Assembly (NCBI GenBank): GCA_000723505.1
Contig: HG934468.1
Span: forward strand, 2,326,798-2,390,797
From: Mucinivorans hirudinis
GTDB taxonomy: Bacteria; Bacteroidota; Bacteroidia; Bacteroidales; Rikenellaceae
Length of the DNA stretch: 64,000 bases
Direction: 5' to 3'
The position numbers were made by a program, and so were the translations under genes. Each line of letters starts with the position of its first letter. The first letter of the stretch is position 1. This document shows, in pieces, positions 1 to 64,000 of this stretch. The notes under the pieces were generated by a model. It saw only the letters and a list, made by a program, of their open reading frames with translations, was not told where the DNA came from and did no database searches.

Positions 1-142
1 CAGTGGCTTTGTAGGTTCGCCCATTTGCAGGCTCAACCTCTCCGCCAAGTATTTGCACCAGCAGAAACATCGACTGCTTAATCTTTTCGTATCGCTCCTT
101 AATCTCTGCTTTGAGAGATTGTATCTTTTCTAATTCGTTCAT
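1..142 (-). CDS. Hypothetical protein, N-terminal part only
   Basis: The frame opens with an ATG at 142-140 and runs off the left edge without a stop, giving about 47 residues. It begins MNELEKIQSLKAEIKERYEK, a charged helix of the kind found in small coiled-coil proteins of mobile elements. It is the last visible member of a run of minus-strand small genes; the next gene upstream stops at 145, so the two are 2 bp apart and probably co-transcribed. I do not recognise a family and the rest of the gene is outside the window. Confidence 0.5.
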   Translation of the reverse strand, partial: MNELEKIQSLKAEIKERYEKIKQSMFLLVQILGGEVEPANGRTYKAT

Positions 143-144
143 TG

Positions 145-396
145 TTAGTTGTATTTAGGTTTACAGCGTTTCATTACTTGTAAATCATCATAGCCGATAC
201 TTTTCAGTTCAGCCAAAAGGTTGGAGTACTCACTCTCCGTGGCGGGAGTAGTTGCAGCGATTACTCCGGCATAGTCAGCATCTGAATGCTGTCCAACGTG
301 CATATAAGAGCCTACCATTAGTCTATTGATCTGCTCTGGGAACAAGGCGATAATATCACCGCCCTGTTTGAATTTGCGAAAAACTACCTTAGTCAT
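145..396 (-). CDS. Small hypothetical protein (83 aa)
   Basis: The frame could open further upstream, but the ATG at 396 is preferred. It gives MTKVVFRKFKQGGDIIALFP, and it overlaps the stop of the upstream small gene in an ATGACTAA junction, typical of translational coupling. The 41 residues upstream of this ATG would lie over the neighbouring gene. Soluble, no membrane segment or signal peptide. Proteins with this MTKVVFRK...DIIALFPE opening are familiar from accessory regions of Bacteroidota integrative elements, but I know of no function. Co-directional with the four genes around it. Confidence 0.6.
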   Translation of the reverse strand: MTKVVFRKFKQGGDIIALFPEQINRLMVGSYMHVGQHSDADYAGVIAATTPATESEYSNLLAELKSIGYDDLQVMKRCKPKYN

Positions 397-559
397 TGGT
401 GCCGCATATTTCGGTGTCAGTAATATTGAAGTCGCCCACACCGCCGAAACTGTAATCGGATTCAGAGATAAGCTCTTGCACATCTTCGTCTGTAATCTGT
501 TCCACCTTGTCGTTCTCAATGTCGAGACGGATAGTGATATAAACTGTTTTAGTTGCCAT
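389..559 (-). CDS. Small acidic hypothetical protein (56 aa)
   Basis: ATG at 559 opens a 56-residue frame beginning MATKTVYITIRLDIENDKVE and ending ICGTND before TAA at 391-389. The first 15 residues look like a beta strand and the rest is very acidic. Its start overlaps the end of the upstream gene by 11 bp and its stop overlaps the start of the downstream gene by 8 bp, so three genes are chained by overlaps. This supports a real gene despite its size. Function unknown; the setting is an integrated-element accessory region. Confidence 0.6.
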   Translation of the reverse strand: MATKTVYITIRLDIENDKVEQITDEDVQELISESDYSFGGVGDFNITDTEICGTND

Positions 560-929
560 TTTTTTCTTCGTTTTCTTTGGTTAATGTATAATCTATACTT
601 GTCAGAATATCGCTGAGCCAGTGCACATTTGTGCAGGCAAAGTCGTGATCTTTGCTAGAAAGGGTCAAAGTATAACCCATGCATTCGCTGTATACTTCAA
701 TCTCGAAATCGGTTTCACCATCCAGCATTACGGTTTGCACCACACAGTCGTGTCCGCATCCGTCATCGTCGAACCACACCACATAAGAGAGGTGATCGGG
801 CTCTTCATCCAAGGTTACCACTGTGATGTCGTTACTTTTAAGCAGGTCGATAATCGCTTCGGTTATCTCTTTTCTCAGAGCCACGATGCGGTCGTCGAAA
901 CTATTAATCAGGTCTTGCGTCTGTTTCAT
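549..929 (-). CDS. Hypothetical acidic protein (126 aa)
   Basis: ATG at 929 gives a 126-residue acidic soluble protein, starting MKQTQDLINSFDDRIVALRK with a helical N-terminus followed by alternating strands (YVVWFDDDG, CVVQTVMLDG, DFEIEVYSEC). No signal peptide, no membrane segment, no motif I can assign. It ends in KNGN inside the start of the 56-aa gene. Two bases separate it from the upstream 219-aa gene, so the group 1591-to-1 is probably one transcript. Function not known. Confidence 0.6.
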   Translation of the reverse strand: MKQTQDLINSFDDRIVALRKEITEAIIDLLKSNDITVVTLDEEPDHLSYVVWFDDDGCGHDCVVQTVMLDGETDFEIEVYSECMGYTLTLSSKDHDFACTNVHWLSDILTSIDYTLTKENEEKNGN

Positions 930-931
930 TG

Positions 932-1591
932 TTATCTGTTTAAGATTATTATTTCCACACGCTGAGAGCGTACAAATTCGATTGAGTCGGTGGAGACAAT
1001 TTCACCATCCGAAATGATGTCTTGATCGTCGAGAGTAACCATATCTTCTTCCAGTAGGTCGCAGATGAAACCTCCGCTCTTATCAGATACAGCGTAAACT
1101 TTACCGTCCAACTCTTTCATAAACTCGTCGTAGTCCTTGAATATATAGAGGTGTTTACAGGGAGCCATAATGATCCTCAGATTGTACTCCCGAAATTTAT
1201 CCGGTGTCATTTTGGTGCCTTTGAACAGGGATTTCGAGTTGCTGAAAATGCCCTTCATCAGTTGTCTGACATACTCCTCTTGGGTAATCTCTTCAACCTC
1301 GGCAAAGCACATTGCCAAGTCATCAACGGTTATTTTGAAGTCATCAGGCAGCCGATTGCCATAACGGTTCTGGTTGATGGTGCGGCGCATCTGTTCATCC
1401 AGCATTGCGTTGCCGACACCGGGATATGTCAGAAACAAATACCTCCCTTCACACTGAGCAACACCAAAGCCATCAAACAGATAGGCTGTAATCTCCTTCT
1501 CATCAACCTCTGGAAAATCCGGTGTATTTAGCTCCATCGTCAGGCTTACCAGTCCGCCCAACTCTTCGATTCTTTTTGCATTTATATTCAT
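932..1591 (-). CDS. Hypothetical protein (219 aa)
   Basis: ATG at 1591 starts MNINAKRIEELGGLVSLTME; the protein is acidic, soluble and lacks signal or membrane segments. The first half contains AYLFDGFGVAQCEGRYLFLT, the second alternates charged helices and strands. It is the first visible gene of the minus-strand group and its 5' side is only 70 bp from an IS630 insertion at 1662, so that insertion may have cut the original upstream promoter or genes. I recognise no family. Setting and style fit accessory genes of an integrative element. Confidence 0.6.
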   Translation of the reverse strand: MNINAKRIEELGGLVSLTMELNTPDFPEVDEKEITAYLFDGFGVAQCEGRYLFLTYPGVGNAMLDEQMRRTINQNRYGNRLPDDFKITVDDLAMCFAEVEEITQEEYVRQLMKGIFSNSKSLFKGTKMTPDKFREYNLRIIMAPCKHLYIFKDYDEFMKELDGKVYAVSDKSGGFICDLLEEDMVTLDDQDIISDGEIVSTDSIEFVRSQRVEIIILNR

Positions 1592-1669
1592 CTTTGTACT
1601 TATTTGGTGCGAGCCGCACTCGCTATTATTTACTTATTTGTCTGTTTTAGAATAGTGGCTAGTGTTATG

Positions 1670-2329
1670 TTAATTTTGAATTGACGGATATAATTTTTTG
1701 AGTTTTATTCTTGCATCTTCATTTGTAAATTGCCAGTTAATTTTCAAGTTTGCGTTATTTCGATGGTTTTGCCACGCTTCTACCTCAGCGATAACTTTTT
1801 CTTTGGTAGGAATATGCCTATTCAAACACTGACCATTGAGCACGTGTAACTCTATCTCTGCCATATTCAACCAACTGCCGTGCTTGGGAGTTAAAATAAA
1901 CTCAAATCTATCCCATAACTCCTTTGCCTGCTCAGGTGGAAAAATCTCATAAAAAGCAGAACCATCGTGAGTTTTGAAGTTATCCATAACCAATTTTATC
2001 TTCTTGGCAGTGGGATATTCATCAGATATTTTCTTGATGAATTTTGCCCAATCTGCTTTTGTCTTAAAATCCGTAACATCCACTATTCTCCTACCTGTAA
2101 GGGGTTCATTGGCAATGAATATATTTACCGTTCCGTGCCTAATGTATTCATAATCTACTCTTGCATCCTGCCCCGGTTTCATTGGAATTGATGCAACTTC
2201 TTCAATTAGCTGCTTTGGCGACTCGTCCATACAAACAACCGGATACTCTTCATTATAGGGCTGCTTATAAACATCCAACACTCGCTCCATATTAGCCACA
2301 AAATTAGCACTCTGCTCAGGCGGAATCAC
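1670..2329 (-). CDS. IS630-family transposase, catalytic DDE frame (orfB, 219 aa)
   Basis: Encodes the catalytic domain of an IS630-type transposase. Visible signatures are the first acidic site in VVCMDESPKQ, the second in KLVMDNFKTHD, and the WLNMAEIEL segment carrying the glutamate, the usual D-D-E order. The ATG at 2329 is internal to the true reading: the frame is open upstream and is reached by -1 frameshifting from orfA in an A8 run. It acts on the 18-bp terminal repeats of the same element. Identical in sequence to the copy at 53905-54564. Confidence 0.88.
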   Translation of the reverse strand: MIPPEQSANFVANMERVLDVYKQPYNEEYPVVCMDESPKQLIEEVASIPMKPGQDARVDYEYIRHGTVNIFIANEPLTGRRIVDVTDFKTKADWAKFIKKISDEYPTAKKIKLVMDNFKTHDGSAFYEIFPPEQAKELWDRFEFILTPKHGSWLNMAEIELHVLNGQCLNRHIPTKEKVIAEVEAWQNHRNNANLKINWQFTNEDARIKLKKLYPSIQN

Positions 2330-2337
2330 CCACCCCT

Positions 2338-2802
2338 TTACTTTCCAAGGCTTAAGTTCGTTTTTTTTAATACATTAGACACACTAACGTGTGAAATGTA
2401 ATCAACATACTGCAATTCAACAACTTTATTAGAAAGCATTCGCAAAGACCATTTGGAAAATCCTGCTGGCGGTTCGCTACAACACAATGCTACTATCTTG
2501 GCTTCTAAATCACCATCTACTTTTTTCTGATAGAGCTGACCCGAAGGGCGACGTTCGAGTACCTCCTCAAAGCCTTCTTCGACAAATCGTTTCTTAACTC
2601 TGTCGATTGTCCTTGCTCCAATCTTCAAAACCTTACAAATACTCTCATTGGTAATCCCTTTATTGTCAGAAAATTCTCCCTTGTCGCAACTCAATAAAAT
2701 ATGAGCAACACGAAAAGAATGAGCACTATGGCTTCCCTTTTTTATTATTGTCTGAAGCTCGGCAACCTCCGCTGCCGATAATTTGATAGTGTAACGAATC
2801 AT
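2338..2802 (-). CDS. IS630-family transposase, N-terminal frame (orfA, 154 aa)
   Basis: This frame encodes the DNA-binding half of an IS630/Tc1-mariner-like transposase: a helix-turn-helix segment around residues 30-90 (SAHSFRVAHILLSC ... GARTIDRVKKRFVEEGF) followed by a linker domain. It ends SLGK soon after a run of eight A. A -1 slip on A-AAA-AAA in that run joins it in frame to the downstream catalytic frame, giving the junction KKNELKPWKVKG, which is how full-length members of the family read. Translation therefore probably yields both a short protein and a fused transposase. Confidence 0.88.
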   Translation of the reverse strand: MIRYTIKLSAAEVAELQTIIKKGSHSAHSFRVAHILLSCDKGEFSDNKGITNESICKVLKIGARTIDRVKKRFVEEGFEEVLERRPSGQLYQKKVDGDLEAKIVALCCSEPPAGFSKWSLRMLSNKVVELQYVDYISHVSVSNVLKKTNLSLGK

Positions 2803-2922
2803 TGTAGGCTATATTTATCACAAAGATAAAAATAATTTACGCCATATCAAAATTAACATAACACTAGAAATAAAAAGGGGTGAATCTCTCCACCCCAAAT
2901 CCGATTATTGTTGATTTTTAGT

Positions 2923-4589
2923 TTAGATTGCAACCTGCAACCCTGCCGATGAGACCGGAATGCCGATGTCGATGCTCTCGGTGTGGAACTCTTTCAACTC
3001 CTCTTTGACATTATCCAATGAGTCGTAGCGGATAACCTCGCCATCAATCATTGCTGAGAAATAGACCTGCTCACCCAACAATACGTTGGCGTATATGTCG
3101 GCACCGTATTCAGCTCCCACCTTTTTCAGCGAGAAGTAACCATTCGCTTGGTAGGGCTTGAACGTTTTGCTGACCGAAGGCTTGACAAATGAAGGGTCAT
3201 AATCGGCAATCATCTTTTCGAGCCACGTTGTGTGGAATGTACTGACCTCTTGTCTAAACACTACCTCCGGACGGAACGAGCGAGGGGAACGGCGTGTGAC
3301 CGTGATGATGTTTGGCGTGGTATAGCTGCTGTCAGCGTGAATGCTGATGTAGGTCGTACCCAACCGGCAATAGGTGTATTGCTTTTTCTCCTCTCGCAAT
3401 TGGGCAAACGACACCTCACCGCCATAGAACTTCTCATCAAGTCCCGTATCATCCATAAAGTCTTGCAGGTAGTGCTTCGGAATATACTCTTTGTAGTTAC
3501 GATCACTGCGATAGAGTTCAACAGCCTGCTCGGGTGAGATAAGCTCAGGTCGAGCATATCTAACATCCCAAGGAGACCTTTTGACAATACTCGCAACGTG
3601 TTCTTTTGTTTGAAGCTGCTTTGGTATCTGTTCGAACCATTCAAGCGAAGTTCCATATTGCTCGCAATATCTCACAAAGTCATCTGTCCAGATGGTTTCC
3701 GGGAGCTTTGGCAATTCACAGTTTTTGCGGATATATGCCTGACACACCTCCAATGTAAATAGTTCGGGATGAGTATCACGACACACCTTCACCACATTAC
3801 GGTCGCATTTCTCAATTGCAGCAATGAGACGCTCAGGAGTCTGAAACTGCTCGGGCACTCTTTTGAAGTTATTCGGGTCTGCTTCTATCACCTTGTCGGC
3901 CATCGCATCGTCCATTACAGCAAAAATAGCCGCCATCAGTTGTTTGTGGTTCTCTTTTACAGCTTGTTGTTCAGTCGTTGGCTTGTTGTAGTACGAGTGA
4001 TATGATGGTGCGTCAAACGAAATCTTCTTGTTTTCAATGGCCACCGTAAATATATCGTAGTCATAGAACTGCTTTGGCACAAGCTCGAACTCGGTTGCAG
4101 CGACTTTGAGGTAGTATGCCTTTGTTTTGTATCTGTCAGGAGTGAGAATTCCAATGTCCTCTCGTTTAATTTTGAGCTCAAACAAGCTCATATAGAACTC
4201 TTTTGTTTTAATCTCGTTGGGAACATAGCTTAATAGTATCTGTACCCGCTTAACGTCTGATTTTGTAGTTGAGCCGTGATAACCGCCACGAGGACAGTAG
4301 GAAGTGATAGTTTCCAAATATACATCTCTCACTCCGGTAAGGGCAAGTTCCTGTGTCCACACCTCAGCGGGGAATAGGTGCAGATACCGGATATTTCGTT
4401 TAGTGGTATTCAGAATCTTCTCCAACATTTTTGCACTCCGCAATGTGGCAGGAACAGCCTCGATATTTGAATCGTCTTTCTTGACAGCAAACTCGCACAC
4501 CTCTTTGGTACGAATATCCTCGGGTAGGCTCGATAGGTTAAATCCACGCCAGCTGTATGAATCGGTGTTCTTTTCGATAATTATAATAC
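2923..4589 (-). pseudogene. Repeat-rich hypothetical protein, 5' end cut off by an IS3-family element
   Basis: A long minus-strand frame that stays open past the GTG at 4500 up to the IS boundary near 4590 (…IEKNTDSYSWRGFNLSSLPE), so its true start is lost. The product is built from loosely repeated ~30-residue units such as FKRVPEQFQTPERLIAAI and WFEQIPKQLQTKEHVASI, resembling DUF4116-type repeats; the last ~150 residues form a different strand-rich domain. Cytoplasmic by appearance. No matching N-terminal piece is visible on the far side of the IS, so more than a simple insertion happened here. Function unknown. Confidence 0.6.
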
Positions 4590-4660
4590 TCCCCCAAAAT
4601 AGGACAGCAGTTTAAGCTATAATTTGGTTATCTTTGGTCTCATAAAAAAGGAGACAAACG

Positions 4661-4948
4661 ATGAGGAAAAAGATTTCGGCAGAGACCAAAGCGGCAGTAG
4701 CCTTGGAAGCTATCAAGGGCTTGAAGACGGTCAATGAGATTGCTTCGATTTATGAAGTTCATCCGACGCAGGTTGGGGTATGGAAGAAGCAGTTCAAGGA
4801 GGGAGCGACCGCCATTTTCTCGACTGACAAGGAGCGTAAAGTCAAGTCTGATGAGCAGGTAGAGAACAATCTTTATCGCAAGATTGGTCAGCTTGAGATA
4901 GAGAACGAGTTCTTAAAAAAAAAGTGGGAGCTACTCAAATCTCGTTAG
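4661..4948 (+). CDS. IS3-family transposase OrfA (95 aa)
   Basis: Helix-turn-helix DNA-binding subunit: residues 1-55 (MRKKISAETKAAVALEAIKG ... EVHPTQVGVWKKQF) are the HTH, then a leucine-zipper-like tail ending LEIENEFLKKKWELLKSR. The run of nine A at 4915-4923 is the expected slippery site for the -1 frameshift that makes the OrfAB transposase in this family; orfB overlaps in the -1 frame. OrfA itself appears intact, but its partner is split by another IS. Confidence 0.88.
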   Translation: MRKKISAETKAAVALEAIKGLKTVNEIASIYEVHPTQVGVWKKQFKEGATAIFSTDKERKVKSDEQVENNLYRKIGQLEIENEFLKKKWELLKSR

Positions 4949-5180
4949 CCGAGCGTAGAGAGATGGTAGAAAAGAATCATCCTCGGCTGAGTTTAGTTCA
5001 GCAGTGCATATTGCTAAACATTTGCCGCAGTGGCATATACTATGCGAGCAAAGGAAGAGCAAGTGCAGATGAGCTTGCTGTTAAAGCAGAGATAGACCGC
5101 ACCTATACCAAAATGCCTTTCTATGGTGTCGAGCGGATGACTGAACACTTGCGAAAGAAGGGTTTTACGATAAGCCCTAA
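4924..5180 (+). pseudogene. IS3-family OrfB, 5' fragment
   Basis: First ~85 residues of the integrase-type OrfB, in the -1 frame relative to OrfA (AERREMVEKNHPRLSLVQQC ... GVERMTEHLRKKGFTISP). This is the HTH_21-like N-terminal region before the DDE core. It is cut at 5180 by the inner IS. Deleting the inner IS with one copy of its CTAA duplication joins ISP directly to KRVRRYFRDMC in frame, which shows it was intact before the insertion. Confidence 0.85.
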
Positions 5181-7332
5181 CCCAACTTCAACGTAATATG
5201 TATGCAAATCCTCTGTTCTTTAAGCCTTATCTGTTTTTGGCTTTCTGCGTGGGTACTACAGATTTTTCAATTCGGAGGTGGTGGTGCAGTTTTGATTGTG
5301 TGTCGTCTAAATGGTATGGGGTTGTATCCGAGGATTCGATATAGTTCCGAGGCGGCATCTGTGGGGTCCGAACAGATGCGTAGTTCTATTTGTTCTCCGA
5401 GTGCGTTTTCTGCTTTGGTGGTAATAGCCTTTTGGGTGGATAGAATGCGCTTTAATTCAGTCCAGTAATGAGTTATGCCTTGTAACTTTAGTTTGTGTCG
5501 AACTGTGTTTACAATCCAGTATGATAGTAGTCCGAAGAATAGATGGGCATCGGAGTTGTTATCTGTCTGATGGTAGATGGGGCGCAATTCCAGGTCTGTT
5601 TTGAGTTGCCGGTTTGATGTCTCTATCTCTCTAATCAAGTTATAGTACTCCCACGTAGTTCGCTCGTCAAGGGTGGCTATGTTGGTGCGCAGGAAGTATG
5701 TGCCAAAGCGTTGCTCAGTCTCTTCTTGGCTGATTTTGATTTGCCAGCGGATATCTGACATGTGTTCGGGATTCTCACCCGAGCGGATGTAGTCTATTTG
5801 GTAATACTTGGATACAGAGGGGTATTTACCGAGTGCACGTCCAACACGCTCCACCACCTTGTCGTATCTCTTTGTGCCTCCTTTTGCCGTAAGAGCGTTG
5901 CGTGCCTTTGTGAGTTCAAGCTCGAAACGCTCTCGCCACTGTTGGTTCATGGAATGTTCGGTCATTGCTTTGGCGGGGGAGGTAATGCGAAGGTAGAAGT
6001 CGCCTCCCTCCCGGTGCTCGACTTGGGCTATAGTAATGGGACGCTTGCGACTATCAAATACCGTAACAGAGCGACCTTCCTCTTTGAGAGTATAATCTTT
6101 GAGCTTGGTTCTGCTGACACAAAGGTAATTATATCCTCGTTCTTTGAGCAATCCGAGATTGGCTTCCGTGGCTATTCCTGCATCGATGACCACCATAACT
6201 TTCTGTTGGGGGTTTGTCGAGACCGGATTCTTCGAGATAATGCCCTCCACCATCGCCGGTAGTGAATCGGGGTCGGCTGTGTTGCCGGCAAGGATTGAAC
6301 TGTATCGGATAAAGCCTTCAGTATTGATTGCCAAGGCGAGGACAAGAAGGCGACAGTCTGAGCGTTTCTCCTTCGAGCGACCAAACTTTGCCTTCTTTGA
6401 GCCTGTCTTGCTACCCTCGAAATAGAAGTTGGTCAAATCGAAGAGCATCACCCGGTTAGTGAGATTAAACAACGAGTCGGTGCGAGAGCACAGATGACGC
6501 TCTAGCTTGTCTTTCAAGGCATAAAGCGATGGAGCAGCCGCATATACCTCGCGCTGAGTCGGGCAGTCGCCAAACTGACCCGTCAGAAGCTCCATTGCGG
6601 CAGAATTCTCGTCGAGTATACGTAGTGCCGCCCATTCCGATGGGGAATATACAGTCCGGATAATCAAGGATGCCAGTGTGGAATTTATCTTACGCTCCGA
6701 CCATCCTTCGCGTCGCAGAAATGTGTCGAGCTGTAGTTCGCGTATCGCCTGAAGGCATACATTCTCTGCACCTGCCTCACGTGCATCTGTATGCTGTATT
6801 GTGTTGACATCTATTAATTTGCGGGCTTTGCGTTCTGCCTCATCATAACTTGCCCGTGCGGAATCAATCTTGCCGCTACCCTTTATCTGACTCCAAAACT
6901 TCTCGATGTATCCACGAACCTCTTCACTGTACTCTCCTCTGGGATCGGCAGTAAACATCGCCTGCTGAGCTGGGATATACGCACTCTGCTCCATCATATA
7001 GGTCAGACCGCGGCGAATCTGCACAATCTCATCGCTGCACAAATCGGGAAGGTAGCCCGGAGTCAACATTACACGGGTATGCACACGTCCTATAACATCA
7101 CGGAAGGACTCCTTGATTTTATAATAAGGGAGTTCCCTGCCGTGCTCGGGGCTCACGCGTATGTTCGATGTGAAGTACATGCCCGCTAAGGTACAACATA
7201 AAATTTACTCCCGTGGGTATTACAAAGCACTTCACCAAATAAGCATCTTCTGAAAATCAACTCAATAGTATGAAATCACCCCCGTTTTTGAGCAAAAAAA
7301 CACCGAAAAAACTTTTTGGCGTTGAAGTTGGG
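5181..7332 (-). mobile_element. IS1634-like insertion sequence nested in the IS3 element (2152 bp)
   Basis: Perfect 13-bp terminal inverted repeats, CCCAACTTCAACG at 5181-5193 and its inverse at 7320-7332. CTAA occurs directly outside both ends (5177-5180, 7333-7336) and is read as the target duplication. One large transposase gene fills the element on the minus strand. Removing 2152 bp plus one CTAA restores the IS3 orfB frame exactly, so the boundaries are well supported. Confidence 0.9.
5267..7180 (-). CDS. IS1634/IS4-like DDE transposase (637 aa)
   Basis: Large single-frame transposase. The catalytic core shows VMVVIDAGIATEANLGLL with the family's aspartate, upstream NRVMLFDLTNFYFEG with another, and a C-terminal NLIREIETSNRQLKT ... 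IYHQTDNN segment carrying the glutamate. That order and length fit the IS1634 family and related large IS4-superfamily enzymes. ATG at 7180 lies 152 bp inside the IS end. The frame is intact, so the inner IS may still be active even though its host IS3 element is disabled. Confidence 0.85.
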   Translation of the reverse strand: MYFTSNIRVSPEHGRELPYYKIKESFRDVIGRVHTRVMLTPGYLPDLCSDEIVQIRRGLTYMMEQSAYIPAQQAMFTADPRGEYSEEVRGYIEKFWSQIKGSGKIDSARASYDEAERKARKLIDVNTIQHTDAREAGAENVCLQAIRELQLDTFLRREGWSERKINSTLASLIIRTVYSPSEWAALRILDENSAAMELLTGQFGDCPTQREVYAAAPSLYALKDKLERHLCSRTDSLFNLTNRVMLFDLTNFYFEGSKTGSKKAKFGRSKEKRSDCRLLVLALAINTEGFIRYSSILAGNTADPDSLPAMVEGIISKNPVSTNPQQKVMVVIDAGIATEANLGLLKERGYNYLCVSRTKLKDYTLKEEGRSVTVFDSRKRPITIAQVEHREGGDFYLRITSPAKAMTEHSMNQQWRERFELELTKARNALTAKGGTKRYDKVVERVGRALGKYPSVSKYYQIDYIRSGENPEHMSDIRWQIKISQEETEQRFGTYFLRTNIATLDERTTWEYYNLIREIETSNRQLKTDLELRPIYHQTDNNSDAHLFFGLLSYWIVNTVRHKLKLQGITHYWTELKRILSTQKAITTKAENALGEQIELRICSDPTDAASELYRILGYNPIPFRRHTIKTAPPPPN

Positions 7333-7934
7333 CTAAGCGAGTGCGTCGTTACTTTCGGGATATGTGCATCAGTGCTATCTACCCCAAGCCTAACACCACG
7401 TGGCATAATAAGGAGCATAAGATATACCCCTATCTATTGCGAGGATTAACTATTGACAGGGTAAATCAGGTTTGGAGTACCGACATCACCTATATCCCAA
7501 TGAATGGAGGTTATATGTACCTGTGCGCCATCATTGATTGGCATTCACGCTTTGTGTTGGCTTGGGGGATAAGCAATACCCACGATAGCGAGTTCTGCCA
7601 AGAGTTGCTCAAAGAGGCTATTGCCAGATACGGCAAGCCGGAGATATTCAACACCGACCAAGGGAGTGAGTTCACGGCCAAGGAGTTCGTTAAGATACTT
7701 GAAGAAAATGAGATACAGATAAGTATGGACGGTAAAGGTAGGGCTTTGGATAATATTTTTGTCGAAAGGTTGTGGCGCAGCGTAAAATATGAGTATATTT
7801 ACCTGTCGAACCCCGGCAGCGGCAAAGAGTTATATGATGGCTTGACTGACTATTTTCGTCTTTACAACACCGAAAGGCTACATCAATCGCTTGAATACAA
7901 GACTCCGAGTGAGGTCTATATGACGGCGGCATAG
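7333..7934 (+). pseudogene. IS3-family OrfB, 3' fragment (DDE core)
   Basis: Carries the rve catalytic core of the split OrfB: VWSTDITYIPM with the first Asp, EIFNTDQGSEFTAKEF with the second, and NIFVERLWRSVKYEYIYL with the Glu (D,D35E pattern). The C-terminus is complete (YKTPSEVYMTAA). The frame runs from the CTAA duplication at 7333. It cannot be translated as part of OrfB while the inner IS is present. Confidence 0.85.
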
Positions 7935-7939
7935 AAAAA

Positions 7940-7985
7940 GTTTGTTTCATTTCGTTGCCCTTAAGGGCAACGAAATGAAACAAAC
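7940..7985. repeat. 46-bp perfect palindrome
   Basis: GTTTGTTTCATTTCGTTGCC followed by CTT (7940-7962) is followed with no spacer by its exact inverse (7963-7985); the centre is CCCTTAAGGG. Both strands can start a peptide MFHFVALKGNEMKQT through it. It begins 5 bp after the IS3 orfB stop, where the IS right end should be. A 23-bp inverted duplication of the 5' end of the short frame at 7975 is one possible origin. Confidence 0.9.
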
Positions 7986-8086
7986 ACTAAAACAACAACT
8001 AACAATAACCCGAGAGCAAAGAAACAAATACTATCTTAAGCAGATACAAAAACTGTCCGAAGAGAGGGAAGTATTATACTCGATTA
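7975..8086 (+). pseudogene. Short N-terminal gene fragment
   Basis: ATG at 7975, inside the palindrome, opens a charged helical peptide MKQTLKQQLTITREQRNKYY ... KLSEEREVL. After about 8086 the same frame is only the antisense of the truncated integrase, so the meaningful part is about 37 residues. I read it as the front of a gene joined by rearrangement to the integrase remnant. Family unknown; it could also be a chance frame. Confidence 0.3.
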
Positions 8087-9032
8087 TGGCTCGTGCCTTG
8101 TCATTGAGTTTTATCCGAGCTTTTTTCGGAAATTTGATACGCTCATACTCCAATCTCCCGTCATCGTCCACGCAATCCCAAGTAAGGTAGGCAACATCAA
8201 TATTAGCCATACCGCCTGTGTAGAAGCTGAATAGAAACAAGTCAATATAGAATATCTCCAGACGGGTAAAAAGGGTTCTGTCTACGTTCTCGATCTGGGT
8301 AATCACTTCACGAGGCAAAGTTTTAGGTGCAAACTCCTTGGGCTTCATATTTGCTCGTACCTGCTCAAAGATGGAGAAATCTATATCAGGGATATTCATC
8401 TTGTCTGCATAGTAGAACAAACCGTAGAATCGTCTCAGGCGAGACTCTAAAGCAGCATTATTACCATTCTCCAAGCCTCGTTTTTGCAGAAAGAATGCAT
8501 AGTCGCTTACAAACTCCTCAGTGATTTCATTGAAGTAATAGGTCGATAAGGCTCTATTATATTTCTGCTTGGTGAATTGGCTCAGAGTAGTCATCAAATC
8601 ACGATAGTTCTTTGCTGTTCCGACACTGGTCAGCACCTTTCCGTTTTTGATTCTCTCTTTGCTCAACTTACGCTCAACGATAATCTCTATCGCTTGGCTA
8701 ACCGAGAGGACTTTTGACTCCTTGCTCTGATGGAGTGCCGTATCGAAGCAATGAGACCATTGAACCGGAGCCCAAGCTGAGCCTTGCTCTTCCCACTCTT
8801 CAGCTACTTTCAGATACTTTGCTTTCAGTTCAAGTAGCCGTTTGTTCTTTTCGGTAGCTTCTGCACCTTTTGATTTGAAACGTTGCGTCTGTGAGTCCCA
8901 GTCTGTAATAGAACCGGTAATGTTGACGACTTTAGATACTCTGGCATATCCTGTTTTGAAGAATATGAGTTCCAGCTTTACTAGCTGAGGATCTTTTGGG
9001 TTAGCTTTACCCTTGATGTTAATAGTAAACAT
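8031..9032 (-). pseudogene. Tyrosine recombinase (integrase), catalytic C-terminus missing
   Basis: ATG at 9032. Residues 1-100 form the arm-type N-terminal domain common in Bacteroidota element integrases (VSKVVNITGSITDWDSQTQR), 105-220 a SAM-like core-binding domain, and ~230 onward the start of the catalytic fold (DLFLFSFYTGGMANIDVAYL). The frame then leaves the family near 8086 and ends with an unrelated tail, so the HxxR motif and catalytic tyrosine are gone. The protein cannot recombine DNA. Such integrases sit at the edge of their element, which suggests that the island covering the left of this window ends close to 9.2 kb. Confidence 0.8.
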
Positions 9033-9203
9033 AACGCATTAGTTTAAATTTGTACTCGTTTTTGGTCGAATTCAGACTCCGAAACCGGACTACATGAATC
9101 CCTACATAAGAATAGGGTGTTTCGCCAAAAAGGGGTTATTTATGCCATTAGATTACCTAATTAGGCTCTAACCCTGTCCTATACAAATTAACTAATGCGT
9201 TAT
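9031..9203. repeat. Inverted repeat pair flanking the integrase leader
   Basis: Left arm 9031-9054 starts ATAACGCATTAGTT; right arm 9182-9203 is its inverse. The arms match over 14 + 8 bases with one 2-base gap, and 127 bp lie between. The left arm covers the integrase start codon region and 5' leader. Inside are a short CCTAATTAGG palindrome and a CCCTA/TAGGG pair. Candidate roles are recombinase arm or attachment sites or an invertible segment; none is shown by the sequence alone. Confidence 0.6.
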
Positions 9204-10179
9204 ACTACTGTGATTTACGAACCCGAAAGTACGACAATCCTAAAAAAGGGGGATTCCGATTTATGTAAGCGACTCGGCTGTGCAAAACTCAAATTTGACT
9301 ATCCACGACTTGCAGGATAGAGACCTTTTTTAGGCAATTAACACTGCTCAATTTACAGCGAGCGGTATAATAACGCAATGTAGGATGGATTTATACCATC
9401 TATTCATTTTTAGATACAAGACATCTGGTATATGAACGATGTACCTTTGCTACATAGAAAGAAAACACCATCAGCAGAAGTTCTCCAAGTGCGACAGTGG
9501 GGTGGAGTAAGCGGTTTTTACGAGCTAATACAGGGGTTTGCATTATATACTCCATAAAATTCAGACAATTTGTTAAGGGGTTTCGAAAATCAGCCCTCAG
9601 TTATTTTTAGGAGCTTCATAAGAGATATTATACTCAATATAAAAGTATTAAGTGAATTTTTGACGAACCATTGAGGCAAGCACCCGATGTAAATACTCAA
9701 TGCGTGCTGCGCTGATGCGATATCTGCCGTCTAGCCGATGAAGAGTTGCAATTTCTTGCGAAAGAGATTGGATTTCCCAACTACAAAAAGAGAAAGACTG
9801 AGTGCGGCGTTGAGCAGTATTTTACTGCTTTCTCTTAAACTATTTTTCCGCCAAGGGTCGGCGAGAAATATGTACTCCCGCTGTAATGTGTTTCTTCACA
9901 GGGGTGAAATCCGGATAACTCTCCCAAAAGTCAAAAAACAAACATAACTCTTCTCTGAGCAGCCGCCTGTTCCAAAGCAGACTCACCTTTTTTTCAAGCC
10001 TATTGAAACTCGACATTATTTTTTATCACTATAAACGCGCAACGTAAATCTTCCATTTAGCAGTTACACACTTTTGAAGCATAATATAGTCATAAAACGG
10101 TTGCTTGCGGGGGTTATGGGTTCTTTCTCGTTTGCTAACCATTTAAATATTAACTATTAGAACCCGTCAATGTTATGTT
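9204..10179. other. Intergenic region before the first SusC gene
   Basis: No convincing gene. A TACCTTTG box at 9442-9449 fits the Bacteroidota -7 element but lacks a good -33 partner. On the minus strand a frame ending at 9648 reads LHRLDGRYRISAARIEYLHR ... ASMVRQKFT without a start codon, with composition like a real protein C-terminus; it may be a gene remnant (low confidence). Nothing clear is seen as the promoter of the SusC gene at 10180. Confidence 0.4.
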
Positions 10180-13100
10180 ATGAAACAAAAATTAATTATG
10201 TTTGTTTCCTTCCTTTTTTTCGGAATAGTGTTAGCTTTCGCTCAAATGAAAGAGGTTAAGGGAACTGTAGTTGATGAACAGGGTGAGCCTGTCATCGGTG
10301 CCACCATCCAGGTCAAGGGGGAGAAATCAAAGGTAACGGTCACCGACATCGATGGTAAGTTCAAAATTTCAGCTCCGCCGGATGCTATTATAGTGGTTTC
10401 GTTTGTCGGGATGAAGACTATGGAGGTGAAAGCCGCACCGACGCTTAACATAACCCTGCAAACGGATGCTAAGATGTTGCAAGACATTGTGGTAACAGGG
10501 ATGGTGTCCACCGATAAGAGGCTCTTTACGGGGGCGGCAGACAGACTTTCCGCATCTGACGTGAAGATAGACGGTATGGCAGATATAAGCAGGGGGCTGG
10601 AGGGGCGCTCCGCCGGTGTCTCCATACAGAACATCTCGGGCACATTTGGTACTGCTCCAAAAATTCGTGTGCGTGGAGCCACCTCCATTTACGGAAACTC
10701 TAAACCTTTGTGGGTGGTAGATGGTGTCATACAGGATAACGTGGTTGATGTCGGCACTGACAATCTCTCCTCCGGCGATGCCATAACGCTGATTAGTTCG
10801 GCGATAGCAGGGCTCAATCCCGATGATATTGAGAGTTTTCAGATTCTCAAAGATGGTTCGGCAACCTCCATCTACGGTGCTAAGGCTATGGCAGGGGTTA
10901 TTGTGATTACCACCAAGAAGGGCAGGAAAGGTGTAAGTACTTTTTCCTATACGGGAGAATTTACAACTCGACTTAAACCCAATTACCGCACATTCAACAT
11001 TATGAACTCTCAAGATCAAATGGGTATCTATCAGGAGTTACAGGAAAAGGGGTGGTTGAATTTCGCATCTGTACATAGGGCTTCAAATAGCGGTGTATAT
11101 GGACGAATGTACCATCTTACCCACTCCTATAATCCCGTGACCGGGCAGTTTGGTTTGCCCAACACCCCTCAGGCGAGAGTTGCATATTTACAACAAGCTG
11201 AATACAGGAACACAGATTGGTTCGATCTTCTTTTCAGTAACGAGGTGTTGATGAACCATTCGGTGAGTATGTCTACGGGAACTAATAAATCTCAATCATA
11301 CATTTCTCTGAGTATGATGGATGACCCGGGATGGATGAAACAGAGTAAAGTATCACGTTATACAGCAAATTTGAATAATACTTACAATATCACAGAGCAA
11401 TTATCCTTCACAGGAATTGCCAACGCGTCTTATCGTGAGCAGCAGGCTCCGGGCACAATGGGTCAAAGTAGCGATCCTGTGGGGGGATCGGTTTCTCGCC
11501 ACTTCGATATAAATCCATATTCGTATGCCCTAAATACATCGCGGACATTGGACCCCGATGTTAATTATACGCGTAATTATGCGGACTTTAATATATTTAA
11601 TGAGCTCAAAAACAACAATATTCAATTAAATATTGTTGATTTGAAGTTTCAGGGAGAACTTATTTGGAAACATAAATCAGGTCTTCATCTGAATCTTTTG
11701 GGAGCATTGAAATACTCTTCGGTTTCGCAAGTCCACCAAATCAAGGATATGTCCAACCAAGCTATGGCCTATCGGGCGATGGGGGATGCCACCATAACCC
11801 TTAGGAACCCGTGGCTCTATAAAGACCCGGATAAGACAAATACTCTGCCACAGACAGTGTTGCCCAAGGGTGGATTCTACAACAAGAAGGAATATCGGAT
11901 GCTCAGCTACGACTTACGTCTGTCAGCCACATTCAACAAAAATTTCAATGACACCCACATTCTGAACTCTTATGCGGGTGCAGAGGTCAATTCTCAGGAT
12001 CGCAGTAGTGATTGGTTTGATGGTTGGGGTATGCAATACTCCAATGGTGAACTTCCTTTTTTCGATTATATGAGTTTCAAAAGGATGAGAGAGAGCAACA
12101 CCAACTATTATGGAATTGACAACACGCACAACCGACAGATTGCGTTTTTTGCCACCGGAACATATTCATATATGGGGAAATACACGCTGACCGGTACTCT
12201 CCGCTACGAGGGGACTAACCGTTTGGGTAGAGCTCGTTCGGCGCGTTGGTTGCCCACGTGGAATGTAGCCCTAGCTTGGAATATGCACGAGGAGAAATTC
12301 TTCCAAAATCTCAAACCTGCACTTTCTCATTTCACTCTAAAGGCTTCCTATTCGCTTACTGCCGATGCAGGACCATCTTGGGTGACCAACTCTAACGTGG
12401 TCATAACCAGCTATAACCCGTGGCGTCCTTCGGCAAATGTAGGCGAGTCTGGGCTGAGCATTGACGATTTGGAAAATGCCAACCTCACCTACGAGAAAAA
12501 ACACGAGTTGAATATCGGTGTCGATATTGGATTTTTGAACAATCGCATAAATTTGGCTGTCGACTGGTATAGAAGAAACAACTTCGACCTGATAGGTTGG
12601 GTTGCCACACAAGGTGCCGGCGGACAGGTGAATCGTATGGGTAACGTGGCGACTATGAAGTCAAACGGTTTTGAGTTTACCCTTACGTCGAGAAATATTG
12701 AAAATCCCAATTTTAAGTGGAGCACAAACCTCATCTTCGGATTAAGCAAGACTGAGGTGACTGAACTTAAAACGCGCACCCGTATGCTTGACCTCATCTC
12801 CGGCAGCGGATTTGCCAAAGTCGGCTATCCTCATAGGAGTTTGTTCTCTATCCCATTCACGGGGCTTGACAACCAAGGATTTCCAATTTTCGAGATGGCG
12901 GACGACAGAAATGAGAAGGTTGTCATTAAAAGAGACAGCTATAGTTCACTGGACTTTCAGCAGCGGGAGAATTTGGATTTCCTCAAATATGAAGGACCGA
13001 CCGACCCAACCATCACCGGAAGTTTGTCAAATATGTTCTCTTATAAAAATTGGAGATTGAATGTATTCATCACCTACTCTGCCGGCAATAAAGTGCGCTT

Positions 13101-13521
13101 AGATCCTGTTTTCAGCGCCGCATACGGTGACCTTGACGCAACACCGAAAGAGTTCAAAAATAGATGGCGAGTCGTCGGAGATGAGAGTAAGACAGACATT
13201 CCTGTTATCGCATCCTCAAGACACCCTCGCCAACATTCGGGTCTGAATAGGGGCTACAATGCCTATAACTATTCAACGGTTCGCGTTGCCGATGGGGGAT
13301 TTGTTCGTATGAAGGAGATATCTCTTCAATACTCTCTACCTAGTGCTTTGTTGTCTAGGGGGGTGTTGAGTTCTGCCTCTTTGAAACTGACGGCAACTAA
13401 TCTTTTCCTTATCTATGCCGACAAAAAACTCAACGGACAGGATCCCGAGTTTTTCCGTTCCGGAGGTGTCTCTTCTCCTGTACCTCAGCAGTTTACTCTC
13501 ACGCTACGTTTGGGTTTCTAA
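10180..13521 (+). CDS. SusC/RagA-family TonB-dependent outer-membrane receptor (1113 aa)
   Basis: Outer-membrane channel that imports a large ligand captured by its SusD partner, energised by TonB-ExbBD. Signal peptide at residues 1-22 (ending LAFAQ), carboxypeptidase-regulatory-like domain ~24-105 (VKGTVVDEQGEPVIGATIQV), TonB-box-like DIVVTG near 100, plug domain to ~245 ending YGAKAMAGVIVITTKKG, then a long barrel closing with terminal LRLGF. No STN domain, so anti-sigma signalling is not expected. First gene of a five-gene plus-strand operon whose HExxH and DUF4302 partners suggest a peptide- or metal-related ligand rather than a glycan. Confidence 0.95.
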   Translation: MKQKLIMFVSFLFFGIVLAFAQMKEVKGTVVDEQGEPVIGATIQVKGEKSKVTVTDIDGKFKISAPPDAIIVVSFVGMKTMEVKAAPTLNITLQTDAKMLQDIVVTGMVSTDKRLFTGAADRLSASDVKIDGMADISRGLEGRSAGVSIQNISGTFGTAPKIRVRGATSIYGNSKPLWVVDGVIQDNVVDVGTDNLSSGDAITLISSAIAGLNPDDIESFQILKDGSATSIYGAKAMAGVIVITTKKGRKGVSTFSYTGEFTTRLKPNYRTFNIMNSQDQMGIYQELQEKGWLNFASVHRASNSGVYGRMYHLTHSYNPVTGQFGLPNTPQARVAYLQQAEYRNTDWFDLLFSNEVLMNHSVSMSTGTNKSQSYISLSMMDDPGWMKQSKVSRYTANLNNTYNITEQLSFTGIANASYREQQAPGTMGQSSDPVGGSVSRHFDINPYSYALNTSRTLDPDVNYTRNYADFNIFNELKNNNIQLNIVDLKFQGELIWKHKSGLHLNLLGALKYSSVSQVHQIKDMSNQAMAYRAMGDATITLRNPWLYKDPDKTNTLPQTVLPKGGFYNKKEYRMLSYDLRLSATFNKNFNDTHILNSYAGAEVNSQDRSSDWFDGWGMQYSNGELPFFDYMSFKRMRESNTNYYGIDNTHNRQIAFFATGTYSYMGKYTLTGTLRYEGTNRLGRARSARWLPTWNVALAWNMHEEKFFQNLKPALSHFTLKASYSLTADAGPSWVTNSNVVITSYNPWRPSANVGESGLSIDDLENANLTYEKKHELNIGVDIGFLNNRINLAVDWYRRNNFDLIGWVATQGAGGQVNRMGNVATMKSNGFEFTLTSRNIENPNFKWSTNLIFGLSKTEVTELKTRTRMLDLISGSGFAKVGYPHRSLFSIPFTGLDNQGFPIFEMADDRNEKVVIKRDSYSSLDFQQRENLDFLKYEGPTDPTITGSLSNMFSYKNWRLNVFITYSAGNKVRLDPVFSAAYGDLDATPKEFKNRWRVVGDESKTDIPVIASSRHPRQHSGLNRGYNAYNYSTVRVADGGFVRMKEISLQYSLPSALLSRGVLSSASLKLTATNLFLIYADKKLNGQDPEFFRSGGVSSPVPQQFTLTLRLGF

Positions 13522-13563
13522 ACGAAGGAATAGTATGAATTTTGAATTTTAATTTTATAGAAA

Positions 13564-15108
13564 ATGAAAAAGATATATTGTACAGTCTGTTTGCTTGTCG
13601 TTCTATGTATGGCGAGTGCGTGCGGGGACTTCTTTCTCGACAAGATGCCCGACAGACGAACAGAGCTTGACAGCAATCAGAAGATAAGGGATTTGTTAGT
13701 GTCAGCCTATCCAACTTCAGACCCAATGATGATCTACGAACACCGTACCGATAATGTTATGGACAACGGCAAGAAGTATGGCTCGGAAATGATTACGCTT
13801 TTCGAGAACTATCATTGGAAGGACATTAGCGACACTGGGAGTGATTCTCCCGAAGGTCTTTGGAGGGGCTGTTACGGAGCCATTGCTGCTGCCAACCAAG
13901 CTCTGGGTGCCATCCAGAGGATTGGTTCGAGCAAGGAAAATAATTCGGCAAAGGGTGAGGCGCTAATTTGTCGTGCCTATGCCCACTTTCTTCTGGCAAA
14001 TACATTCTGTATGCCCTATGTTGAGGCAACTGCAAAAACTGATATGGGTATACCGTATGTGGAAGAACCGGAGACGTTTGTCGGGAAAAAATATGAAAGG
14101 GGAACGGTCGAGTCTGTCTATGAAAAACTTGCTCGCGACATAGAAGAAGGCTTCCCTCTGATTGACGACAATGCCTATTCCGTACCCATTTATCATTTTA
14201 CCCGAAGGGCTGCAGCAGCTTTTGCGTGCCGCTTTTATCTCTTTTACGGTAAATATGAGCAGGCACTGAAATATGCCGATATGGCAATTGATGATGACCC
14301 GTCTGCCTCTTTGCGGGATATGATAAGCTATTCCGTATTGGTATCTAGAAAAGATATACATCATAAGTTCATTAGCAAGGACGAGCCTGCCAACCTGCTT
14401 TTAGTTGCTCTGTATTCGTTATGGGGACGGAATTATGGAGCAAGGAATGAACGCTATGGTAACTCGATCGAGATGGTTAGAAGGACACTGTATCAGTCTA
14501 CCGGACCTTGGGGTAGAGTGCTCCCCGGTTTCGATAAGCTCTTCGGTAGTGGTGTTAGTGTAGATCAGCCCAAATATGATTTAATATTTGAGTCGACAAA
14601 CGTACAAGCAGGAATAGGATTTGCACACGTTGTGCAGATGGCATTCACCGTTGATGAGACTCTGCTTTGTCGCGCCGAAGCGAAAGTAATGTTGAAAAGA
14701 TATGATGAGGCTGCCCGCGACCTATCTTTATATTATGTCAAAAAAGGTGGAAAAGCAGCGTCTGCCACCGAAATCGTAGAATATTACACCAAGCGCAGGG
14801 ATGCCGACCAAAAGGAGTTTGAGGGCGGGACACTAGCCCCTTGGCTGATGCTTGTAAAACCCTTCAATGCTCCGTTTGTAATCGAAAGCGGAACACAGGA
14901 GATGATGCTTCAGGCGGTACTCCACGTGCGTCGTATTGAGGATATATGGGGTGGATTGAGATGGTTGCATTTACGACGTTTCGGCATAGAAGTGGAACAT
15001 AACATTGATGAGGATAATTCCATAAAATTATCGGCGACAGACCTCAGACGAGTTATCCAGCTGCCAAAGTCGGTGATAAGTGCCGGATTACCGGCTAATC
15101 CTCGCTAG
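13564..15108 (+). CDS. SusD/RagB-family surface lipoprotein (514 aa)
   Basis: Ligand-capturing lid of the SusC channel, anchored by lipid at Cys20 (lipobox ASAC) and starting 42 bp after the SusC stop. N-terminal helices (GLWRGCYGAIAAANQALGAI, AHFLLANTFCMPYVEATAKT) are the TPR-like SusD fold, and ALICRAYAHF resembles the family signature. The C-terminal part lacks the tight sequence of glycan-type SusD proteins, in line with the divergent SusD members found beside HExxH lipoproteins. No carbohydrate-active enzyme lies in the operon. Confidence 0.9.
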   Translation: MKKIYCTVCLLVVLCMASACGDFFLDKMPDRRTELDSNQKIRDLLVSAYPTSDPMMIYEHRTDNVMDNGKKYGSEMITLFENYHWKDISDTGSDSPEGLWRGCYGAIAAANQALGAIQRIGSSKENNSAKGEALICRAYAHFLLANTFCMPYVEATAKTDMGIPYVEEPETFVGKKYERGTVESVYEKLARDIEEGFPLIDDNAYSVPIYHFTRRAAAAFACRFYLFYGKYEQALKYADMAIDDDPSASLRDMISYSVLVSRKDIHHKFISKDEPANLLLVALYSLWGRNYGARNERYGNSIEMVRRTLYQSTGPWGRVLPGFDKLFGSGVSVDQPKYDLIFESTNVQAGIGFAHVVQMAFTVDETLLCRAEAKVMLKRYDEAARDLSLYYVKKGGKAASATEIVEYYTKRRDADQKEFEGGTLAPWLMLVKPFNAPFVIESGTQEMMLQAVLHVRRIEDIWGGLRWLHLRRFGIEVEHNIDEDNSIKLSATDLRRVIQLPKSVISAGLPANPR

Positions 15109-15138
15109 AATTATTAATTAAGTAAAAAGTTTTAGACT

Positions 15139-16191
15139 ATGAACACCTTAAAATACTTATTGTGGGTGGGGGCAGCAGTGGTAACTCTATTCCCATCGTG
15201 CAAGGAAAAGGAACTGGACAAGACCGCGAGTGTCTTTGAGACCTCTTCCGAGCACAAGACTCCATTCGATAGTTGGCTTGAAGTCAACTATGTGCAGACG
15301 TATAATATGGACTATAAATATCGTATGGAAGATATTGAGGCAGATTATTCAAAGAATCTATCGCCTGCAGATGTTTTGCAAAGTATGCGACTTGCCAAGA
15401 TCATTAAGCACGCTTGGTTGGAGGCATATGTGGAGACGGCGGGCATAGATTTTATGCGAAGACACGCGCCGGCTATTTTGCACATTATTGGTTCGGCTTC
15501 GTGGAATAATGATGGAACTATGACTCTTGGCCAGGCTGAAGGGGGATTGAAGATAACACTATGTATGGTAAACTGGCTCGATGCCAAGGATATTCAAAAG
15601 ATGAACAGTTATTTCTTCAGAACTATGCACCACGAGTTTACTCACATTCTCCAGCAGGATGTTGACTATCCGCAGGAATATAATCTCATCAGTGCGAATG
15701 ACTATCGTCCTAATGCGTGGTTTAATTGGAAGACGACGCAAGATTATGCGTCATTAGGATTCATAAGTAGTTATGCCGGCAGTATGCCTGTTGAGGATAT
15801 AACGGAGGTTACGTGCTGTTTCGTCACTTTTACCGACGAGGAGTGGGATTCCGTATTTCTGGCAGCGGGTGAAGAAGGGCGAAAAAAGTTAAATCAGAAG
15901 GTTGCCATAATGAAGCAGTATATGCTGGAAGTGTGGAAAATTGATATGGACAAGTTAAGAAATGTTGTGCGACGAAGGATGGACGAGGTGGTGAGAATGG
16001 AGCTATTAGAACCCCAATGGTACACCACCCCCGTTAAAATGAAGGCGGTGTCTGATGCCGCCTTGCAACAACTAAGTCGCCAATTGCGCGAACAGTGGAA
16101 GGATGCGGCGGAGTATATGGATAGATGTCCTAACTGCTGCCACGTTCATAACGCAAGTTTGATAAACATTCTGCAACACGATAACAATTAA
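15139..16191 (+). CDS. Substrate import-associated zinc metallohydrolase lipoprotein (350 aa)
   Basis: Lipoprotein with Cys21 after a hydrophobic signal (TLFPSC). A zinc-binding HEFTH is at residues 165-169, with a plausible third ligand in the ITEVTCCFV segment downstream. This length, lipobox and HExxH, together with an adjacent SusC/SusD pair, match the family named for its link to TonB-dependent import. It probably sits at the outer membrane and trims or handles the imported ligand. The substrate is not known. It ends in CPNCCHVH, an unusual Cys/His-rich tail that could also bind metal. Two bases separate it from the next gene. Confidence 0.85.
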   Translation: MNTLKYLLWVGAAVVTLFPSCKEKELDKTASVFETSSEHKTPFDSWLEVNYVQTYNMDYKYRMEDIEADYSKNLSPADVLQSMRLAKIIKHAWLEAYVETAGIDFMRRHAPAILHIIGSASWNNDGTMTLGQAEGGLKITLCMVNWLDAKDIQKMNSYFFRTMHHEFTHILQQDVDYPQEYNLISANDYRPNAWFNWKTTQDYASLGFISSYAGSMPVEDITEVTCCFVTFTDEEWDSVFLAAGEEGRKKLNQKVAIMKQYMLEVWKIDMDKLRNVVRRRMDEVVRMELLEPQWYTTPVKMKAVSDAALQQLSRQLREQWKDAAEYMDRCPNCCHVHNASLINILQHDNN

Positions 16192-16193
16192 TT

Positions 16194-17465
16194 ATGATGA
16201 AAACAAAATTATATTTACAGCTTTTTTTGCTGTTTTGTTTATGTACCCTATCCTCCTGTTTGGCTGAGGTAGAGGACTATTTCGACACCCCGGCTTCAGC
16301 GCGGATGGAGAAAGAGATAGTGAAATATAGGGAACTGCTACCCTCTCCCAAATACGGATGGGCTATGGAGTATTATCCGGGTGGCGCTAATCAAGTGTAT
16401 GGAGGTTTTGCATTGGCAGTAACATTTTCCCCCAAGGGACAAGCCACATTCCAATCCTCTCTGTCGGACGACGTAAGTAAATCTTCGCAGAGCCTCTATT
16501 CGCTCAAAAAGGATATGGGGGCAACATTGAACTTCGACACATTCAATTCCATTTTCCACAACTTTTCCGATCCAGACTTAGCAGAAGGGCAGGGGAAAGG
16601 GAAAGGTTTTTTGGGTGACTACGAATTTATCCTGTACTCTTGCTCCGAATCGGAAATTCTGATGCGCGGGAAAAAACACGGTTCAGCCATTCGTATGTAT
16701 GCATTGCAACAGCCGGCGCAAGAGTATCTTGAAAAGGCTAAAAAGAACAGGGTAGGTTATGTGGATATGCCCGGTGTAAGCGGATTGGAGGGCACTTTTG
16801 CCGGAAAGCCCGTAAAGGGGACTGTAATATCAGCGCAATATTTTATGCTGACTCAAGAAGAGAATACAACAAAATTTTCGTTTATGTTCACCGACAAGGG
16901 TTGTAAACTCTATGCTCCCATAGTGCTCGGCGACCAAAAGGTAGAGGAGCTTATTTGGAAGGTCGACGAAAAAGTATTTGTCAGTCCCGACGGAAATACA
17001 CGTTTGTCATTGATTCTATCTCCCGGAGCTCACCTCGCCAAAGACTTTCTGGGAGAGTGGAAACTGAGTTATAGCGATGGGACGCGAGGTCCAAATAAGC
17101 AGGTGGACGTAAAAATCATTCTTGAGAATGGTTTATTTTTGATGAAGGGGCTGCCCTTCGATATAGTGTTGATTTATGACAATGTAAAGGGTGTTATGAG
17201 CATCAATCCACAGATGCTTTCCCAAGGCATCTTTCTAGCATCTCATGATACTTCTAGCGAACTGCTTCATTTTGATCTTAAGACACCCGGTCAGACGACG
17301 CGATGGGAGGAGAAAGGAGATGACATTGTATTGGAATTTGTACCGGAGCGGTTTGAAGGGAATAATTGGACTCACTTTGTTATTTGGGACGTGAAGAAAC
17401 GAGATATATACGAGGGGTACGGTCTATTTCTTCTCACGAATATGAAACTTACAAAAAAGAGATAG
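16194..17465 (+). CDS. DUF4302-family lipoprotein (423 aa)
   Basis: Signal peptide with lipobox ending at Cys22 (TLSSC), then MEKEIVKYRELLPSPKYGWA and YYPGGANQVYGGFALAVTFS, the usual opening of DUF4302 proteins. The mature protein is strand-rich and has no catalytic motif I can see. DUF4302 proteins regularly accompany the SusC/SusD/HExxH set, so it is probably a surface accessory that binds the same ligand. Start ATG at 16194 follows the previous stop by 2 bp; the next gene begins 12 bp after its stop. Exact function unknown. Confidence 0.85.
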   Translation: MMKTKLYLQLFLLFCLCTLSSCLAEVEDYFDTPASARMEKEIVKYRELLPSPKYGWAMEYYPGGANQVYGGFALAVTFSPKGQATFQSSLSDDVSKSSQSLYSLKKDMGATLNFDTFNSIFHNFSDPDLAEGQGKGKGFLGDYEFILYSCSESEILMRGKKHGSAIRMYALQQPAQEYLEKAKKNRVGYVDMPGVSGLEGTFAGKPVKGTVISAQYFMLTQEENTTKFSFMFTDKGCKLYAPIVLGDQKVEELIWKVDEKVFVSPDGNTRLSLILSPGAHLAKDFLGEWKLSYSDGTRGPNKQVDVKIILENGLFLMKGLPFDIVLIYDNVKGVMSINPQMLSQGIFLASHDTSSELLHFDLKTPGQTTRWEEKGDDIVLEFVPERFEGNNWTHFVIWDVKKRDIYEGYGLFLLTNMKLTKKR

Positions 17466-17477
17466 GAGGATAAAATT

Positions 17478-18539
17478 ATGCGAAAAAAAAATTATTTTTT
17501 ATTGATGCTTTTGATGGTCTTTTCCCTCTACTCGTGCAAAAAGGATGAGCAGGTGAAGGGAGATATTCCATTATTCAAAGTGGAAAAGACAGAAACCAAA
17601 ATAGACTACAATGGTGGTACTGTCCAAATAACCACAAATAAGGATGGCGTGCAAGCCACTGCGGCGGATTCCTGGATACAAGCTCAGGTAGAGGGCAAAG
17701 TTGTGCAACTGGTCGTTTCGGCAAACGATAGTTACGAGTCGAGAACCACGCTTGTTTCTCTTACCTATGGACAAGAGACCCAATCGGTGCCCATCACCCA
17801 GATGGGTGTCATTTCTATTGTAGATGTCCAATCATACGACTTTCCAATGAGCGGGGGACGAAAAGGATTCCTCTGGCAGACCGACCAAAAGTATGAAATA
17901 ACGGGTGTTGATGAATCTTGGCTCACTTATGAGATAAAGCAAGATTCGATATTCTTTACAGCAGCCCCCTTGGGTGATTCAGGTGACGCTCGTTCCAGTA
18001 AGGTCAATGTCAAGGTTGGGGCATTATACGACAAGGAGGTTGTTTTCCGACAACTTGGGCCTGCCATTCGGTACTCATTGATTCCGGGAAAATACTCACT
18101 CGAATATAAGAAAAAGTCCGGTGCTAAAGAAAAGGTTCTAAAAATGGATGTGAGTCTAGAGGAGAAAGAGAAGGATAAATCTTTCACCCTTAAGGGAGTC
18201 GGCTTGGATATCGAGGTTTTATATATTCCTGAACGTGGCATAGCCATTCGATCTCAAATTATTGATCCTTCTCAACTTATTGTGCTTTCTGTTTGGGACG
18301 GCTCGAATGAAAAAGCTTTTACTGCTATAATAAGTCTGGTGAGTGACTTTTCAAGAGATAAAGACAATGCCGTGTTTACGATGGTGTCTAGTGGCGTTAC
18401 CGATCCGAAATGGGTTGATGGCGCCGTTGCTAAGGGAATATTGATATCATCAATTCTCGGCGGCGAGAAAGGAGCTGAAAAATTGGTTAAGAGCACCAGA
18501 CTTGTCGATATGAAATTTACTAAGAAGCCCGGTATCTAA
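17478..18539 (+). CDS. BACON-domain lipoprotein (353 aa)
   Basis: Lipoprotein (Cys20, FSLYSC) whose residues ~35-110 form a BACON-type beta-sandwich: TKIDYNGGTVQITTNKDGV, ADSWIQAQVEG, ESRTTLVSLTYGQETQSVPI. A second, more divergent copy may cover ~112-195 (ESWLTYEIKQDS). The C-terminal ~150 residues are unassigned beta structure. BACON domains act as ligand or mucin-binding modules or as spacers that hold other domains off the surface. Last gene of the five-gene operon; a strong stem-loop follows 140 bp downstream. Confidence 0.8.
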   Translation: MRKKNYFLLMLLMVFSLYSCKKDEQVKGDIPLFKVEKTETKIDYNGGTVQITTNKDGVQATAADSWIQAQVEGKVVQLVVSANDSYESRTTLVSLTYGQETQSVPITQMGVISIVDVQSYDFPMSGGRKGFLWQTDQKYEITGVDESWLTYEIKQDSIFFTAAPLGDSGDARSSKVNVKVGALYDKEVVFRQLGPAIRYSLIPGKYSLEYKKKSGAKEKVLKMDVSLEEKEKDKSFTLKGVGLDIEVLYIPERGIAIRSQIIDPSQLIVLSVWDGSNEKAFTAIISLVSDFSRDKDNAVFTMVSSGVTDPKWVDGAVAKGILISSILGGEKGAEKLVKSTRLVDMKFTKKPGI

Positions 18540-18680
18540 GGGTAGTTTTTCAGCCGTTACCCCGGGTAAGGGGGATGTTGTTTTCCTCAGCTGTCGTTTC
18601 CGTATATTGGTATAAATGTAATTCCAAAAATCATCTGTAATCCAAAACCACACCACTGTGCGGGGATGACAAGAATATCT

Positions 18681-18713
18681 AAGCGAACCACTGACAAAGT
18701 CAGTGGTTCGCTT
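18681..18713 (+). terminator. Stem-loop ending the first SusC operon
   Basis: A 15-bp perfect stem (AAGCGAACCACTGAC and its inverse) closes a 3-base loop. No U-run follows on the plus strand, so the terminator reading rests on stem strength and position after the last operon gene. Confidence 0.7.
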
Positions 18714-19011
18714 GTGTGCTGTGATAGTTCGCCAAGAAGTTAATAGCCAAGGTTATTAAGTTCGTGTTGCTCATCGATAAATCTTTCCAACATTGATCCG
18801 AGCAAATCTATTTGCCCTCTCTCAGGTAATTTTCTAACGACAGTTTGCATATTTTTATATCACCACGAAAAAGCCCTTCTGATTATACGAGATAAAATAT
18901 GCGATAATACATTAATAATTAAAATTATAAATTATTTTTAGGGAGAGACTAGTTACTTTTCCGATAAATAATAAAAATTAATTACCGAGATGCTATTTAT
19001 GTATACTTTTA

Positions 19012-19041
19012 TTGTTTTTTAATAAAAATTTAATATCTTTG
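19012..19041 (+). promoter_or_regulatory. Bacteroidota housekeeping promoter
   Basis: TTG at 19012-19014, 19-base gap, TATCTTTG at 19034-19041: exact match to the -33/-7 pattern. It lies in strongly AT-rich DNA and predicts a leader of about 175 nt before the SusC gene at 19223. Confidence 0.85.
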
Positions 19042-19222
19042 CCCCGACACATCAAGGCAATATTGTAATTCGGCGGCTAAAATGTTTTGCATAATTCACA
19101 CTATGTAAAATAGATTTCAGAGTCTCTGAAAAAGGTAAATTAAACTTAGGTATTATCTGACATTCAAATTATTACATCTTCTCAAATCTAGACCTTAATT
19201 ATTAACTAATAAAAACAAAGGA

Positions 19223-22200
19223 ATGAAGAAAGTTCAACTTTTTCTCGTTATGTTGTTTGTAAGTTGCTTGACTGTTGCGGCTCAAAATTTGACCGTAACC
19301 GGCAAAGTGACCTATGCAGATGACGGCTCTCCGGTTATCGGAGCAACTATTTCGGTGAAGGGCACAAACGTTGCCGTTCTTTCGGACGTAAACGGTGCTT
19401 ACAAAATCACCATCCCTACCAGCACACAGCTTAAGGTTCTTGAGTTCTCCTTTACCGGTTTGCAAACCAAGGAGGTGTCTGTTTCGCAAAGCGGAAACAT
19501 TGATGTATCTTTGGCAGCCGATACGCGAGCTCTCGAAGAAGTGGTTGTTACAGGTTACGGTTCTTTCTCCAAGAGAGACTATACCGGATCGGCGGCAACC
19601 GTATCCACCTCGCGCACAAAAGACGTGCCTTCGGTTTCTGTTCAAAGTCGCATTGCAGGTGCAATTCCCGGTGTTCAGATTACATCCACATCGGGTCAGC
19701 CCGGAGCGGTTGAGTCTGTTCGTATTCGCGGTATGGGTTCTATCAACGCTGGTAATGAGCCTCTTTACGTTGTGGACGGTGTACCCGTATTTACAGGTAA
19801 CGCCAATAACTTCGGTTATGCTGTGGCGGGTAATAGTATCCTCTCTACAATCAACCCTAACGATATTGAAAATATCACTGTAATAAAAGATGCGGCGGCG
19901 GCTTCACTTTACGGTTCGCGTGCAGCAAACGGTGTTATTATCATTACCACCAAAAAGGGTAAATCAGGTAAAACCACTTTCAATTCCAAAGCAAGTTATG
20001 GTGTAACAAGTATGGCGGAAAATTGGAGACCTGTTTTGGGCGGCGAAGAGACTCGCACTTTGTGGCATCTTGCACTCAAAAACTACGGGCAATACACAGC
20101 CGGTATGTCGGAGACTGCCGCTATCAAACTTGCTGACGACGAAATTGACGGATTCTACACTAAACCTTGGAGCGGATGGACAAATTGGAGAGACTATCTA
20201 TTGAAAACAGGTAAGGCTCAACAATATGAAGTTTCAGCATCGGGCGGTAACGAGAAAACTCGTTTCTTCTCTTCTCTTTCGTATTCAGATATGGAGGGTA
20301 TAACCTTGCGTTCGGATTACAAACGTATTACAGGTCGTGCGAATGTTTCTCACACGGCAGGTAGATTTACGCTCGAAGCAGGCACTATGTTCTCTAACAC
20401 TAATCAAGATGTAGACTCGGAAGGAACCTCATATTCAAGCCCGATGATGGCAATCGCAATTGCGCTTTCACCTGCCGACTATCCTTACAACCCTGATGGA
20501 AGCATAAACATTACCGAAGGTTTCCCATTCCCGGGTAATCCGTTGGCAAACCCGTTGCAATCTGCCGAGTACAACTACAATACAAGTACCGTGAACAGAA
20601 CAATGACCAATGTCAGCGGAAAATTGGATATTGCAGACGGTTTGGCTATCAAGCAGGTTCTCAGTTATGACCTCATCGCATCAAACAACCGTGTTTGGTG
20701 GGACCCACGCTCGAATGACGGTAAGACGGCAGGAGGTGTATACCAAAAATATTGGTACAACCGCTCGACTCTTACGTCTCAATCTCAGATTATGTATAAC
20801 AAGACCTTTGCCTCGAAACACAACGTGGCAGTGCTTGGCTCATTCGAGGTTGAAAATTATAATTTGGACTACGTGAGTGCTAACGGTCAAAACTACCCAA
20901 CCTATTTACTTCCCGAAGTAAGTAATGCGGGTACAAAGAGTGGTGGTAGTGGCCAATCAGGGTACTCTATGATGTCCTACCTTGTGGATGCTAACTATAA
21001 CTACGATAACAAATACTACGGTAAAATCAGTTTTCGTCGCGATGGATCTTCTCGCCTGGCGAAAGAAAATCGCTGGGGTAACTTCTGGGCGGCATCTGCA
21101 TCTTGGAAAATATCCGAAGAGGATTTCTTCAGAAGCGGCTCTGTATCTAACGTGGTAAACGACCTTAAAATACGTGCATCTTATGGTGTGAATGGTACTC
21201 AACCAGCAGGATATTATGACTTTATGGGATTGTTTGGCTACGGATACAACTATAATGGTGCTCCGGGCTCTGCCGAAGCTCAAATGCCTAACCCACAACT
21301 GACCTGGGAGAGCAACGTAGCTTCTAACATCGGTTTGGACTTCACTTTATTCAATAAAGTGTTCGTAACATTCGACATCTACCAACGTGATACAAAAGAT
21401 TTGATACTTGGTAAACCAATCTCAACTGTTACCGGTTTCGGTTCAATTGCCACTAACATTGGTTCGTTGCGCAATAAAGGTATGGAGTTGGATGTCAAAT
21501 TCTTGGCACTCTCTAACGCCGATTTCTACTGGAATATAGGACTGAACTTGGCTAACAATACCAATACTGTTATTGCATTGGCAGACGGTCAAAAAGAGAT
21601 TCAAGAGGGTCGTTGGACACACCGTTTGAATAACCCTTACTATGCGTTCAACCTATTTGAATTTGCGGGAGTAGACCCTGCAACAGGTAGAGAACAATAC
21701 TACACAAACACTCCTAAAAAGGTCAATGAAGATTTTGAGATAATAGACCGTACAATCACAACCGATGCTACGAAAGTAAATAAGGCTATTGTTGGTCGTT
21801 GGGATCCCGTTATCCAAGGCGGTATCACAAATAACTTCAACTGGAAGAACTTAGACCTCGGATTTACACTTACCTACTCTTTGGGTGGTCAGTGTGTGGA
21901 CAATATGGCGGTAAACTATACTAACGGTGCGAGCTGGGCTCAGGACGGTGTCTCAATACCTACTTATAACGACATTAACAAAATGTGGAAAAAACCGGGT
22001 GATATTGCAGAGCTTCCTATGTACGCTTACGGCGGTAGTGTAAACAACTATACCTCGACTCGTTTCCTAATGTCTACCGACCACCTTCGTATGAAGAATA
22101 TTACGTTAGGTTACTCGTTGCCAAAGAGCATCTTATCAAAAATCAAATTTGAGAAGATTCGCTTCTACGCATCAGCTAACAACCTCTTTACAATCAAGGA

Positions 22201-22303
22201 TAAAAATATGTATCTTGACCCTGAGACTCCAATCGGTGGTTCGGTTTCTTTTGAAACTCCTCAGTTGCGTACTGTTACATTTGGTATCGAGCTTGGCTTC
22301 TAA
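19223..22303 (+). CDS. SusC/RagA-family TonB-dependent receptor (1026 aa)
   Basis: Outer-membrane importer with signal peptide 1-21 (SCLTVAAQ), carboxypeptidase-regulatory-like domain (LTVTGKVTYADDGSPVIGAT), TonB-box segment EEVVVTGYG near residue 110, plug ending YGSRAANGVIIITTKKG, and a barrel closing with VTFGIELGF. No STN domain. It is preceded by a well-formed promoter and paired with a SusD gene 13 bp downstream; no enzyme genes follow, so this is a bare uptake pair. Clean codon pattern and a strong promoter suggest high expression, as with abundant RagA/B-type peptide importers, but the ligand cannot be read from sequence. Confidence 0.95.
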   Translation: MKKVQLFLVMLFVSCLTVAAQNLTVTGKVTYADDGSPVIGATISVKGTNVAVLSDVNGAYKITIPTSTQLKVLEFSFTGLQTKEVSVSQSGNIDVSLAADTRALEEVVVTGYGSFSKRDYTGSAATVSTSRTKDVPSVSVQSRIAGAIPGVQITSTSGQPGAVESVRIRGMGSINAGNEPLYVVDGVPVFTGNANNFGYAVAGNSILSTINPNDIENITVIKDAAAASLYGSRAANGVIIITTKKGKSGKTTFNSKASYGVTSMAENWRPVLGGEETRTLWHLALKNYGQYTAGMSETAAIKLADDEIDGFYTKPWSGWTNWRDYLLKTGKAQQYEVSASGGNEKTRFFSSLSYSDMEGITLRSDYKRITGRANVSHTAGRFTLEAGTMFSNTNQDVDSEGTSYSSPMMAIAIALSPADYPYNPDGSINITEGFPFPGNPLANPLQSAEYNYNTSTVNRTMTNVSGKLDIADGLAIKQVLSYDLIASNNRVWWDPRSNDGKTAGGVYQKYWYNRSTLTSQSQIMYNKTFASKHNVAVLGSFEVENYNLDYVSANGQNYPTYLLPEVSNAGTKSGGSGQSGYSMMSYLVDANYNYDNKYYGKISFRRDGSSRLAKENRWGNFWAASASWKISEEDFFRSGSVSNVVNDLKIRASYGVNGTQPAGYYDFMGLFGYGYNYNGAPGSAEAQMPNPQLTWESNVASNIGLDFTLFNKVFVTFDIYQRDTKDLILGKPISTVTGFGSIATNIGSLRNKGMELDVKFLALSNADFYWNIGLNLANNTNTVIALADGQKEIQEGRWTHRLNNPYYAFNLFEFAGVDPATGREQYYTNTPKKVNEDFEIIDRTITTDATKVNKAIVGRWDPVIQGGITNNFNWKNLDLGFTLTYSLGGQCVDNMAVNYTNGASWAQDGVSIPTYNDINKMWKKPGDIAELPMYAYGGSVNNYTSTRFLMSTDHLRMKNITLGYSLPKSILSKIKFEKIRFYASANNLFTIKDKNMYLDPETPIGGSVSFETPQLRTVTFGIELGF

Positions 22304-22316
22304 TTACTAAAACTAA

Positions 22317-23780
22317 ATGCAAATGAAAAAAATAATATATTCACTCATTGCTTTGTCTGCGGTAACAATTACCGCAACAAGCTGCAAGGATTTTCTTGAC
22401 AAAGAACCTACTACATCTTTGAGTACCGAGCTTGCAATCACCAACTTTAAAGATGCTCAAACAGCATTGGTTGGTGTGTATGACGGTGTACAGGGAAATA
22501 GCGGTGCGGTAAGTTGGTATGGTGCAAGACAAATTTATCGCGCTGATGTAGCGGGCGATTTGATGCAAGCAAATGGTGCCGGCAAACGCTGCTCAGCAGA
22601 CTTTGAGATGAACTGGACTGGGGTTGCTTCACCAAATATTTGGGATGTACCCTACAATGTGATTCGTCGTGCGAACAATATAATCAAAGCCATCGAAGAT
22701 GGTAAAATTAAGGATGGTACTCCTGCACAGATTAACCACATCAAAGGACAAGCTCTGACGGTTCGTGCATTAGCGCATTTCGACCTTGCTCGCAACTATG
22801 GACTTCCCTATACGGCAGATAACGGAGTATCTTTGGCAACGCCCATTGTTACAACCCCTTTGCTTCCGGACGCACAACTTCCTCGAAACACAGTTGCAGA
22901 AGTTTACACACAGGTCATCAAAGACCTTACGGATGCTATTGCACTGATGAACACTTCTAAAAACTTGGGATACCTAAACCAACAAGGTGCGAAAGCCCTA
23001 TTGGCACGCGTATATCTCTACAAGGGAGACAACCAAAATGCCTTTAACACTGCCGTTGATGTAATCAATAATGGCGGGTATACCCTTTGGACTAATGCTC
23101 AATACGCTTCCGCGTGGGCTAATCAGGGTTCATCTGAGGTGATATGGGAGATTGTCAATTTCAGCTCTGCCGACTGGACAGACCGTGAGGGTATTGCTTA
23201 CCTGATGAACGAAAATGGTTATGCAGACATCATTCTATCTAAGAAAGCCTGCAACTATTTCAATGCAAATCCTAATGATGTCAGAAACTCGATAATGACA
23301 AAATCGAACGTAAAGGTTAATATCGACAACTATGGCACAAACAAGGTGTGGTTGCTCAAATATCCTATGCGTCAGGGTCAATCAGATATTCGTATCGGCA
23401 ATGTGATTATGTTGAGACTATCGGAACAATACCTGATAGCTGCCGAAGCTGCAATCAAACTCGGTAATCAGGCTAATGCGGATAAATATCTAAATGATAT
23501 TATCAAACGTGCAAACCCAACTGCCGCAACCGTAACAGCTACGTTGGAAAACATAATTTGGGAGCGCGGTATTGAGCTTATCGGCGAAGGACACCGTATG
23601 TACGACCTTATGCGTAACAATATGAACTCAAACCGTTCAGACCGCTGGGCTAACAGTATTATTCCGAATAATGAATCTATAAATTTCAATAGAAATTATT
23701 TCAGAGTTCGCTACGCGATTCCTCAAAATGAGTTGAATACGAATAAAAATACTACCCAAAATCCTGGTTACGCAAACTAA
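22317..23780 (+). CDS. SusD/RagB-family lipoprotein (487 aa)
   Basis: Two in-frame ATGs at 22317 and 22323; the second gives a more usual MKKIIYSLIAL signal. Lipobox ITATSC places the lipid on Cys23 counted from the first Met. The body has the SusD TPR-like helices (GQALTVRALAHFDLARNYGL) and the canonical C-terminal RagB/SusD block (RLSEQYLIAAEAAIKLGN ... IELIGEGHRMYDLMRN) ending NTTQNPGYAN. Functions as the lid of the preceding SusC channel. A 14-bp stem-loop follows 18 bp after the stop. Confidence 0.95.
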   Translation: MQMKKIIYSLIALSAVTITATSCKDFLDKEPTTSLSTELAITNFKDAQTALVGVYDGVQGNSGAVSWYGARQIYRADVAGDLMQANGAGKRCSADFEMNWTGVASPNIWDVPYNVIRRANNIIKAIEDGKIKDGTPAQINHIKGQALTVRALAHFDLARNYGLPYTADNGVSLATPIVTTPLLPDAQLPRNTVAEVYTQVIKDLTDAIALMNTSKNLGYLNQQGAKALLARVYLYKGDNQNAFNTAVDVINNGGYTLWTNAQYASAWANQGSSEVIWEIVNFSSADWTDREGIAYLMNENGYADIILSKKACNYFNANPNDVRNSIMTKSNVKVNIDNYGTNKVWLLKYPMRQGQSDIRIGNVIMLRLSEQYLIAAEAAIKLGNQANADKYLNDIIKRANPTAATVTATLENIIWERGIELIGEGHRMYDLMRNNMNSNRSDRWANSIIPNNESINFNRNYFRVRYAIPQNELNTNKNTTQNPGYAN

Positions 23781-23798
23781 TATCGCTAAGTGAATGCC

Positions 23799-23832
23799 AA
23801 AGCTGCCTGCACTCTTTTGTGCGGGCAGCTTT
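23799..23832 (+). terminator. Terminator after SusC/SusD pair
   Basis: Fourteen-base-pair stem (AAAGCTGCCTGCAC with its partner, one G-U pair) around a TCTTTT loop, directly after the SusD stop. Confidence 0.75.
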
Positions 23833-23846
23833 GAATACACATACAA

Positions 23847-24107
23847 ATGACACTTACGGATGGCTCTATGGCAAGTGTTCGGAAAGAGTGGGCTAGAGAG
23901 ACTATAGGTCAAGGCTTCCGTTTGGACTGCTTCAAACGTTGGAATGTAGGTTTCTCGGGACGTGTTCCACAAAACAATTTGACAGTACAGATTAACGAAA
24001 ATTTCACTGGTAAAGTCGCCCCTGCCGGATATTTCTACTTTACGTGGGCAATTCCTAAGGATGATATTGCTGTGAATGATAATCTTGTTCAAAACACAGG
24101 TTGGTAG
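23847..24107 (+). pseudogene. SusD C-terminal remnant (86 codons)
   Basis: The frame aligns only with the last part of SusD proteins. ETIGQGFRLDCFKRWNVGF corresponds to the ELIGEGHRMYDLMRN block of the upstream SusD, and FYFTWAIPKDDIAVNDNLVQ corresponds to its FRVRYAIPQNELNTNKNTTQ end. There is no signal peptide or lipobox, and the front ~400 residues are missing. It divergently matches the upstream gene, so it is the end of a different SusD gene, not a copy of this one. Bracketed by two stem-loops, it looks like the scar of a deletion or gene replacement. Confidence 0.8.
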
Positions 24108-24129
24108 AATACTATTCTCAAATGCAATA

Positions 24130-24162
24130 AAAGCTGCTCGCCCCTTAAAGGCGAGCAGCTTT
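24130..24162. terminator. Stem-loop after the SusD remnant
   Basis: Thirteen-base-pair perfect stem (AAAGCTGCTCGCC with its inverse) around a 7-base loop. It shares the AAAGCTGC start with the preceding terminator. It lies between convergent transcripts and may serve both. Confidence 0.7.
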
Positions 24163-24209
24163 CTGTTTACGACCATAGTAGGATTAACTAACTCTTTTCA
24201 CGGCTATTG

Positions 24210-25412
24210 TCAGAAGGTGTACTCCTGCCAAGTAATATCCGGAGAGTGGCTGGAGGATAAACTGCCGGCTACCACATCGTGTCCGTTTCCGGTGACATCT
24301 TTCATTAGTGAGCCTTTACCCTCGTTCATCGGCAGGTAGAAAATCAGCTCAGGATGGGTGTATTCCACCTCAGATTTCATAAACTTTCTTATTTGGTTGC
24401 CGCTACGTGTCACCTTCCAAAAGCGTACCTGTGCAAGTTCGCAGTAGTCGGGGAAGTATTGTGTTCCCGATGAAATCATCGCAAATTTGTCGATTAACAT
24501 TTCCTGTCCTGCCGGCGTCTTGAGTGTGGCAACCACCTCACCATTCTTGTAGAGGAGTGTAGCGCCTTGTTGAGAATCGTAGGTGATGGCAAAATGAATC
24601 CATTCGCCGGGATTGAGCCCCTTGCCTTGGTCGGGGTGTCCGGTGTCAAACTGAGAGCCGAATGCTTTCATTTGCAAGAAATTATACACATATTTTTTCT
24701 GTTTCTGACTGTGGTGAATCAAGTCTCCAAATCTCACATAAAACTCCGTCGAGGCACTACCCGAGTTGAAAAGAGCCTGATTGTTCTTAGTATATCCGCC
24801 GTCGCCGCGGGATGATGTAACCCGACTCCACCACTCCAAAGTGTAGTTCTTGAGCGACATATTCCAATTTTCGAACGGCTTTACCTTCATCCCGTTCTTA
24901 CCGGTAAACTTGGGAGTGTGTTGTCTTAATGGCGCTTTTAGCGTTAGGACAATGGATGAAGATGATTCGGATTGCTCAACACTTCCCGCAATGGATGCAA
25001 TGCGTAGCGGAATGGCGTACTGAACTCCCGGCTCGGGCTTAAACTTCTTTATTTCTACGGCTATCGGAAGAGCCGCAACCTCACCTGCCTTGATGGTGGC
25101 TTGAGCCGTAAAGGTGAAGTCCTCTTTTTTGGGCAGTTTGAACTTGCTTTCATTCTTCTTGTTATATGCTTCCAACACCTCTTCGTCCACCACTATGTCC
25201 ACAACGATGTCTTCGCCAATGGATTTAGCCATACGTACAATCAGAGAGGAGTGTGTCGCACCACCGCTTTGCAGAGCCACATCCACCGATTTTGCTCGGG
25301 AAGCTTCGTTGAAGTAGACGAGATTGTCAATCGTCTTTCTTTGAGCATCTTGGCACGAGGCGAGCGCCACAAGAGCCACGATGCCTATAAGTGATTTTAT
25401 TTTCATTGTCAT
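24210..25412 (-). CDS. DUF1735 + LamG-like surface lipoprotein (400 aa)
   Basis: ATG at 25412 (another at 25406) with lipobox VALASC. Residues ~25-150 match the DUF1735 fold found at the N-terminus of Sus-linked surface proteins (VYFNEASRAKSVDVALQSGG, YAIPLRIASIAG). Residues ~185-395 are a LamG/concanavalin-like sandwich (YTLEWWSRVTSS, EWIHFAITYDSQQGATLLYK, LAQVRFWKVTRSGNQIRKFM, ELIFYLPMNEGKG). This is a carbohydrate-binding architecture seen in the SusE/F position. Last gene of the riboswitch-led operon; the previous stop lies 3 bp from this ATG. Likely a surface glycan-binding protein. Confidence 0.88.
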   Translation of the reverse strand: MTMKIKSLIGIVALVALASCQDAQRKTIDNLVYFNEASRAKSVDVALQSGGATHSSLIVRMAKSIGEDIVVDIVVDEEVLEAYNKKNESKFKLPKKEDFTFTAQATIKAGEVAALPIAVEIKKFKPEPGVQYAIPLRIASIAGSVEQSESSSSIVLTLKAPLRQHTPKFTGKNGMKVKPFENWNMSLKNYTLEWWSRVTSSRGDGGYTKNNQALFNSGSASTEFYVRFGDLIHHSQKQKKYVYNFLQMKAFGSQFDTGHPDQGKGLNPGEWIHFAITYDSQQGATLLYKNGEVVATLKTPAGQEMLIDKFAMISSGTQYFPDYCELAQVRFWKVTRSGNQIRKFMKSEVEYTHPELIFYLPMNEGKGSLMKDVTGNGHDVVAGSLSSSHSPDITWQEYTF

Positions 25413-25415
25413 CAA

Positions 25416-26432
25416 CTATTTTTTAGGTTTTGTATTTTGTATTAATATGCCCTCACGTACGTATGGATAATCCGGATTACCCGGATAGTCATACTCGATG
25501 TGGTATGCCCCGATGCCGGCGTGTTCGATGCCGAATGAGGGGCGATAGGTCTGTAGCCCTTTGAATTTTGGTTTGTCTATTGCCCTCTCGAAGGTTGCCG
25601 TGAGGATAGATTTCTTTACCACCTCTTCCCAAAGCCCCTCCTCTTTCGGGTAATAGCGCTTGAGACTGAGAAACATATTGTCCAACGAGCCGTGGCTGCC
25701 GCATATGTCGTAGGACTGCCAGATAATGTAGTCCAGACTTCTCAATACTTTGGGGGTGAATATTTGGTAGTATTGATTCCAGCCTGCCGGAATGTCGGCA
25801 ATGAGCATACGCCCTTTTTTGTCGAACTCCTCGCGCAGGGTCGTCATAAATGCGTCTAAGCGTTCGGGGCGACTGAAATTTATCAACGTACCGGTCAGCT
25901 CCATATCAATGTCGAATCCGTCTACATTATATTTCTCACAGGAGTCGGCTATTGCCATAGCATACTTCTTCGATGCCTGTATGTAGCTCTCCTCCTTTTG
26001 ATCCTTGTATCCCCAAAATTCGGCAACATCCGTTACTCCTTCGGGAGTACAAAATTTTCCTATGTCGTTGCTGGTAAAACAGTACACCGCTCGCGAGCCC
26101 TTTTCCTGAAACTCCTTCAAATCCTCTTGCTGTGCGGGCGTTAGCTTACCCATTTGCAGCCACAGGCTCACAAAGTCCACACTATCGGGCAGTCCCATCA
26201 GAGAGTACTGCATCGAGCCACCCTTGCCCACCCAGTTGCCGAACCAACCGAACATAACTTTATGGGGTGATTCGAAGTACTCTTTCAGATTTTTTCTGTA
26301 TTGCTCTGTGGGAGCAACAAAGAAGTCTTTGGCTTGAGCATCTGTCCATTTCTCACAGGAGGTCATCAGAAAGGTTTGCAGGAAGAATAGTGTCGTCAAA
26401 CCTATATATATACATTTATTATTCTTTTTCAT
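25416..26432 (-). CDS. GH18-family glycosidase lipoprotein (338 aa)
   Basis: Lipoprotein with Cys26 (FLMTSC). The family 18 motif DGFDIDME is at residues 171-178, with all three acidic positions of DxxDxDxE kept, so it should be catalytic by the substrate-assisted mechanism. Other barrel strands visible are KVMFGWFGNWV, GSRAVYCFTS, RMLIADIPAGW and LDYIIWQSYDI. Small surface GH18 lipoproteins in Sus operons (for example BT1044 of B. thetaiotaomicron) are endo-beta-N-acetylglucosaminidases acting on the chitobiose core of N-glycans; that activity is inferred here. Third gene of the SusC-SusD-GH18-LamG operon. Confidence 0.88.
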   Translation of the reverse strand: MKKNNKCIYIGLTTLFFLQTFLMTSCEKWTDAQAKDFFVAPTEQYRKNLKEYFESPHKVMFGWFGNWVGKGGSMQYSLMGLPDSVDFVSLWLQMGKLTPAQQEDLKEFQEKGSRAVYCFTSNDIGKFCTPEGVTDVAEFWGYKDQKEESYIQASKKYAMAIADSCEKYNVDGFDIDMELTGTLINFSRPERLDAFMTTLREEFDKKGRMLIADIPAGWNQYYQIFTPKVLRSLDYIIWQSYDICGSHGSLDNMFLSLKRYYPKEEGLWEEVVKKSILTATFERAIDKPKFKGLQTYRPSFGIEHAGIGAYHIEYDYPGNPDYPYVREGILIQNTKPKK

Positions 26433-26449
26433 AACCGTTTTTTATTACA

Positions 26450-28024
26450 TTAATTTTTCTTTGCCCACCATAATTCGGTTGTGCCCTTGTCGGCACCTCC
26501 CAAAAGCACAAGGGCGGCATCATAGTTTTTTCGATTGGTGTTTCTCTCCGATTCGGGGTAGGGTAGGCGTCTCATCCCCCTTTCCGAACTTACTCCTTCG
26601 CTGCTCAGGTTGTTCACGATGGGGAAGCGTTTGGGATACCCCGTGCGGCGAAAATCGACCCATGCCTCCCATCCGTTAGGAAATGACGCTAACCACTTTT
26701 GAATCATAATGCGCTCCAGATTCTCTTCAATCTGTGCAGACTCGTTATATTTTGGGCAAACTTTTGTTACGGCGTCGGCATTGTGAAGAGGGTTTATCGG
26801 GTCTTTGTAGCTGGCGGGCGTCTTTGCGCTCTTCAGGTAGTTACCAATGGTTGCACCTCTCTCAGACATTGAAATTTCAACACCCTTTTCGTAATATTCC
26901 CTAGCATTGCCCTTGCCCCATCTCAGAGCATATTCCGCCCTTAGGAAGTATGCCTCGGCAGCCGACATTACTAGCTGCTTGTCATCTTGTCCTATTCGTG
27001 GTTTCGCCCATTTTTGGTATGCTGCGAAAGTTCCCTGGGACTGTTTGATTCCGTTGCGTACGCCTGCATAACCTGTACTTCCGTTTTCGGGTTCATTGAT
27101 ATACTTGGTAAGACGCGGGTCTTCATACCCTTGTAGGTAAGAAGATAGGTTGGCGCTGACCACACATTCGCCGCCGTTCCACGTGTAGGCAGAGCGGTAG
27201 AATGGGTTCATCCCGTCGTTGAATGAGCTCCACGCCGCGTCACCTGTCTCGGTCATCACGCCGATTGTGTGAGTGAGAGCCTCTTCGCCTTTTTGCTGTG
27301 CCAATTCCGGTTTGACGTTGGCAAGGCGCATTGCCATACGTAGTTTGAGGGTATTGGCAAACTTCACCCAACGTTTGAAATCACCTTGATAAAAATAGTC
27401 AAAGTCCTTCAAAGAGGTGAAATCCTCGCCCGCGCTAACAGATATGCTTATAACGTCAATCGCCTCTTGTAGGTCGCTAAACATTTGATTGTAAAGCTCC
27501 TCCATACTATCATAGCTGGATGTGAGATTCTCCTTCGATACTTTGGAGTAGGGAATGGGTCCATACGTGTCGCTGAGTTTGAGTGAGCCTGCCACCCGCA
27601 TTATTTGCGCCCAAGCATATACAATGCCTTTGCCCCCGGTCTCTTCCTTTATTTTGAAGAAAGAGGTGTAGATTTGACTCATTATTTTCTCGAATGTTAT
27701 GCCTATCCATCCGATTCTTGGGTTGTAGGTGTAAAAATTCCCGCTGTTGCCCCAAGGGTTCACACAGCTGATGTAACCACCATACTCCGACGCCACCATT
27801 TGTTCGATTATCTGCGAATCATTTTGATGCCCTTGCACCAATACGGGTGAGATTCCTTTAATCTTCTCTCCCATCAACACATTGTCTCCCAACATTTGCT
27901 CGGGAGTGAGTGCTGTGGGGTTTCTGTTATATTCTTCAAAGTTCTGGGTGCAGCTTGTTTGAAAACAGGTGGTTATTGCACAAAATATGGCAAAGGTATA
28001 TTGTTTAAGTTTATGGGTATTCAT
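26450..28024 (-). CDS. SusD-like lipoprotein, SusD_2-type (524 aa)
   Basis: The frame opens at 28057, but ATG 28024 (MNTHKLKQYTFAIF) is chosen because it places the signal peptide at the N-terminus with lipobox FQTSC (Cys25). The mature start TQNFEEYNRNPTALTPEQML is typical of the SusD-like 2 group. Helical TPR-like body (WAQIMRVAGSLKLSDTYGPI, AAEAYFLRAEYALRWGKG) and C-terminal IMIQKWLASFPNGWEAWVDF are family blocks. Lid for the SusC channel that ends 13 bp upstream. Confidence 0.92.
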   Translation of the reverse strand: MNTHKLKQYTFAIFCAITTCFQTSCTQNFEEYNRNPTALTPEQMLGDNVLMGEKIKGISPVLVQGHQNDSQIIEQMVASEYGGYISCVNPWGNSGNFYTYNPRIGWIGITFEKIMSQIYTSFFKIKEETGGKGIVYAWAQIMRVAGSLKLSDTYGPIPYSKVSKENLTSSYDSMEELYNQMFSDLQEAIDVISISVSAGEDFTSLKDFDYFYQGDFKRWVKFANTLKLRMAMRLANVKPELAQQKGEEALTHTIGVMTETGDAAWSSFNDGMNPFYRSAYTWNGGECVVSANLSSYLQGYEDPRLTKYINEPENGSTGYAGVRNGIKQSQGTFAAYQKWAKPRIGQDDKQLVMSAAEAYFLRAEYALRWGKGNAREYYEKGVEISMSERGATIGNYLKSAKTPASYKDPINPLHNADAVTKVCPKYNESAQIEENLERIMIQKWLASFPNGWEAWVDFRRTGYPKRFPIVNNLSSEGVSSERGMRRLPYPESERNTNRKNYDAALVLLGGADKGTTELWWAKKN

Positions 28025-28037
28025 ATCCTTTGGTTTG

Positions 28038-31000
28038 TTAGAAAGAAAGTTTAACATTAAATCCGTAACTTCTTAGGCTCGGTTGTTGGAAAAAGTCTAC
28101 GCCCTGGTAGAAGTTGCCTGACACGGATGGGGTAACCTCGGGGTCGTAGGGAGCTTTGCAATATATCATCCAGAGATTCTTTCCCGTCAGGGAGAGGGTT
28201 AGGTCGAGTTTGTCGTTGAACCATTTTCTGGGCACACGGTAGCTTAGACTCAATTCCGCCAGTCGGATGTTGGTGGCATCGTACAGGTAGTATGTGCCGA
28301 TAGCCGAGGAGGTGGTCTCGTAATAGTTCTGCGCACTTGTCTTACTTGTGCCCACCATCACTCCGCCGTTGTCTCGAGCATCGGCTGATGCCTGCGACAC
28401 GCCGTATCTGTCCAGAAATGCCTGAGTATTCGACAAGACCAAACCGCCGAAACGTCCGGTAAAGGTGAAACCTAAATTGATGCCATTCCACTCCACATTT
28501 GAGTTCCACCCCAGATTGAACTTCGGAAGCAGCGTGCCGGCACTTATGTAGTCAATCTTTTCGACTTGCAAATTTCCGTTTTCATCTTTCCAAATGTATC
28601 CGTTGGGTGATTGGCGCAGGCGTTGATTGATGTATAAGTCACCCATTGTTCCACCTTCTGTCAGTCGAATGGTAGGTCCGCTTTCCGCACCCAATGTGCC
28701 CATCGGGAGGTAATCCATCTCAATGGTTTCACCCGTGAGAAGGTTGGTGGCTCCGTTTGCCAACTGTACTATTTTGTTCTCGTTGAGGGTGTAATTCAAC
28801 CCCGTCGAAACTTTGAACTGGCCATAGGTATCCGTATATCGCAAACCCAGTTCGATACCTTGGTTCTGTACGTTTCCTGCCTGAACGGTGTTTTTCTTAT
28901 ATCCGGAAGAGCTGGATGCTTCAATGTCGAATACTTGATTGTATGTGTTGGAGCGATATAGTGTTAAGTCCAAACCTATACGGCTCTCAAAAAACCTCAT
29001 ATTGATACCCACCTCATACGATTTGGTGTCCTCCGGTACAAGGTATGGGTTGAAGCGTGTGTCGGGCAGTCGGTAATTTTTGGTCTGTTCGTTGTAGTAG
29101 TATTGTTCCAAAGTTCTGTAGCGACCGGGAGCCATCCCCACATTGGCATAAGAACCGCGAATCTTTAAGTAACTTATGGCTTTGGGCATTTGCATCATTT
29201 CGCTAATTATCAATGACAAACCCACCGAGGGATAGAAGAACGAGGTCTTGGCGGTGTATGCCAATTTCGAGCTCCACTCATTGCGTCCTGTCAGGGTTAG
29301 GTAAATCATACGCTGCCACCCTAATTCGGCACTAGCAAAGATAGCTTGGTCTTGGTCGTGCCAAACACCTTCGTTGGTCTTGGAGGTTGCCGCAGCTATG
29401 TTGCCATAGTGGAAGTGGTTGGGTACGGTCTGCAAGCCGCCGTTCATATAGGCGCTGTTGCTTCTTCTGTCGTCAATTGAAGCACCGACGACGGCAGTGA
29501 CGTTCAATTTATCGCCAAAGAAGTTTTTGTTAATGTTTGCAATTACATCCCCATATAGAGACGAATCGTCCGCTTTGGAGTGGTAGTAGTAACCCTTTGG
29601 GCTACCCTCGGTAAAGGTGGTACTTGTGCTGGCATAGAATCTGTCGTAGGTGTCGAAATTGGAGTTGTCTACCCTCACCCGTGCGGCAAGGTTCAGCCAG
29701 TTGGTTATGTTGTATTTCAAGCTGGTGTTAAAAACATAGCGTTTCTTATGGAGATTATTTGCCATTCGGTGGAGCATCCAATAGGGGTTTTGCATACCGA
29801 GTTCGGTTCCAAAAATGGAGTTAGGCCAATATTGTGTCATAATATTACGTGCCGTGTTGTAACGCTCAAACATTTGAACTTCCTGAAAATTCTCTCCTCG
29901 GGGGAACAGATAGAGAGAGACTAACGGATTGAAATGTTGTCCTCCGCTTATCATATTCTCGTTGTTCTGAATGACATATTGTGCGCTCACATCCAGAATC
30001 ATTTTGTCTTGGAGAAATTTACTGGTATTTCTGATAGAGAAGTTGTACCGGTTGTAGGTGTTGGTGGGGATGATGCCGGTGGTGTTGGTGGCAGCAACCG
30101 AGGCGTAGGTTTGGTTTTGGTCTGTTCCGGTTGTGAATGTTATGCTGTTGATTAGGTTCAGACCCGTGTTGAAGAAATCTCTCGGGTTGAAATTACTTGG
30201 AGTCTGAAGCCGTGCTCCCCAACTGCCCATTACCCCATCGTTGTTGCCATAGGTATTTTGGAACTTAGGCATCATCAATGGATCGGAAAAAGATGTGCTA
30301 TTGCTGTAAGTGAGCCTTGCTTTACCGGCTTTGCCCGATTTGGTCGTAATCAGTACAACGCCGTTGGCTGCTGCCGAACCATAGAGGGCTGCGGCGGAAG
30401 CTCCCGTCAGCACCGATATGCTCTCTATATCCTCCGGATTGATGTCTGCCACGCTACTCGAGCCCGGTTGTTTGGAGAGAGTGCCTACCTGCGTTGCTCC
30501 GGTGTTGATGTTTGTCATTGGTATACCGTCAATTACGTAGAGGGCGTTGTTGTCTTTTGTCAGCGATTTGTTGCCCCGCATAACCACACGCGTTCCCGCA
30601 CCTGCTCCCGCTGCCGAGGCGTTGATGGTTACACCTGCCACCCTGCCGTTTAGACTGTTAACAAAGTTTGTCTCTTTCACCGTAGTGAGGGCGTCGTTAT
30701 CCACCTTTTGCACATTGTAGCTCAATGCCTTTTCTGAGCGCCGAATGCCGAGTGCAGTAACCACAACCTCTCCCAGTGCTCTGGCATCCTCTGCCAGTGT
30801 CAGTTCAAGGGGTTGGTTATCCATCACACTATGCTCGCTTGTGACGCAACCCACGTAGGAGACTTGGAGTATGTCGCCACGTTGCACCTCCAGTGCGAAG
30901 TTGCCGTAGACATCCGTTATGGTGGCATTATTGCTCCCTTTTACCACTATGCTTGCTCCTATGAGCGGTTCGCCGTTGGTATCTGTTACCCTGCCGGTGG

Positions 31001-31334
31001 CTGTGATCCGACTGTCCATTTTGCTGATAATTATTTGTCCATCAACAATGGAGTAGCTGAGATTGCTGTTTTTGAAAAGTTGGTCAAAAACGTCGGAGAG
31101 TGATTTATTGGTGACGTTGAGGGTCACCGAGCGGTTGGTGTTAATGTCGTCGATGCTGTAGACCACTGGCATCGAAATCTGTTTTTCTATCTCTTTCAAC
31201 ACTGTACCAAGGGAGACATTTCTACCTTTGAGAGTGAGCAGGCGCTCCTGTGCTCGCACAGAGGTCACCATAGAAAACAGACAGAAAGATAGCAAGCAGA
31301 AGAGCTTGCGACTCATAGAAATTTTTCGTTTCAT
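28038..31334 (-). CDS. SusC-family TonB-dependent receptor with STN domain (1098 aa)
   Basis: First gene of the riboswitch operon. Signal peptide ~1-28 (ending VRAQ), STN (secretin/TonB short N-terminal) domain ~35-105 (NVSLGTVLKEIEKQISMPVV, SLSDVFDQLFKNSNLSYSIV), carboxypeptidase-regulatory-like domain ~112-190, TonB-box-like GEVVVTALG, plug ending YGSAAANGVVLITTKSG, then a barrel ending SYGFNVKLSF. An STN domain normally contacts a FecR-type anti-sigma factor, but no sigma/anti-sigma pair lies here. Instead the leader carries a cobalamin riboswitch. Imports the product captured by the SusD partner; ligand unknown. Confidence 0.93.
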   Translation of the reverse strand: MKRKISMSRKLFCLLSFCLFSMVTSVRAQERLLTLKGRNVSLGTVLKEIEKQISMPVVYSIDDINTNRSVTLNVTNKSLSDVFDQLFKNSNLSYSIVDGQIIISKMDSRITATGRVTDTNGEPLIGASIVVKGSNNATITDVYGNFALEVQRGDILQVSYVGCVTSEHSVMDNQPLELTLAEDARALGEVVVTALGIRRSEKALSYNVQKVDNDALTTVKETNFVNSLNGRVAGVTINASAAGAGAGTRVVMRGNKSLTKDNNALYVIDGIPMTNINTGATQVGTLSKQPGSSSVADINPEDIESISVLTGASAAALYGSAAANGVVLITTKSGKAGKARLTYSNSTSFSDPLMMPKFQNTYGNNDGVMGSWGARLQTPSNFNPRDFFNTGLNLINSITFTTGTDQNQTYASVAATNTTGIIPTNTYNRYNFSIRNTSKFLQDKMILDVSAQYVIQNNENMISGGQHFNPLVSLYLFPRGENFQEVQMFERYNTARNIMTQYWPNSIFGTELGMQNPYWMLHRMANNLHKKRYVFNTSLKYNITNWLNLAARVRVDNSNFDTYDRFYASTSTTFTEGSPKGYYYHSKADDSSLYGDVIANINKNFFGDKLNVTAVVGASIDDRRSNSAYMNGGLQTVPNHFHYGNIAAATSKTNEGVWHDQDQAIFASAELGWQRMIYLTLTGRNEWSSKLAYTAKTSFFYPSVGLSLIISEMMQMPKAISYLKIRGSYANVGMAPGRYRTLEQYYYNEQTKNYRLPDTRFNPYLVPEDTKSYEVGINMRFFESRIGLDLTLYRSNTYNQVFDIEASSSSGYKKNTVQAGNVQNQGIELGLRYTDTYGQFKVSTGLNYTLNENKIVQLANGATNLLTGETIEMDYLPMGTLGAESGPTIRLTEGGTMGDLYINQRLRQSPNGYIWKDENGNLQVEKIDYISAGTLLPKFNLGWNSNVEWNGINLGFTFTGRFGGLVLSNTQAFLDRYGVSQASADARDNGGVMVGTSKTSAQNYYETTSSAIGTYYLYDATNIRLAELSLSYRVPRKWFNDKLDLTLSLTGKNLWMIYCKAPYDPEVTPSVSGNFYQGVDFFQQPSLRSYGFNVKLSF

Positions 31335-31513
31335 ACGTCATTAATTAAGGTTCTTTGATAAATTTGAAAATATGCAAAAAAAAGTAAGGGTCAGTATACA
31401 AAAAAAATACGTCGAATGTAGAAACGATACCTAAAAAATATCCGATAAATTGTGTGTACAGCAGAAACGAGGTGTCTTCAAAGCTCCATTCCGCGGAAGC
31501 CTTAAATTTTATA

Positions 31514-31678
31514 ATCCATTGGCAGGTCTTCCGGCTTGTTCCCGTTCCGAGCATAGCAAGGTGCAGTGGCATATAGGATATTGCCCAAACGTTGTGTAGG
31601 ATTTACAGCAGCGAGCCTGCGCAGGATTCTAGCCTGATTCCCCAATTATTCAGACACAATAAAAAGTATGCCTGAATT
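31514..31678 (-). promoter_or_regulatory. Cobalamin (AdoCbl) riboswitch
   Basis: Minus strand, 5' to 3': TTCAGGCATAC at the start with CTGAA closing the first arm; GGGGAATCAGG then GAATCCTGCGCAGG; CTCGCTGCTGTAA; ATGCCACTG opening the next stem and ACGGGAA closing it; and the hallmark AAGCCGGAAGACCTGCC at the end (31517-31533). Order and spacing match the B12 riboswitch core (GGGAA..GAATCC..CGCTGCTGTAA..GCCACTG..GGAAGACCTGCC). It lies 180 bp upstream of the SusC start at 31334, same strand, with nothing between. Expected effect: B12 lowers expression of the four-gene operon. Confidence 0.94.
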
Positions 31679-31688
31679 AATGATGTTG

Positions 31689-31718
31689 CGAAGGTATTGA
31701 AATTATCTGAAATTCCAA
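31689..31718 (-). promoter_or_regulatory. Promoter of the riboswitch-led SusC operon
   Basis: On the minus strand TTG (31718-31716), 19-base gap, TACCTTCG (31696-31689), one base off TAnnTTTG. The expected start falls near 31683, just before the riboswitch begins. Confidence 0.7.
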
Positions 31719-31785
31719 AAATTTTTTAATAATAATTCTTAAATAGATTTATTATCAAAGCCCAATTGCATTAAATACGTTAATA

Positions 31786-31827
31786 ATAAACCGATATCAG
31801 CATAAAGAAATGCTAATATCGGTTTAT
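31786..31827 (-). terminator. Stem-loop, likely end of the ndk transcript
   Basis: ATAAACCGATAT...AGCAT pairs with ATGCT...ATATCGGTTTAT: 12 + 5 base pairs with one mismatch and a 6-base loop. It separates the minus-strand ndk side from the riboswitch promoter. Confidence 0.6.
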
Positions 31828-31839
31828 GGATGGTTTTTC

Positions 31840-32010
31840 CAATGGAAATAGATTATGATGCTCCGCTATAAACTTGTTTAATTTATTGATATTTAGCACG
31901 CCCCGTGCTTGAAGCGGGGTCTTAGCAGAGAGAAAACTGCTGGCACTAAACTATGCAGAGCCTCTTCGGCAAGTTCTTTGTGACACGAACTAAGAAGTTA
32001 CACTGAAGCA
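31840..32010. other. Hairpin-rich non-coding block
   Basis: Contains CCCCG/CGGGG (31901-31919), AGCAG/CTGCT (31924-31941), GCC/GGC (31960-31970) and AGTTC/GAACT (31972-31991) hairpins in a row. On the minus strand a startless frame ends FPLEKPSINRY at the terminator. It could be a small structured RNA or a dispersed repeat or gene remnant; I cannot assign it. Confidence 0.35.
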
Positions 32011-32031
32011 TTTGAGATTGGGAGTCACTCA

Positions 32032-32499
32032 CTAATCGCTGTCAATCTCGTCTTCGGGCAGTGGTAGGCAATATTCGGTGTCGATTATCTCTTTGTCCGA
32101 GAAGAAGAAAGAAGCCTCCCACGCTGCGTTTTCATCAGAATCTGAGGCGTGAATCGCGTTACGGGTCTTGCTCTGCGCATAGAGTTTGCGGATGGTTCCC
32201 TCGGCAGCCATTTCGGGATTTGTCGAGCCTATCAACTTGCGGAAATCCTCTACGGCATTCTCCTTTTCGAGCACCATAACCACAATCGGACCCGAGGTCA
32301 TAAAGAGGTAGAGGTTGCGGAAGAAGAAACGTCCCTTGTGAACATAGTAAAATTTTTCGGCATCCGAGCGACTCAGATAGGTCATCTTCATAGCGATAAT
32401 ACGGAAGCCCGCCTTTTCAATCATAGCGCATATATTGCCTATATTGTTGTTAGCCACGGCATTGGGCTTAATGATGGTGAATGTGCGATTTCCTGCCAT
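32032..32499 (-). CDS. ndk: Nucleoside diphosphate kinase (155 aa)
   Basis: Transfers the gamma-phosphate from ATP to nucleoside diphosphates through a phospho-histidine. Start [14 protein letters not shown] carries the conserved K-P-N/D. The catalytic histidine is His117 in [13 protein letters not shown], with the following S-D-S pattern kept. Length is normal; the C-terminus is slightly extended and acidic (EDEIDSD). A TACCTTTG box at 32551-32544 precedes it on the minus strand. Confidence 0.97.
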
Positions 32500-32543
32500 T
32501 TGGTTATATTATTTCAAAGTTTACGATTTAGTGATGTATTGCC

Positions 32544-32551
32544 CAAAGGTA
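32544..32551 (-). promoter_or_regulatory. -7 box before ndk
   Basis: TACCTTTG on the minus strand, 45 bp before the ndk start. No clean TTG at the standard spacing, so only the -7 element is claimed. Confidence 0.5.
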
Positions 32552-32568
32552 ATAATTTTTATCCGCAA

Positions 32569-33912
32569 TCACGAAAAATTTTTCATCGCCATCACTCCCA
32601 AGGGGCAGTCGCCGCAGATGCCATCGTCGCACTGCTCACTGCTCAGTTGTACCAATGCTTGCGAAAAGAAGGCGTTCGGAGCTTGATACCCTCCCGCTGC
32701 CCACCGCTTGGTGTAGCCGTATACCTCAGCCGGCAGGGATTCGTAGAGGTCGAGCGCGCGGTCGCGAAGTTCATCCCGCCCAAGGAGGATGCCGTATGCC
32801 GTCAAAAAAGGTATCACAAAGTTGATAATGAGCTTTTGAGAGCGCTCCACAGAGACCCCGCGGCTATTCACGCTCGGGGCGAAGTGTTTTAGATATTTCT
32901 CATCGACGAGGATGTCAAAAACTTCCAGAAAGCTATTCAAATTCTCGCAAGCGAGGACTCTCTCCAAAAATCGCTGCTCGCGCACGAGAATCGTCGCAAT
33001 GCATATTACCAGAAACGGTGATAGCGAAGCCGGGCGGGTGTGCCCACCCTGCCACGAAATATGTGTCGGGTAGAGCCCAAGTCGCTTTTGTAGAGCATAA
33101 TATCGTTTCTGTACCTCGCTCACAAAGCCATCGTGCGGCGGCATACTCAAAAAACCTGCCTGCCCTAGCAGCAGCGCGAAAACATCCTCGTCCGTCCCAC
33201 CCGCCACCCGCAGGTAACGATAGGGTAGTGAACGCGCAAGTTTCTCCAAATTAGATTTTTGCTGCTTGAAGCCAAAGGCGCGCATCAGGGCAATGTATGC
33301 TGTTTCGTGCCAATTCTTTTCGACACTATTATATATGGCGATGATTTCGTCGCTCTTGCGCCTCAAGCGGTCGCTCATAATGCGCGTGAGTAGGTGGTTG
33401 CGATGCACATCCTCCAACCCTCCCAAAAACGTTGGGCAGAGACTCCCCTTGCGCAACTCGTCGTATGTCGCTGCCACGGTGGGTAGCGGCGTTAGTACAA
33501 GGGTCGGAATGTCGCGGTCGAAGCGGCTCAGGATAATATCCTGATAAAATACAACGTGTAGTATAACAGAGCTTAGCTCTGCGGCAGCAATAGTCCCCTG
33601 TGCGCGCCAATGGCTACTGCATACGTCAATCTTTATGTTACCGTACATCGTGACCCCTGATTCTAAGTATTTGATTGATGCGAAACTGAAGTCCGGTAAC
33701 CTCTCGTTAGTATCATTCCCGATTCCGATATTGACCACCTCCACGGGCGTCCCATCGGCAAGAGCCAACCCCTCGCTTCGGAACAGTCTGTTCTGCCAAA
33801 GCGAGCGCAAAAAACGCCTATCTCTCTCTATCGGGTCAATCATCTTTTGTGAATCGGTGGTCGGTTTCTGAAAACTCTTTTTTGGGGTGGCGAACGAGTA
33901 TTTGAATGCCAC
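32569..33912 (-). CDS. DUF2851-family protein (447 aa)
   Basis: Conserved single-copy Bacteroidota protein without known function. Recognised by IDVCSSHWRAQG and LSSVILHVVFYQD near residues 95-125, by NWHETAYIALMRAFGFKQQK, and by the C-terminal PVP-like block ending QCDDGICGDCPLG, a small Cys cluster that could bind metal. The first ATG (33912) is used; a second at residue 24 (MIDPIERDRRF) is possible. Soluble, no signal peptide. Same strand as ndk, 69 bp upstream of it. Divergent from yebC. Confidence 0.85.
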   Translation of the reverse strand: MAFKYSFATPKKSFQKPTTDSQKMIDPIERDRRFLRSLWQNRLFRSEGLALADGTPVEVVNIGIGNDTNERLPDFSFASIKYLESGVTMYGNIKIDVCSSHWRAQGTIAAAELSSVILHVVFYQDIILSRFDRDIPTLVLTPLPTVAATYDELRKGSLCPTFLGGLEDVHRNHLLTRIMSDRLRRKSDEIIAIYNSVEKNWHETAYIALMRAFGFKQQKSNLEKLARSLPYRYLRVAGGTDEDVFALLLGQAGFLSMPPHDGFVSEVQKRYYALQKRLGLYPTHISWQGGHTRPASLSPFLVICIATILVREQRFLERVLACENLNSFLEVFDILVDEKYLKHFAPSVNSRGVSVERSQKLIINFVIPFLTAYGILLGRDELRDRALDLYESLPAEVYGYTKRWAAGGYQAPNAFFSQALVQLSSEQCDDGICGDCPLGVMAMKNFS

Positions 33913-33974
33913 CTCAGCCTCCTCTTTTCCGCTCTAATTTTTCTCCAAAATTAGTAATTTTTCACATTAATTAT

Positions 33975-33982
33975 TACCTTTG
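33975..33982 (+). promoter_or_regulatory. -7 box before yebC
   Basis: TACCTTTG 28 bp before the yebC ATG. The -33 region is AT-rich without a clear TTG. Confidence 0.5.
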
Positions 33983-34009
33983 CCTTCCAAAATAAATAAT
34001 CTTATCAAA

Positions 34010-34720
34010 ATGGGAAGAGCATTTGAATTTCGCAAAGCACGTAAGATGAAGCGTTGGGGCAATATGGCTCGCGTTTTCACGAGATTGGGCAAGGAGATTG
34101 CGATAGCCGTCAAGTCGGCAGGTCCTGACCCTGATAGCAACTCGCGCCTGAGGGTATTGATGCAGAATGCCAAGGCTGCAAATATGCCGAAGGAGAACGT
34201 TGAACGCGCAATAAAACGTGCCACCTCGCGCGAGATGGACGACTACAAAGAGATTGTCTATGAGGGATATGCACCCTATGGCATCGCTGTGGTGGTGGAG
34301 ACTGCTACCGATAACAATAACCGTACGGTGGCAAATGTTCGTAGCTATTTCAATAAGGCGGGCGGCTCGCTAGGCACTCAGGGGTGTCTCGACTTTTTGT
34401 TCGAGCGCAAGTCGGTTTTCAAAATCAAAAACTCGGACTCCATCGACATCGAAGAGTTGGAACTGGAACTTATTGACTTTGGAGTTGATGAAGTCTTTGT
34501 TGATGAAGATGAGGTGATTATATACGGTGCTTTCGAGGCTTACCACAAAATTCAAACTTTTATGGAGGAGCAAGGCATTGAGATTGTCAGTGGCGAGTTC
34601 GAGCGTATCCCACTCGACCAAAAAGAGGTTACCGACGAACAGCGTGAGTCTATAGAAAAACTCCTAGACCGCTTCGAGGAAGACGAAGATGTTGTCAATG
34701 TATTCCATAATATGAAGTAA
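34010..34720 (+). CDS. yebC: YebC/PmpR-family protein (236 aa)
   Basis: ATG 34010 is chosen over the upstream in-frame start because it gives the family's universal opening MGRAFEFRKARKMKRWGNMA. The three-domain YebC layout is visible: basic N-terminal domain, RDDY-like GYAPYGIAVVVETATDNNNR, and an acidic C-terminal part. The family is described both as a DNA-binding regulator and as a ribosome-associated factor easing translation of proline runs. Full length. Its 3' gap contains a tandem-repeat block. Confidence 0.95.
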   Translation: MGRAFEFRKARKMKRWGNMARVFTRLGKEIAIAVKSAGPDPDSNSRLRVLMQNAKAANMPKENVERAIKRATSREMDDYKEIVYEGYAPYGIAVVVETATDNNNRTVANVRSYFNKAGGSLGTQGCLDFLFERKSVFKIKNSDSIDIEELELELIDFGVDEVFVDEDEVIIYGAFEAYHKIQTFMEEQGIEIVSGEFERIPLDQKEVTDEQRESIEKLLDRFEEDEDVVNVFHNMK

Positions 34721-34725
34721 TTGTT

Positions 34726-34935
34726 GTGATTTGTGATATAGGACTTTTTTAGGACTTTTTTAGGACTTTTTTAGGACTTATAGGACTTGTAGGACTTGTA
34801 GGTCGGCTCTGAAAATCACAAATCACAAATCACAAATCACAAATCACAAATCACAAATCACAAATCACAAATCACAAATCACAAATCACAAATCACAAAT
34901 CACAAATCACAAATCACAAATCACAAATCACAAAA
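34726..34935. repeat. Intergenic tandem-repeat block (AGGACTT units then CACAAAT heptads)
   Basis: Starts with GTGATTTGTGATATA, then several AGGACTT(TTTT/ATA/GTA) units (34739-34804), GTCGGCTCTGAAA, then about 17 perfect CACAAAT heptads up to the next start codon at 34937. GTGATTTGTGAT at the left is the inverse of the heptad, so the ends can pair. A sister block precedes ilvC (49628-49832). Confidence 0.92.
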
Positions 34936-34936
34936 A

Positions 34937-35347
34937 ATGATCATAACTCCCATTCAGCTCCGTTGGAGCGATTTCGACATATTGAGGCACGTCTATAACG
35001 GTCGTTACCAGGAGTTCTATGACGCCGGCAAGAGTGAGTATTTTGAATTAGTGCTCGATATGCAACTATCGTGGACAACCACCACTGAGGGGTTTATCAC
35101 AGCACAGACCACCACAAACTACTACTCGCCAATAGAGTTTGGGCAGAGTGTGGAGGTTTTTACTCGTGTGGAAAATATTGGTAATAAAAGCGTTGTGATG
35201 TTTCAGCAGATACGGGATGTTGTGAACGCAGAGGTCAAGTCGGACAGTCGTTCGGTGATGGTGGGTTATAATCCGCAGTCGAAGGAGACTTTCGAGATTC
35301 CCGAAAATTGGAGAAAATTAATCGAAACAGAAGAAAATCAAAAATAA
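34937..35347 (+). CDS. 4HBT-superfamily acyl-CoA thioesterase (136 aa)
   Basis: Hot-dog-fold thioesterase: LRWSDFDILRHVYNGRYQEF carries the family's D and N/G positions (usual form RWxDxDxxGHVNNxxY), followed by FITAQTTTNYYSPIEFGQSV and SVVMFQQIRD. It likely hydrolyses acyl-CoA or acyl-ACP; substrate unknown. The ATG is 4 bases after the CACAAAT heptad run, so the repeat occupies the ribosome-binding region. Confidence 0.85.
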   Translation: MIITPIQLRWSDFDILRHVYNGRYQEFYDAGKSEYFELVLDMQLSWTTTTEGFITAQTTTNYYSPIEFGQSVEVFTRVENIGNKSVVMFQQIRDVVNAEVKSDSRSVMVGYNPQSKETFEIPENWRKLIETEENQK

Positions 35348-35442
35348 ATTTATACCTTTGTCGAAATAGGTGGATAGTGAGATTTTTTCGTTCAAAACTT
35401 TTTTCACTTTTCGCTCTTCATTTTTAACTTCCAAAGCAATGG

Positions 35443-36174
35443 GTGTCCCGAGTGAAAGTTGTAGCCGTATCGTACCTCAATACCGTGCCGTTTATATATG
35501 GCATCGAGCGGGTTTCTCCACTTGGGCGGCTCTCTCTTAGCCTTGCTGTGCCTGCTGCCTGCGCCGATATTCTCAAGAAAGGCGAGGCGGATATTGCTTT
35601 AATTCCTGCGGCAGAGGTGCTGCAAATCCCAAATTATAAAGTTATTACCGATTATTGTATCGCCGCCGAAGGTGCTGTTGATACGGTTGCTCTTTTGTCC
35701 AATTCTCAGATTTTAGATATTAAAAGAATCTATTTGGATGCCGATTCGCGTACTTCGGTGCTTTTGGTAAAAATTCTGGCGAAAGAGTATTGGGGCATCG
35801 AGCCCGAGTGGGTAGATGGTATTCCATTGCAAATAAAAGAGGGTGAGGGTGTTATGGCTATTGGTGATAAAGTTTTCGAGATGGAAAAGGTTTTTGCGAA
35901 AAAGTGGGATTTGGCGCACGAGTGGCAACAGATGACAGGGTTACCTTTTGTCTTTGCCGTGTGGGTTGCCACTACTGAGCGGGGCAAAGAGTTTGAGGAT
36001 GAGTTGAATGAGGCGTTGAAAGTGGGTGTTGAAAATATCGCCGCCTCAATTCCTGCCAAATATGATTTCCAAAAGGCATATAACTATCTTATTAATAATA
36101 TAAAGTTTAATCTTGACGAACCCAAAAGGGAGTCCCTGAAAATCTTTTGGGAGAAGATCATCACACCGGGCTGA
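35443..36174 (+). CDS. mqnA: MqnA-type chorismate dehydratase (menaquinone, futalosine route)
   Basis: Periplasmic-binding-protein-like enzyme that removes water from chorismate to give 3-enolpyruvyl-benzoate, first step of the futalosine path. Shows the family start VKVVAVSYLNTVPFIYGIER and the DIALIPAAEVLQIPNYKVIT segment. The start is uncertain: GTG at 35443 or GTG at 35452; no ATG fits the frame. A TACCTTTG box at 35353-35360 lies ~85 bp upstream. Length 243 aa is normal. No other mqn genes are nearby. Confidence 0.88.
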   Translation: MSRVKVVAVSYLNTVPFIYGIERVSPLGRLSLSLAVPAACADILKKGEADIALIPAAEVLQIPNYKVITDYCIAAEGAVDTVALLSNSQILDIKRIYLDADSRTSVLLVKILAKEYWGIEPEWVDGIPLQIKEGEGVMAIGDKVFEMEKVFAKKWDLAHEWQQMTGLPFVFAVWVATTERGKEFEDELNEALKVGVENIAASIPAKYDFQKAYNYLINNIKFNLDEPKRESLKIFWEKIITPG

Positions 36175-36301
36175 CTGTAGAGTGAAAAATTAAGTAGGGT
36201 AAAATAATTATTTCGCTCTACTTAAAAGTGAAAAATGTTTTCATTCAACCACTTTTCATCACTTTTCATTTTCTTTGTTCATTTTTCATTCTATTGAGTC
36301 A

Positions 36302-37264
36302 ATGATTGTACTATATTTAAAATCACTCAACAAGGTTATCCGCGACCCCGAGGCGAAGCTCTTCGAGGAGTTGGGCTATGATGATTTGTTGTGGATAGAT
36401 TTGTTGAAGCCCACGCCCAAGGAGCGCAAAATTGTGGAGGAGTTTATGGAAATCGATCTCCAAACGCGGCAGCAGATTGAGGAGATTGAGACCTCGTCGC
36501 GTTATTCGGAGTCGGAGAATGCGATTATCTGCAACTCGTCTTTTATTGTCACATCAAAGGATGATGTGGCGGGATATCGTAGCGAACCTGTCTCTTTTAT
36601 CATATCAGAGGGGGTGTTGGTGTCTGTTCGTGGTGTCGAATTAAAAACTTTCGAGGAGGCGAGTCGGAAACTGCAAATCAATTATCGTAGTTATACGACG
36701 GGCTATCACGTGCTCATATCCATACTGGAGGCGCGAATCGACCTCGATGCCGATATGGTTGAGACTCTCAGCAAGCAGATTGCTACGGTGAATGTCTCAG
36801 ACAAAGATGTTGATAAAAGTGTTGATAAAGAGATTCTTATTTTGATAAATAATTTACAGGAGAGTATGATGCTCTTGCGCGAGACGATTTTCGACCGTCA
36901 GCGATTGCTCAGCGGTATTCAGCGCAGCGAACGCTTCCCGAACGATATTTACCCGCGGGTGGCAATTATGCTCAAGGACATCGGCTCGCTGCTCAATCAC
37001 GCCGATTTTAGCTTTGAACGTCTTGAATTCCTGCAAGATACCTTTATGGGTCTTATCAATATCGAGCAGAATAAGATTATCAAGATGTTTACGGTTCTCT
37101 CGGTGGTATTTATGCCTCCAACTTTGATTGCCAGCATCTACGGAATGAACTTCCGTATAATGCCTGAGTTGGATTGGGAGCAGGGCTACCTCTACTCCAT
37201 TATTCTGATGATTGCTTCAATGGCTATAATCATCGGGTTTTTTAAGCGCAAAAAATGGCTATAA
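36302..37264 (+). CDS. corA: CorA-family magnesium/cobalt channel (320 aa)
   Basis: Pentameric inner-membrane divalent-cation channel. Long soluble funnel (36302 start MIVLYLKSLNKVIRD, helices around residues 150-250), then TM1 (MFTVLSVVFMPPTLIASI) ending in the diagnostic YGMNF, a short periplasmic loop, and TM2 (YLYSIILMIASMAIIIGFFK) with a positive KRKKWL tail. ATG 36302 is preferred over the start at 36275, which adds nine residues of no family likeness. Confidence 0.93.
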   Translation: MIVLYLKSLNKVIRDPEAKLFEELGYDDLLWIDLLKPTPKERKIVEEFMEIDLQTRQQIEEIETSSRYSESENAIICNSSFIVTSKDDVAGYRSEPVSFIISEGVLVSVRGVELKTFEEASRKLQINYRSYTTGYHVLISILEARIDLDADMVETLSKQIATVNVSDKDVDKSVDKEILILINNLQESMMLLRETIFDRQRLLSGIQRSERFPNDIYPRVAIMLKDIGSLLNHADFSFERLEFLQDTFMGLINIEQNKIIKMFTVLSVVFMPPTLIASIYGMNFRIMPELDWEQGYLYSIILMIASMAIIIGFFKRKKWL

Positions 37265-37319
37265 TTTTTGTGAATTGTCAATTAATTTTCTTCACTCTTC
37301 CCACTAATCCCGTCCCACA

Positions 37320-38537
37320 ATGAAACACACCTTACTCACGCGCTTCTTGCGTTACGTCGCCTTCGATACACAGAGCGACCCCAAAAGCGAAACCTACCCC
37401 TCATCAGCCAAGCAGCTTGCCTTGCTCAACCACCTATTGGAAGAGATGTTGGCTATTGGTATGACCGAAGTCGAGATTGACGAGCACGGTTATGTTATGG
37501 GTACGCTGCCCGCAACTAAAGGAAAAGATAATGAAGATGTTATAGGTTTTATCGCTCACGTAGACACTGCTCCGGATATGAGTGGTGCAAACGTAAAACC
37601 AATTATAACACAAAACTATGATGGCTGCGATATTCTTCTCAATGAGCAATATAGACTATCGCCTGTCGAGTTTCCCGAATTGAAGGCTCTGCAAGGGCAC
37701 ACAATCATCTCTACGGACGGCACAACGCTGCTTGGAGCTGACGATAAAGCCGGTATTGCAGAGATACTTACGGCGATAGAATATCTGATAGAGAATCCCG
37801 AAATTGAGCACGGCAAAATTAGAGTCGGCTTCACACCGGACGAAGAGATTGGCGCGGGTGTGGACTATTTCAATGTCGAAAAGTTTGGTGCGATATATGG
37901 CTATACGGTTGATGGTTCGGTGGAAGGAGAGCTCGAGTATGAGAACTTCAATGCTGCCTCGGCAAAGATAGTCATCGCAGGGCGCAACATTCACCCGGGG
38001 TATGCCAAGGGCAAGATGATTAACGCGCTACACCTTGCAATGGAGCTAAATACGATGTTGCCATTTGCTGATAAGCCAGAGCATACGGAAGGTTACGAAG
38101 GTTTTTATCACTTGACTCAAATGAGTGGGACAGTCGAAAATGCTACGATGGAGTACATTATTCGCGACCATAGTTCAGAAAAATTTGAGCAGCGTAAAGT
38201 TTTTATGACCGAGGTTGTAAAATTGTTGAACGCCCGATTCGACGAGCCGCGCATAACGCTCACTCTCAAAGATCAATACTACAATATGCGCAAGATGGTT
38301 GAGCCTCATCCTGCCATTATTGAGCGCGCTGTGCGGGCAATGGAACTAGCCGGTGTTAAACCCCTAATAAAGCCTATTCGTGGCGGTACGGACGGTTCGC
38401 GCCTTTCGTATATGGGGCTGCCCTGCCCGAATATTTTCACGGGTGGCGCTAATTTCCACGGACGATTTGAGTATATATCGCTCGACACGATGGAGCGCGC
38501 AGTGCAGACTATAATAAATATAATCGCAGTTCGCTAA
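37320..38537 (+). CDS. pepT: Peptidase T, tripeptide aminopeptidase (405 aa)
   Basis: M20B zinc exopeptidase releasing N-terminal residues from tripeptides in the cytoplasm. Metal and catalytic residues are in place: GFIAHVDTAPD (His80, Asp82), the general-base pair in VGFTPDEEIGAG, and the C-terminal GGTDGSRLSYMGLPCPNIFT. The normal length is conserved. ATG at 37320 directly follows an AC-rich leader. No operon partner is obvious. Confidence 0.96.
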   Translation: MKHTLLTRFLRYVAFDTQSDPKSETYPSSAKQLALLNHLLEEMLAIGMTEVEIDEHGYVMGTLPATKGKDNEDVIGFIAHVDTAPDMSGANVKPIITQNYDGCDILLNEQYRLSPVEFPELKALQGHTIISTDGTTLLGADDKAGIAEILTAIEYLIENPEIEHGKIRVGFTPDEEIGAGVDYFNVEKFGAIYGYTVDGSVEGELEYENFNAASAKIVIAGRNIHPGYAKGKMINALHLAMELNTMLPFADKPEHTEGYEGFYHLTQMSGTVENATMEYIIRDHSSEKFEQRKVFMTEVVKLLNARFDEPRITLTLKDQYYNMRKMVEPHPAIIERAVRAMELAGVKPLIKPIRGGTDGSRLSYMGLPCPNIFTGGANFHGRFEYISLDTMERAVQTIINIIAVR

Positions 38538-38857
38538 AAATCCCAAAAGAACCAAAGCTATTTTTAGAATTCCCCATCAAAATAAATAATTATTTTCACC
38601 TACTCAAATGGTATCGAGTCGTTGTTATTCCATTTTTTTATTAACTTTGGGAATCGTAAATTCAATAGTTCGTTAATGATTTTTAGTTCATACCCTTCCC
38701 CTCCGCTTGTCTTGGGCTGCTACTGTCGCTCAATGTCAGAGAGTTATTGCGGTTGAGACCCCGCGGCAAGTGCGAGATATTTTACCTAATATAAGTGTGT
38801 TAATTAACTTCTTAACGAACTGTTGTAAATTGAATTTGGCAATAAACTATTTCGGCT
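38538..38857. other. Intergenic region between pepT and a BACON lipoprotein gene
   Basis: Holds a TAACTTTG box (38642-38649) with TTG 17 bases upstream, a slightly short spacing for a Bacteroidota promoter, likely driving the lipoprotein/protease pair. The 200-nt leader after it shows no recognised element. Confidence 0.45.
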
Positions 38858-39838
38858 ATGAAGATTAATATATTTCTGTTCTTGCCCCTTCTTTGGGTGC
38901 TCACCGGTTGTGATTCAGGTAAAGTGCCTGACCCATCACAAGAGATAACTCTATATATATCAGCTAATGCTCTCTCTTTCGAGGCTGCTAGCGAGAGCAA
39001 AACCTTTTCCGTTGTCTCCAATGGCAGTTGGACGATAAGTTGTAGTGATGGGTGGCTCTATTTTTCGACCAATTCCGGCAATGGCAATGCTGAAATAACG
39101 GCTACGGTTGCCGCTAATGGCGGGCAAAACGGACGAACTGCCGTCGTCACGGTCGTTGCGGGAGCTGCCACCAAGACCATCAACGTTCAACAGCTTGGCG
39201 AATTGCCGGATATTCTTGTTGATGACAAGCCGCTTATGCTCGAGAGTTCAGAGGGTGCTTTTGTGCTGGAGCTGACCGCTAATGTCGAATACGAAATATT
39301 AGTATCCGGCGAATGGTTGCAGCAGCTGCAGACCAAGACGATGGAGAAATTTACTCACACATTTTCCTACAAGGCAAATATCTCTTCCAAGGAGCGTCAA
39401 GCGGTTATTACCATCAAAGAGCGTGATTCTAAAACTCCTATTACGCGAACAATAACCGTCACTCAGCGTGGTTTGATTGTTGTGGAGAAGAGTCTGGAGG
39501 AGTTCCTGAAAACCGACCTGAGGGGGGCAGTCTACAACGGCGATAAATTCTCGTTTGAGTTTAGCGAATATAGTCATCAAATTGCCGTGAACCCCGCTCG
39601 ACGTACATTTCGCATTCAAAACTACCGGCAGGATACAGTATGTTCCGTTTCGCTATCGGCTGTTGCCACCGGGTTGGAGCAGCAGATAACCGTCACCGGT
39701 CAAAATCTCGTTTTGGGTGTGGGAGAGAAGGTTGATTTCCGGACTAAGGTGGTCAAGCTGACTGAAGATAGGGTGTGGCTTTGGGCGGAGGATGACAAGA
39801 GCGGATTTATTGTAACTACAAATTGTAGCACACGATGA
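38858..39838 (+). CDS. BACON-domain lipoprotein (326 aa)
   Basis: Signal peptide with lipobox LTGC (Cys18). Two BACON-like modules: ~30-112 (LSFEAASESKTFSVVSNGSW ... KTINVQQLG) and ~115-210 (LVDDKPLMLESSEGAFVLEL ... TITVTQRG). The remaining ~110 residues are unassigned. Its last bases overlap the start of the metalloprotease gene in an ATGA junction, so the two are translationally coupled and probably act together at the cell surface, the BACON protein perhaps binding the substrate or holding the protease. Confidence 0.85.
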   Translation: MKINIFLFLPLLWVLTGCDSGKVPDPSQEITLYISANALSFEAASESKTFSVVSNGSWTISCSDGWLYFSTNSGNGNAEITATVAANGGQNGRTAVVTVVAGAATKTINVQQLGELPDILVDDKPLMLESSEGAFVLELTANVEYEILVSGEWLQQLQTKTMEKFTHTFSYKANISSKERQAVITIKERDSKTPITRTITVTQRGLIVVEKSLEEFLKTDLRGAVYNGDKFSFEFSEYSHQIAVNPARRTFRIQNYRQDTVCSVSLSAVATGLEQQITVTGQNLVLGVGEKVDFRTKVVKLTEDRVWLWAEDDKSGFIVTTNCSTR

Positions 39839-42654
39839 AAAAGATACTATACATATTACTGTTTGCACTACTTCAAAATTTTGCGTGGGCAGCCAGAGCT
39901 TATCCTGGTTTGATAAAAGTTACTCAGCCCGATGGGACTCAGTTGAATATCAGACTTTATGGGGATGAGTTTTTCAGCTATGCCGCAACCGTAGATAACA
40001 AGTTGATAGCACAAAAGAAAGACGGCTACTACTATTACGCTACCTTTGATGGTGAGGCAGTTGTCGCCACACGGACGCGGGTCGGTGATCCACTGACCAA
40101 GGCGATAGGGGTGGTCTCAGCCTCGGATATAGCCCTCAAGGCAGCCGATATTGCGCTCAAGAAGAGGGCTTTACAGCCAGCAACCAAGGGTTACGATTTG
40201 TCGAAACTGACTCTCACCAAGTCCAATCCACAGGTCTCCTCTTTGGTGCTTTTGGTGCAATATTCGGACGTTAAATTTGTCACACCCAATACACAGGAGG
40301 CTTTCAGTCGAATGCTCAACGAAAAGGGGTATTCGGATAACGGGGGGACGGGCAGTGCTCGCGACTATTTCTACGATAATCTGATGGGTGTCATTGACTT
40401 TGAATTTGTTGTTTCGTCCGTTTTGACACTGAGCAAGACGATGTCCTACTACGGTGAGAATTCCGGGAGTAATAAATGGTCAAATATACAAGAGTTGGTA
40501 AAGGAGGCGTGTGCTTTGGCAAAGAGTGCCGGAGTGGATTTTTCGCGTTTCGATTCCAACGGAGATGGTGTAGTGGATAATGTATTCATCTACTTTGCAG
40601 GCTATGACGAGGCGCAGGGCGGCTCCTCGGGGGCTATATGGTCTCATAAGGGTCAGGTGGTTGATAATGTGACGTATGATGGTAAAAGGCTTGGCGCGTA
40701 TGCCTGCTCTTCGGAGCTCCGCGGTAACTCCGGCAGTACGATGTCGGGCATTGGAACTTTCTGTCACGAGTTCGGACACGTTCTCGGTCTGCCCGACTTT
40801 TACGATACCAACGCAGGTGCAAACGGTGAGCACGAAGGTTTATATAATCTCGCTTTGATGAGTTCCGGCAATTACAACAACTCGGGGCGTACTCCTCCAT
40901 ATATGACGGTGATTGAACGCGAAATGTTGGGGATTCTCACTCCTGAAAAAATAGAGACAAAGGGTGACTACTCGCTCGCCACCATTGACAGAAATAAAGG
41001 CTTTAGGATAGAGAGCGGCAATAAGGATGAATATTTTCTTATTGAGAATCGCCGCAATGTGGGTTGGGATAAATATATAGGCGGTAAAGGTATGTTGGTC
41101 TATCACATTGATAGGTCGAACAATGCTGTGGGAGGTACTGTCGCCGGAACGCTTTGGCGTACTAACTCCATCAATAATTACGTCGCTCACCCGTGCGCTT
41201 ATTACGTGGCGTCGACCACGATTAATAATAGTATCGGTAATATCTTTTATCCGGGACTTGCCTCACTCACCTCCTTGGAGTTGATTGCTTGGAGTGGACG
41301 AATCATACCCCAGTCTATTAATTCCATAACTTTTTCGGGTGAGAATGTAGATTTCAAGGTTAATCTTCCTGCGTCTAATAATCTCACGGGCAGGGTATTT
41401 GGTGCGACAGGTTCGGCTGTGGGCGGTGCGCGGATTGTAATTGCCGAAGTTGAGTCCCAGACAAAATCAGGCAGTGGCGGCGGCATTCGGTCTATTCCAG
41501 CTATGGTGCAGACCAAGGCTGTGGGGCAGATAGTAGTTGCCGCTGATGACAATGGCAAATTCGCGGTAGACGACCTCAAGAAGGGGAGCTATCAATTTGT
41601 TGCCTTCAAAGACGGTTATGTAAATTCTTCCGGAATGTTCACGGTGGATACGGGCAATAATGTCCTGCAAATCCTTATGCTGACCGCCGCGCAGAATAAC
41701 GACAAAAAGATGAGTTGGAGCACCAATCGCATAAGAACCGCTGTGGGACTGGTTGGTGATTTGTACGCGAGCCACTATTGGAGTGCGAGCGATTTTGGTG
41801 AGTATGCCGGTGCGAAGATTGATGGGGTGTATTTTCACCCGTATGCTTCCGGCAAGTTGATGACCTTATATGTATATGTCAATGATGCAGTCGTGTTTAC
41901 CAGAGAGTTAGGCTCTTCTTATTCGGTTGGGAATATCAATTTCATTGACCTTGGAGGCGAAAATTTGACTGTACCGACCGATAAAAGCCTGCGAGTTGCC
42001 ATCAAGGCGGTTGGAGTGGTAAAGGATGAATATCCGTTTGCCATTGACGATGGTGAGTCGGTGGTTAATCGAGGTGATGCCTATTCGACGGACGGCAAGA
42101 GATGGAGTTCTCTCAAGGTAGATTCCAAGTTGGAGGGCAATTTTATTATAGGTCTCAATGTCAAGGTTGTCGGTGTGTTGGATAGAATTAAGGTTGCGGC
42201 GCAGCAACGTGATGCCTATTTTGATATTGCGGCTCTAAATCCTGAGTCGAAGCCTGTGGTAATAAATGTGGAAAAACTGGGAGGCGGCAAAAAGAGGTAC
42301 GATATTGGTGCTGCTCGGTGGTTTGTTATCGGAGATTTGGAGAGTGATTGTGTCTATAACTATACTCTTGAAATTGAGGGTAAAACCCCCGTTGCATCCC
42401 AATTCGCTACCACAAAAGTCGTGTCGCAATATGCTGCCCTATACGAGGCTAAGGCGAGGTACGCTCTCGGAGATGTCCTGCCGTTGATAATGCTGAATAT
42501 TCCCGATGGGGTGAGCTCGCTCAAATGGTTTGTCAATGGCGCTCTCACCACTAAACGTATAGTGAATCTGACGGAAAACTGCACGATAAAGGTAGAAATA
42601 ACATTCGAGAGTGGCGACACGGAGACGATAGTCAGGCGTATAAAGTTAAATTAA
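39835..42654 (+). CDS. M6-family secreted metalloprotease (939 aa)
   Basis: Signal peptide ~1-19 (LLQNFAWA), prodomain-like N-terminus, then the catalytic domain with HEFGHVLGLPDFYDT: His311, Glu312, His315 and Asp321 give the HExxHxxGxxD zinc site of M6 (immune-inhibitor-A-like) peptidases. After residue ~510 comes a carboxypeptidase-regulatory-like repeat (LTGRVFGATGSAVGGARIVI) and strand-rich C-terminal domains. It likely degrades extracellular proteins. No type IX secretion C-terminal signal could be confirmed. Confidence 0.9.
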   Translation: MKKILYILLFALLQNFAWAARAYPGLIKVTQPDGTQLNIRLYGDEFFSYAATVDNKLIAQKKDGYYYYATFDGEAVVATRTRVGDPLTKAIGVVSASDIALKAADIALKKRALQPATKGYDLSKLTLTKSNPQVSSLVLLVQYSDVKFVTPNTQEAFSRMLNEKGYSDNGGTGSARDYFYDNLMGVIDFEFVVSSVLTLSKTMSYYGENSGSNKWSNIQELVKEACALAKSAGVDFSRFDSNGDGVVDNVFIYFAGYDEAQGGSSGAIWSHKGQVVDNVTYDGKRLGAYACSSELRGNSGSTMSGIGTFCHEFGHVLGLPDFYDTNAGANGEHEGLYNLALMSSGNYNNSGRTPPYMTVIEREMLGILTPEKIETKGDYSLATIDRNKGFRIESGNKDEYFLIENRRNVGWDKYIGGKGMLVYHIDRSNNAVGGTVAGTLWRTNSINNYVAHPCAYYVASTTINNSIGNIFYPGLASLTSLELIAWSGRIIPQSINSITFSGENVDFKVNLPASNNLTGRVFGATGSAVGGARIVIAEVESQTKSGSGGGIRSIPAMVQTKAVGQIVVAADDNGKFAVDDLKKGSYQFVAFKDGYVNSSGMFTVDTGNNVLQILMLTAAQNNDKKMSWSTNRIRTAVGLVGDLYASHYWSASDFGEYAGAKIDGVYFHPYASGKLMTLYVYVNDAVVFTRELGSSYSVGNINFIDLGGENLTVPTDKSLRVAIKAVGVVKDEYPFAIDDGESVVNRGDAYSTDGKRWSSLKVDSKLEGNFIIGLNVKVVGVLDRIKVAAQQRDAYFDIAALNPESKPVVINVEKLGGGKKRYDIGAARWFVIGDLESDCVYNYTLEIEGKTPVASQFATTKVVSQYAALYEAKARYALGDVLPLIMLNIPDGVSSLKWFVNGALTTKRIVNLTENCTIKVEITFESGDTETIVRRIKLN

Positions 42655-42761
42655 GTGGGGGGAGATATAGCAACAATTATTTGTCAATACTTAGTGAATC
42701 GTTCGTCAAAAATTTCTGTGCAAACCCACCCCCATCATAACAACATAAACAATACCAAAAA

Positions 42762-44198
42762 ATGAAAGAGCTCAATCCACAATCTGTATGGCGATATTTT
42801 GAAGAGATTACTCGCATACCTCGTCCTTCTAAAAAGGAGGAGAAGATACGTCAATACCTACGCGACTTTGCCAAGGTCAACAACCTTGAGTTGCGGGAGG
42901 ATACCATAGGCAATATTGTTATTGTGCGTCCTGCCGCAGTGGGGTGTGAGCAAAAGGAGGGGGTCATTCTCCAATCGCACGTGGATATGGTGTGTGAAAA
43001 GGAGGTGGGCTTGGATTTCGATTTCGAGACTATGCCAATCGAGACCTATATTGAGGATGGTTGGGTTCGCGCACGTGGTACGACACTTGGGGCTGATTGC
43101 GGAATCGGTATGGCGATGCAGATGGCAGTGCTGACCGACCCCGAAATTAAGACAGGTAAAATCGAAGCTCTATTCACAGTGGACGAGGAGCAGGGGCTTA
43201 CCGGCGCTTTCCGCCTAGAGGCGGGTATGCTCACGGGCAGCCGTATGATAAACCTCGATTCGGAGGACGAAGGCGAGGTCTATATAGGTTGTGCCGGAGG
43301 TATCGACACCATCGCCAAGTTCGATGTTGAACTTAAAAAAGCGCCCTCAGCCGAAAAGTACAATTTTTATAAGATTGCAGTGGGCGGCTTGCGCGGTGGT
43401 CATTCGGGTGATGATATTAATAAGGGTTTGGCTTGTGCCAACAAGATTTTGGTGAGGGTGTTGTGGGCTATGTTGGACGTTTCGGCGGTTAAACTTTGCT
43501 CAATAGATGGGGGCAATCTTCGCAATGCCATCGCACGTGATGCTTGGGCAGAGGTTGCCATAAGTGGCGAGGATTGCGATAGTGTTATATTGGCGGCATC
43601 GGAGCTGGCAACGCAAATCAAGGCGGAATATGCCCTCACCGACCCCGGTGTGGATATAACCCTTGTGGCGATTGCCCCCTGTCAAAGCCGCATTGACAGG
43701 GAGAGTTCGCGTCGTCTGTTGATGGCTTTGCAGTCTCTTCCTCACGGTGTTATGGCTATGAGTGCGGCGATACCAGGCTTGGTGGAGACATCCACGAATT
43801 TGGCTTCGGTGAAGATGGGTAAGGGGTTTGTGGAGGTTGTGACCTCGCAGCGCAGCTCGGTGGAAAGTGCCAAGCGCGACATTGCGCGTACGGTGGCTTC
43901 GGTCTTTGAGTTGGCGGGGGCAAAGGTGCGCCATACGGACGGTTACCCGGGGTGGACGCCCAATCCCGAATCACCGCTTGTGAAACTTTGTGAGCGGGAG
44001 TACGAAAACCTTTTCGCACGGAAGATTGCTGTCAAGGCAATTCACGCCGGCTTGGAGTGTGGATTGTTGTTAAAGAAATATCCCGCTCTAGACATCATCT
44101 CCATAGGACCGACCCTTCGAGGTGTCCACTCGCCTGCCGAGCGGTTAGAGGTTCGTACGGTTGATATGGTTTGGCAACTGCTGTTGAGGTTGATTTAG
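42762..44198 (+). CDS. pepD: Aminoacyl-histidine dipeptidase (478 aa)
   Basis: M20 zinc dipeptidase of the cytosolic non-specific (PepD) group. Family start NPQSVWRYFEEITRIPRPSK; metal site LQSHVDMVCEK; catalytic glutamate in TVDEEQGLTGA; GGLRGGHSGDDINKG and the C-terminal HAGLECG are further family blocks. Full length. It hydrolyses X-His and other dipeptides for amino-acid supply, in keeping with nearby pepT and the secreted protease. Confidence 0.95.
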   Translation: MKELNPQSVWRYFEEITRIPRPSKKEEKIRQYLRDFAKVNNLELREDTIGNIVIVRPAAVGCEQKEGVILQSHVDMVCEKEVGLDFDFETMPIETYIEDGWVRARGTTLGADCGIGMAMQMAVLTDPEIKTGKIEALFTVDEEQGLTGAFRLEAGMLTGSRMINLDSEDEGEVYIGCAGGIDTIAKFDVELKKAPSAEKYNFYKIAVGGLRGGHSGDDINKGLACANKILVRVLWAMLDVSAVKLCSIDGGNLRNAIARDAWAEVAISGEDCDSVILAASELATQIKAEYALTDPGVDITLVAIAPCQSRIDRESSRRLLMALQSLPHGVMAMSAAIPGLVETSTNLASVKMGKGFVEVVTSQRSSVESAKRDIARTVASVFELAGAKVRHTDGYPGWTPNPESPLVKLCEREYENLFARKIAVKAIHAGLECGLLLKKYPALDIISIGPTLRGVHSPAERLEVRTVDMVWQLLLRLI

Positions 44199-44246
44199 AG
44201 CCTCTCTCTTACATCAATAGCTCATTAAAATGTTAGTAACAGATTT

Positions 44247-44276
44247 TTGTAGGATAAAATAATTGTACTACATTTG
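44247..44276 (+). promoter_or_regulatory. Promoter before pfkA
   Basis: TTG at 44247-44249, 19-base gap, TACATTTG at 44269-44276, 23 bp before the ATG. Exact -33/-7 match. Confidence 0.8.
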
Positions 44277-44299
44277 CTTCGGGAAAAAAGTAGAAAAAT

Positions 44300-45400
44300 A
44301 TGAAAAGAGTTCTATTATCAACAAGCGGTGGCGATTGCCCCGGTCTTAATGCGGTGATTCGCGGAGTGGTCAAGCGTGCCGCGCAGGATGGTGATTGGGA
44401 GGTTCTCGGCAGTGTGCAGGCTTATAATGGCATCCTTTGGGAGCCCACCGAAATAATGGTTCTTAACGAAGATTCGGTTAAGGGAATCCATTATCGCGGT
44501 GGTACGATTCTCGAGACTACCAATAAGGGCGGTCCCTTTGCGTGGCCTGTCTTCAATAAACGTGAGGGTAAGTGGGAGTATGTAGACCGCTCGGAGGAGA
44601 TGATCCGCAAGCTCCAGTATATGGGCGTGGATGCGGTTATCTCCATCGGTGGCGATGGCTCGCAGCGTATATCGAAGCGTCTTTCTGATATGGGGTTGGA
44701 TATAATCGGTGTGCCCAAAACCATCGATAACGACCTCTCGGCTACCGATTTCACCTTTGGCTTCCAGACGGCTGTTCATATCGCCACGGATGCTGTGGAT
44801 AAACTTATTACAACGGCACAGTCTCACAATCGCACATTTATTTTGGAGGTTATGGGGCGTGATACGGGTTGGATTGCTCTACACACGGCTATCGCCGGCG
44901 GGGCGGATGTTTGTCTGATTCCGGAGATTCCGTACGATATAAATAAGGTACTCGAAAAGTTGCGTACCAAGTATAACAGTAAAAATCGCGGCTCTGCCAT
45001 CATTGTTGTAGCTGAGGGGGCAAAACCCAAGGATGGTGCGGTGCATTCGGCTGTGGCTTCGGAGGTGGGTTACGAGAACGTACGTTTGGGCGGTATCTGC
45101 TACGACCTCAGTAACCAGCTCAAGGCGGCAGGCTTCGTGCCCGATATTCGCGAAACCGTACTCGGACATATCCAACGTGGGGGTGTGCCCATTGCTTATG
45201 ACCGTGTGTTGGCAACTCAGTTTGGAGTCAAAGCCTTTGAGTGTGTGCTCGAGGGTAAGTTTGGGCATATGGTCTCGTATCGTCACCCTGATATTATTGC
45301 AGTTCCGTTGGAGGAGGCTGTCGGACAGATGAAGTTTATTGACCCCGAGAGCGATATTATGGATACTGCCCGCGGTTGCGGTATAAGTTTTGGAGATTGA
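44300..45400 (+). CDS. pfkA: 6-phosphofructokinase (366 aa)
   Basis: Glycolytic enzyme phosphorylating fructose 6-phosphate. Conserved start LLSTSGGDCPGLNAVIRGVV, phosphoryl-donor loop SIGGDGSQR, catalytic PKTIDNDLSATDFTFGF, and EVMGRDTGWIA. The donor site has Gly in GGDG (ATP-type) but Lys in PKTIDND, where classical bacterial ATP enzymes have Gly. This Gly/Lys pairing marks a separate clade that includes actinobacterial ATP-PFKs. ATP use is therefore likely, but donor choice is not certain. Ends before a strong terminator. Confidence 0.93.
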   Translation: MKRVLLSTSGGDCPGLNAVIRGVVKRAAQDGDWEVLGSVQAYNGILWEPTEIMVLNEDSVKGIHYRGGTILETTNKGGPFAWPVFNKREGKWEYVDRSEEMIRKLQYMGVDAVISIGGDGSQRISKRLSDMGLDIIGVPKTIDNDLSATDFTFGFQTAVHIATDAVDKLITTAQSHNRTFILEVMGRDTGWIALHTAIAGGADVCLIPEIPYDINKVLEKLRTKYNSKNRGSAIIVVAEGAKPKDGAVHSAVASEVGYENVRLGGICYDLSNQLKAAGFVPDIRETVLGHIQRGGVPIAYDRVLATQFGVKAFECVLEGKFGHMVSYRHPDIIAVPLEEAVGQMKFIDPESDIMDTARGCGISFGD

Positions 45401-45548
45401 GACCATCGCATAGAGTGAGGTTGTTTGAAGGTAACAATACGCGATGATTCCGTAAAAATGAGAAAAATAGATACGATGTCACCTCTTTAAGATTGTAATA
45501 ATTTGGAGCGTATTACTTTGGAAAGAGTAGTAATAAGGCTTATTTAAT

Positions 45549-45606
45549 GAAAAGTTGAAAGTTATTAGATTGGTAATCAGTCTATAACTTTCAACTTTTC
45601 ATTTTT
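45549..45606 (+). terminator. Intrinsic terminator after pfkA
   Basis: A 17-bp perfect stem (GAAAAGTTGAAAGTTAT with its inverse) followed by ATTTTTGG. It is ~150 bp after the pfkA stop. Confidence 0.75.
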
Positions 45607-45633
45607 GGAAAGCGTATTTTATACCAAAAAAGG

Positions 45634-45664
45634 TTGATTTTCCGAAAAACAAAACTTACCTTTG
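45634..45664 (+). promoter_or_regulatory. Promoter of the ilv cluster
   Basis: TTG at 45634-45636, 20-base gap, TACCTTTG at 45657-45664, 20 bp before the ilvD ATG. The leader is too short for an attenuator. Confidence 0.78.
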
Positions 45665-45684
45665 CCCAACATAGGTAATAAAAA

Positions 45685-47502
45685 ATGGCGAAATTACGTA
45701 GCGCAACATCCACAACGGGGCGAAAAATGGCAGGTGCACGTGCACTTTGGCGGGCAAACGGTATGACCGAAGAGCAATTCGGCAAGCCCATTATTGCAGT
45801 GGTAAACTCCTTCACGCAATTTGTGCCGGGGCATACACACCTCCACAAAATAGGTCAGAAGGTCAAACAATGGATAGAGGAGCAGGGGTGCTATGCCGCC
45901 GAGTTCAACACCATTGCCATTGATGACGGCATTGCTATGGGGCACAGCGGGATGTTGTACTCGTTGCCCAGCCGTGATTTGATTGCCGACTCGGTGGAGT
46001 ATATGTGTGAGGCTCACTGTGTTGATGCTATGATTTGCATCAGCAACTGTGACAAGATAACACCGGGGATGTTGATGGCGGCAATGCGGCTCAATATTCC
46101 TACGGTCTTTGTCAGTGGCGGAGCTATGGAGGCGGGTAGAGTGGGAGAGAGGGATTACGACCTGATAGATGTGATGGTTATGGGGGCAGATGAGGCGGTG
46201 AGTGATGAGCAGTTGCAGGAGGTTGAGCGTGCGGCTTGCCCCACCTGCGGCTCGTGCTCGGGGATGTTTACGGCTAATTCTATGAACTGCCTGACGGAGG
46301 CTCTGGGGTTGTCCTTGCCGGGGAACGGAACGATAGTTGCTACCCACAAAAACCGAAAAAGACTTTTCAAAGAGGCTGCTCGATTGATAGTTAGGAATGC
46401 AATAGACTACTATGAAAATGATAACGAGGCGGTACTTCCCCGCTCCGTTGCCACGCGCGAGGCGTTCCTAAATGCTATGTCGTTGGATATTGCAATGGGA
46501 GGGTCTACGAATACCGTTTTACACCTTTTGGCGGTAGCATCCGAGGCGGGCGTAGATTTCACGATGCGTGATATTGATGAACTTTCGCGCAAGATACCTG
46601 TGCTGTGCAAGGTTGCACCTAATATGCAAAAGTATCATATTGAGGATGTAAATCGTGCAGGTGGTATAATTGCGATTTTGGATGAGTTGGCGCGATTCAA
46701 CCTCGTAGATGGCAGTGTGAAACGTGTGGACGGCTATACATTGCAGCAGGCTATTGAGCAGTACAGTATGTTGCGTCCCACTGCCCCACGCGAAAATTTG
46801 GAGAGATACCTATCCGCGCCGGCGGGTAAGTTTAATATAGAGCTTGGTTCGCAAGAGAAGTATTACGCTACGGCGGATATAGACCGCGCAAACGGCTGCA
46901 TCCGAGATGTCGAAAACGCCTACTCCAAGGATGGGGGTTTGGCGGTGCTTTACGGCAACATTGCGGCGGACGGGTGTATTGTCAAGACGGCGGGTGTTGT
47001 GGCGGAGTGTCTGATTTTCGAGGGTACGGCGCGCGTTTTCGACTCTCAGGAGCAGGCTTGTAAAGGTATTTTGGACGGGACGGTCTTGGCGGGAGATGTT
47101 GTCATAATCCGCTATGAGGGTCCCAAGGGGGGGCCGGGTATGCAGGAGATGTTATACCCGACTTCATATCTGAAGAGTGTGAAGTTGGACAAGGTTTGTG
47201 CGTTGCTTACTGACGGACGTTTCTCGGGCGGTACTTCGGGGTTGAGCATCGGGCATTGTTCGCCGGAGGCTGCTGCGGGAGGGTTGATAGCGGCGGTGAA
47301 GGATGGCGACAAAATCGTGATAGATATACCGGCGCGCAAGATTGAACTCAAGGTGGATGAGGCTACGTTAAACCGACGTATGGTGCGGCTTCGCAAAAAC
47401 GGCTTTGTGCCTAAAAATCGTAACCGAGTCATAAGTAACTCATTAAAAGTATACGCAGCAATGGTAAGCTCAGCCGACCGTGGAGCAGTGAGAGTAATTT
47501 AG
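45685..47502 (+). CDS. ilvD: Dihydroxy-acid dehydratase (605 aa)
   Basis: Fe-S enzyme of valine/isoleucine synthesis, converting dihydroxy acids to 2-keto acids. Cluster cysteines are in [12 protein letters not shown] and [20 protein letters not shown]; the C-terminal [20 protein letters not shown] block is intact. Full length with a normal start ([20 protein letters not shown]). First gene of ilvD-ilvB-ilvN-ilvC; a block of 18-bp tandem repeats fills the gap to ilvB. Confidence 0.97.
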
Positions 47503-47507
47503 CCCCG

Positions 47508-47615
47508 CCCTACCAGTCCTAAAAAGTCCCACCCGTCCTAAAAGTCCCACCCGTCCTAAAAGTCCCACCCGTCCTAAAAGTCCCACCCGTCCTAAAAAGT
47601 CCTACCAGTCCCAAT
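47508..47615. repeat. 18-bp tandem repeats between ilvD and ilvB
   Basis: About five units of GTCCTAAAAGTCCCACCC (outer units with five A and CCTACCA variants). The block starts 6 bp after the ilvD stop and ends 12 bp before the ilvB ATG, so it fills the whole gap. Its AGTCCTAAAAAGTCC core is the inverse-strand form of the AGGACTTTTT units at 34739. Confidence 0.92.
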
Positions 47616-47626
47616 AGCAAAGAATT

Positions 47627-49345
47627 ATGACATCACAAGAGATTACGACCACAGCAAAAAATATAACGGGAGCCGATATGTTGCTCCGCTCGTTACAGGC
47701 AGAGGGTGTTGATACGATTTTCGGTTACCCGGGCGGGACGATTATGCCCGTTTATGACGAGTTGTTGAACCACACCGAAAAGTTACGCCATATTCTCACG
47801 CGTCACGAGCAGGGGGCAGTCCACGCCGCTCAGGGCTATTCGCGCGTGAGCGGACGGGTGGGGGTATGTTTTGCAACATCGGGACCGGGGGCGACGAACC
47901 TCACCACCGGTATTGCCGATGCGATGATAGACTCCACTCCGCTGGTCTGCATCACGGCTCAGGTCAATGCTCCGTTGCTGGGTTCGGACGCTTTTCAGGA
48001 GGCTGACATTATCAATATGACCGCCCCTGTCACAAAGTGGAATTTTCAGATAACCAACCATACCGAAATTGCCGGAGCCGTGGCAAAGGCTTTTTATATT
48101 GCTCGTACGGGTAGACCCGGACCCGTGGTGCTGGAGATTACCCGCAATGCTCAGGTTACGCGTGGCGATTTCGACTATGCCCCTTGCGAGGGTATTCGCG
48201 GCTACCGCCCTGTGCCGGGGATTCCGATGGAGGATTTGGCTGAGGCTACGCGGTTGATTGCCTCTTCGCACAAGCCGTTGATTTTAGCAGGCAACGGCGT
48301 TAAAATATCGGGAGCGGAGGAGGCTCTCGTAAGATTTGCCGAGAGCGGAAATATACCTATTGCCTCCACCTTGATGGGACTTTCGGTTGTGCCCACCTCG
48401 CATCCGTTGTATGTGGGTATGCTGGGTATGCACGGCAATTTAGCTGCAAACCGTATGACACAGGAGGCTGATTTAATTATTGCCGTGGGTATGCGTTTTT
48501 CAGACCGCGTTACGGGAAAATTAGACCGTTATGCCCCCAAGGCGAAGATTATACACATTGATATTGACCCTGTTGAGATTAACAAAAATGTTCGTCCAAC
48601 GGTTGAGGTCTGCTGCGATGCACGGTCGGCTTTGGAGATTCTGGCGGTGGCTACACAGTACCAGGATAGAGACGAGTGGTTGGAGTATGCACGCAAGGAA
48701 TATTTGATTGAGTGGGAGAATGTTATCAAAGAGAACCTCTATCCCGAGCGCGAGGAGCTGACAATGGCGGAGGTTGTGAATGAGGTGGCGGTGCAGGGTG
48801 AGGCGAATGCTGTTATTGTAACGGATGTTGGTCAGCAACAGATGATTGCGGCGCGATACTCTAAGTTCAATAACACACGTTCGATGATTACCAGTGGTGG
48901 TTTGGGGACTATGGGTTTTGGGTTGCCGGCGGCTGTGGGTGCGAAGATTGCACAGCCCGAGAGGGAGGTTGTTGCATTCCTTGGAGATGGTGGTTTCCAG
49001 ATGACGATGCAGGAACTTGGCACGATGCTGCATTGGGGAATAGGTGTCAAAGTTGTTGTTCTCAATAATTATTTCCTGGGAATGGTTCGTCAGTGGCAAC
49101 AACTCTTTTGGAATAAACGTTATGCGATGACACCGTTAGAAAATCCTGATTTTGTGATGATTGCTCGTGCATACGGCATACCTGCGAAGCGTGTTACCGA
49201 ACGAAAATATTTGAAAGAGGCTGTGGCAGAGATGCTTGCCACGGAAGGCGCATACTTTTTAGAGGTGGTTGTGGGCAGAGAGGATAATGTCTTCCCGATG
49301 GTGCCTGCCGGAGCTTCAATTAGTGATTTGATTTTTAACGAGTAG
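47627..49345 (+). CDS. ilvB: Acetolactate synthase large subunit (572 aa)
   Basis: ThDP-dependent enzyme making acetolactate/acetohydroxybutyrate. ITGADMLLRSLQAEGVDTIF start, catalytic glutamate in RHEQGAVHAAQGYSR, FAD-contact middle domain, and the ThDP motif GDGGFQMTMQELGTML...VVLNN. Full length. The small regulatory subunit gene follows after 5 bp. Confidence 0.97.
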   Translation: MTSQEITTTAKNITGADMLLRSLQAEGVDTIFGYPGGTIMPVYDELLNHTEKLRHILTRHEQGAVHAAQGYSRVSGRVGVCFATSGPGATNLTTGIADAMIDSTPLVCITAQVNAPLLGSDAFQEADIINMTAPVTKWNFQITNHTEIAGAVAKAFYIARTGRPGPVVLEITRNAQVTRGDFDYAPCEGIRGYRPVPGIPMEDLAEATRLIASSHKPLILAGNGVKISGAEEALVRFAESGNIPIASTLMGLSVVPTSHPLYVGMLGMHGNLAANRMTQEADLIIAVGMRFSDRVTGKLDRYAPKAKIIHIDIDPVEINKNVRPTVEVCCDARSALEILAVATQYQDRDEWLEYARKEYLIEWENVIKENLYPEREELTMAEVVNEVAVQGEANAVIVTDVGQQQMIAARYSKFNNTRSMITSGGLGTMGFGLPAAVGAKIAQPEREVVAFLGDGGFQMTMQELGTMLHWGIGVKVVVLNNYFLGMVRQWQQLFWNKRYAMTPLENPDFVMIARAYGIPAKRVTERKYLKEAVAEMLATEGAYFLEVVVGREDNVFPMVPAGASISDLIFNE

Positions 49346-49350
49346 CTACA

Positions 49351-49626
49351 ATGAAAGAGTATAAAATCACAGTTTTCACTGAAAATACGGTGGGTGTTCT
49401 CAACCGTATTACAAATATTTTTACGCGACGTAAAATCAACATCGAGAGTTTGCGCGTTGCCGAGACTCACCACAAAGGCATCTCGCGCTTTACCATTGTT
49501 GCCCTCTCCGATTACGAGACTATGGAGAAGGTGAAAAAACATATCGAACGCATCGTTGAGGTGTTGAAGGCTGACTTCAACGACCGCCACCGCGATGTGG
49601 ACGAGGAATTGAAAGGGCTAATTTAA
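49351..49626 (+). CDS. ilvN: Acetolactate synthase small subunit, single ACT domain (91 aa)
   Basis: ACT domain that confers valine feedback inhibition on the large subunit: KITVFTENTVGVLNRITNIF and RRKINIESLRVAETHHKGIS are the ligand-binding ACT strands. Short form (91 aa), like the E. coli IlvN type, without the C-terminal domain of ~160-180-aa IlvH proteins. Starts 5 bp after ilvB, so translationally linked. Confidence 0.93.
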   Translation: MKEYKITVFTENTVGVLNRITNIFTRRKINIESLRVAETHHKGISRFTIVALSDYETMEKVKKHIERIVEVLKADFNDRHRDVDEELKGLI

Positions 49627-49627
49627 T

Positions 49628-49832
49628 CAGTGTGATTTTGTGATTTTGTGATTTAGGACTTATAGGACTTATAGGACTTATAGGACATTTAGGACTTATA
49701 GGTCAGCTCTAAAAATCACAAATCACAATTTCACAAATCACAAATCACAAATCACAAATCACAAATCACAAATCACAAATCACAAATCACAAATCACAAA
49801 TCACAAATCACAAATCACAAATCACAAATCAC
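49628..49832. repeat. Intergenic tandem-repeat block before ilvC
   Basis: GTGATTTTGTGATTT, then TAGGACTTA units (49655-49702), GTCAGCTCTAAA, then about 17 CACAAAT heptads with one interruption (CACAATTT), ending 18 bp before the ilvC ATG. Same order and spacing as the block at 34726-34935: leader inverse, AGGACTT units, GTCxGCTCT linker, heptads. Confidence 0.92.
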
Positions 49833-49850
49833 AGTTTTACAAAATAAAAA

Positions 49851-50897
49851 ATGGCAAAAATTAATTTTGGCGGCGTAGAAGAGAACGTCGTAACGCGCGG
49901 GGAGTTCCCGTTGGCAAAAGCACAAGAAGTTTTGAAAAATGAAACGGTAGCCGTTATCGGTTACGGTGTTCAGGGACCGGGTCAGTCGATGAATATGCGC
50001 GATAATGGCATCAATGTCATTATCGGGCAGCGTAATTGGTCAAAGAGCTGGGATAAAGCAGTAGCAGATGGCTGGGTGCCGGGCGAGACACTATTCGAGA
50101 TTGAGGAGGCGTGCGCAAAGGGTACTATTATTTTGAACCTGCTCTCGGACGCGGCTCAAATCGAGATGTGGAGCAAGATGAAATCACACCTCACCTCGGG
50201 CAAAGCACTCTGCTTCTCGCACGGTTTCGGCATTACTTACAAAGAGAAAACAGGTATCATTCCCCCGGCTGATGTTGATGTGATTTTGGTTGCACCCAAG
50301 GGTTCGGGCACTTCGCTTCGCCGTCTTTTTGTTTCGGGACGCGGTCTGAACAGTTCGTTTGCCATCTTCCAAGATGCTACGGGTAAGGCGCACGAGCGTG
50401 TTGTGGCACTGGGTATTGCTGTTGGTTCGGGCTACCTGTTTGAAACCGATTTCCGCCGCGAGGTCTACTCGGACTTAACGGGTGAACGCGGCACTTTGAT
50501 GGGTGCAATTCAAGGCATATTTGCGGCTCAGTATCAAGTTCTTCGCGACAACGGACACACTCCCTCAGAGGCGTTTAACGAGACAGTTGAGGAGTTGACT
50601 CAATCTCTGATGCCTCTCATTGCAGAGAATGGTATGGATTGGATGTATGCAAATTGCTCTACTACGGCTCAGCGTGGCGCGCTCGATTGGTGGAAGCCTT
50701 TCCGCGATGCTACCTTGCCGGTGTTCCAGAAGTTGTATGCCGAGGTTGCTTGCGGCAACGAGGCTCAACGTTCTATTGACAGCAACTCAAAACCCGACTA
50801 TCGCGAAAAGTTGGATGCCGAACTCAAAGAACTACACGAGAGCGAAATGTGGCAGACCGGCATAGCGGTTCGCAAACTCCGCCCCGAGAATAATTAG
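49851..50897 (+). CDS. ilvC: Ketol-acid reductoisomerase (348 aa)
   Basis: Converts acetolactate to dihydroxy-isovalerate with NAD(P)H and Mg2+. Rossmann motif VIGYGVQGPGQSMNMRDNG followed by the cofactor loop GQRNWSKSW; the metal/substrate block DLTGERGTLMGAIQGIFAAQ. The class I length and C-terminus look normal. Fourth gene of the ilv cluster, set apart by the repeat block. Confidence 0.96.
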   Translation: MAKINFGGVEENVVTRGEFPLAKAQEVLKNETVAVIGYGVQGPGQSMNMRDNGINVIIGQRNWSKSWDKAVADGWVPGETLFEIEEACAKGTIILNLLSDAAQIEMWSKMKSHLTSGKALCFSHGFGITYKEKTGIIPPADVDVILVAPKGSGTSLRRLFVSGRGLNSSFAIFQDATGKAHERVVALGIAVGSGYLFETDFRREVYSDLTGERGTLMGAIQGIFAAQYQVLRDNGHTPSEAFNETVEELTQSLMPLIAENGMDWMYANCSTTAQRGALDWWKPFRDATLPVFQKLYAEVACGNEAQRSIDSNSKPDYREKLDAELKELHESEMWQTGIAVRKLRPENN

Positions 50898-51530
50898 TGT
50901 CGTAGTTTGCATATGGTGGTTTAGAAAATGAAAATGGAATCCAAAATGGAAATGATTGGAGATTGTTGCCATATAGAATCAACAAACATAATTATTTGCG
51001 GTAAAATTGGGGCCTCTTTTTTTGGTTCTACTGGATTTCGTGTGATATAATTATATATTACTTGTTTTCAATATAATACTTTTAGTTGTCACTGCGGCGA
51101 AAGCCGCAAAGACAACTAAGGTGATTTTTGATTAGTTATACTATGCTACTATTTTCCATACAAAACCCAGTAGTACCATTTTTATTTGTCAATAATCCCA
51201 TGATTAGACTATTTGGTATTACGGGTTATATGGTTGTTGCAACGCTTGAGGGCGCACTCTTTAATGTTGTTCGTTATGTCGACGGAAAGCAAGTAGCATA
51301 TGGGGAATTCTAATCTTGTACTGTTGATTTCCATAGAAGGGATGTTGATACTATTAATGGAAGTGGGTGTGTTTTTGAATTACGGAGTGAAAATAGTAAA
51401 ATTGCCGGGAGCATTACCGTACTATGTAGCCGACGCAAATAGATTGCAGAGTTTGCTGATTGCTGCATGTTTATTGTTAATTGTTTAAACGTATAATATA
51501 ATACAGGAACATTAGAAATTGCAACCATTT
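50898..51530. other. Decayed intergenic region after ilvC
   Basis: Two short frames (51128-51313, ending VVRYVDGKQVAYGEF; 51300-51488, hydrophobic) and a third frame ending IATIYATWFDGYVYK at 51559 look partly protein-like but are broken by stops and overlap. I read them as remnants of one small gene, with low confidence. AT-rich; no promoter recognised. Confidence 0.35.
51083..51118 (+). terminator. Two-tier stem-loop after the ilv cluster
   Basis: TAGTTGTC/GACAACTA outer stem and GCGGC-GAAA-GCCGC inner stem with a GNRA-type tetraloop. ~190 bp after ilvC; a plausible end for that transcript. Confidence 0.6.
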
Positions 51531-51576
51531 ATGCAACTTGGTTTGATGGATATGTATACAAATAGTTATTCAAAAT

Positions 51577-53031
51577 CATTACTGACCGACAAAAAAGTTG
51601 AGAAAAAAAGAGAGGGGTAATCCCCTTTGAAGAGAATTACCCCGATAGTTGTAATTTTGTAAGTGCAAACAATACAAGATTCAACTATGGGCAAAGATAG
51701 TTATAAAAATTTAGTCGGTCAGCCGATTTTCAAACAGGTTGTAGATTTTCTGCCAAGAGCGAAGTTTGACCTGTTAGTTCACCGCCACAAATCGGATAGG
51801 TACTACAAACGATTTCGCTCGTGGGAGCAGTTGATAACTTTGCTCTTTGGGGTCTTTAGCAGGTGTGATTCTGTGGGCGAGATTGCAGCAGCAATGCAGG
51901 GCTTGCAAGGCAAGTTGAGCTATTTGGGGCTAGATAAATCGCCCGCCAAAAGCACCATAGGCGATGCTTTGCGAGATAGAGATGAGGTTTTGTTCAGGGA
52001 TTACTACTTTGAGTTATTGAGCCACTACTCGCCACTTTTGTCGGTCAGCCGAATTAAGGGGGTGGATTTTGAGAAGTTTTACATCTTCGATTCTACCACT
52101 ATTCGCCTATTTTCGGACATAATGAAGGGGGTAGGTCGTAACCCCAAAGGAGATGGTAAGAAGAAGGGTGGATTGAAGGTGCATATGATGATAGACGCTC
52201 ACGCCGATTGTGCCAAGCACGTCAATATAAGCGAGGCAAAAATGCACGATAAGAAATTTCTGAGCAAGCTCAACCTCACAGCAGGGAGTATGATTTGTTT
52301 CGACAAGGCGTACAACGACTATGGGCAATATGCCCGCTGGACAGAAGAGGGAGTTTGGTTTGTCGGACGGTTGAAACGCAATGCTGTTTACGAGGTACAG
52401 GAGGTTATTTCAGAGAAAGTGCTGAACGACAAAGAGTTTGGAGTAATATCAGAGGAGCACATTCATCTGAATTACAAGGATAATAAGGAGCAGAAGAAGG
52501 TTTGTTTAAGGAAAGTTGTTTATCGTGATGAAAAGGGTCGGATATTGGTTTTTATCACCAATAACTTTCAAATCAGTGCAGAGGATGTGGCTTTTATCTA
52601 CAAGTGCCGCTGGCAAATAGAGCTGTTGTTTAAGAAGTTGAAGCAGAATTTTCAACTACACTTTTTCTACTCTGAGACCGAGAATGGAATTAAGACGCAG
52701 ATATGGATAACGCTCATTGCTCATCTACTTTTGACGGTGTTGAAAGTCAAAACGCAGACTGACAAAGCATTTTCGACTGTTGCGGTGTTGGTGAGGATAC
52801 ATTTGACGAGTTATCTGGATATTTTTTGGATGATTCAGAACTGCAAACGCACTTATCACAAGCGAAAAGGGGCTAATTTTTGCTCATCGAGCCGAGCCCC
52901 AACGATACAAATGGCACTATTTTGAGGGGGGGTAGGTATTTTGAAATGACTATTTATGCGGAAATACATGCTGATTACTAAACGATTGCAGAAATAATTA
53001 ACAAAAATCCGATTTTAGTCGGTTAATAATG
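51577..53031 (+). mobile_element. IS4-family insertion sequence (1455 bp)
   Basis: Ends CATTACTGACCGAC at 51577 and the inverse of CATTATTAACCGAC at 53031 (two mismatches in 14). ATTCAAAAT is duplicated on both sides (51568-51576, 53032-53040), a 9-bp target duplication. One intact transposase gene. The insertion is recent enough that the host frame can be restored exactly. Confidence 0.88.
51687..52925 (+). CDS. IS4-family transposase (412 aa)
   Basis: ATG 51687 (MGKDSYKNLVGQPIFKQV) is preferred to a GTG at 51663. N-terminal DUF4372-type domain (FDLLVHRHKSDRYYKRFRSW), then the DDE core: FYIFDSTTIRLFSDI, MICFDKAYNDYGQYARW, and the IS4 signature Y-x2-R-x3-E-x6-K in YKCRWQIELLFKKLK. Complete, so probably active. 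Confidence 0.9.
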   Translation: MGKDSYKNLVGQPIFKQVVDFLPRAKFDLLVHRHKSDRYYKRFRSWEQLITLLFGVFSRCDSVGEIAAAMQGLQGKLSYLGLDKSPAKSTIGDALRDRDEVLFRDYYFELLSHYSPLLSVSRIKGVDFEKFYIFDSTTIRLFSDIMKGVGRNPKGDGKKKGGLKVHMMIDAHADCAKHVNISEAKMHDKKFLSKLNLTAGSMICFDKAYNDYGQYARWTEEGVWFVGRLKRNAVYEVQEVISEKVLNDKEFGVISEEHIHLNYKDNKEQKKVCLRKVVYRDEKGRILVFITNNFQISAEDVAFIYKCRWQIELLFKKLKQNFQLHFFYSETENGIKTQIWITLIAHLLLTVLKVKTQTDKAFSTVAVLVRIHLTSYLDIFWMIQNCKRTYHKRKGANFCSSSRAPTIQMALF

Positions 53032-53383
53032 ATTCAAAATCCTTGAAGATTCTCAGATTTTCGTGGTGGATTGTTTTATCTGTTTTTTGGATACCGCTAA
53101 TTCTGAGTGTGAGCGGTTTTTTGCCTATTAGGCATTCTATTGATTGGTATTGGATATTAATCCAACTCATTCCGCTTATTATGCCTTTGATGTGGTTTAT
53201 TTTGGCTCTGATAATAGTATTAGTCAAGGGAAAGTACTATAATTACAAGCAAAAAGAGACAATAATCATCAAACTATTATTAGTATGGGTTAGCTATTTT
53301 CTCGCATATATTGCCGACCAATGGATGAGGTAGTTGAGTAGTCTGATATTAATGGGCGCAAAAGAAGTAGTGTTATGTTAATT

Positions 53384-53413
53384 TTGATATGGCGTAAATT
53401 ATTTTTATCTTTG
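53384..53413 (+). promoter_or_regulatory. IS630 internal promoter
   Basis: TTG 53384-53386, 19-base gap, TATCTTTG 53406-53413, 18 bp before the orfA ATG. The same arrangement exists in copy 1. Confidence 0.8.
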
Positions 53414-53431
53414 TGATAAATATAGCCTACA

Positions 53432-53896
53432 ATGATTCGTTACACTATCAAATTATCGGCAGCGGAGGTTGCCGAGCTTCAGACAATAATAAAAAAGGGA
53501 AGCCATAGTGCTCATTCTTTTCGTGTTGCTCATATTTTATTGAGTTGCGACAAGGGAGAATTTTCTGACAATAAAGGGATTACCAATGAGAGTATTTGTA
53601 AGGTTTTGAAGATTGGAGCAAGGACAATCGACAGAGTTAAGAAACGATTTGTCGAAGAAGGCTTTGAGGAGGTACTCGAACGTCGCCCTTCGGGTCAGCT
53701 CTATCAGAAAAAAGTAGATGGTGATTTAGAAGCCAAGATAGTAGCATTGTGTTGTAGCGAACCGCCAGCAGGATTTTCCAAATGGTCTTTGCGAATGCTT
53801 TCTAATAAAGTTGTTGAATTGCAGTATGTTGATTACATTTCACACGTTAGTGTGTCTAATGTATTAAAAAAAACGAACTTAAGCCTTGGAAAGTAA
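53432..53896 (+). CDS. IS630-family transposase, N-terminal frame (orfA), copy 2
   Basis: Identical in sequence to orfA of copy 1. Helix-turn-helix region then linker; ends SLGK. The A8 run at 53866-53873 lets ribosomes move -1 (A-AAA-AAA), giving …KKNELKPWKVKGWVIPPEQ and so joining the catalytic frame that follows. Without slippage the 154-aa product would be a DNA-binding protein only, a possible inhibitor of transposition. Confidence 0.88.
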   Translation: MIRYTIKLSAAEVAELQTIIKKGSHSAHSFRVAHILLSCDKGEFSDNKGITNESICKVLKIGARTIDRVKKRFVEEGFEEVLERRPSGQLYQKKVDGDLEAKIVALCCSEPPAGFSKWSLRMLSNKVVELQYVDYISHVSVSNVLKKTNLSLGK

Positions 53897-53904
53897 AGGG
53901 GTGG

Positions 53905-54564
53905 GTGATTCCGCCTGAGCAGAGTGCTAATTTTGTGGCTAATATGGAGCGAGTGTTGGATGTTTATAAGCAGCCCTATAATGAAGAGTATCCGGTTGTT
54001 TGTATGGACGAGTCGCCAAAGCAGCTAATTGAAGAAGTTGCATCAATTCCAATGAAACCGGGGCAGGATGCAAGAGTAGATTATGAATACATTAGGCACG
54101 GAACGGTAAATATATTCATTGCCAATGAACCCCTTACAGGTAGGAGAATAGTGGATGTTACGGATTTTAAGACAAAAGCAGATTGGGCAAAATTCATCAA
54201 GAAAATATCTGATGAATATCCCACTGCCAAGAAGATAAAATTGGTTATGGATAACTTCAAAACTCACGATGGTTCTGCTTTTTATGAGATTTTTCCACCT
54301 GAGCAGGCAAAGGAGTTATGGGATAGATTTGAGTTTATTTTAACTCCCAAGCACGGCAGTTGGTTGAATATGGCAGAGATAGAGTTACACGTGCTCAATG
54401 GTCAGTGTTTGAATAGGCATATTCCTACCAAAGAAAAAGTTATCGCTGAGGTAGAAGCGTGGCAAAACCATCGAAATAACGCAAACTTGAAAATTAACTG
54501 GCAATTTACAAATGAAGATGCAAGAATAAAACTCAAAAAATTATATCCGTCAATTCAAAATTAA
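53905..54564 (+). CDS. IS630-family transposase, catalytic frame (orfB), copy 2
   Basis: Identical in sequence to orfB of copy 1, with the DDE residues in VCMDESPK, LVMDNFKTHD and WLNMAEIEL. The frame is open upstream of the ATG at 53905 into the slippery site, so it is normally made as the back half of a fused protein of roughly 375 residues. Confidence 0.88.
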   Translation: MIPPEQSANFVANMERVLDVYKQPYNEEYPVVCMDESPKQLIEEVASIPMKPGQDARVDYEYIRHGTVNIFIANEPLTGRRIVDVTDFKTKADWAKFIKKISDEYPTAKKIKLVMDNFKTHDGSAFYEIFPPEQAKELWDRFEFILTPKHGSWLNMAEIELHVLNGQCLNRHIPTKEKVIAEVEAWQNHRNNANLKINWQFTNEDARIKLKKLYPSIQN

Positions 54565-54576
54565 CATAACAGTAGT

Positions 54577-54623
54577 TTATATTACAGTTTCCAAAATTGT
54601 ATCTTTGTGATTGGTAATACAGC
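54577..54623 (+). repeat. Degenerate terminal CRISPR repeat
   Basis: Positions 16-47 match the consensus exactly, while the first 12 bases have diverged (TTATATTACAGT). It keeps TATCTTTG but has lost the -33 TTG. IS630 copy 2 ends 4 bp before it. Degenerate repeats usually mark the old end of an array. Confidence 0.85.
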
Positions 54624-57600
54624 TAATTCACGTTGGTTCACAAGTGCTGATTTGTTGTGATTTGCTTTCAAAATTGTATCTTTGTGATTGGTAATACAGC
54701 GCTCCTCGCCTAATACATCAATAGCTTGTTGTTGTGATTTGCTTTCAAAATTGTATCTTTGTGATTGGTAATACAGCCTATCTCAATGAACAAGGCGAGC
54801 GATTGCAGTTGTGATTTGCTTTCAAAATTGTATCTTTGTGATTGGTAATACAGCTAATTTAACGAAAGCCACTCCGCGCAGATGGTTGTGATTTGCTTTC
54901 AAAATTGTATCTTTGTGATTGGTAATACAGCTGAGATGTGAGCGAGAAGAGGTGGAGTTAGGTTGTGATTTGCTTTCAAAATTGTATCTTTGTGATTGGT
55001 AATACAGCAATAGTATTTGCATCGTGCATCAGGTTATCGTTGTGATTTGCTTTCAAAATTGTATCTTTGTGATTGGTAATACAGCACCGCTTTTCATTGA
55101 CAGCATTGCCGTATTGTTGTGATTTGCTTTCAAAATTGTATCTTTGTGATTGGTAATACAGCACATCTCACAAGGCACAGCTATTACTATCCGTTGTGAT
55201 TTGCTTTCAAAATTGTATCTTTGTGATTGGTAATACAGCCATAGTAATTGCAGCTATTGAGAAAAAGAAGTTGTGATTTGCTTTCAAAATTGTATCTTTG
55301 TGATTGGTAATACAGCTAACATCCGAATTAGACCAATCAATATTAAGTTGTGATTTGCTTTCAAAATTGTATCTTTGTGATTGGTAATACAGCAACTGTT
55401 TCCAACCTGACGCTCTCCGCTGAGTTGTGATTTGCTTTCAAAATTGTATCTTTGTGATTGGTAATACAGCCAGGGATGGTATACGTTGCTCAGGCGACTA
55501 GTTGTGATTTGCTTTCAAAATTGTATCTTTGTGATTGGTAATACAGCCACGAGGAGATAATCCTATTTCAATTAGTTGTTGTGATTTGCTTTCAAAATTG
55601 TATCTTTGTGATTGGTAATACAGCGGCAGGTGTCGTCGGCATCGTTACTGCCGTGTTGTGATTTGCTTTCAAAATTGTATCTTTGTGATTGGTAATACAG
55701 CAAGAGATATTGAATATTTGCGTGAAACATCGTTGTGATTTGCTTTCAAAATTGTATCTTTGTGATTGGTAATACAGCTGCCAACTGGTGTGGGTCGAAG
55801 AGCTCAAGTTGTGATTTGCTTTCAAAATTGTATCTTTGTGATTGGTAATACAGCTAACCCACTTTCGCCAACCCAAAAACCAAAGTTGTGATTTGCTTTC
55901 AAAATTGTATCTTTGTGATTGGTAATACAGCTACCATCCTTATTGCCAACCATTTCATACGGTTGTGATTTGCTTTCAAAATTGTATCTTTGTGATTGGT
56001 AATACAGCAAAAAGAACGGGTGTCACATTTGAAAACCGGTTGTGATTTGCTTTCAAAATTGTATCTTTGTGATTGGTAATACAGCCTCCTACCTCCCCTG
56101 CCGACCTCCGCCGCCGTTGTGATTTGCTTTCAAAATTGTATCTTTGTGATTGGTAATACAGCGAGTTTTTTGCAAGGGTAGACCACGCTGTTGTTGTGAT
56201 TTGCTTTCAAAATTGTATCTTTGTGATTGGTAATACAGCCAACTGTGACTTTATTACTTTTAACTCCTAGTTGTGATTTGCTTTCAAAATTGTATCTTTG
56301 TGATTGGTAATACAGCCGACGTCATACAAACAGATAGGTAGCTGGTGTTGTGATTTGCTTTCAAAATTGTATCTTTGTGATTGGTAATACAGCAGCCTCT
56401 TCTCCCTCCACTACCTCGTTGCGGTTGTGATTTGCTTTCAAAATTGTATCTTTGTGATTGGTAATACAGCCTATCATAGATTTCACCGCGCGCATCCTTA
56501 GTTGTGATTTGCTTTCAAAATTGTATCTTTGTGATTGGTAATACAGCTGCAGCGGATTTTCGATACCGAGGTGGCGGTTGTGATTTGCTTTCAAAATTGT
56601 ATCTTTGTGATTGGTAATACAGCACTACAATGGAAAGAGTGTACAATCATAGGGTTGTGATTTGCTTTCAAAATTGTATCTTTGTGATTGGTAATACAGC
56701 GTTCTACAACGCTCTTCAGCCCCTCTATCAGTTGTGATTTGCTTTCAAAATTGTATCTTTGTGATTGGTAATACAGCAAGTGTCGCGGACAGTCTGTGTT
56801 ATCACCAGTTGTGATTTGCTTTCAAAATTGTATCTTTGTGATTGGTAATACAGCATCAATTCTTTAAAGTATTGATTAATATCGGTTGTGATTTGCTTTC
56901 AAAATTGTATCTTTGTGATTGGTAATACAGCATATGAAACGCCACATCATCCTATTGTCGCGTTGTGATTTGCTTTCAAAATTGTATCTTTGTGATTGGT
57001 AATACAGCATCAAGCAATAGCTTCCAAGAAGCACTTTGTTGTGATTTGCTTTCAAAATTGTATCTTTGTGATTGGTAATACAGCCTATTACGCTATGTCC
57101 ATAGGTATTGTATAGTTGTGATTTGCTTTCAAAATTGTATCTTTGTGATTGGTAATACAGCCTCACAGGCTTAATTATGGACGTTAGGCGTGTTGTGATT
57201 TGCTTTCAAAATTGTATCTTTGTGATTGGTAATACAGCTCATCACACGTAGATGGTGAACTAAATTTAGTTGTGATTTGCTTTCAAAATTGTATCTTTGT
57301 GATTGGTAATACAGCGGCGATGAGATTAATATCGAAGTAAATAGGTTGTGATTTGCTTTCAAAATTGTATCTTTGTGATTGGTAATACAGCTCTCAGCCT
57401 TGAGTTAACTCACAAAGAGCAGTTGTGATTTGCTTTCAAAATTGTATCTTTGTGATTGGTAATACAGCAGTCATCGTTGTAGGCATCGGCGATGTCGTGT
57501 TGTGATTTGCTTTCAAAATTGTATCTTTGTGATTGGTAATACAGCTCGAGACCTTGAGAACAAATCGGAAGTCCTGTTGTGATTTGCTTTCAAAATTGTA

Positions 57601-59617
57601 TCTTTGTGATTGGTAATACAGCGTTGTTGGCGAAAATGTTCCCAACATTATGTTGTGATTTGCTTTCAAAATTGTATCTTTGTGATTGGTAATACAGCTA
57701 TGTTCAACACAAAGACGATGTTAGCTATGTTGTGATTTGCTTTCAAAATTGTATCTTTGTGATTGGTAATACAGCCTCCTCACTAATTATACGAGCATAA
57801 TTAAGGTTGTGATTTGCTTTCAAAATTGTATCTTTGTGATTGGTAATACAGCACAATTGCTTCGTATTGATTAATAGTTTCGTTGTGATTTGCTTTCAAA
57901 ATTGTATCTTTGTGATTGGTAATACAGCACAGCGTAACACTCTGCCTGTGCTGGGTTAGTTGTGATTTGCTTTCAAAATTGTATCTTTGTGATTGGTAAT
58001 ACAGCTTAAATGCGGGTGTAATCGAAGATGCCTTGGTTGTGATTTGCTTTCAAAATTGTATCTTTGTGATTGGTAATACAGCATTATATGGATGTTCAGT
58101 TTGTCAAGATGGTTGTGATTTGCTTTCAAAATTGTATCTTTGTGATTGGTAATACAGCATCTCACATAAAATGCAATCGATTGGCAGCGTTGTGATTTGC
58201 TTTCAAAATTGTATCTTTGTGATTGGTAATACAGCTTACAACACTATTCGACTCAATAGACGGGTGTTGTGATTTGCTTTCAAAATTGTATCTTTGTGAT
58301 TGGTAATACAGCCTGCCTGAAGAGATGATAATATACTAGTTGGTTGTGATTTGCTTTCAAAATTGTATCTTTGTGATTGGTAATACAGCACTCACCGTAA
58401 GCACTCCATATCTTATTGAGTTGTGATTTGCTTTCAAAATTGTATCTTTGTGATTGGTAATACAGCCTATCGCATAAAATTGCCATTGAGTTATATGTTG
58501 TGATTTGCTTTCAAAATTGTATCTTTGTGATTGGTAATACAGCAACCAAAATTCATAAACACATCAGAAACAGGTTGTGATTTGCTTTCAAAATTGTATC
58601 TTTGTGATTGGTAATACAGCCTTCATCCGACCTTGCATCCGTTCCGATGAGTTGTGATTTGCTTTCAAAATTGTATCTTTGTGATTGGTAATACAGCTAC
58701 GTTGCAAGAAATGGCGGTGGAACTATTGTTGTGATTTGCTTTCAAAATTGTATCTTTGTGATTGGTAATACAGCATATTTTAATGTATCCGAAGCAAAAT
58801 TTGGTTGTGATTTGCTTTCAAAATTGTATCTTTGTGATTGGTAATACAGCCAAAAAGTAGAGCAAAGCGACTACTTTAAGTTGTGATTTGCTTTCAAAAT
58901 TGTATCTTTGTGATTGGTAATACAGCGTAACAGAGGCTGTGTATCAATCAATACAAGTTGTGATTTGCTTTCAAAATTGTATCTTTGTGATTGGTAATAC
59001 AGCATTTTATCCCATTCCGCGGCAGACATCCCGTTGTGATTTGCTTTCAAAATTGTATCTTTGTGATTGGTAATACAGCTCTGCTTGCTGCTTCCTGCGC
59101 TTGGCTCGAGTTGTGATTTGCTTTCAAAATTGTATCTTTGTGATTGGTAATACAGCTTAAATGCGGGTGTAATCGAAGATGCCTTGGTTGTGATTTGCTT
59201 TCAAAATTGTATCTTTGTGATTGGTAATACAGCTTCTATCTTATCCTCATCGGGCGTGTTCCAGTTGTGATTTGCTTTCAAAATTGTATCTTTGTGATTG
59301 GTAATACAGCCTACAATAAACCTATACGTCAATGACGCGGTTGTGATTTGCTTTCAAAATTGTATCTTTGTGATTGGTAATACAGCAGCATCAAGTGTAA
59401 CCTTATTGTCGTGTCCGTTGTGATTTGCTTTCAAAATTGTATCTTTGTGATTGGTAATACAGCTCTACTGTGCCCTCTTGAATCATATGCGCAGTTGTGA
59501 TTTGCTTTCAAAATTGTATCTTTGTGATTGGTAATACAGCGTCTGCTCGTGTCTGTATTCGTTTGTGATTGTTGTGATTTGCTTTCAAAATTGTATCTTT
59601 GTGATTGGTAATACAGC
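54577..59617 (+). CRISPR. Type II-C CRISPR array, 66 repeats and 65 spacers
   Basis: Repeat is 47 bp, starting GTTGTGATTTGCTTTCAAAA and ending GATTGGTAATACAGC, and the copies I read from 54654 to 59617 are all alike. Spacers are 29-30 bp. I counted 65 full repeats plus a degenerate first one (54577-54623). The plus strand is the likely crRNA sense, since II-C repeats start GTTG in the crRNA direction and the spacer is followed by the GTTGTGATTTGC part. The array therefore runs towards cas2 and is convergent with the cas genes. Spacers at 58006-58035 and 59157-59186 are identical. Each repeat carries TTG-N19-TATCTTTG. Confidence 0.97.
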
Positions 59618-59690
59618 ACAATGCCTCAAAATCACTCAAAATCACCGACTTGAACCTTGTCATAGGATTAAAAAACAACCCTGTATTACA

Positions 59691-59724
59691 CACCAAAACC
59701 CACCCGCAAAGGTGGGTTTTGGTG
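59691..59724. terminator. Two-way terminator between the CRISPR array and cas2
   Basis: Fourteen-base-pair perfect stem CACCAAAACCCACC/GGTGGGTTTTGGTG around CGCAAA. It lies between the convergent array and cas operon; on the minus strand a T-rich stretch follows 10 bases later. Confidence 0.75.
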
Positions 59725-59740
59725 TTCTGCCAATGGGGCT

Positions 59741-60968
<1,228 letters not shown>

Positions 60969-60972
<4 letters not shown>

Positions 60973-63900
60973 TGTCTTTCAATTTGCCCTAAAATGTTAA
61001 TTTTTACTTTTTGAGGATTAAGAGTATTCCAAGCTTTGAGACTTTGGATATTGTAAAATCTTTTGTCTGGTTTATTTGCTTTACTCAAATCAAATTTAGT
61101 TATAGTATGGTGACATAGTCTATAAATACCATCCGAAATATTTTGAACTTTATATAAATATTCACTTAATAATCGGTAATTTCCATCTGCTAATGCTTCC
61201 TCAGTAGCCGAATAATCCATTCCCAAAATAAACATATCATTCTTTTGTAGAGTTGTTACAAATTCCCAATCAAGCTTTGGTAAACTGTCAAAAAGCAGTT
61301 GATTAATATTTGCTATTTCTGTTATTTTATCATATATCTCTTTAGGGTTTTTAATAATAATTGGCAGATTATATCTTTTTCTTTCAATAGCTTGCATTAA
61401 CGATACACATTGCTCTTTCAACCCACCGTCATATTTGTATATAGCAGTATGATGATTATTGTCAGGTACTACATAACCATTTCTAATAGGAACTACTGCT
61501 TTATTTCCGGTTTTGCATCTAACACTAAAAACAGCTCTTTGATTAAATAAAATTGGGGTTTCAAACATTTTTTTAAGGCTGTAATTGCTTTCTTCGGCAC
61601 GCTGCTTTATCAAATCTCTTATTTTCTTATCAACAATACAATCAATTGTTTTGTCAATTTTCTTCTTGTCATCCTTACCGTCAAACAAATAACCTTTCCC
61701 AACTCCAACCTTGTATTTTATTACATTATGATTCTCAAAATTGCCTGTTGGGTCATATTGTTTGATGCTTCCACTCACGCTATCAGCGTGTAATGCTCCG
61801 CGAGGAATGATGATACCATCCTGCACAACTTGTTTGTTTCCCCTTTTGCCAACTTTACGCTTGCCGGGCGTAGCCGCTTTTTTACCGGCTTTGAACGATA
61901 CCAATATTTTTGATACCACATCTTCCACCTCCGAGGTTGTAAACGGTTTTTCAGTAATTAAATACTTATTCAACAGCGTATGTTTCTGGTTAAACTCCAC
62001 CAGACTACCTGCAACTTTACGATGCATCTCATCTTTGGTTTCGCTCGAATTGAGTGTGTTGATGCGCTGGATATATCCTTGCCTAGTGCAAGCAACTACG
62101 AGCGCATCAATTGCGTGGTGGCGATGGTCGTCGCGTTTGCTCCAATCTTTGATTACCTCTTGCGTGTGTTGATTTTTGCCGTGGTTGCTCTCCCACTCCA
62201 CAATCTCGGTCATACCAATCCCTTTGTATTTTGGCATTTGGAGATTCATTGTTACATCGTCCCAACCCCATAATTTGCGCAAATGAGCTGTTACCCCGCC
62301 ATCCGTACTCCAAACGTTACGACACACCGTTTGGAGAATCTCGCGTGATTTACGTGCAATATATTGACTTTCTCGCAACTGGCGGTCGATGAAATCACTC
62401 GGGATTTTATCCTCGCTCATCAAGAACTTGCGTTTTTTTGTAAGAGAAATCAAGTGTTTTTTATAAAGCTCTTCCACACGTGCCACGTACTCCTCGAACT
62501 GAGGCTTATCCTTCATAAAGTCATAAGCCGTTTTATTGCCCTTGCCGCTGTTGCAACTTCGGTGAGCGAGCGTTTTGTTACTCTGTGAGTCGTCAAATAG
62601 TTTGTCTTTCGGTATAATATGCTCAACATCAACATTATTGCCGAGTATTGCTTCGGTTAGCGAAATCGGCTGACCACAATATATGCAGCGGGCGTTCAGT
62701 TTTTTATCCTTGTCGTCTATTTCGTGATACAATCGCCATTTAATGACGTTGTTACGCGTGGCTTTCAATCCATACTTCGCTAAATCCGCCTTGATAATTT
62801 CATTCTCACGCTCACGTTTTCTCATAAAATTATCGTCATCGTTGCGCTCTGTCTTACTCTGCTTGAGTTTGCGAGCAAGCTCAACACGAATTTCATCGGG
62901 TCGACCCCACTGTTTAATCACCTCGTTTACCAAATTAATCATCTGGTTGAGAATCTTTTCGACAATAGGCTGGCGAAGGGAATTTTTTGGGAGATGGTTT
63001 ATTGAGTCTAATAATACACGTTGTAAGTTTTCATCCTTAGTTTGCGAAAATGAGTGGTTATAACCGGCATAATCCATCGCAACATTGTACTTATCACCCT
63101 CCATTAAGTAGGGCAAAATCTTTCGGATAACCTTAGCACACTTATTCCCGAAACCTCCCGCGCTAAAATCCAGCGAAGCCAATTTCTCGGCTATCTCCTC
63201 TTCGATACCGAAATTTTTTATCAATGCCGCGCGGCATTCATCCTTATCCTTGATTGAATAGATAGTATGCCACAGACGATAATATGGCTCTTTCTCAACG
63301 TTCTCCGATATATATTTTCGTCTCTTCTCACCTACGGGTATATGGCTCTTTGGATGATATGTATATTCAAGCTTTTCGCTTTCAATTACCTCTAACTCGA
63401 ACTTAAACAACCTTTCGTACTCTCCGATTTTGTTGCCAAAGCAGGAGGCAATCTGCGAATATGTTTTATTTCCTGTCAATCCGTTTTTAAGCTGTCCGTT
63501 CAGGCGGCTATCTTTTGATAGCTTTAGCAACTCTCTGATTTTTGCCTCAGTGATTCTCTCGTGGCAGTTCAAATAGTTGAAAAATACCAGTTTTTGTTCA
63601 GCCGTAAGCTCAATATCCGCTATTTTGATATTGTTGATATTTTCCCATATCTTCCCTAACTGAAAAATTGGCGAACTTTTGGGAGCAACTTTTGGACCTC
63701 CAAAATGTCCATTGAACTCTCTGCCCTCAAACTCGCATACGGAGACTAACCCCTTTTGGGATTTCAATCCGCGTTGAAAGTAGATTACCTCGTTGCGTAT
63801 CTTGTCTATTAACTCTTGCTTTAGAATAGTCGGATAATACTCTTTTTGACGGGCAACTATCGCATCGAACTCCTCAATGTATGCCTCGCGCGGAAAGACC

Positions 63901-64000
63901 TGCTCCTTTATGCGGTGATATTCGTTTTCGAGAATTTGACCATAAAAATATTGCCCTACGGTTTGTCCCGCATCTTTTATTTTTTGATGCCTCGATTTAA
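60969..64000 (-). CDS. cas9: Cas9, type II-C, C-terminal ~1009 residues (N-terminus outside window)
   Basis: The frame stays open through the right edge (GQYFYGQILENEYHRIKEQV, EVIYFQRGLKSQKGLVSV), so the first residues, including RuvC-I and the bridge helix, are missing from view. Seen in order: helical recognition lobe, RuvC-II EIRVELARKLKQ, HNH domain with zinc-finger-like CIYCGQ, catalytic His in VDVEHIIPKD (62619-62621) and HRSCNSGKGN, RuvC-III RDDHRHHAIDAL (62101-62136), then the PAM-interacting end. No Cas4 or Csn2 gene lies between cas2 and the array, consistent with II-C. Confidence 0.97.

Follow-up and report, generated by a model that had tools for sequence, protein, structure and literature searches.

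A derived copy of the btuB cobalamin riboswitch upstream of a SusC/SusD-GH18 operon in Mucinivorans hirudinis

Studies of the btuB riboswitch from E. coli, together with crystal structures, have placed J11/10 against J6/3 in the ligand core and ascribed adenosylcobalamin (AdoCbl) specificity to the peripheral arm (PMC5359240). Among N-glycan utilisation systems, complex-type N-glycans have been associated with GH18 proteins of the PF16141 family, and an ECF-sigma/anti-sigma pair of its own accompanies each of two high-mannose N-glycan loci (PMC11180146). Mucinivorans hirudinis M3T belongs to the Rikenellaceae, lives in symbiosis with the medicinal leech and has cobalamin biosynthesis genes (PMC4319616). 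Here we analyzed a stretch of 64,000 nucleotides (the window) from its genome, which comprises 3,149,227 bases in one contig. In this window a leader derived from a cobalamin riboswitch stands before an operon of the SusC/SusD-GH18 type; no description of a B12 riboswitch on a PUL was found in the literature searched. We consider it moderately probable that the promoter-riboswitch cassette of btuB was displaced onto a complex-N-glycan operon and that its B12 sensing was weakened, lost or altered in the process.

Position, promoter and origin of the riboswitch copy

A covariance-model search placed an RF00174 match on the minus strand of the window at 31504-31696. The match is complete, spanning model positions 1 to 189, and scores 47 bits (E 1.2e-8) against a gathering cut-off of 31.5; RF00174 was the sole RNA family matched within the window in the Rfam search. 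A sequence-only reading made before this work had proposed this check, having described a B12 riboswitch with a full core and its own promoter before the SusC/SusD-GH18 operon. The position is real, whereas the full core is not, as GGGAAGG is deleted. The promoter was also correctly recognized. It is of the Bacteroidota type (31689-31719, minus strand), with a -33 TTTG at 31719-31716, a 19-nt spacer and a -7 box TACCTTCG at 31696-31689. In a promoter scan of 31335-31900 this TTTG-N19-TACCTTCG arrangement was the top site, its 9 points corresponding to the 95th percentile of shuffles, and its -7 box shares a column with the -7 boxes of other riboswitches in a 125-row alignment. Downstream of the leader the scan gave only weak promoter matches, none of which beat shuffles, and a scan of the leader found no intrinsic terminator. 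Transcription of the operon may start at this promoter.

The closest relative of the window leader lies in the same genome. In a 253-nt pairwise alignment that extends from the -7 region and includes P13, the leader is 72% identical to the btuB riboswitch (L032:12490-12740), and a DNA search of 41 genomes returned this riboswitch as the only full-length match besides the leader itself. We take the window leader to be a duplicate. The btuB gene under riboswitch control is the only clear btuB gene of the genome. Six cobalamin riboswitches are present in total, of which the window copy is the weakest, the other five scoring 88-108 bits. The first genes after these five, named by eye from sequence, are an anaerobic-type ribonucleotide reductase, a small membrane protein, btuB together with a btuG-like gene, a cobO-like gene and a btuG-like gene. 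At L032:5594-12364 (minus strand), the riboswitch-controlled btuB and btuG-like gene precede a pair of related lipoproteins, 521 and 590 aa long, which may be B12-uptake surface proteins. We also sought an ancestral site in a same-genus contig and in two other genomes of the family that have the NDK gene. These share no other gene of the neighbourhood, and therefore the ancestral site is not readable and a loss of btuB at this spot in relatives is not traceable.

Lost and retained parts of the aptamer

Pairwise alignment revealed a shortfall of 18 nt in the P10-P11 arm of the window copy (site 31551-31563, minus strand), which removes the 3′ strand of P11, J11/10 and the 3′ strand of P10. The conserved class I motif GGGAAGG, comprising J11/10 and the P10 3′ strand, is thereby deleted. 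Each of its 7 columns is kept in 97-100% of the 124 other Bacteroidales riboswitches sampled, a set that leans canonical because it was drawn from score-ranked lists. A search of 393 genomes for short-armed riboswitches, defined by a distance of 6-32 bases between GCCACTG and the B12 box, gave 20 matches; GGGAAGG is present in 19 of them, and the window copy alone lacks it. When columns at least 90% conserved were considered in the alignment of 125 Bacteroidales riboswitches (59 columns), the window copy was off consensus at 15, with GGGAAGG accounting for 7 of these, while the median was 0 and the next worst sequence had 8. Other departures contradict the full core of the sequence-only reading as well: two inner P1 pairs are broken (GG to AA), and J2/3 and L5 are altered. 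The B12 box AAGCCGGAAGACCTGCC is present with one A-to-G change, which is also found in the riboswitches of three other genomes.

GCCACTG and most of the B12 box are retained. Downstream of the aptamer, at 31480-31503 (minus strand), the window copy keeps a P13-type hairpin of 24 nt (AAGGCUUC-CGCGGAAU-GGAGCUUU), a putative expression platform that is also present in the btuB copy; many Bacteroidales riboswitches carry it as GCUUU-CGRGGAA-AAGAGC or in a similar form. One P13 pair has undergone a compensatory change from U-A to C-G; as this pair is U-A across Bacteroidales riboswitches, the double change most likely occurred on the window copy. In P1, P2, P5, P6 and P13, 32 of 35 pairs still form, compared with 27.2 expected from random substitutions (p 0.007), although part of this retention may reflect constraint on the btuB copy. 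This test used hand-drawn stems and compared the window copy with the btuB copy, the null being the same number of random substitutions. Taken together, the retained stems and the compensatory P13 change suggest some selection on the RNA.

Alternatively, the riboswitch copy may be undergoing pure neutral decay. The off-consensus rate is 15% at conserved sites, no different from half the divergence at the remaining sites (19%), but the retained stems and the compensatory change in P13 speak against simple decay. The data thus point partly to decay and partly to a derived form that still works.

The N-glycan cassette and its relatives

Downstream of the riboswitch, the genes on the minus strand are ordered SusC, SusD, GH18 and BT_3987-N/LamG. 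The first (28038-31334) encodes a SusC-type TonB-dependent transporter of 1098 aa with an STN domain (TIGR04056, 664.6 bits; STN PF07660); its nearest solved homologue is BT_2264, and it does not resemble BtuB more than SusC. The second (26450-28057) is a SusD-like surface lipoprotein of 535 aa (PF12741, 516.5 bits), closest to SusD homologues in the PDB (E about 1e-91), one of which is chitin-binding. The third (25416-26432) is a BT1044-like lipoprotein of the GH18 endo-beta-N-acetylglucosaminidase type (PF16141, 145 bits, cut-off 28.7). It matches BT1044 (6q64) by sequence with an E of 1.1e-44, and its AlphaFold model (pLDDT 87) also has 6q64 as its best PDB match (E 5.9e-23, TM 0.73-0.75), a TIM barrel. 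The catalytic DxxDxDxE motif is intact as DGFDIDME, and all 19 aligned sequences share D176 and E178. The fourth (24210-25415) is a lipoprotein with BT_3987-N (DUF1735, PF08522) and LamG/concanavalin-like (PF13385) domains, which occupies the same place in orthologous cassettes and is probably glycan binding. Profiles and alignment thus agree with the gene content and the DGFDIDME motif as originally read. A profile search of the operon proteins found no B12-binding protein. Judged from its sequences, the cassette of proteins is that of a usual N-glycan utilisation locus, and its substrate would be complex N-glycans.

Orthologues of the four-gene cassette occur in 22 other Bacteroidales records. 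RF00174 was found in none of these; the sequence before SusC covers 700 nt or more in 17 of them. The survey of relatives proposed in the sequence-only reading produced no second riboswitch-SusC pairing. Within the family of M. hirudinis, no other genome among 200 sampled has the cassette GH18 at E 1e-60, and when 18 cassette SusCs were placed in a tree with two outgroup SusCs, the window protein formed a branch of its own. An inherited pairing of riboswitch and cassette was considered and rejected, given the orthologous records and a survey of 125 downstream genes in which no further SusC turned up. That survey did include a TonB receptor with a carboxypeptidase-like domain (L134), at only 41 bits. 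Bacteroides sp. GM023 has two tandem SusC-SusD-GH18-LamG cassettes (L010:1-12219, plus strand), one of them orthologous to the window cassette and the other more distant, with a GH18 37% identical to that of the window.

The orthologous cassette of Mediterranea (L011) has, as in the window, a full-length STN-SusC (1503 bits), SusD, GH18 (58% identity) and LamG. Unlike the window, an ECF sigma and FecR precede its STN-SusC and there is no riboswitch. No FecR match (PF04773) was found in the M. hirudinis genome, and its sole FecR_C (PF16344) match is the STN of the window SusC. As the STN is retained in a genome with no FecR match, this SusC keeps a signalling domain without a partner.

Several other features were observed in the window. 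Between two convergent operons, a stretch at 23850-24110 on the plus strand (...GQGFRLDCFKRWN...) looks by eye like a leftover SusD C-terminus, and may have survived from a larger or rearranged PUL. Two further SusC/SusD pairs lie at 10180-22303 (plus strand). The pair with SusC at 10180-13521 is followed by a metallopeptidase-looking HEFTHILQQD protein, while a BACON-domain protein precedes the pair with SusC at 19223-22303. Transposase-like reading frames are found in the same window as the operons, at 1670-2802 and 5267-7934.

Operon control and comparison with known systems

We propose that the btuB riboswitch, in M. hirudinis itself or in a close ancestor, was the source of a promoter-aptamer-P13 cassette that is now placed before a complex-N-glycan utilisation operon, which appears to have lost the ECF-sigma/FecR control for which its STN-type SusC was built. 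The copy would supply a promoter and a structured leader. Because loss of J11/10-P10 should weaken, abolish or broaden AdoCbl sensing, operon expression would probably be constitutive, or weakly repressed by corrinoids. The RF00174 score above the gathering cut-off, the 32 of 35 pairs kept and the compensatory change in P13 count against this proposal. In addition, class II B12-binding riboswitches without this peripheral arm exist, and loss of GGGAAGG need therefore not abolish binding.

The same features would favor a fully working riboswitch, in which corrinoid turns the operon off and B12 shortage turns on N-glycan harvest. The RF00174 match is over threshold, the promoter and P13 are kept, and the stems are conserved beyond random expectation, with a derived compensatory P13 pair. 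However, we regard this as rather unlikely given the loss of a near-universal motif, the two broken inner P1 pairs, the altered J2/3 and L5 and the absence of the pairing from relatives, owing to which cross-species selection for it cannot be shown. That B12 shortage turns the operon on, as claimed in the sequence-only reading, is not established, because the aptamer lacks a motif kept by at least 97% of the 124 comparison riboswitches and by all 19 of the other short-armed copies.

It is unlikely, if conceivable, that a B12 riboswitch captured in place of ECF-sigma/FecR became, on losing its arm, a corrinoid-sensing variant that ties blood-protein glycan foraging to B12. The chances seem poor that the RNA is a variant with other corrinoid selectivity (class-II-like, for methyl- or hydroxo-cobalamin) and would regulate the operon in that way. 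AdoCbl specificity has been attributed to the very arm that is lost (PMC5359240), and the remaining structure is mostly retained, but the variant is in no relative and is confined to a single genome.

Two functional ideas of the sequence-only reading find no support. Stripping of N-glycans from haptocorrin, intrinsic factor or transcobalamin, with release of B12, would fit a BT1044-like ENGase in a symbiont whose leech host lives on vertebrate blood and the glycoproteins in it; it is nevertheless very improbable, as the cassette is widespread in Bacteroidales without a riboswitch or any other B12 link, the operon has no B12-binding protein, and the nearest structures are glycan proteins. Import of corrinoids by the SusC/SusD pair, for which only the upstream riboswitch homologue speaks, is hardly credible for a TIGR04056 SusC nearest to BT_2264 and a SusD whose nearest SusD homologues include a chitin-binding one, in a genome with a separate riboswitch-controlled BtuB/BtuG.

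Returning to the displaced btuB cassette, the duplicate has been caught while its btuB sister copy remains in the same genome. The case lets one ask whether riboswitches spread as promoter-aptamer-platform cassettes, and what effect a natural loss of J11/10 has on B12 sensing. If the riboswitch works, vitamin status would be linked to host-glycan harvest in a blood-fed symbiosis.

Compared with the class I Bacteroidota btuB riboswitch (RF00174), the window copy is alike in descent, promoter position, most stems, GCCACTG and P13, but differs in lacking GGGAAGG and in its altered J2/3, L5 and inner P1. Class I riboswitches of Bacteroidota precede btuB, btuG, nrd, cob or similar genes, whereas the window copy precedes SusC and is the only one before SusC/SusD among the 125 Bacteroidota cobalamin riboswitches sampled. 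With the BT1044-type complex-N-glycan loci of Bacteroides, the operon shares the SusC-SusD-GH18-LamG order, the catalytic motif and the predicted fold (6q64); in place of the adjacent ECF-sigma/FecR pair of those loci, it has a riboswitch-derived leader.
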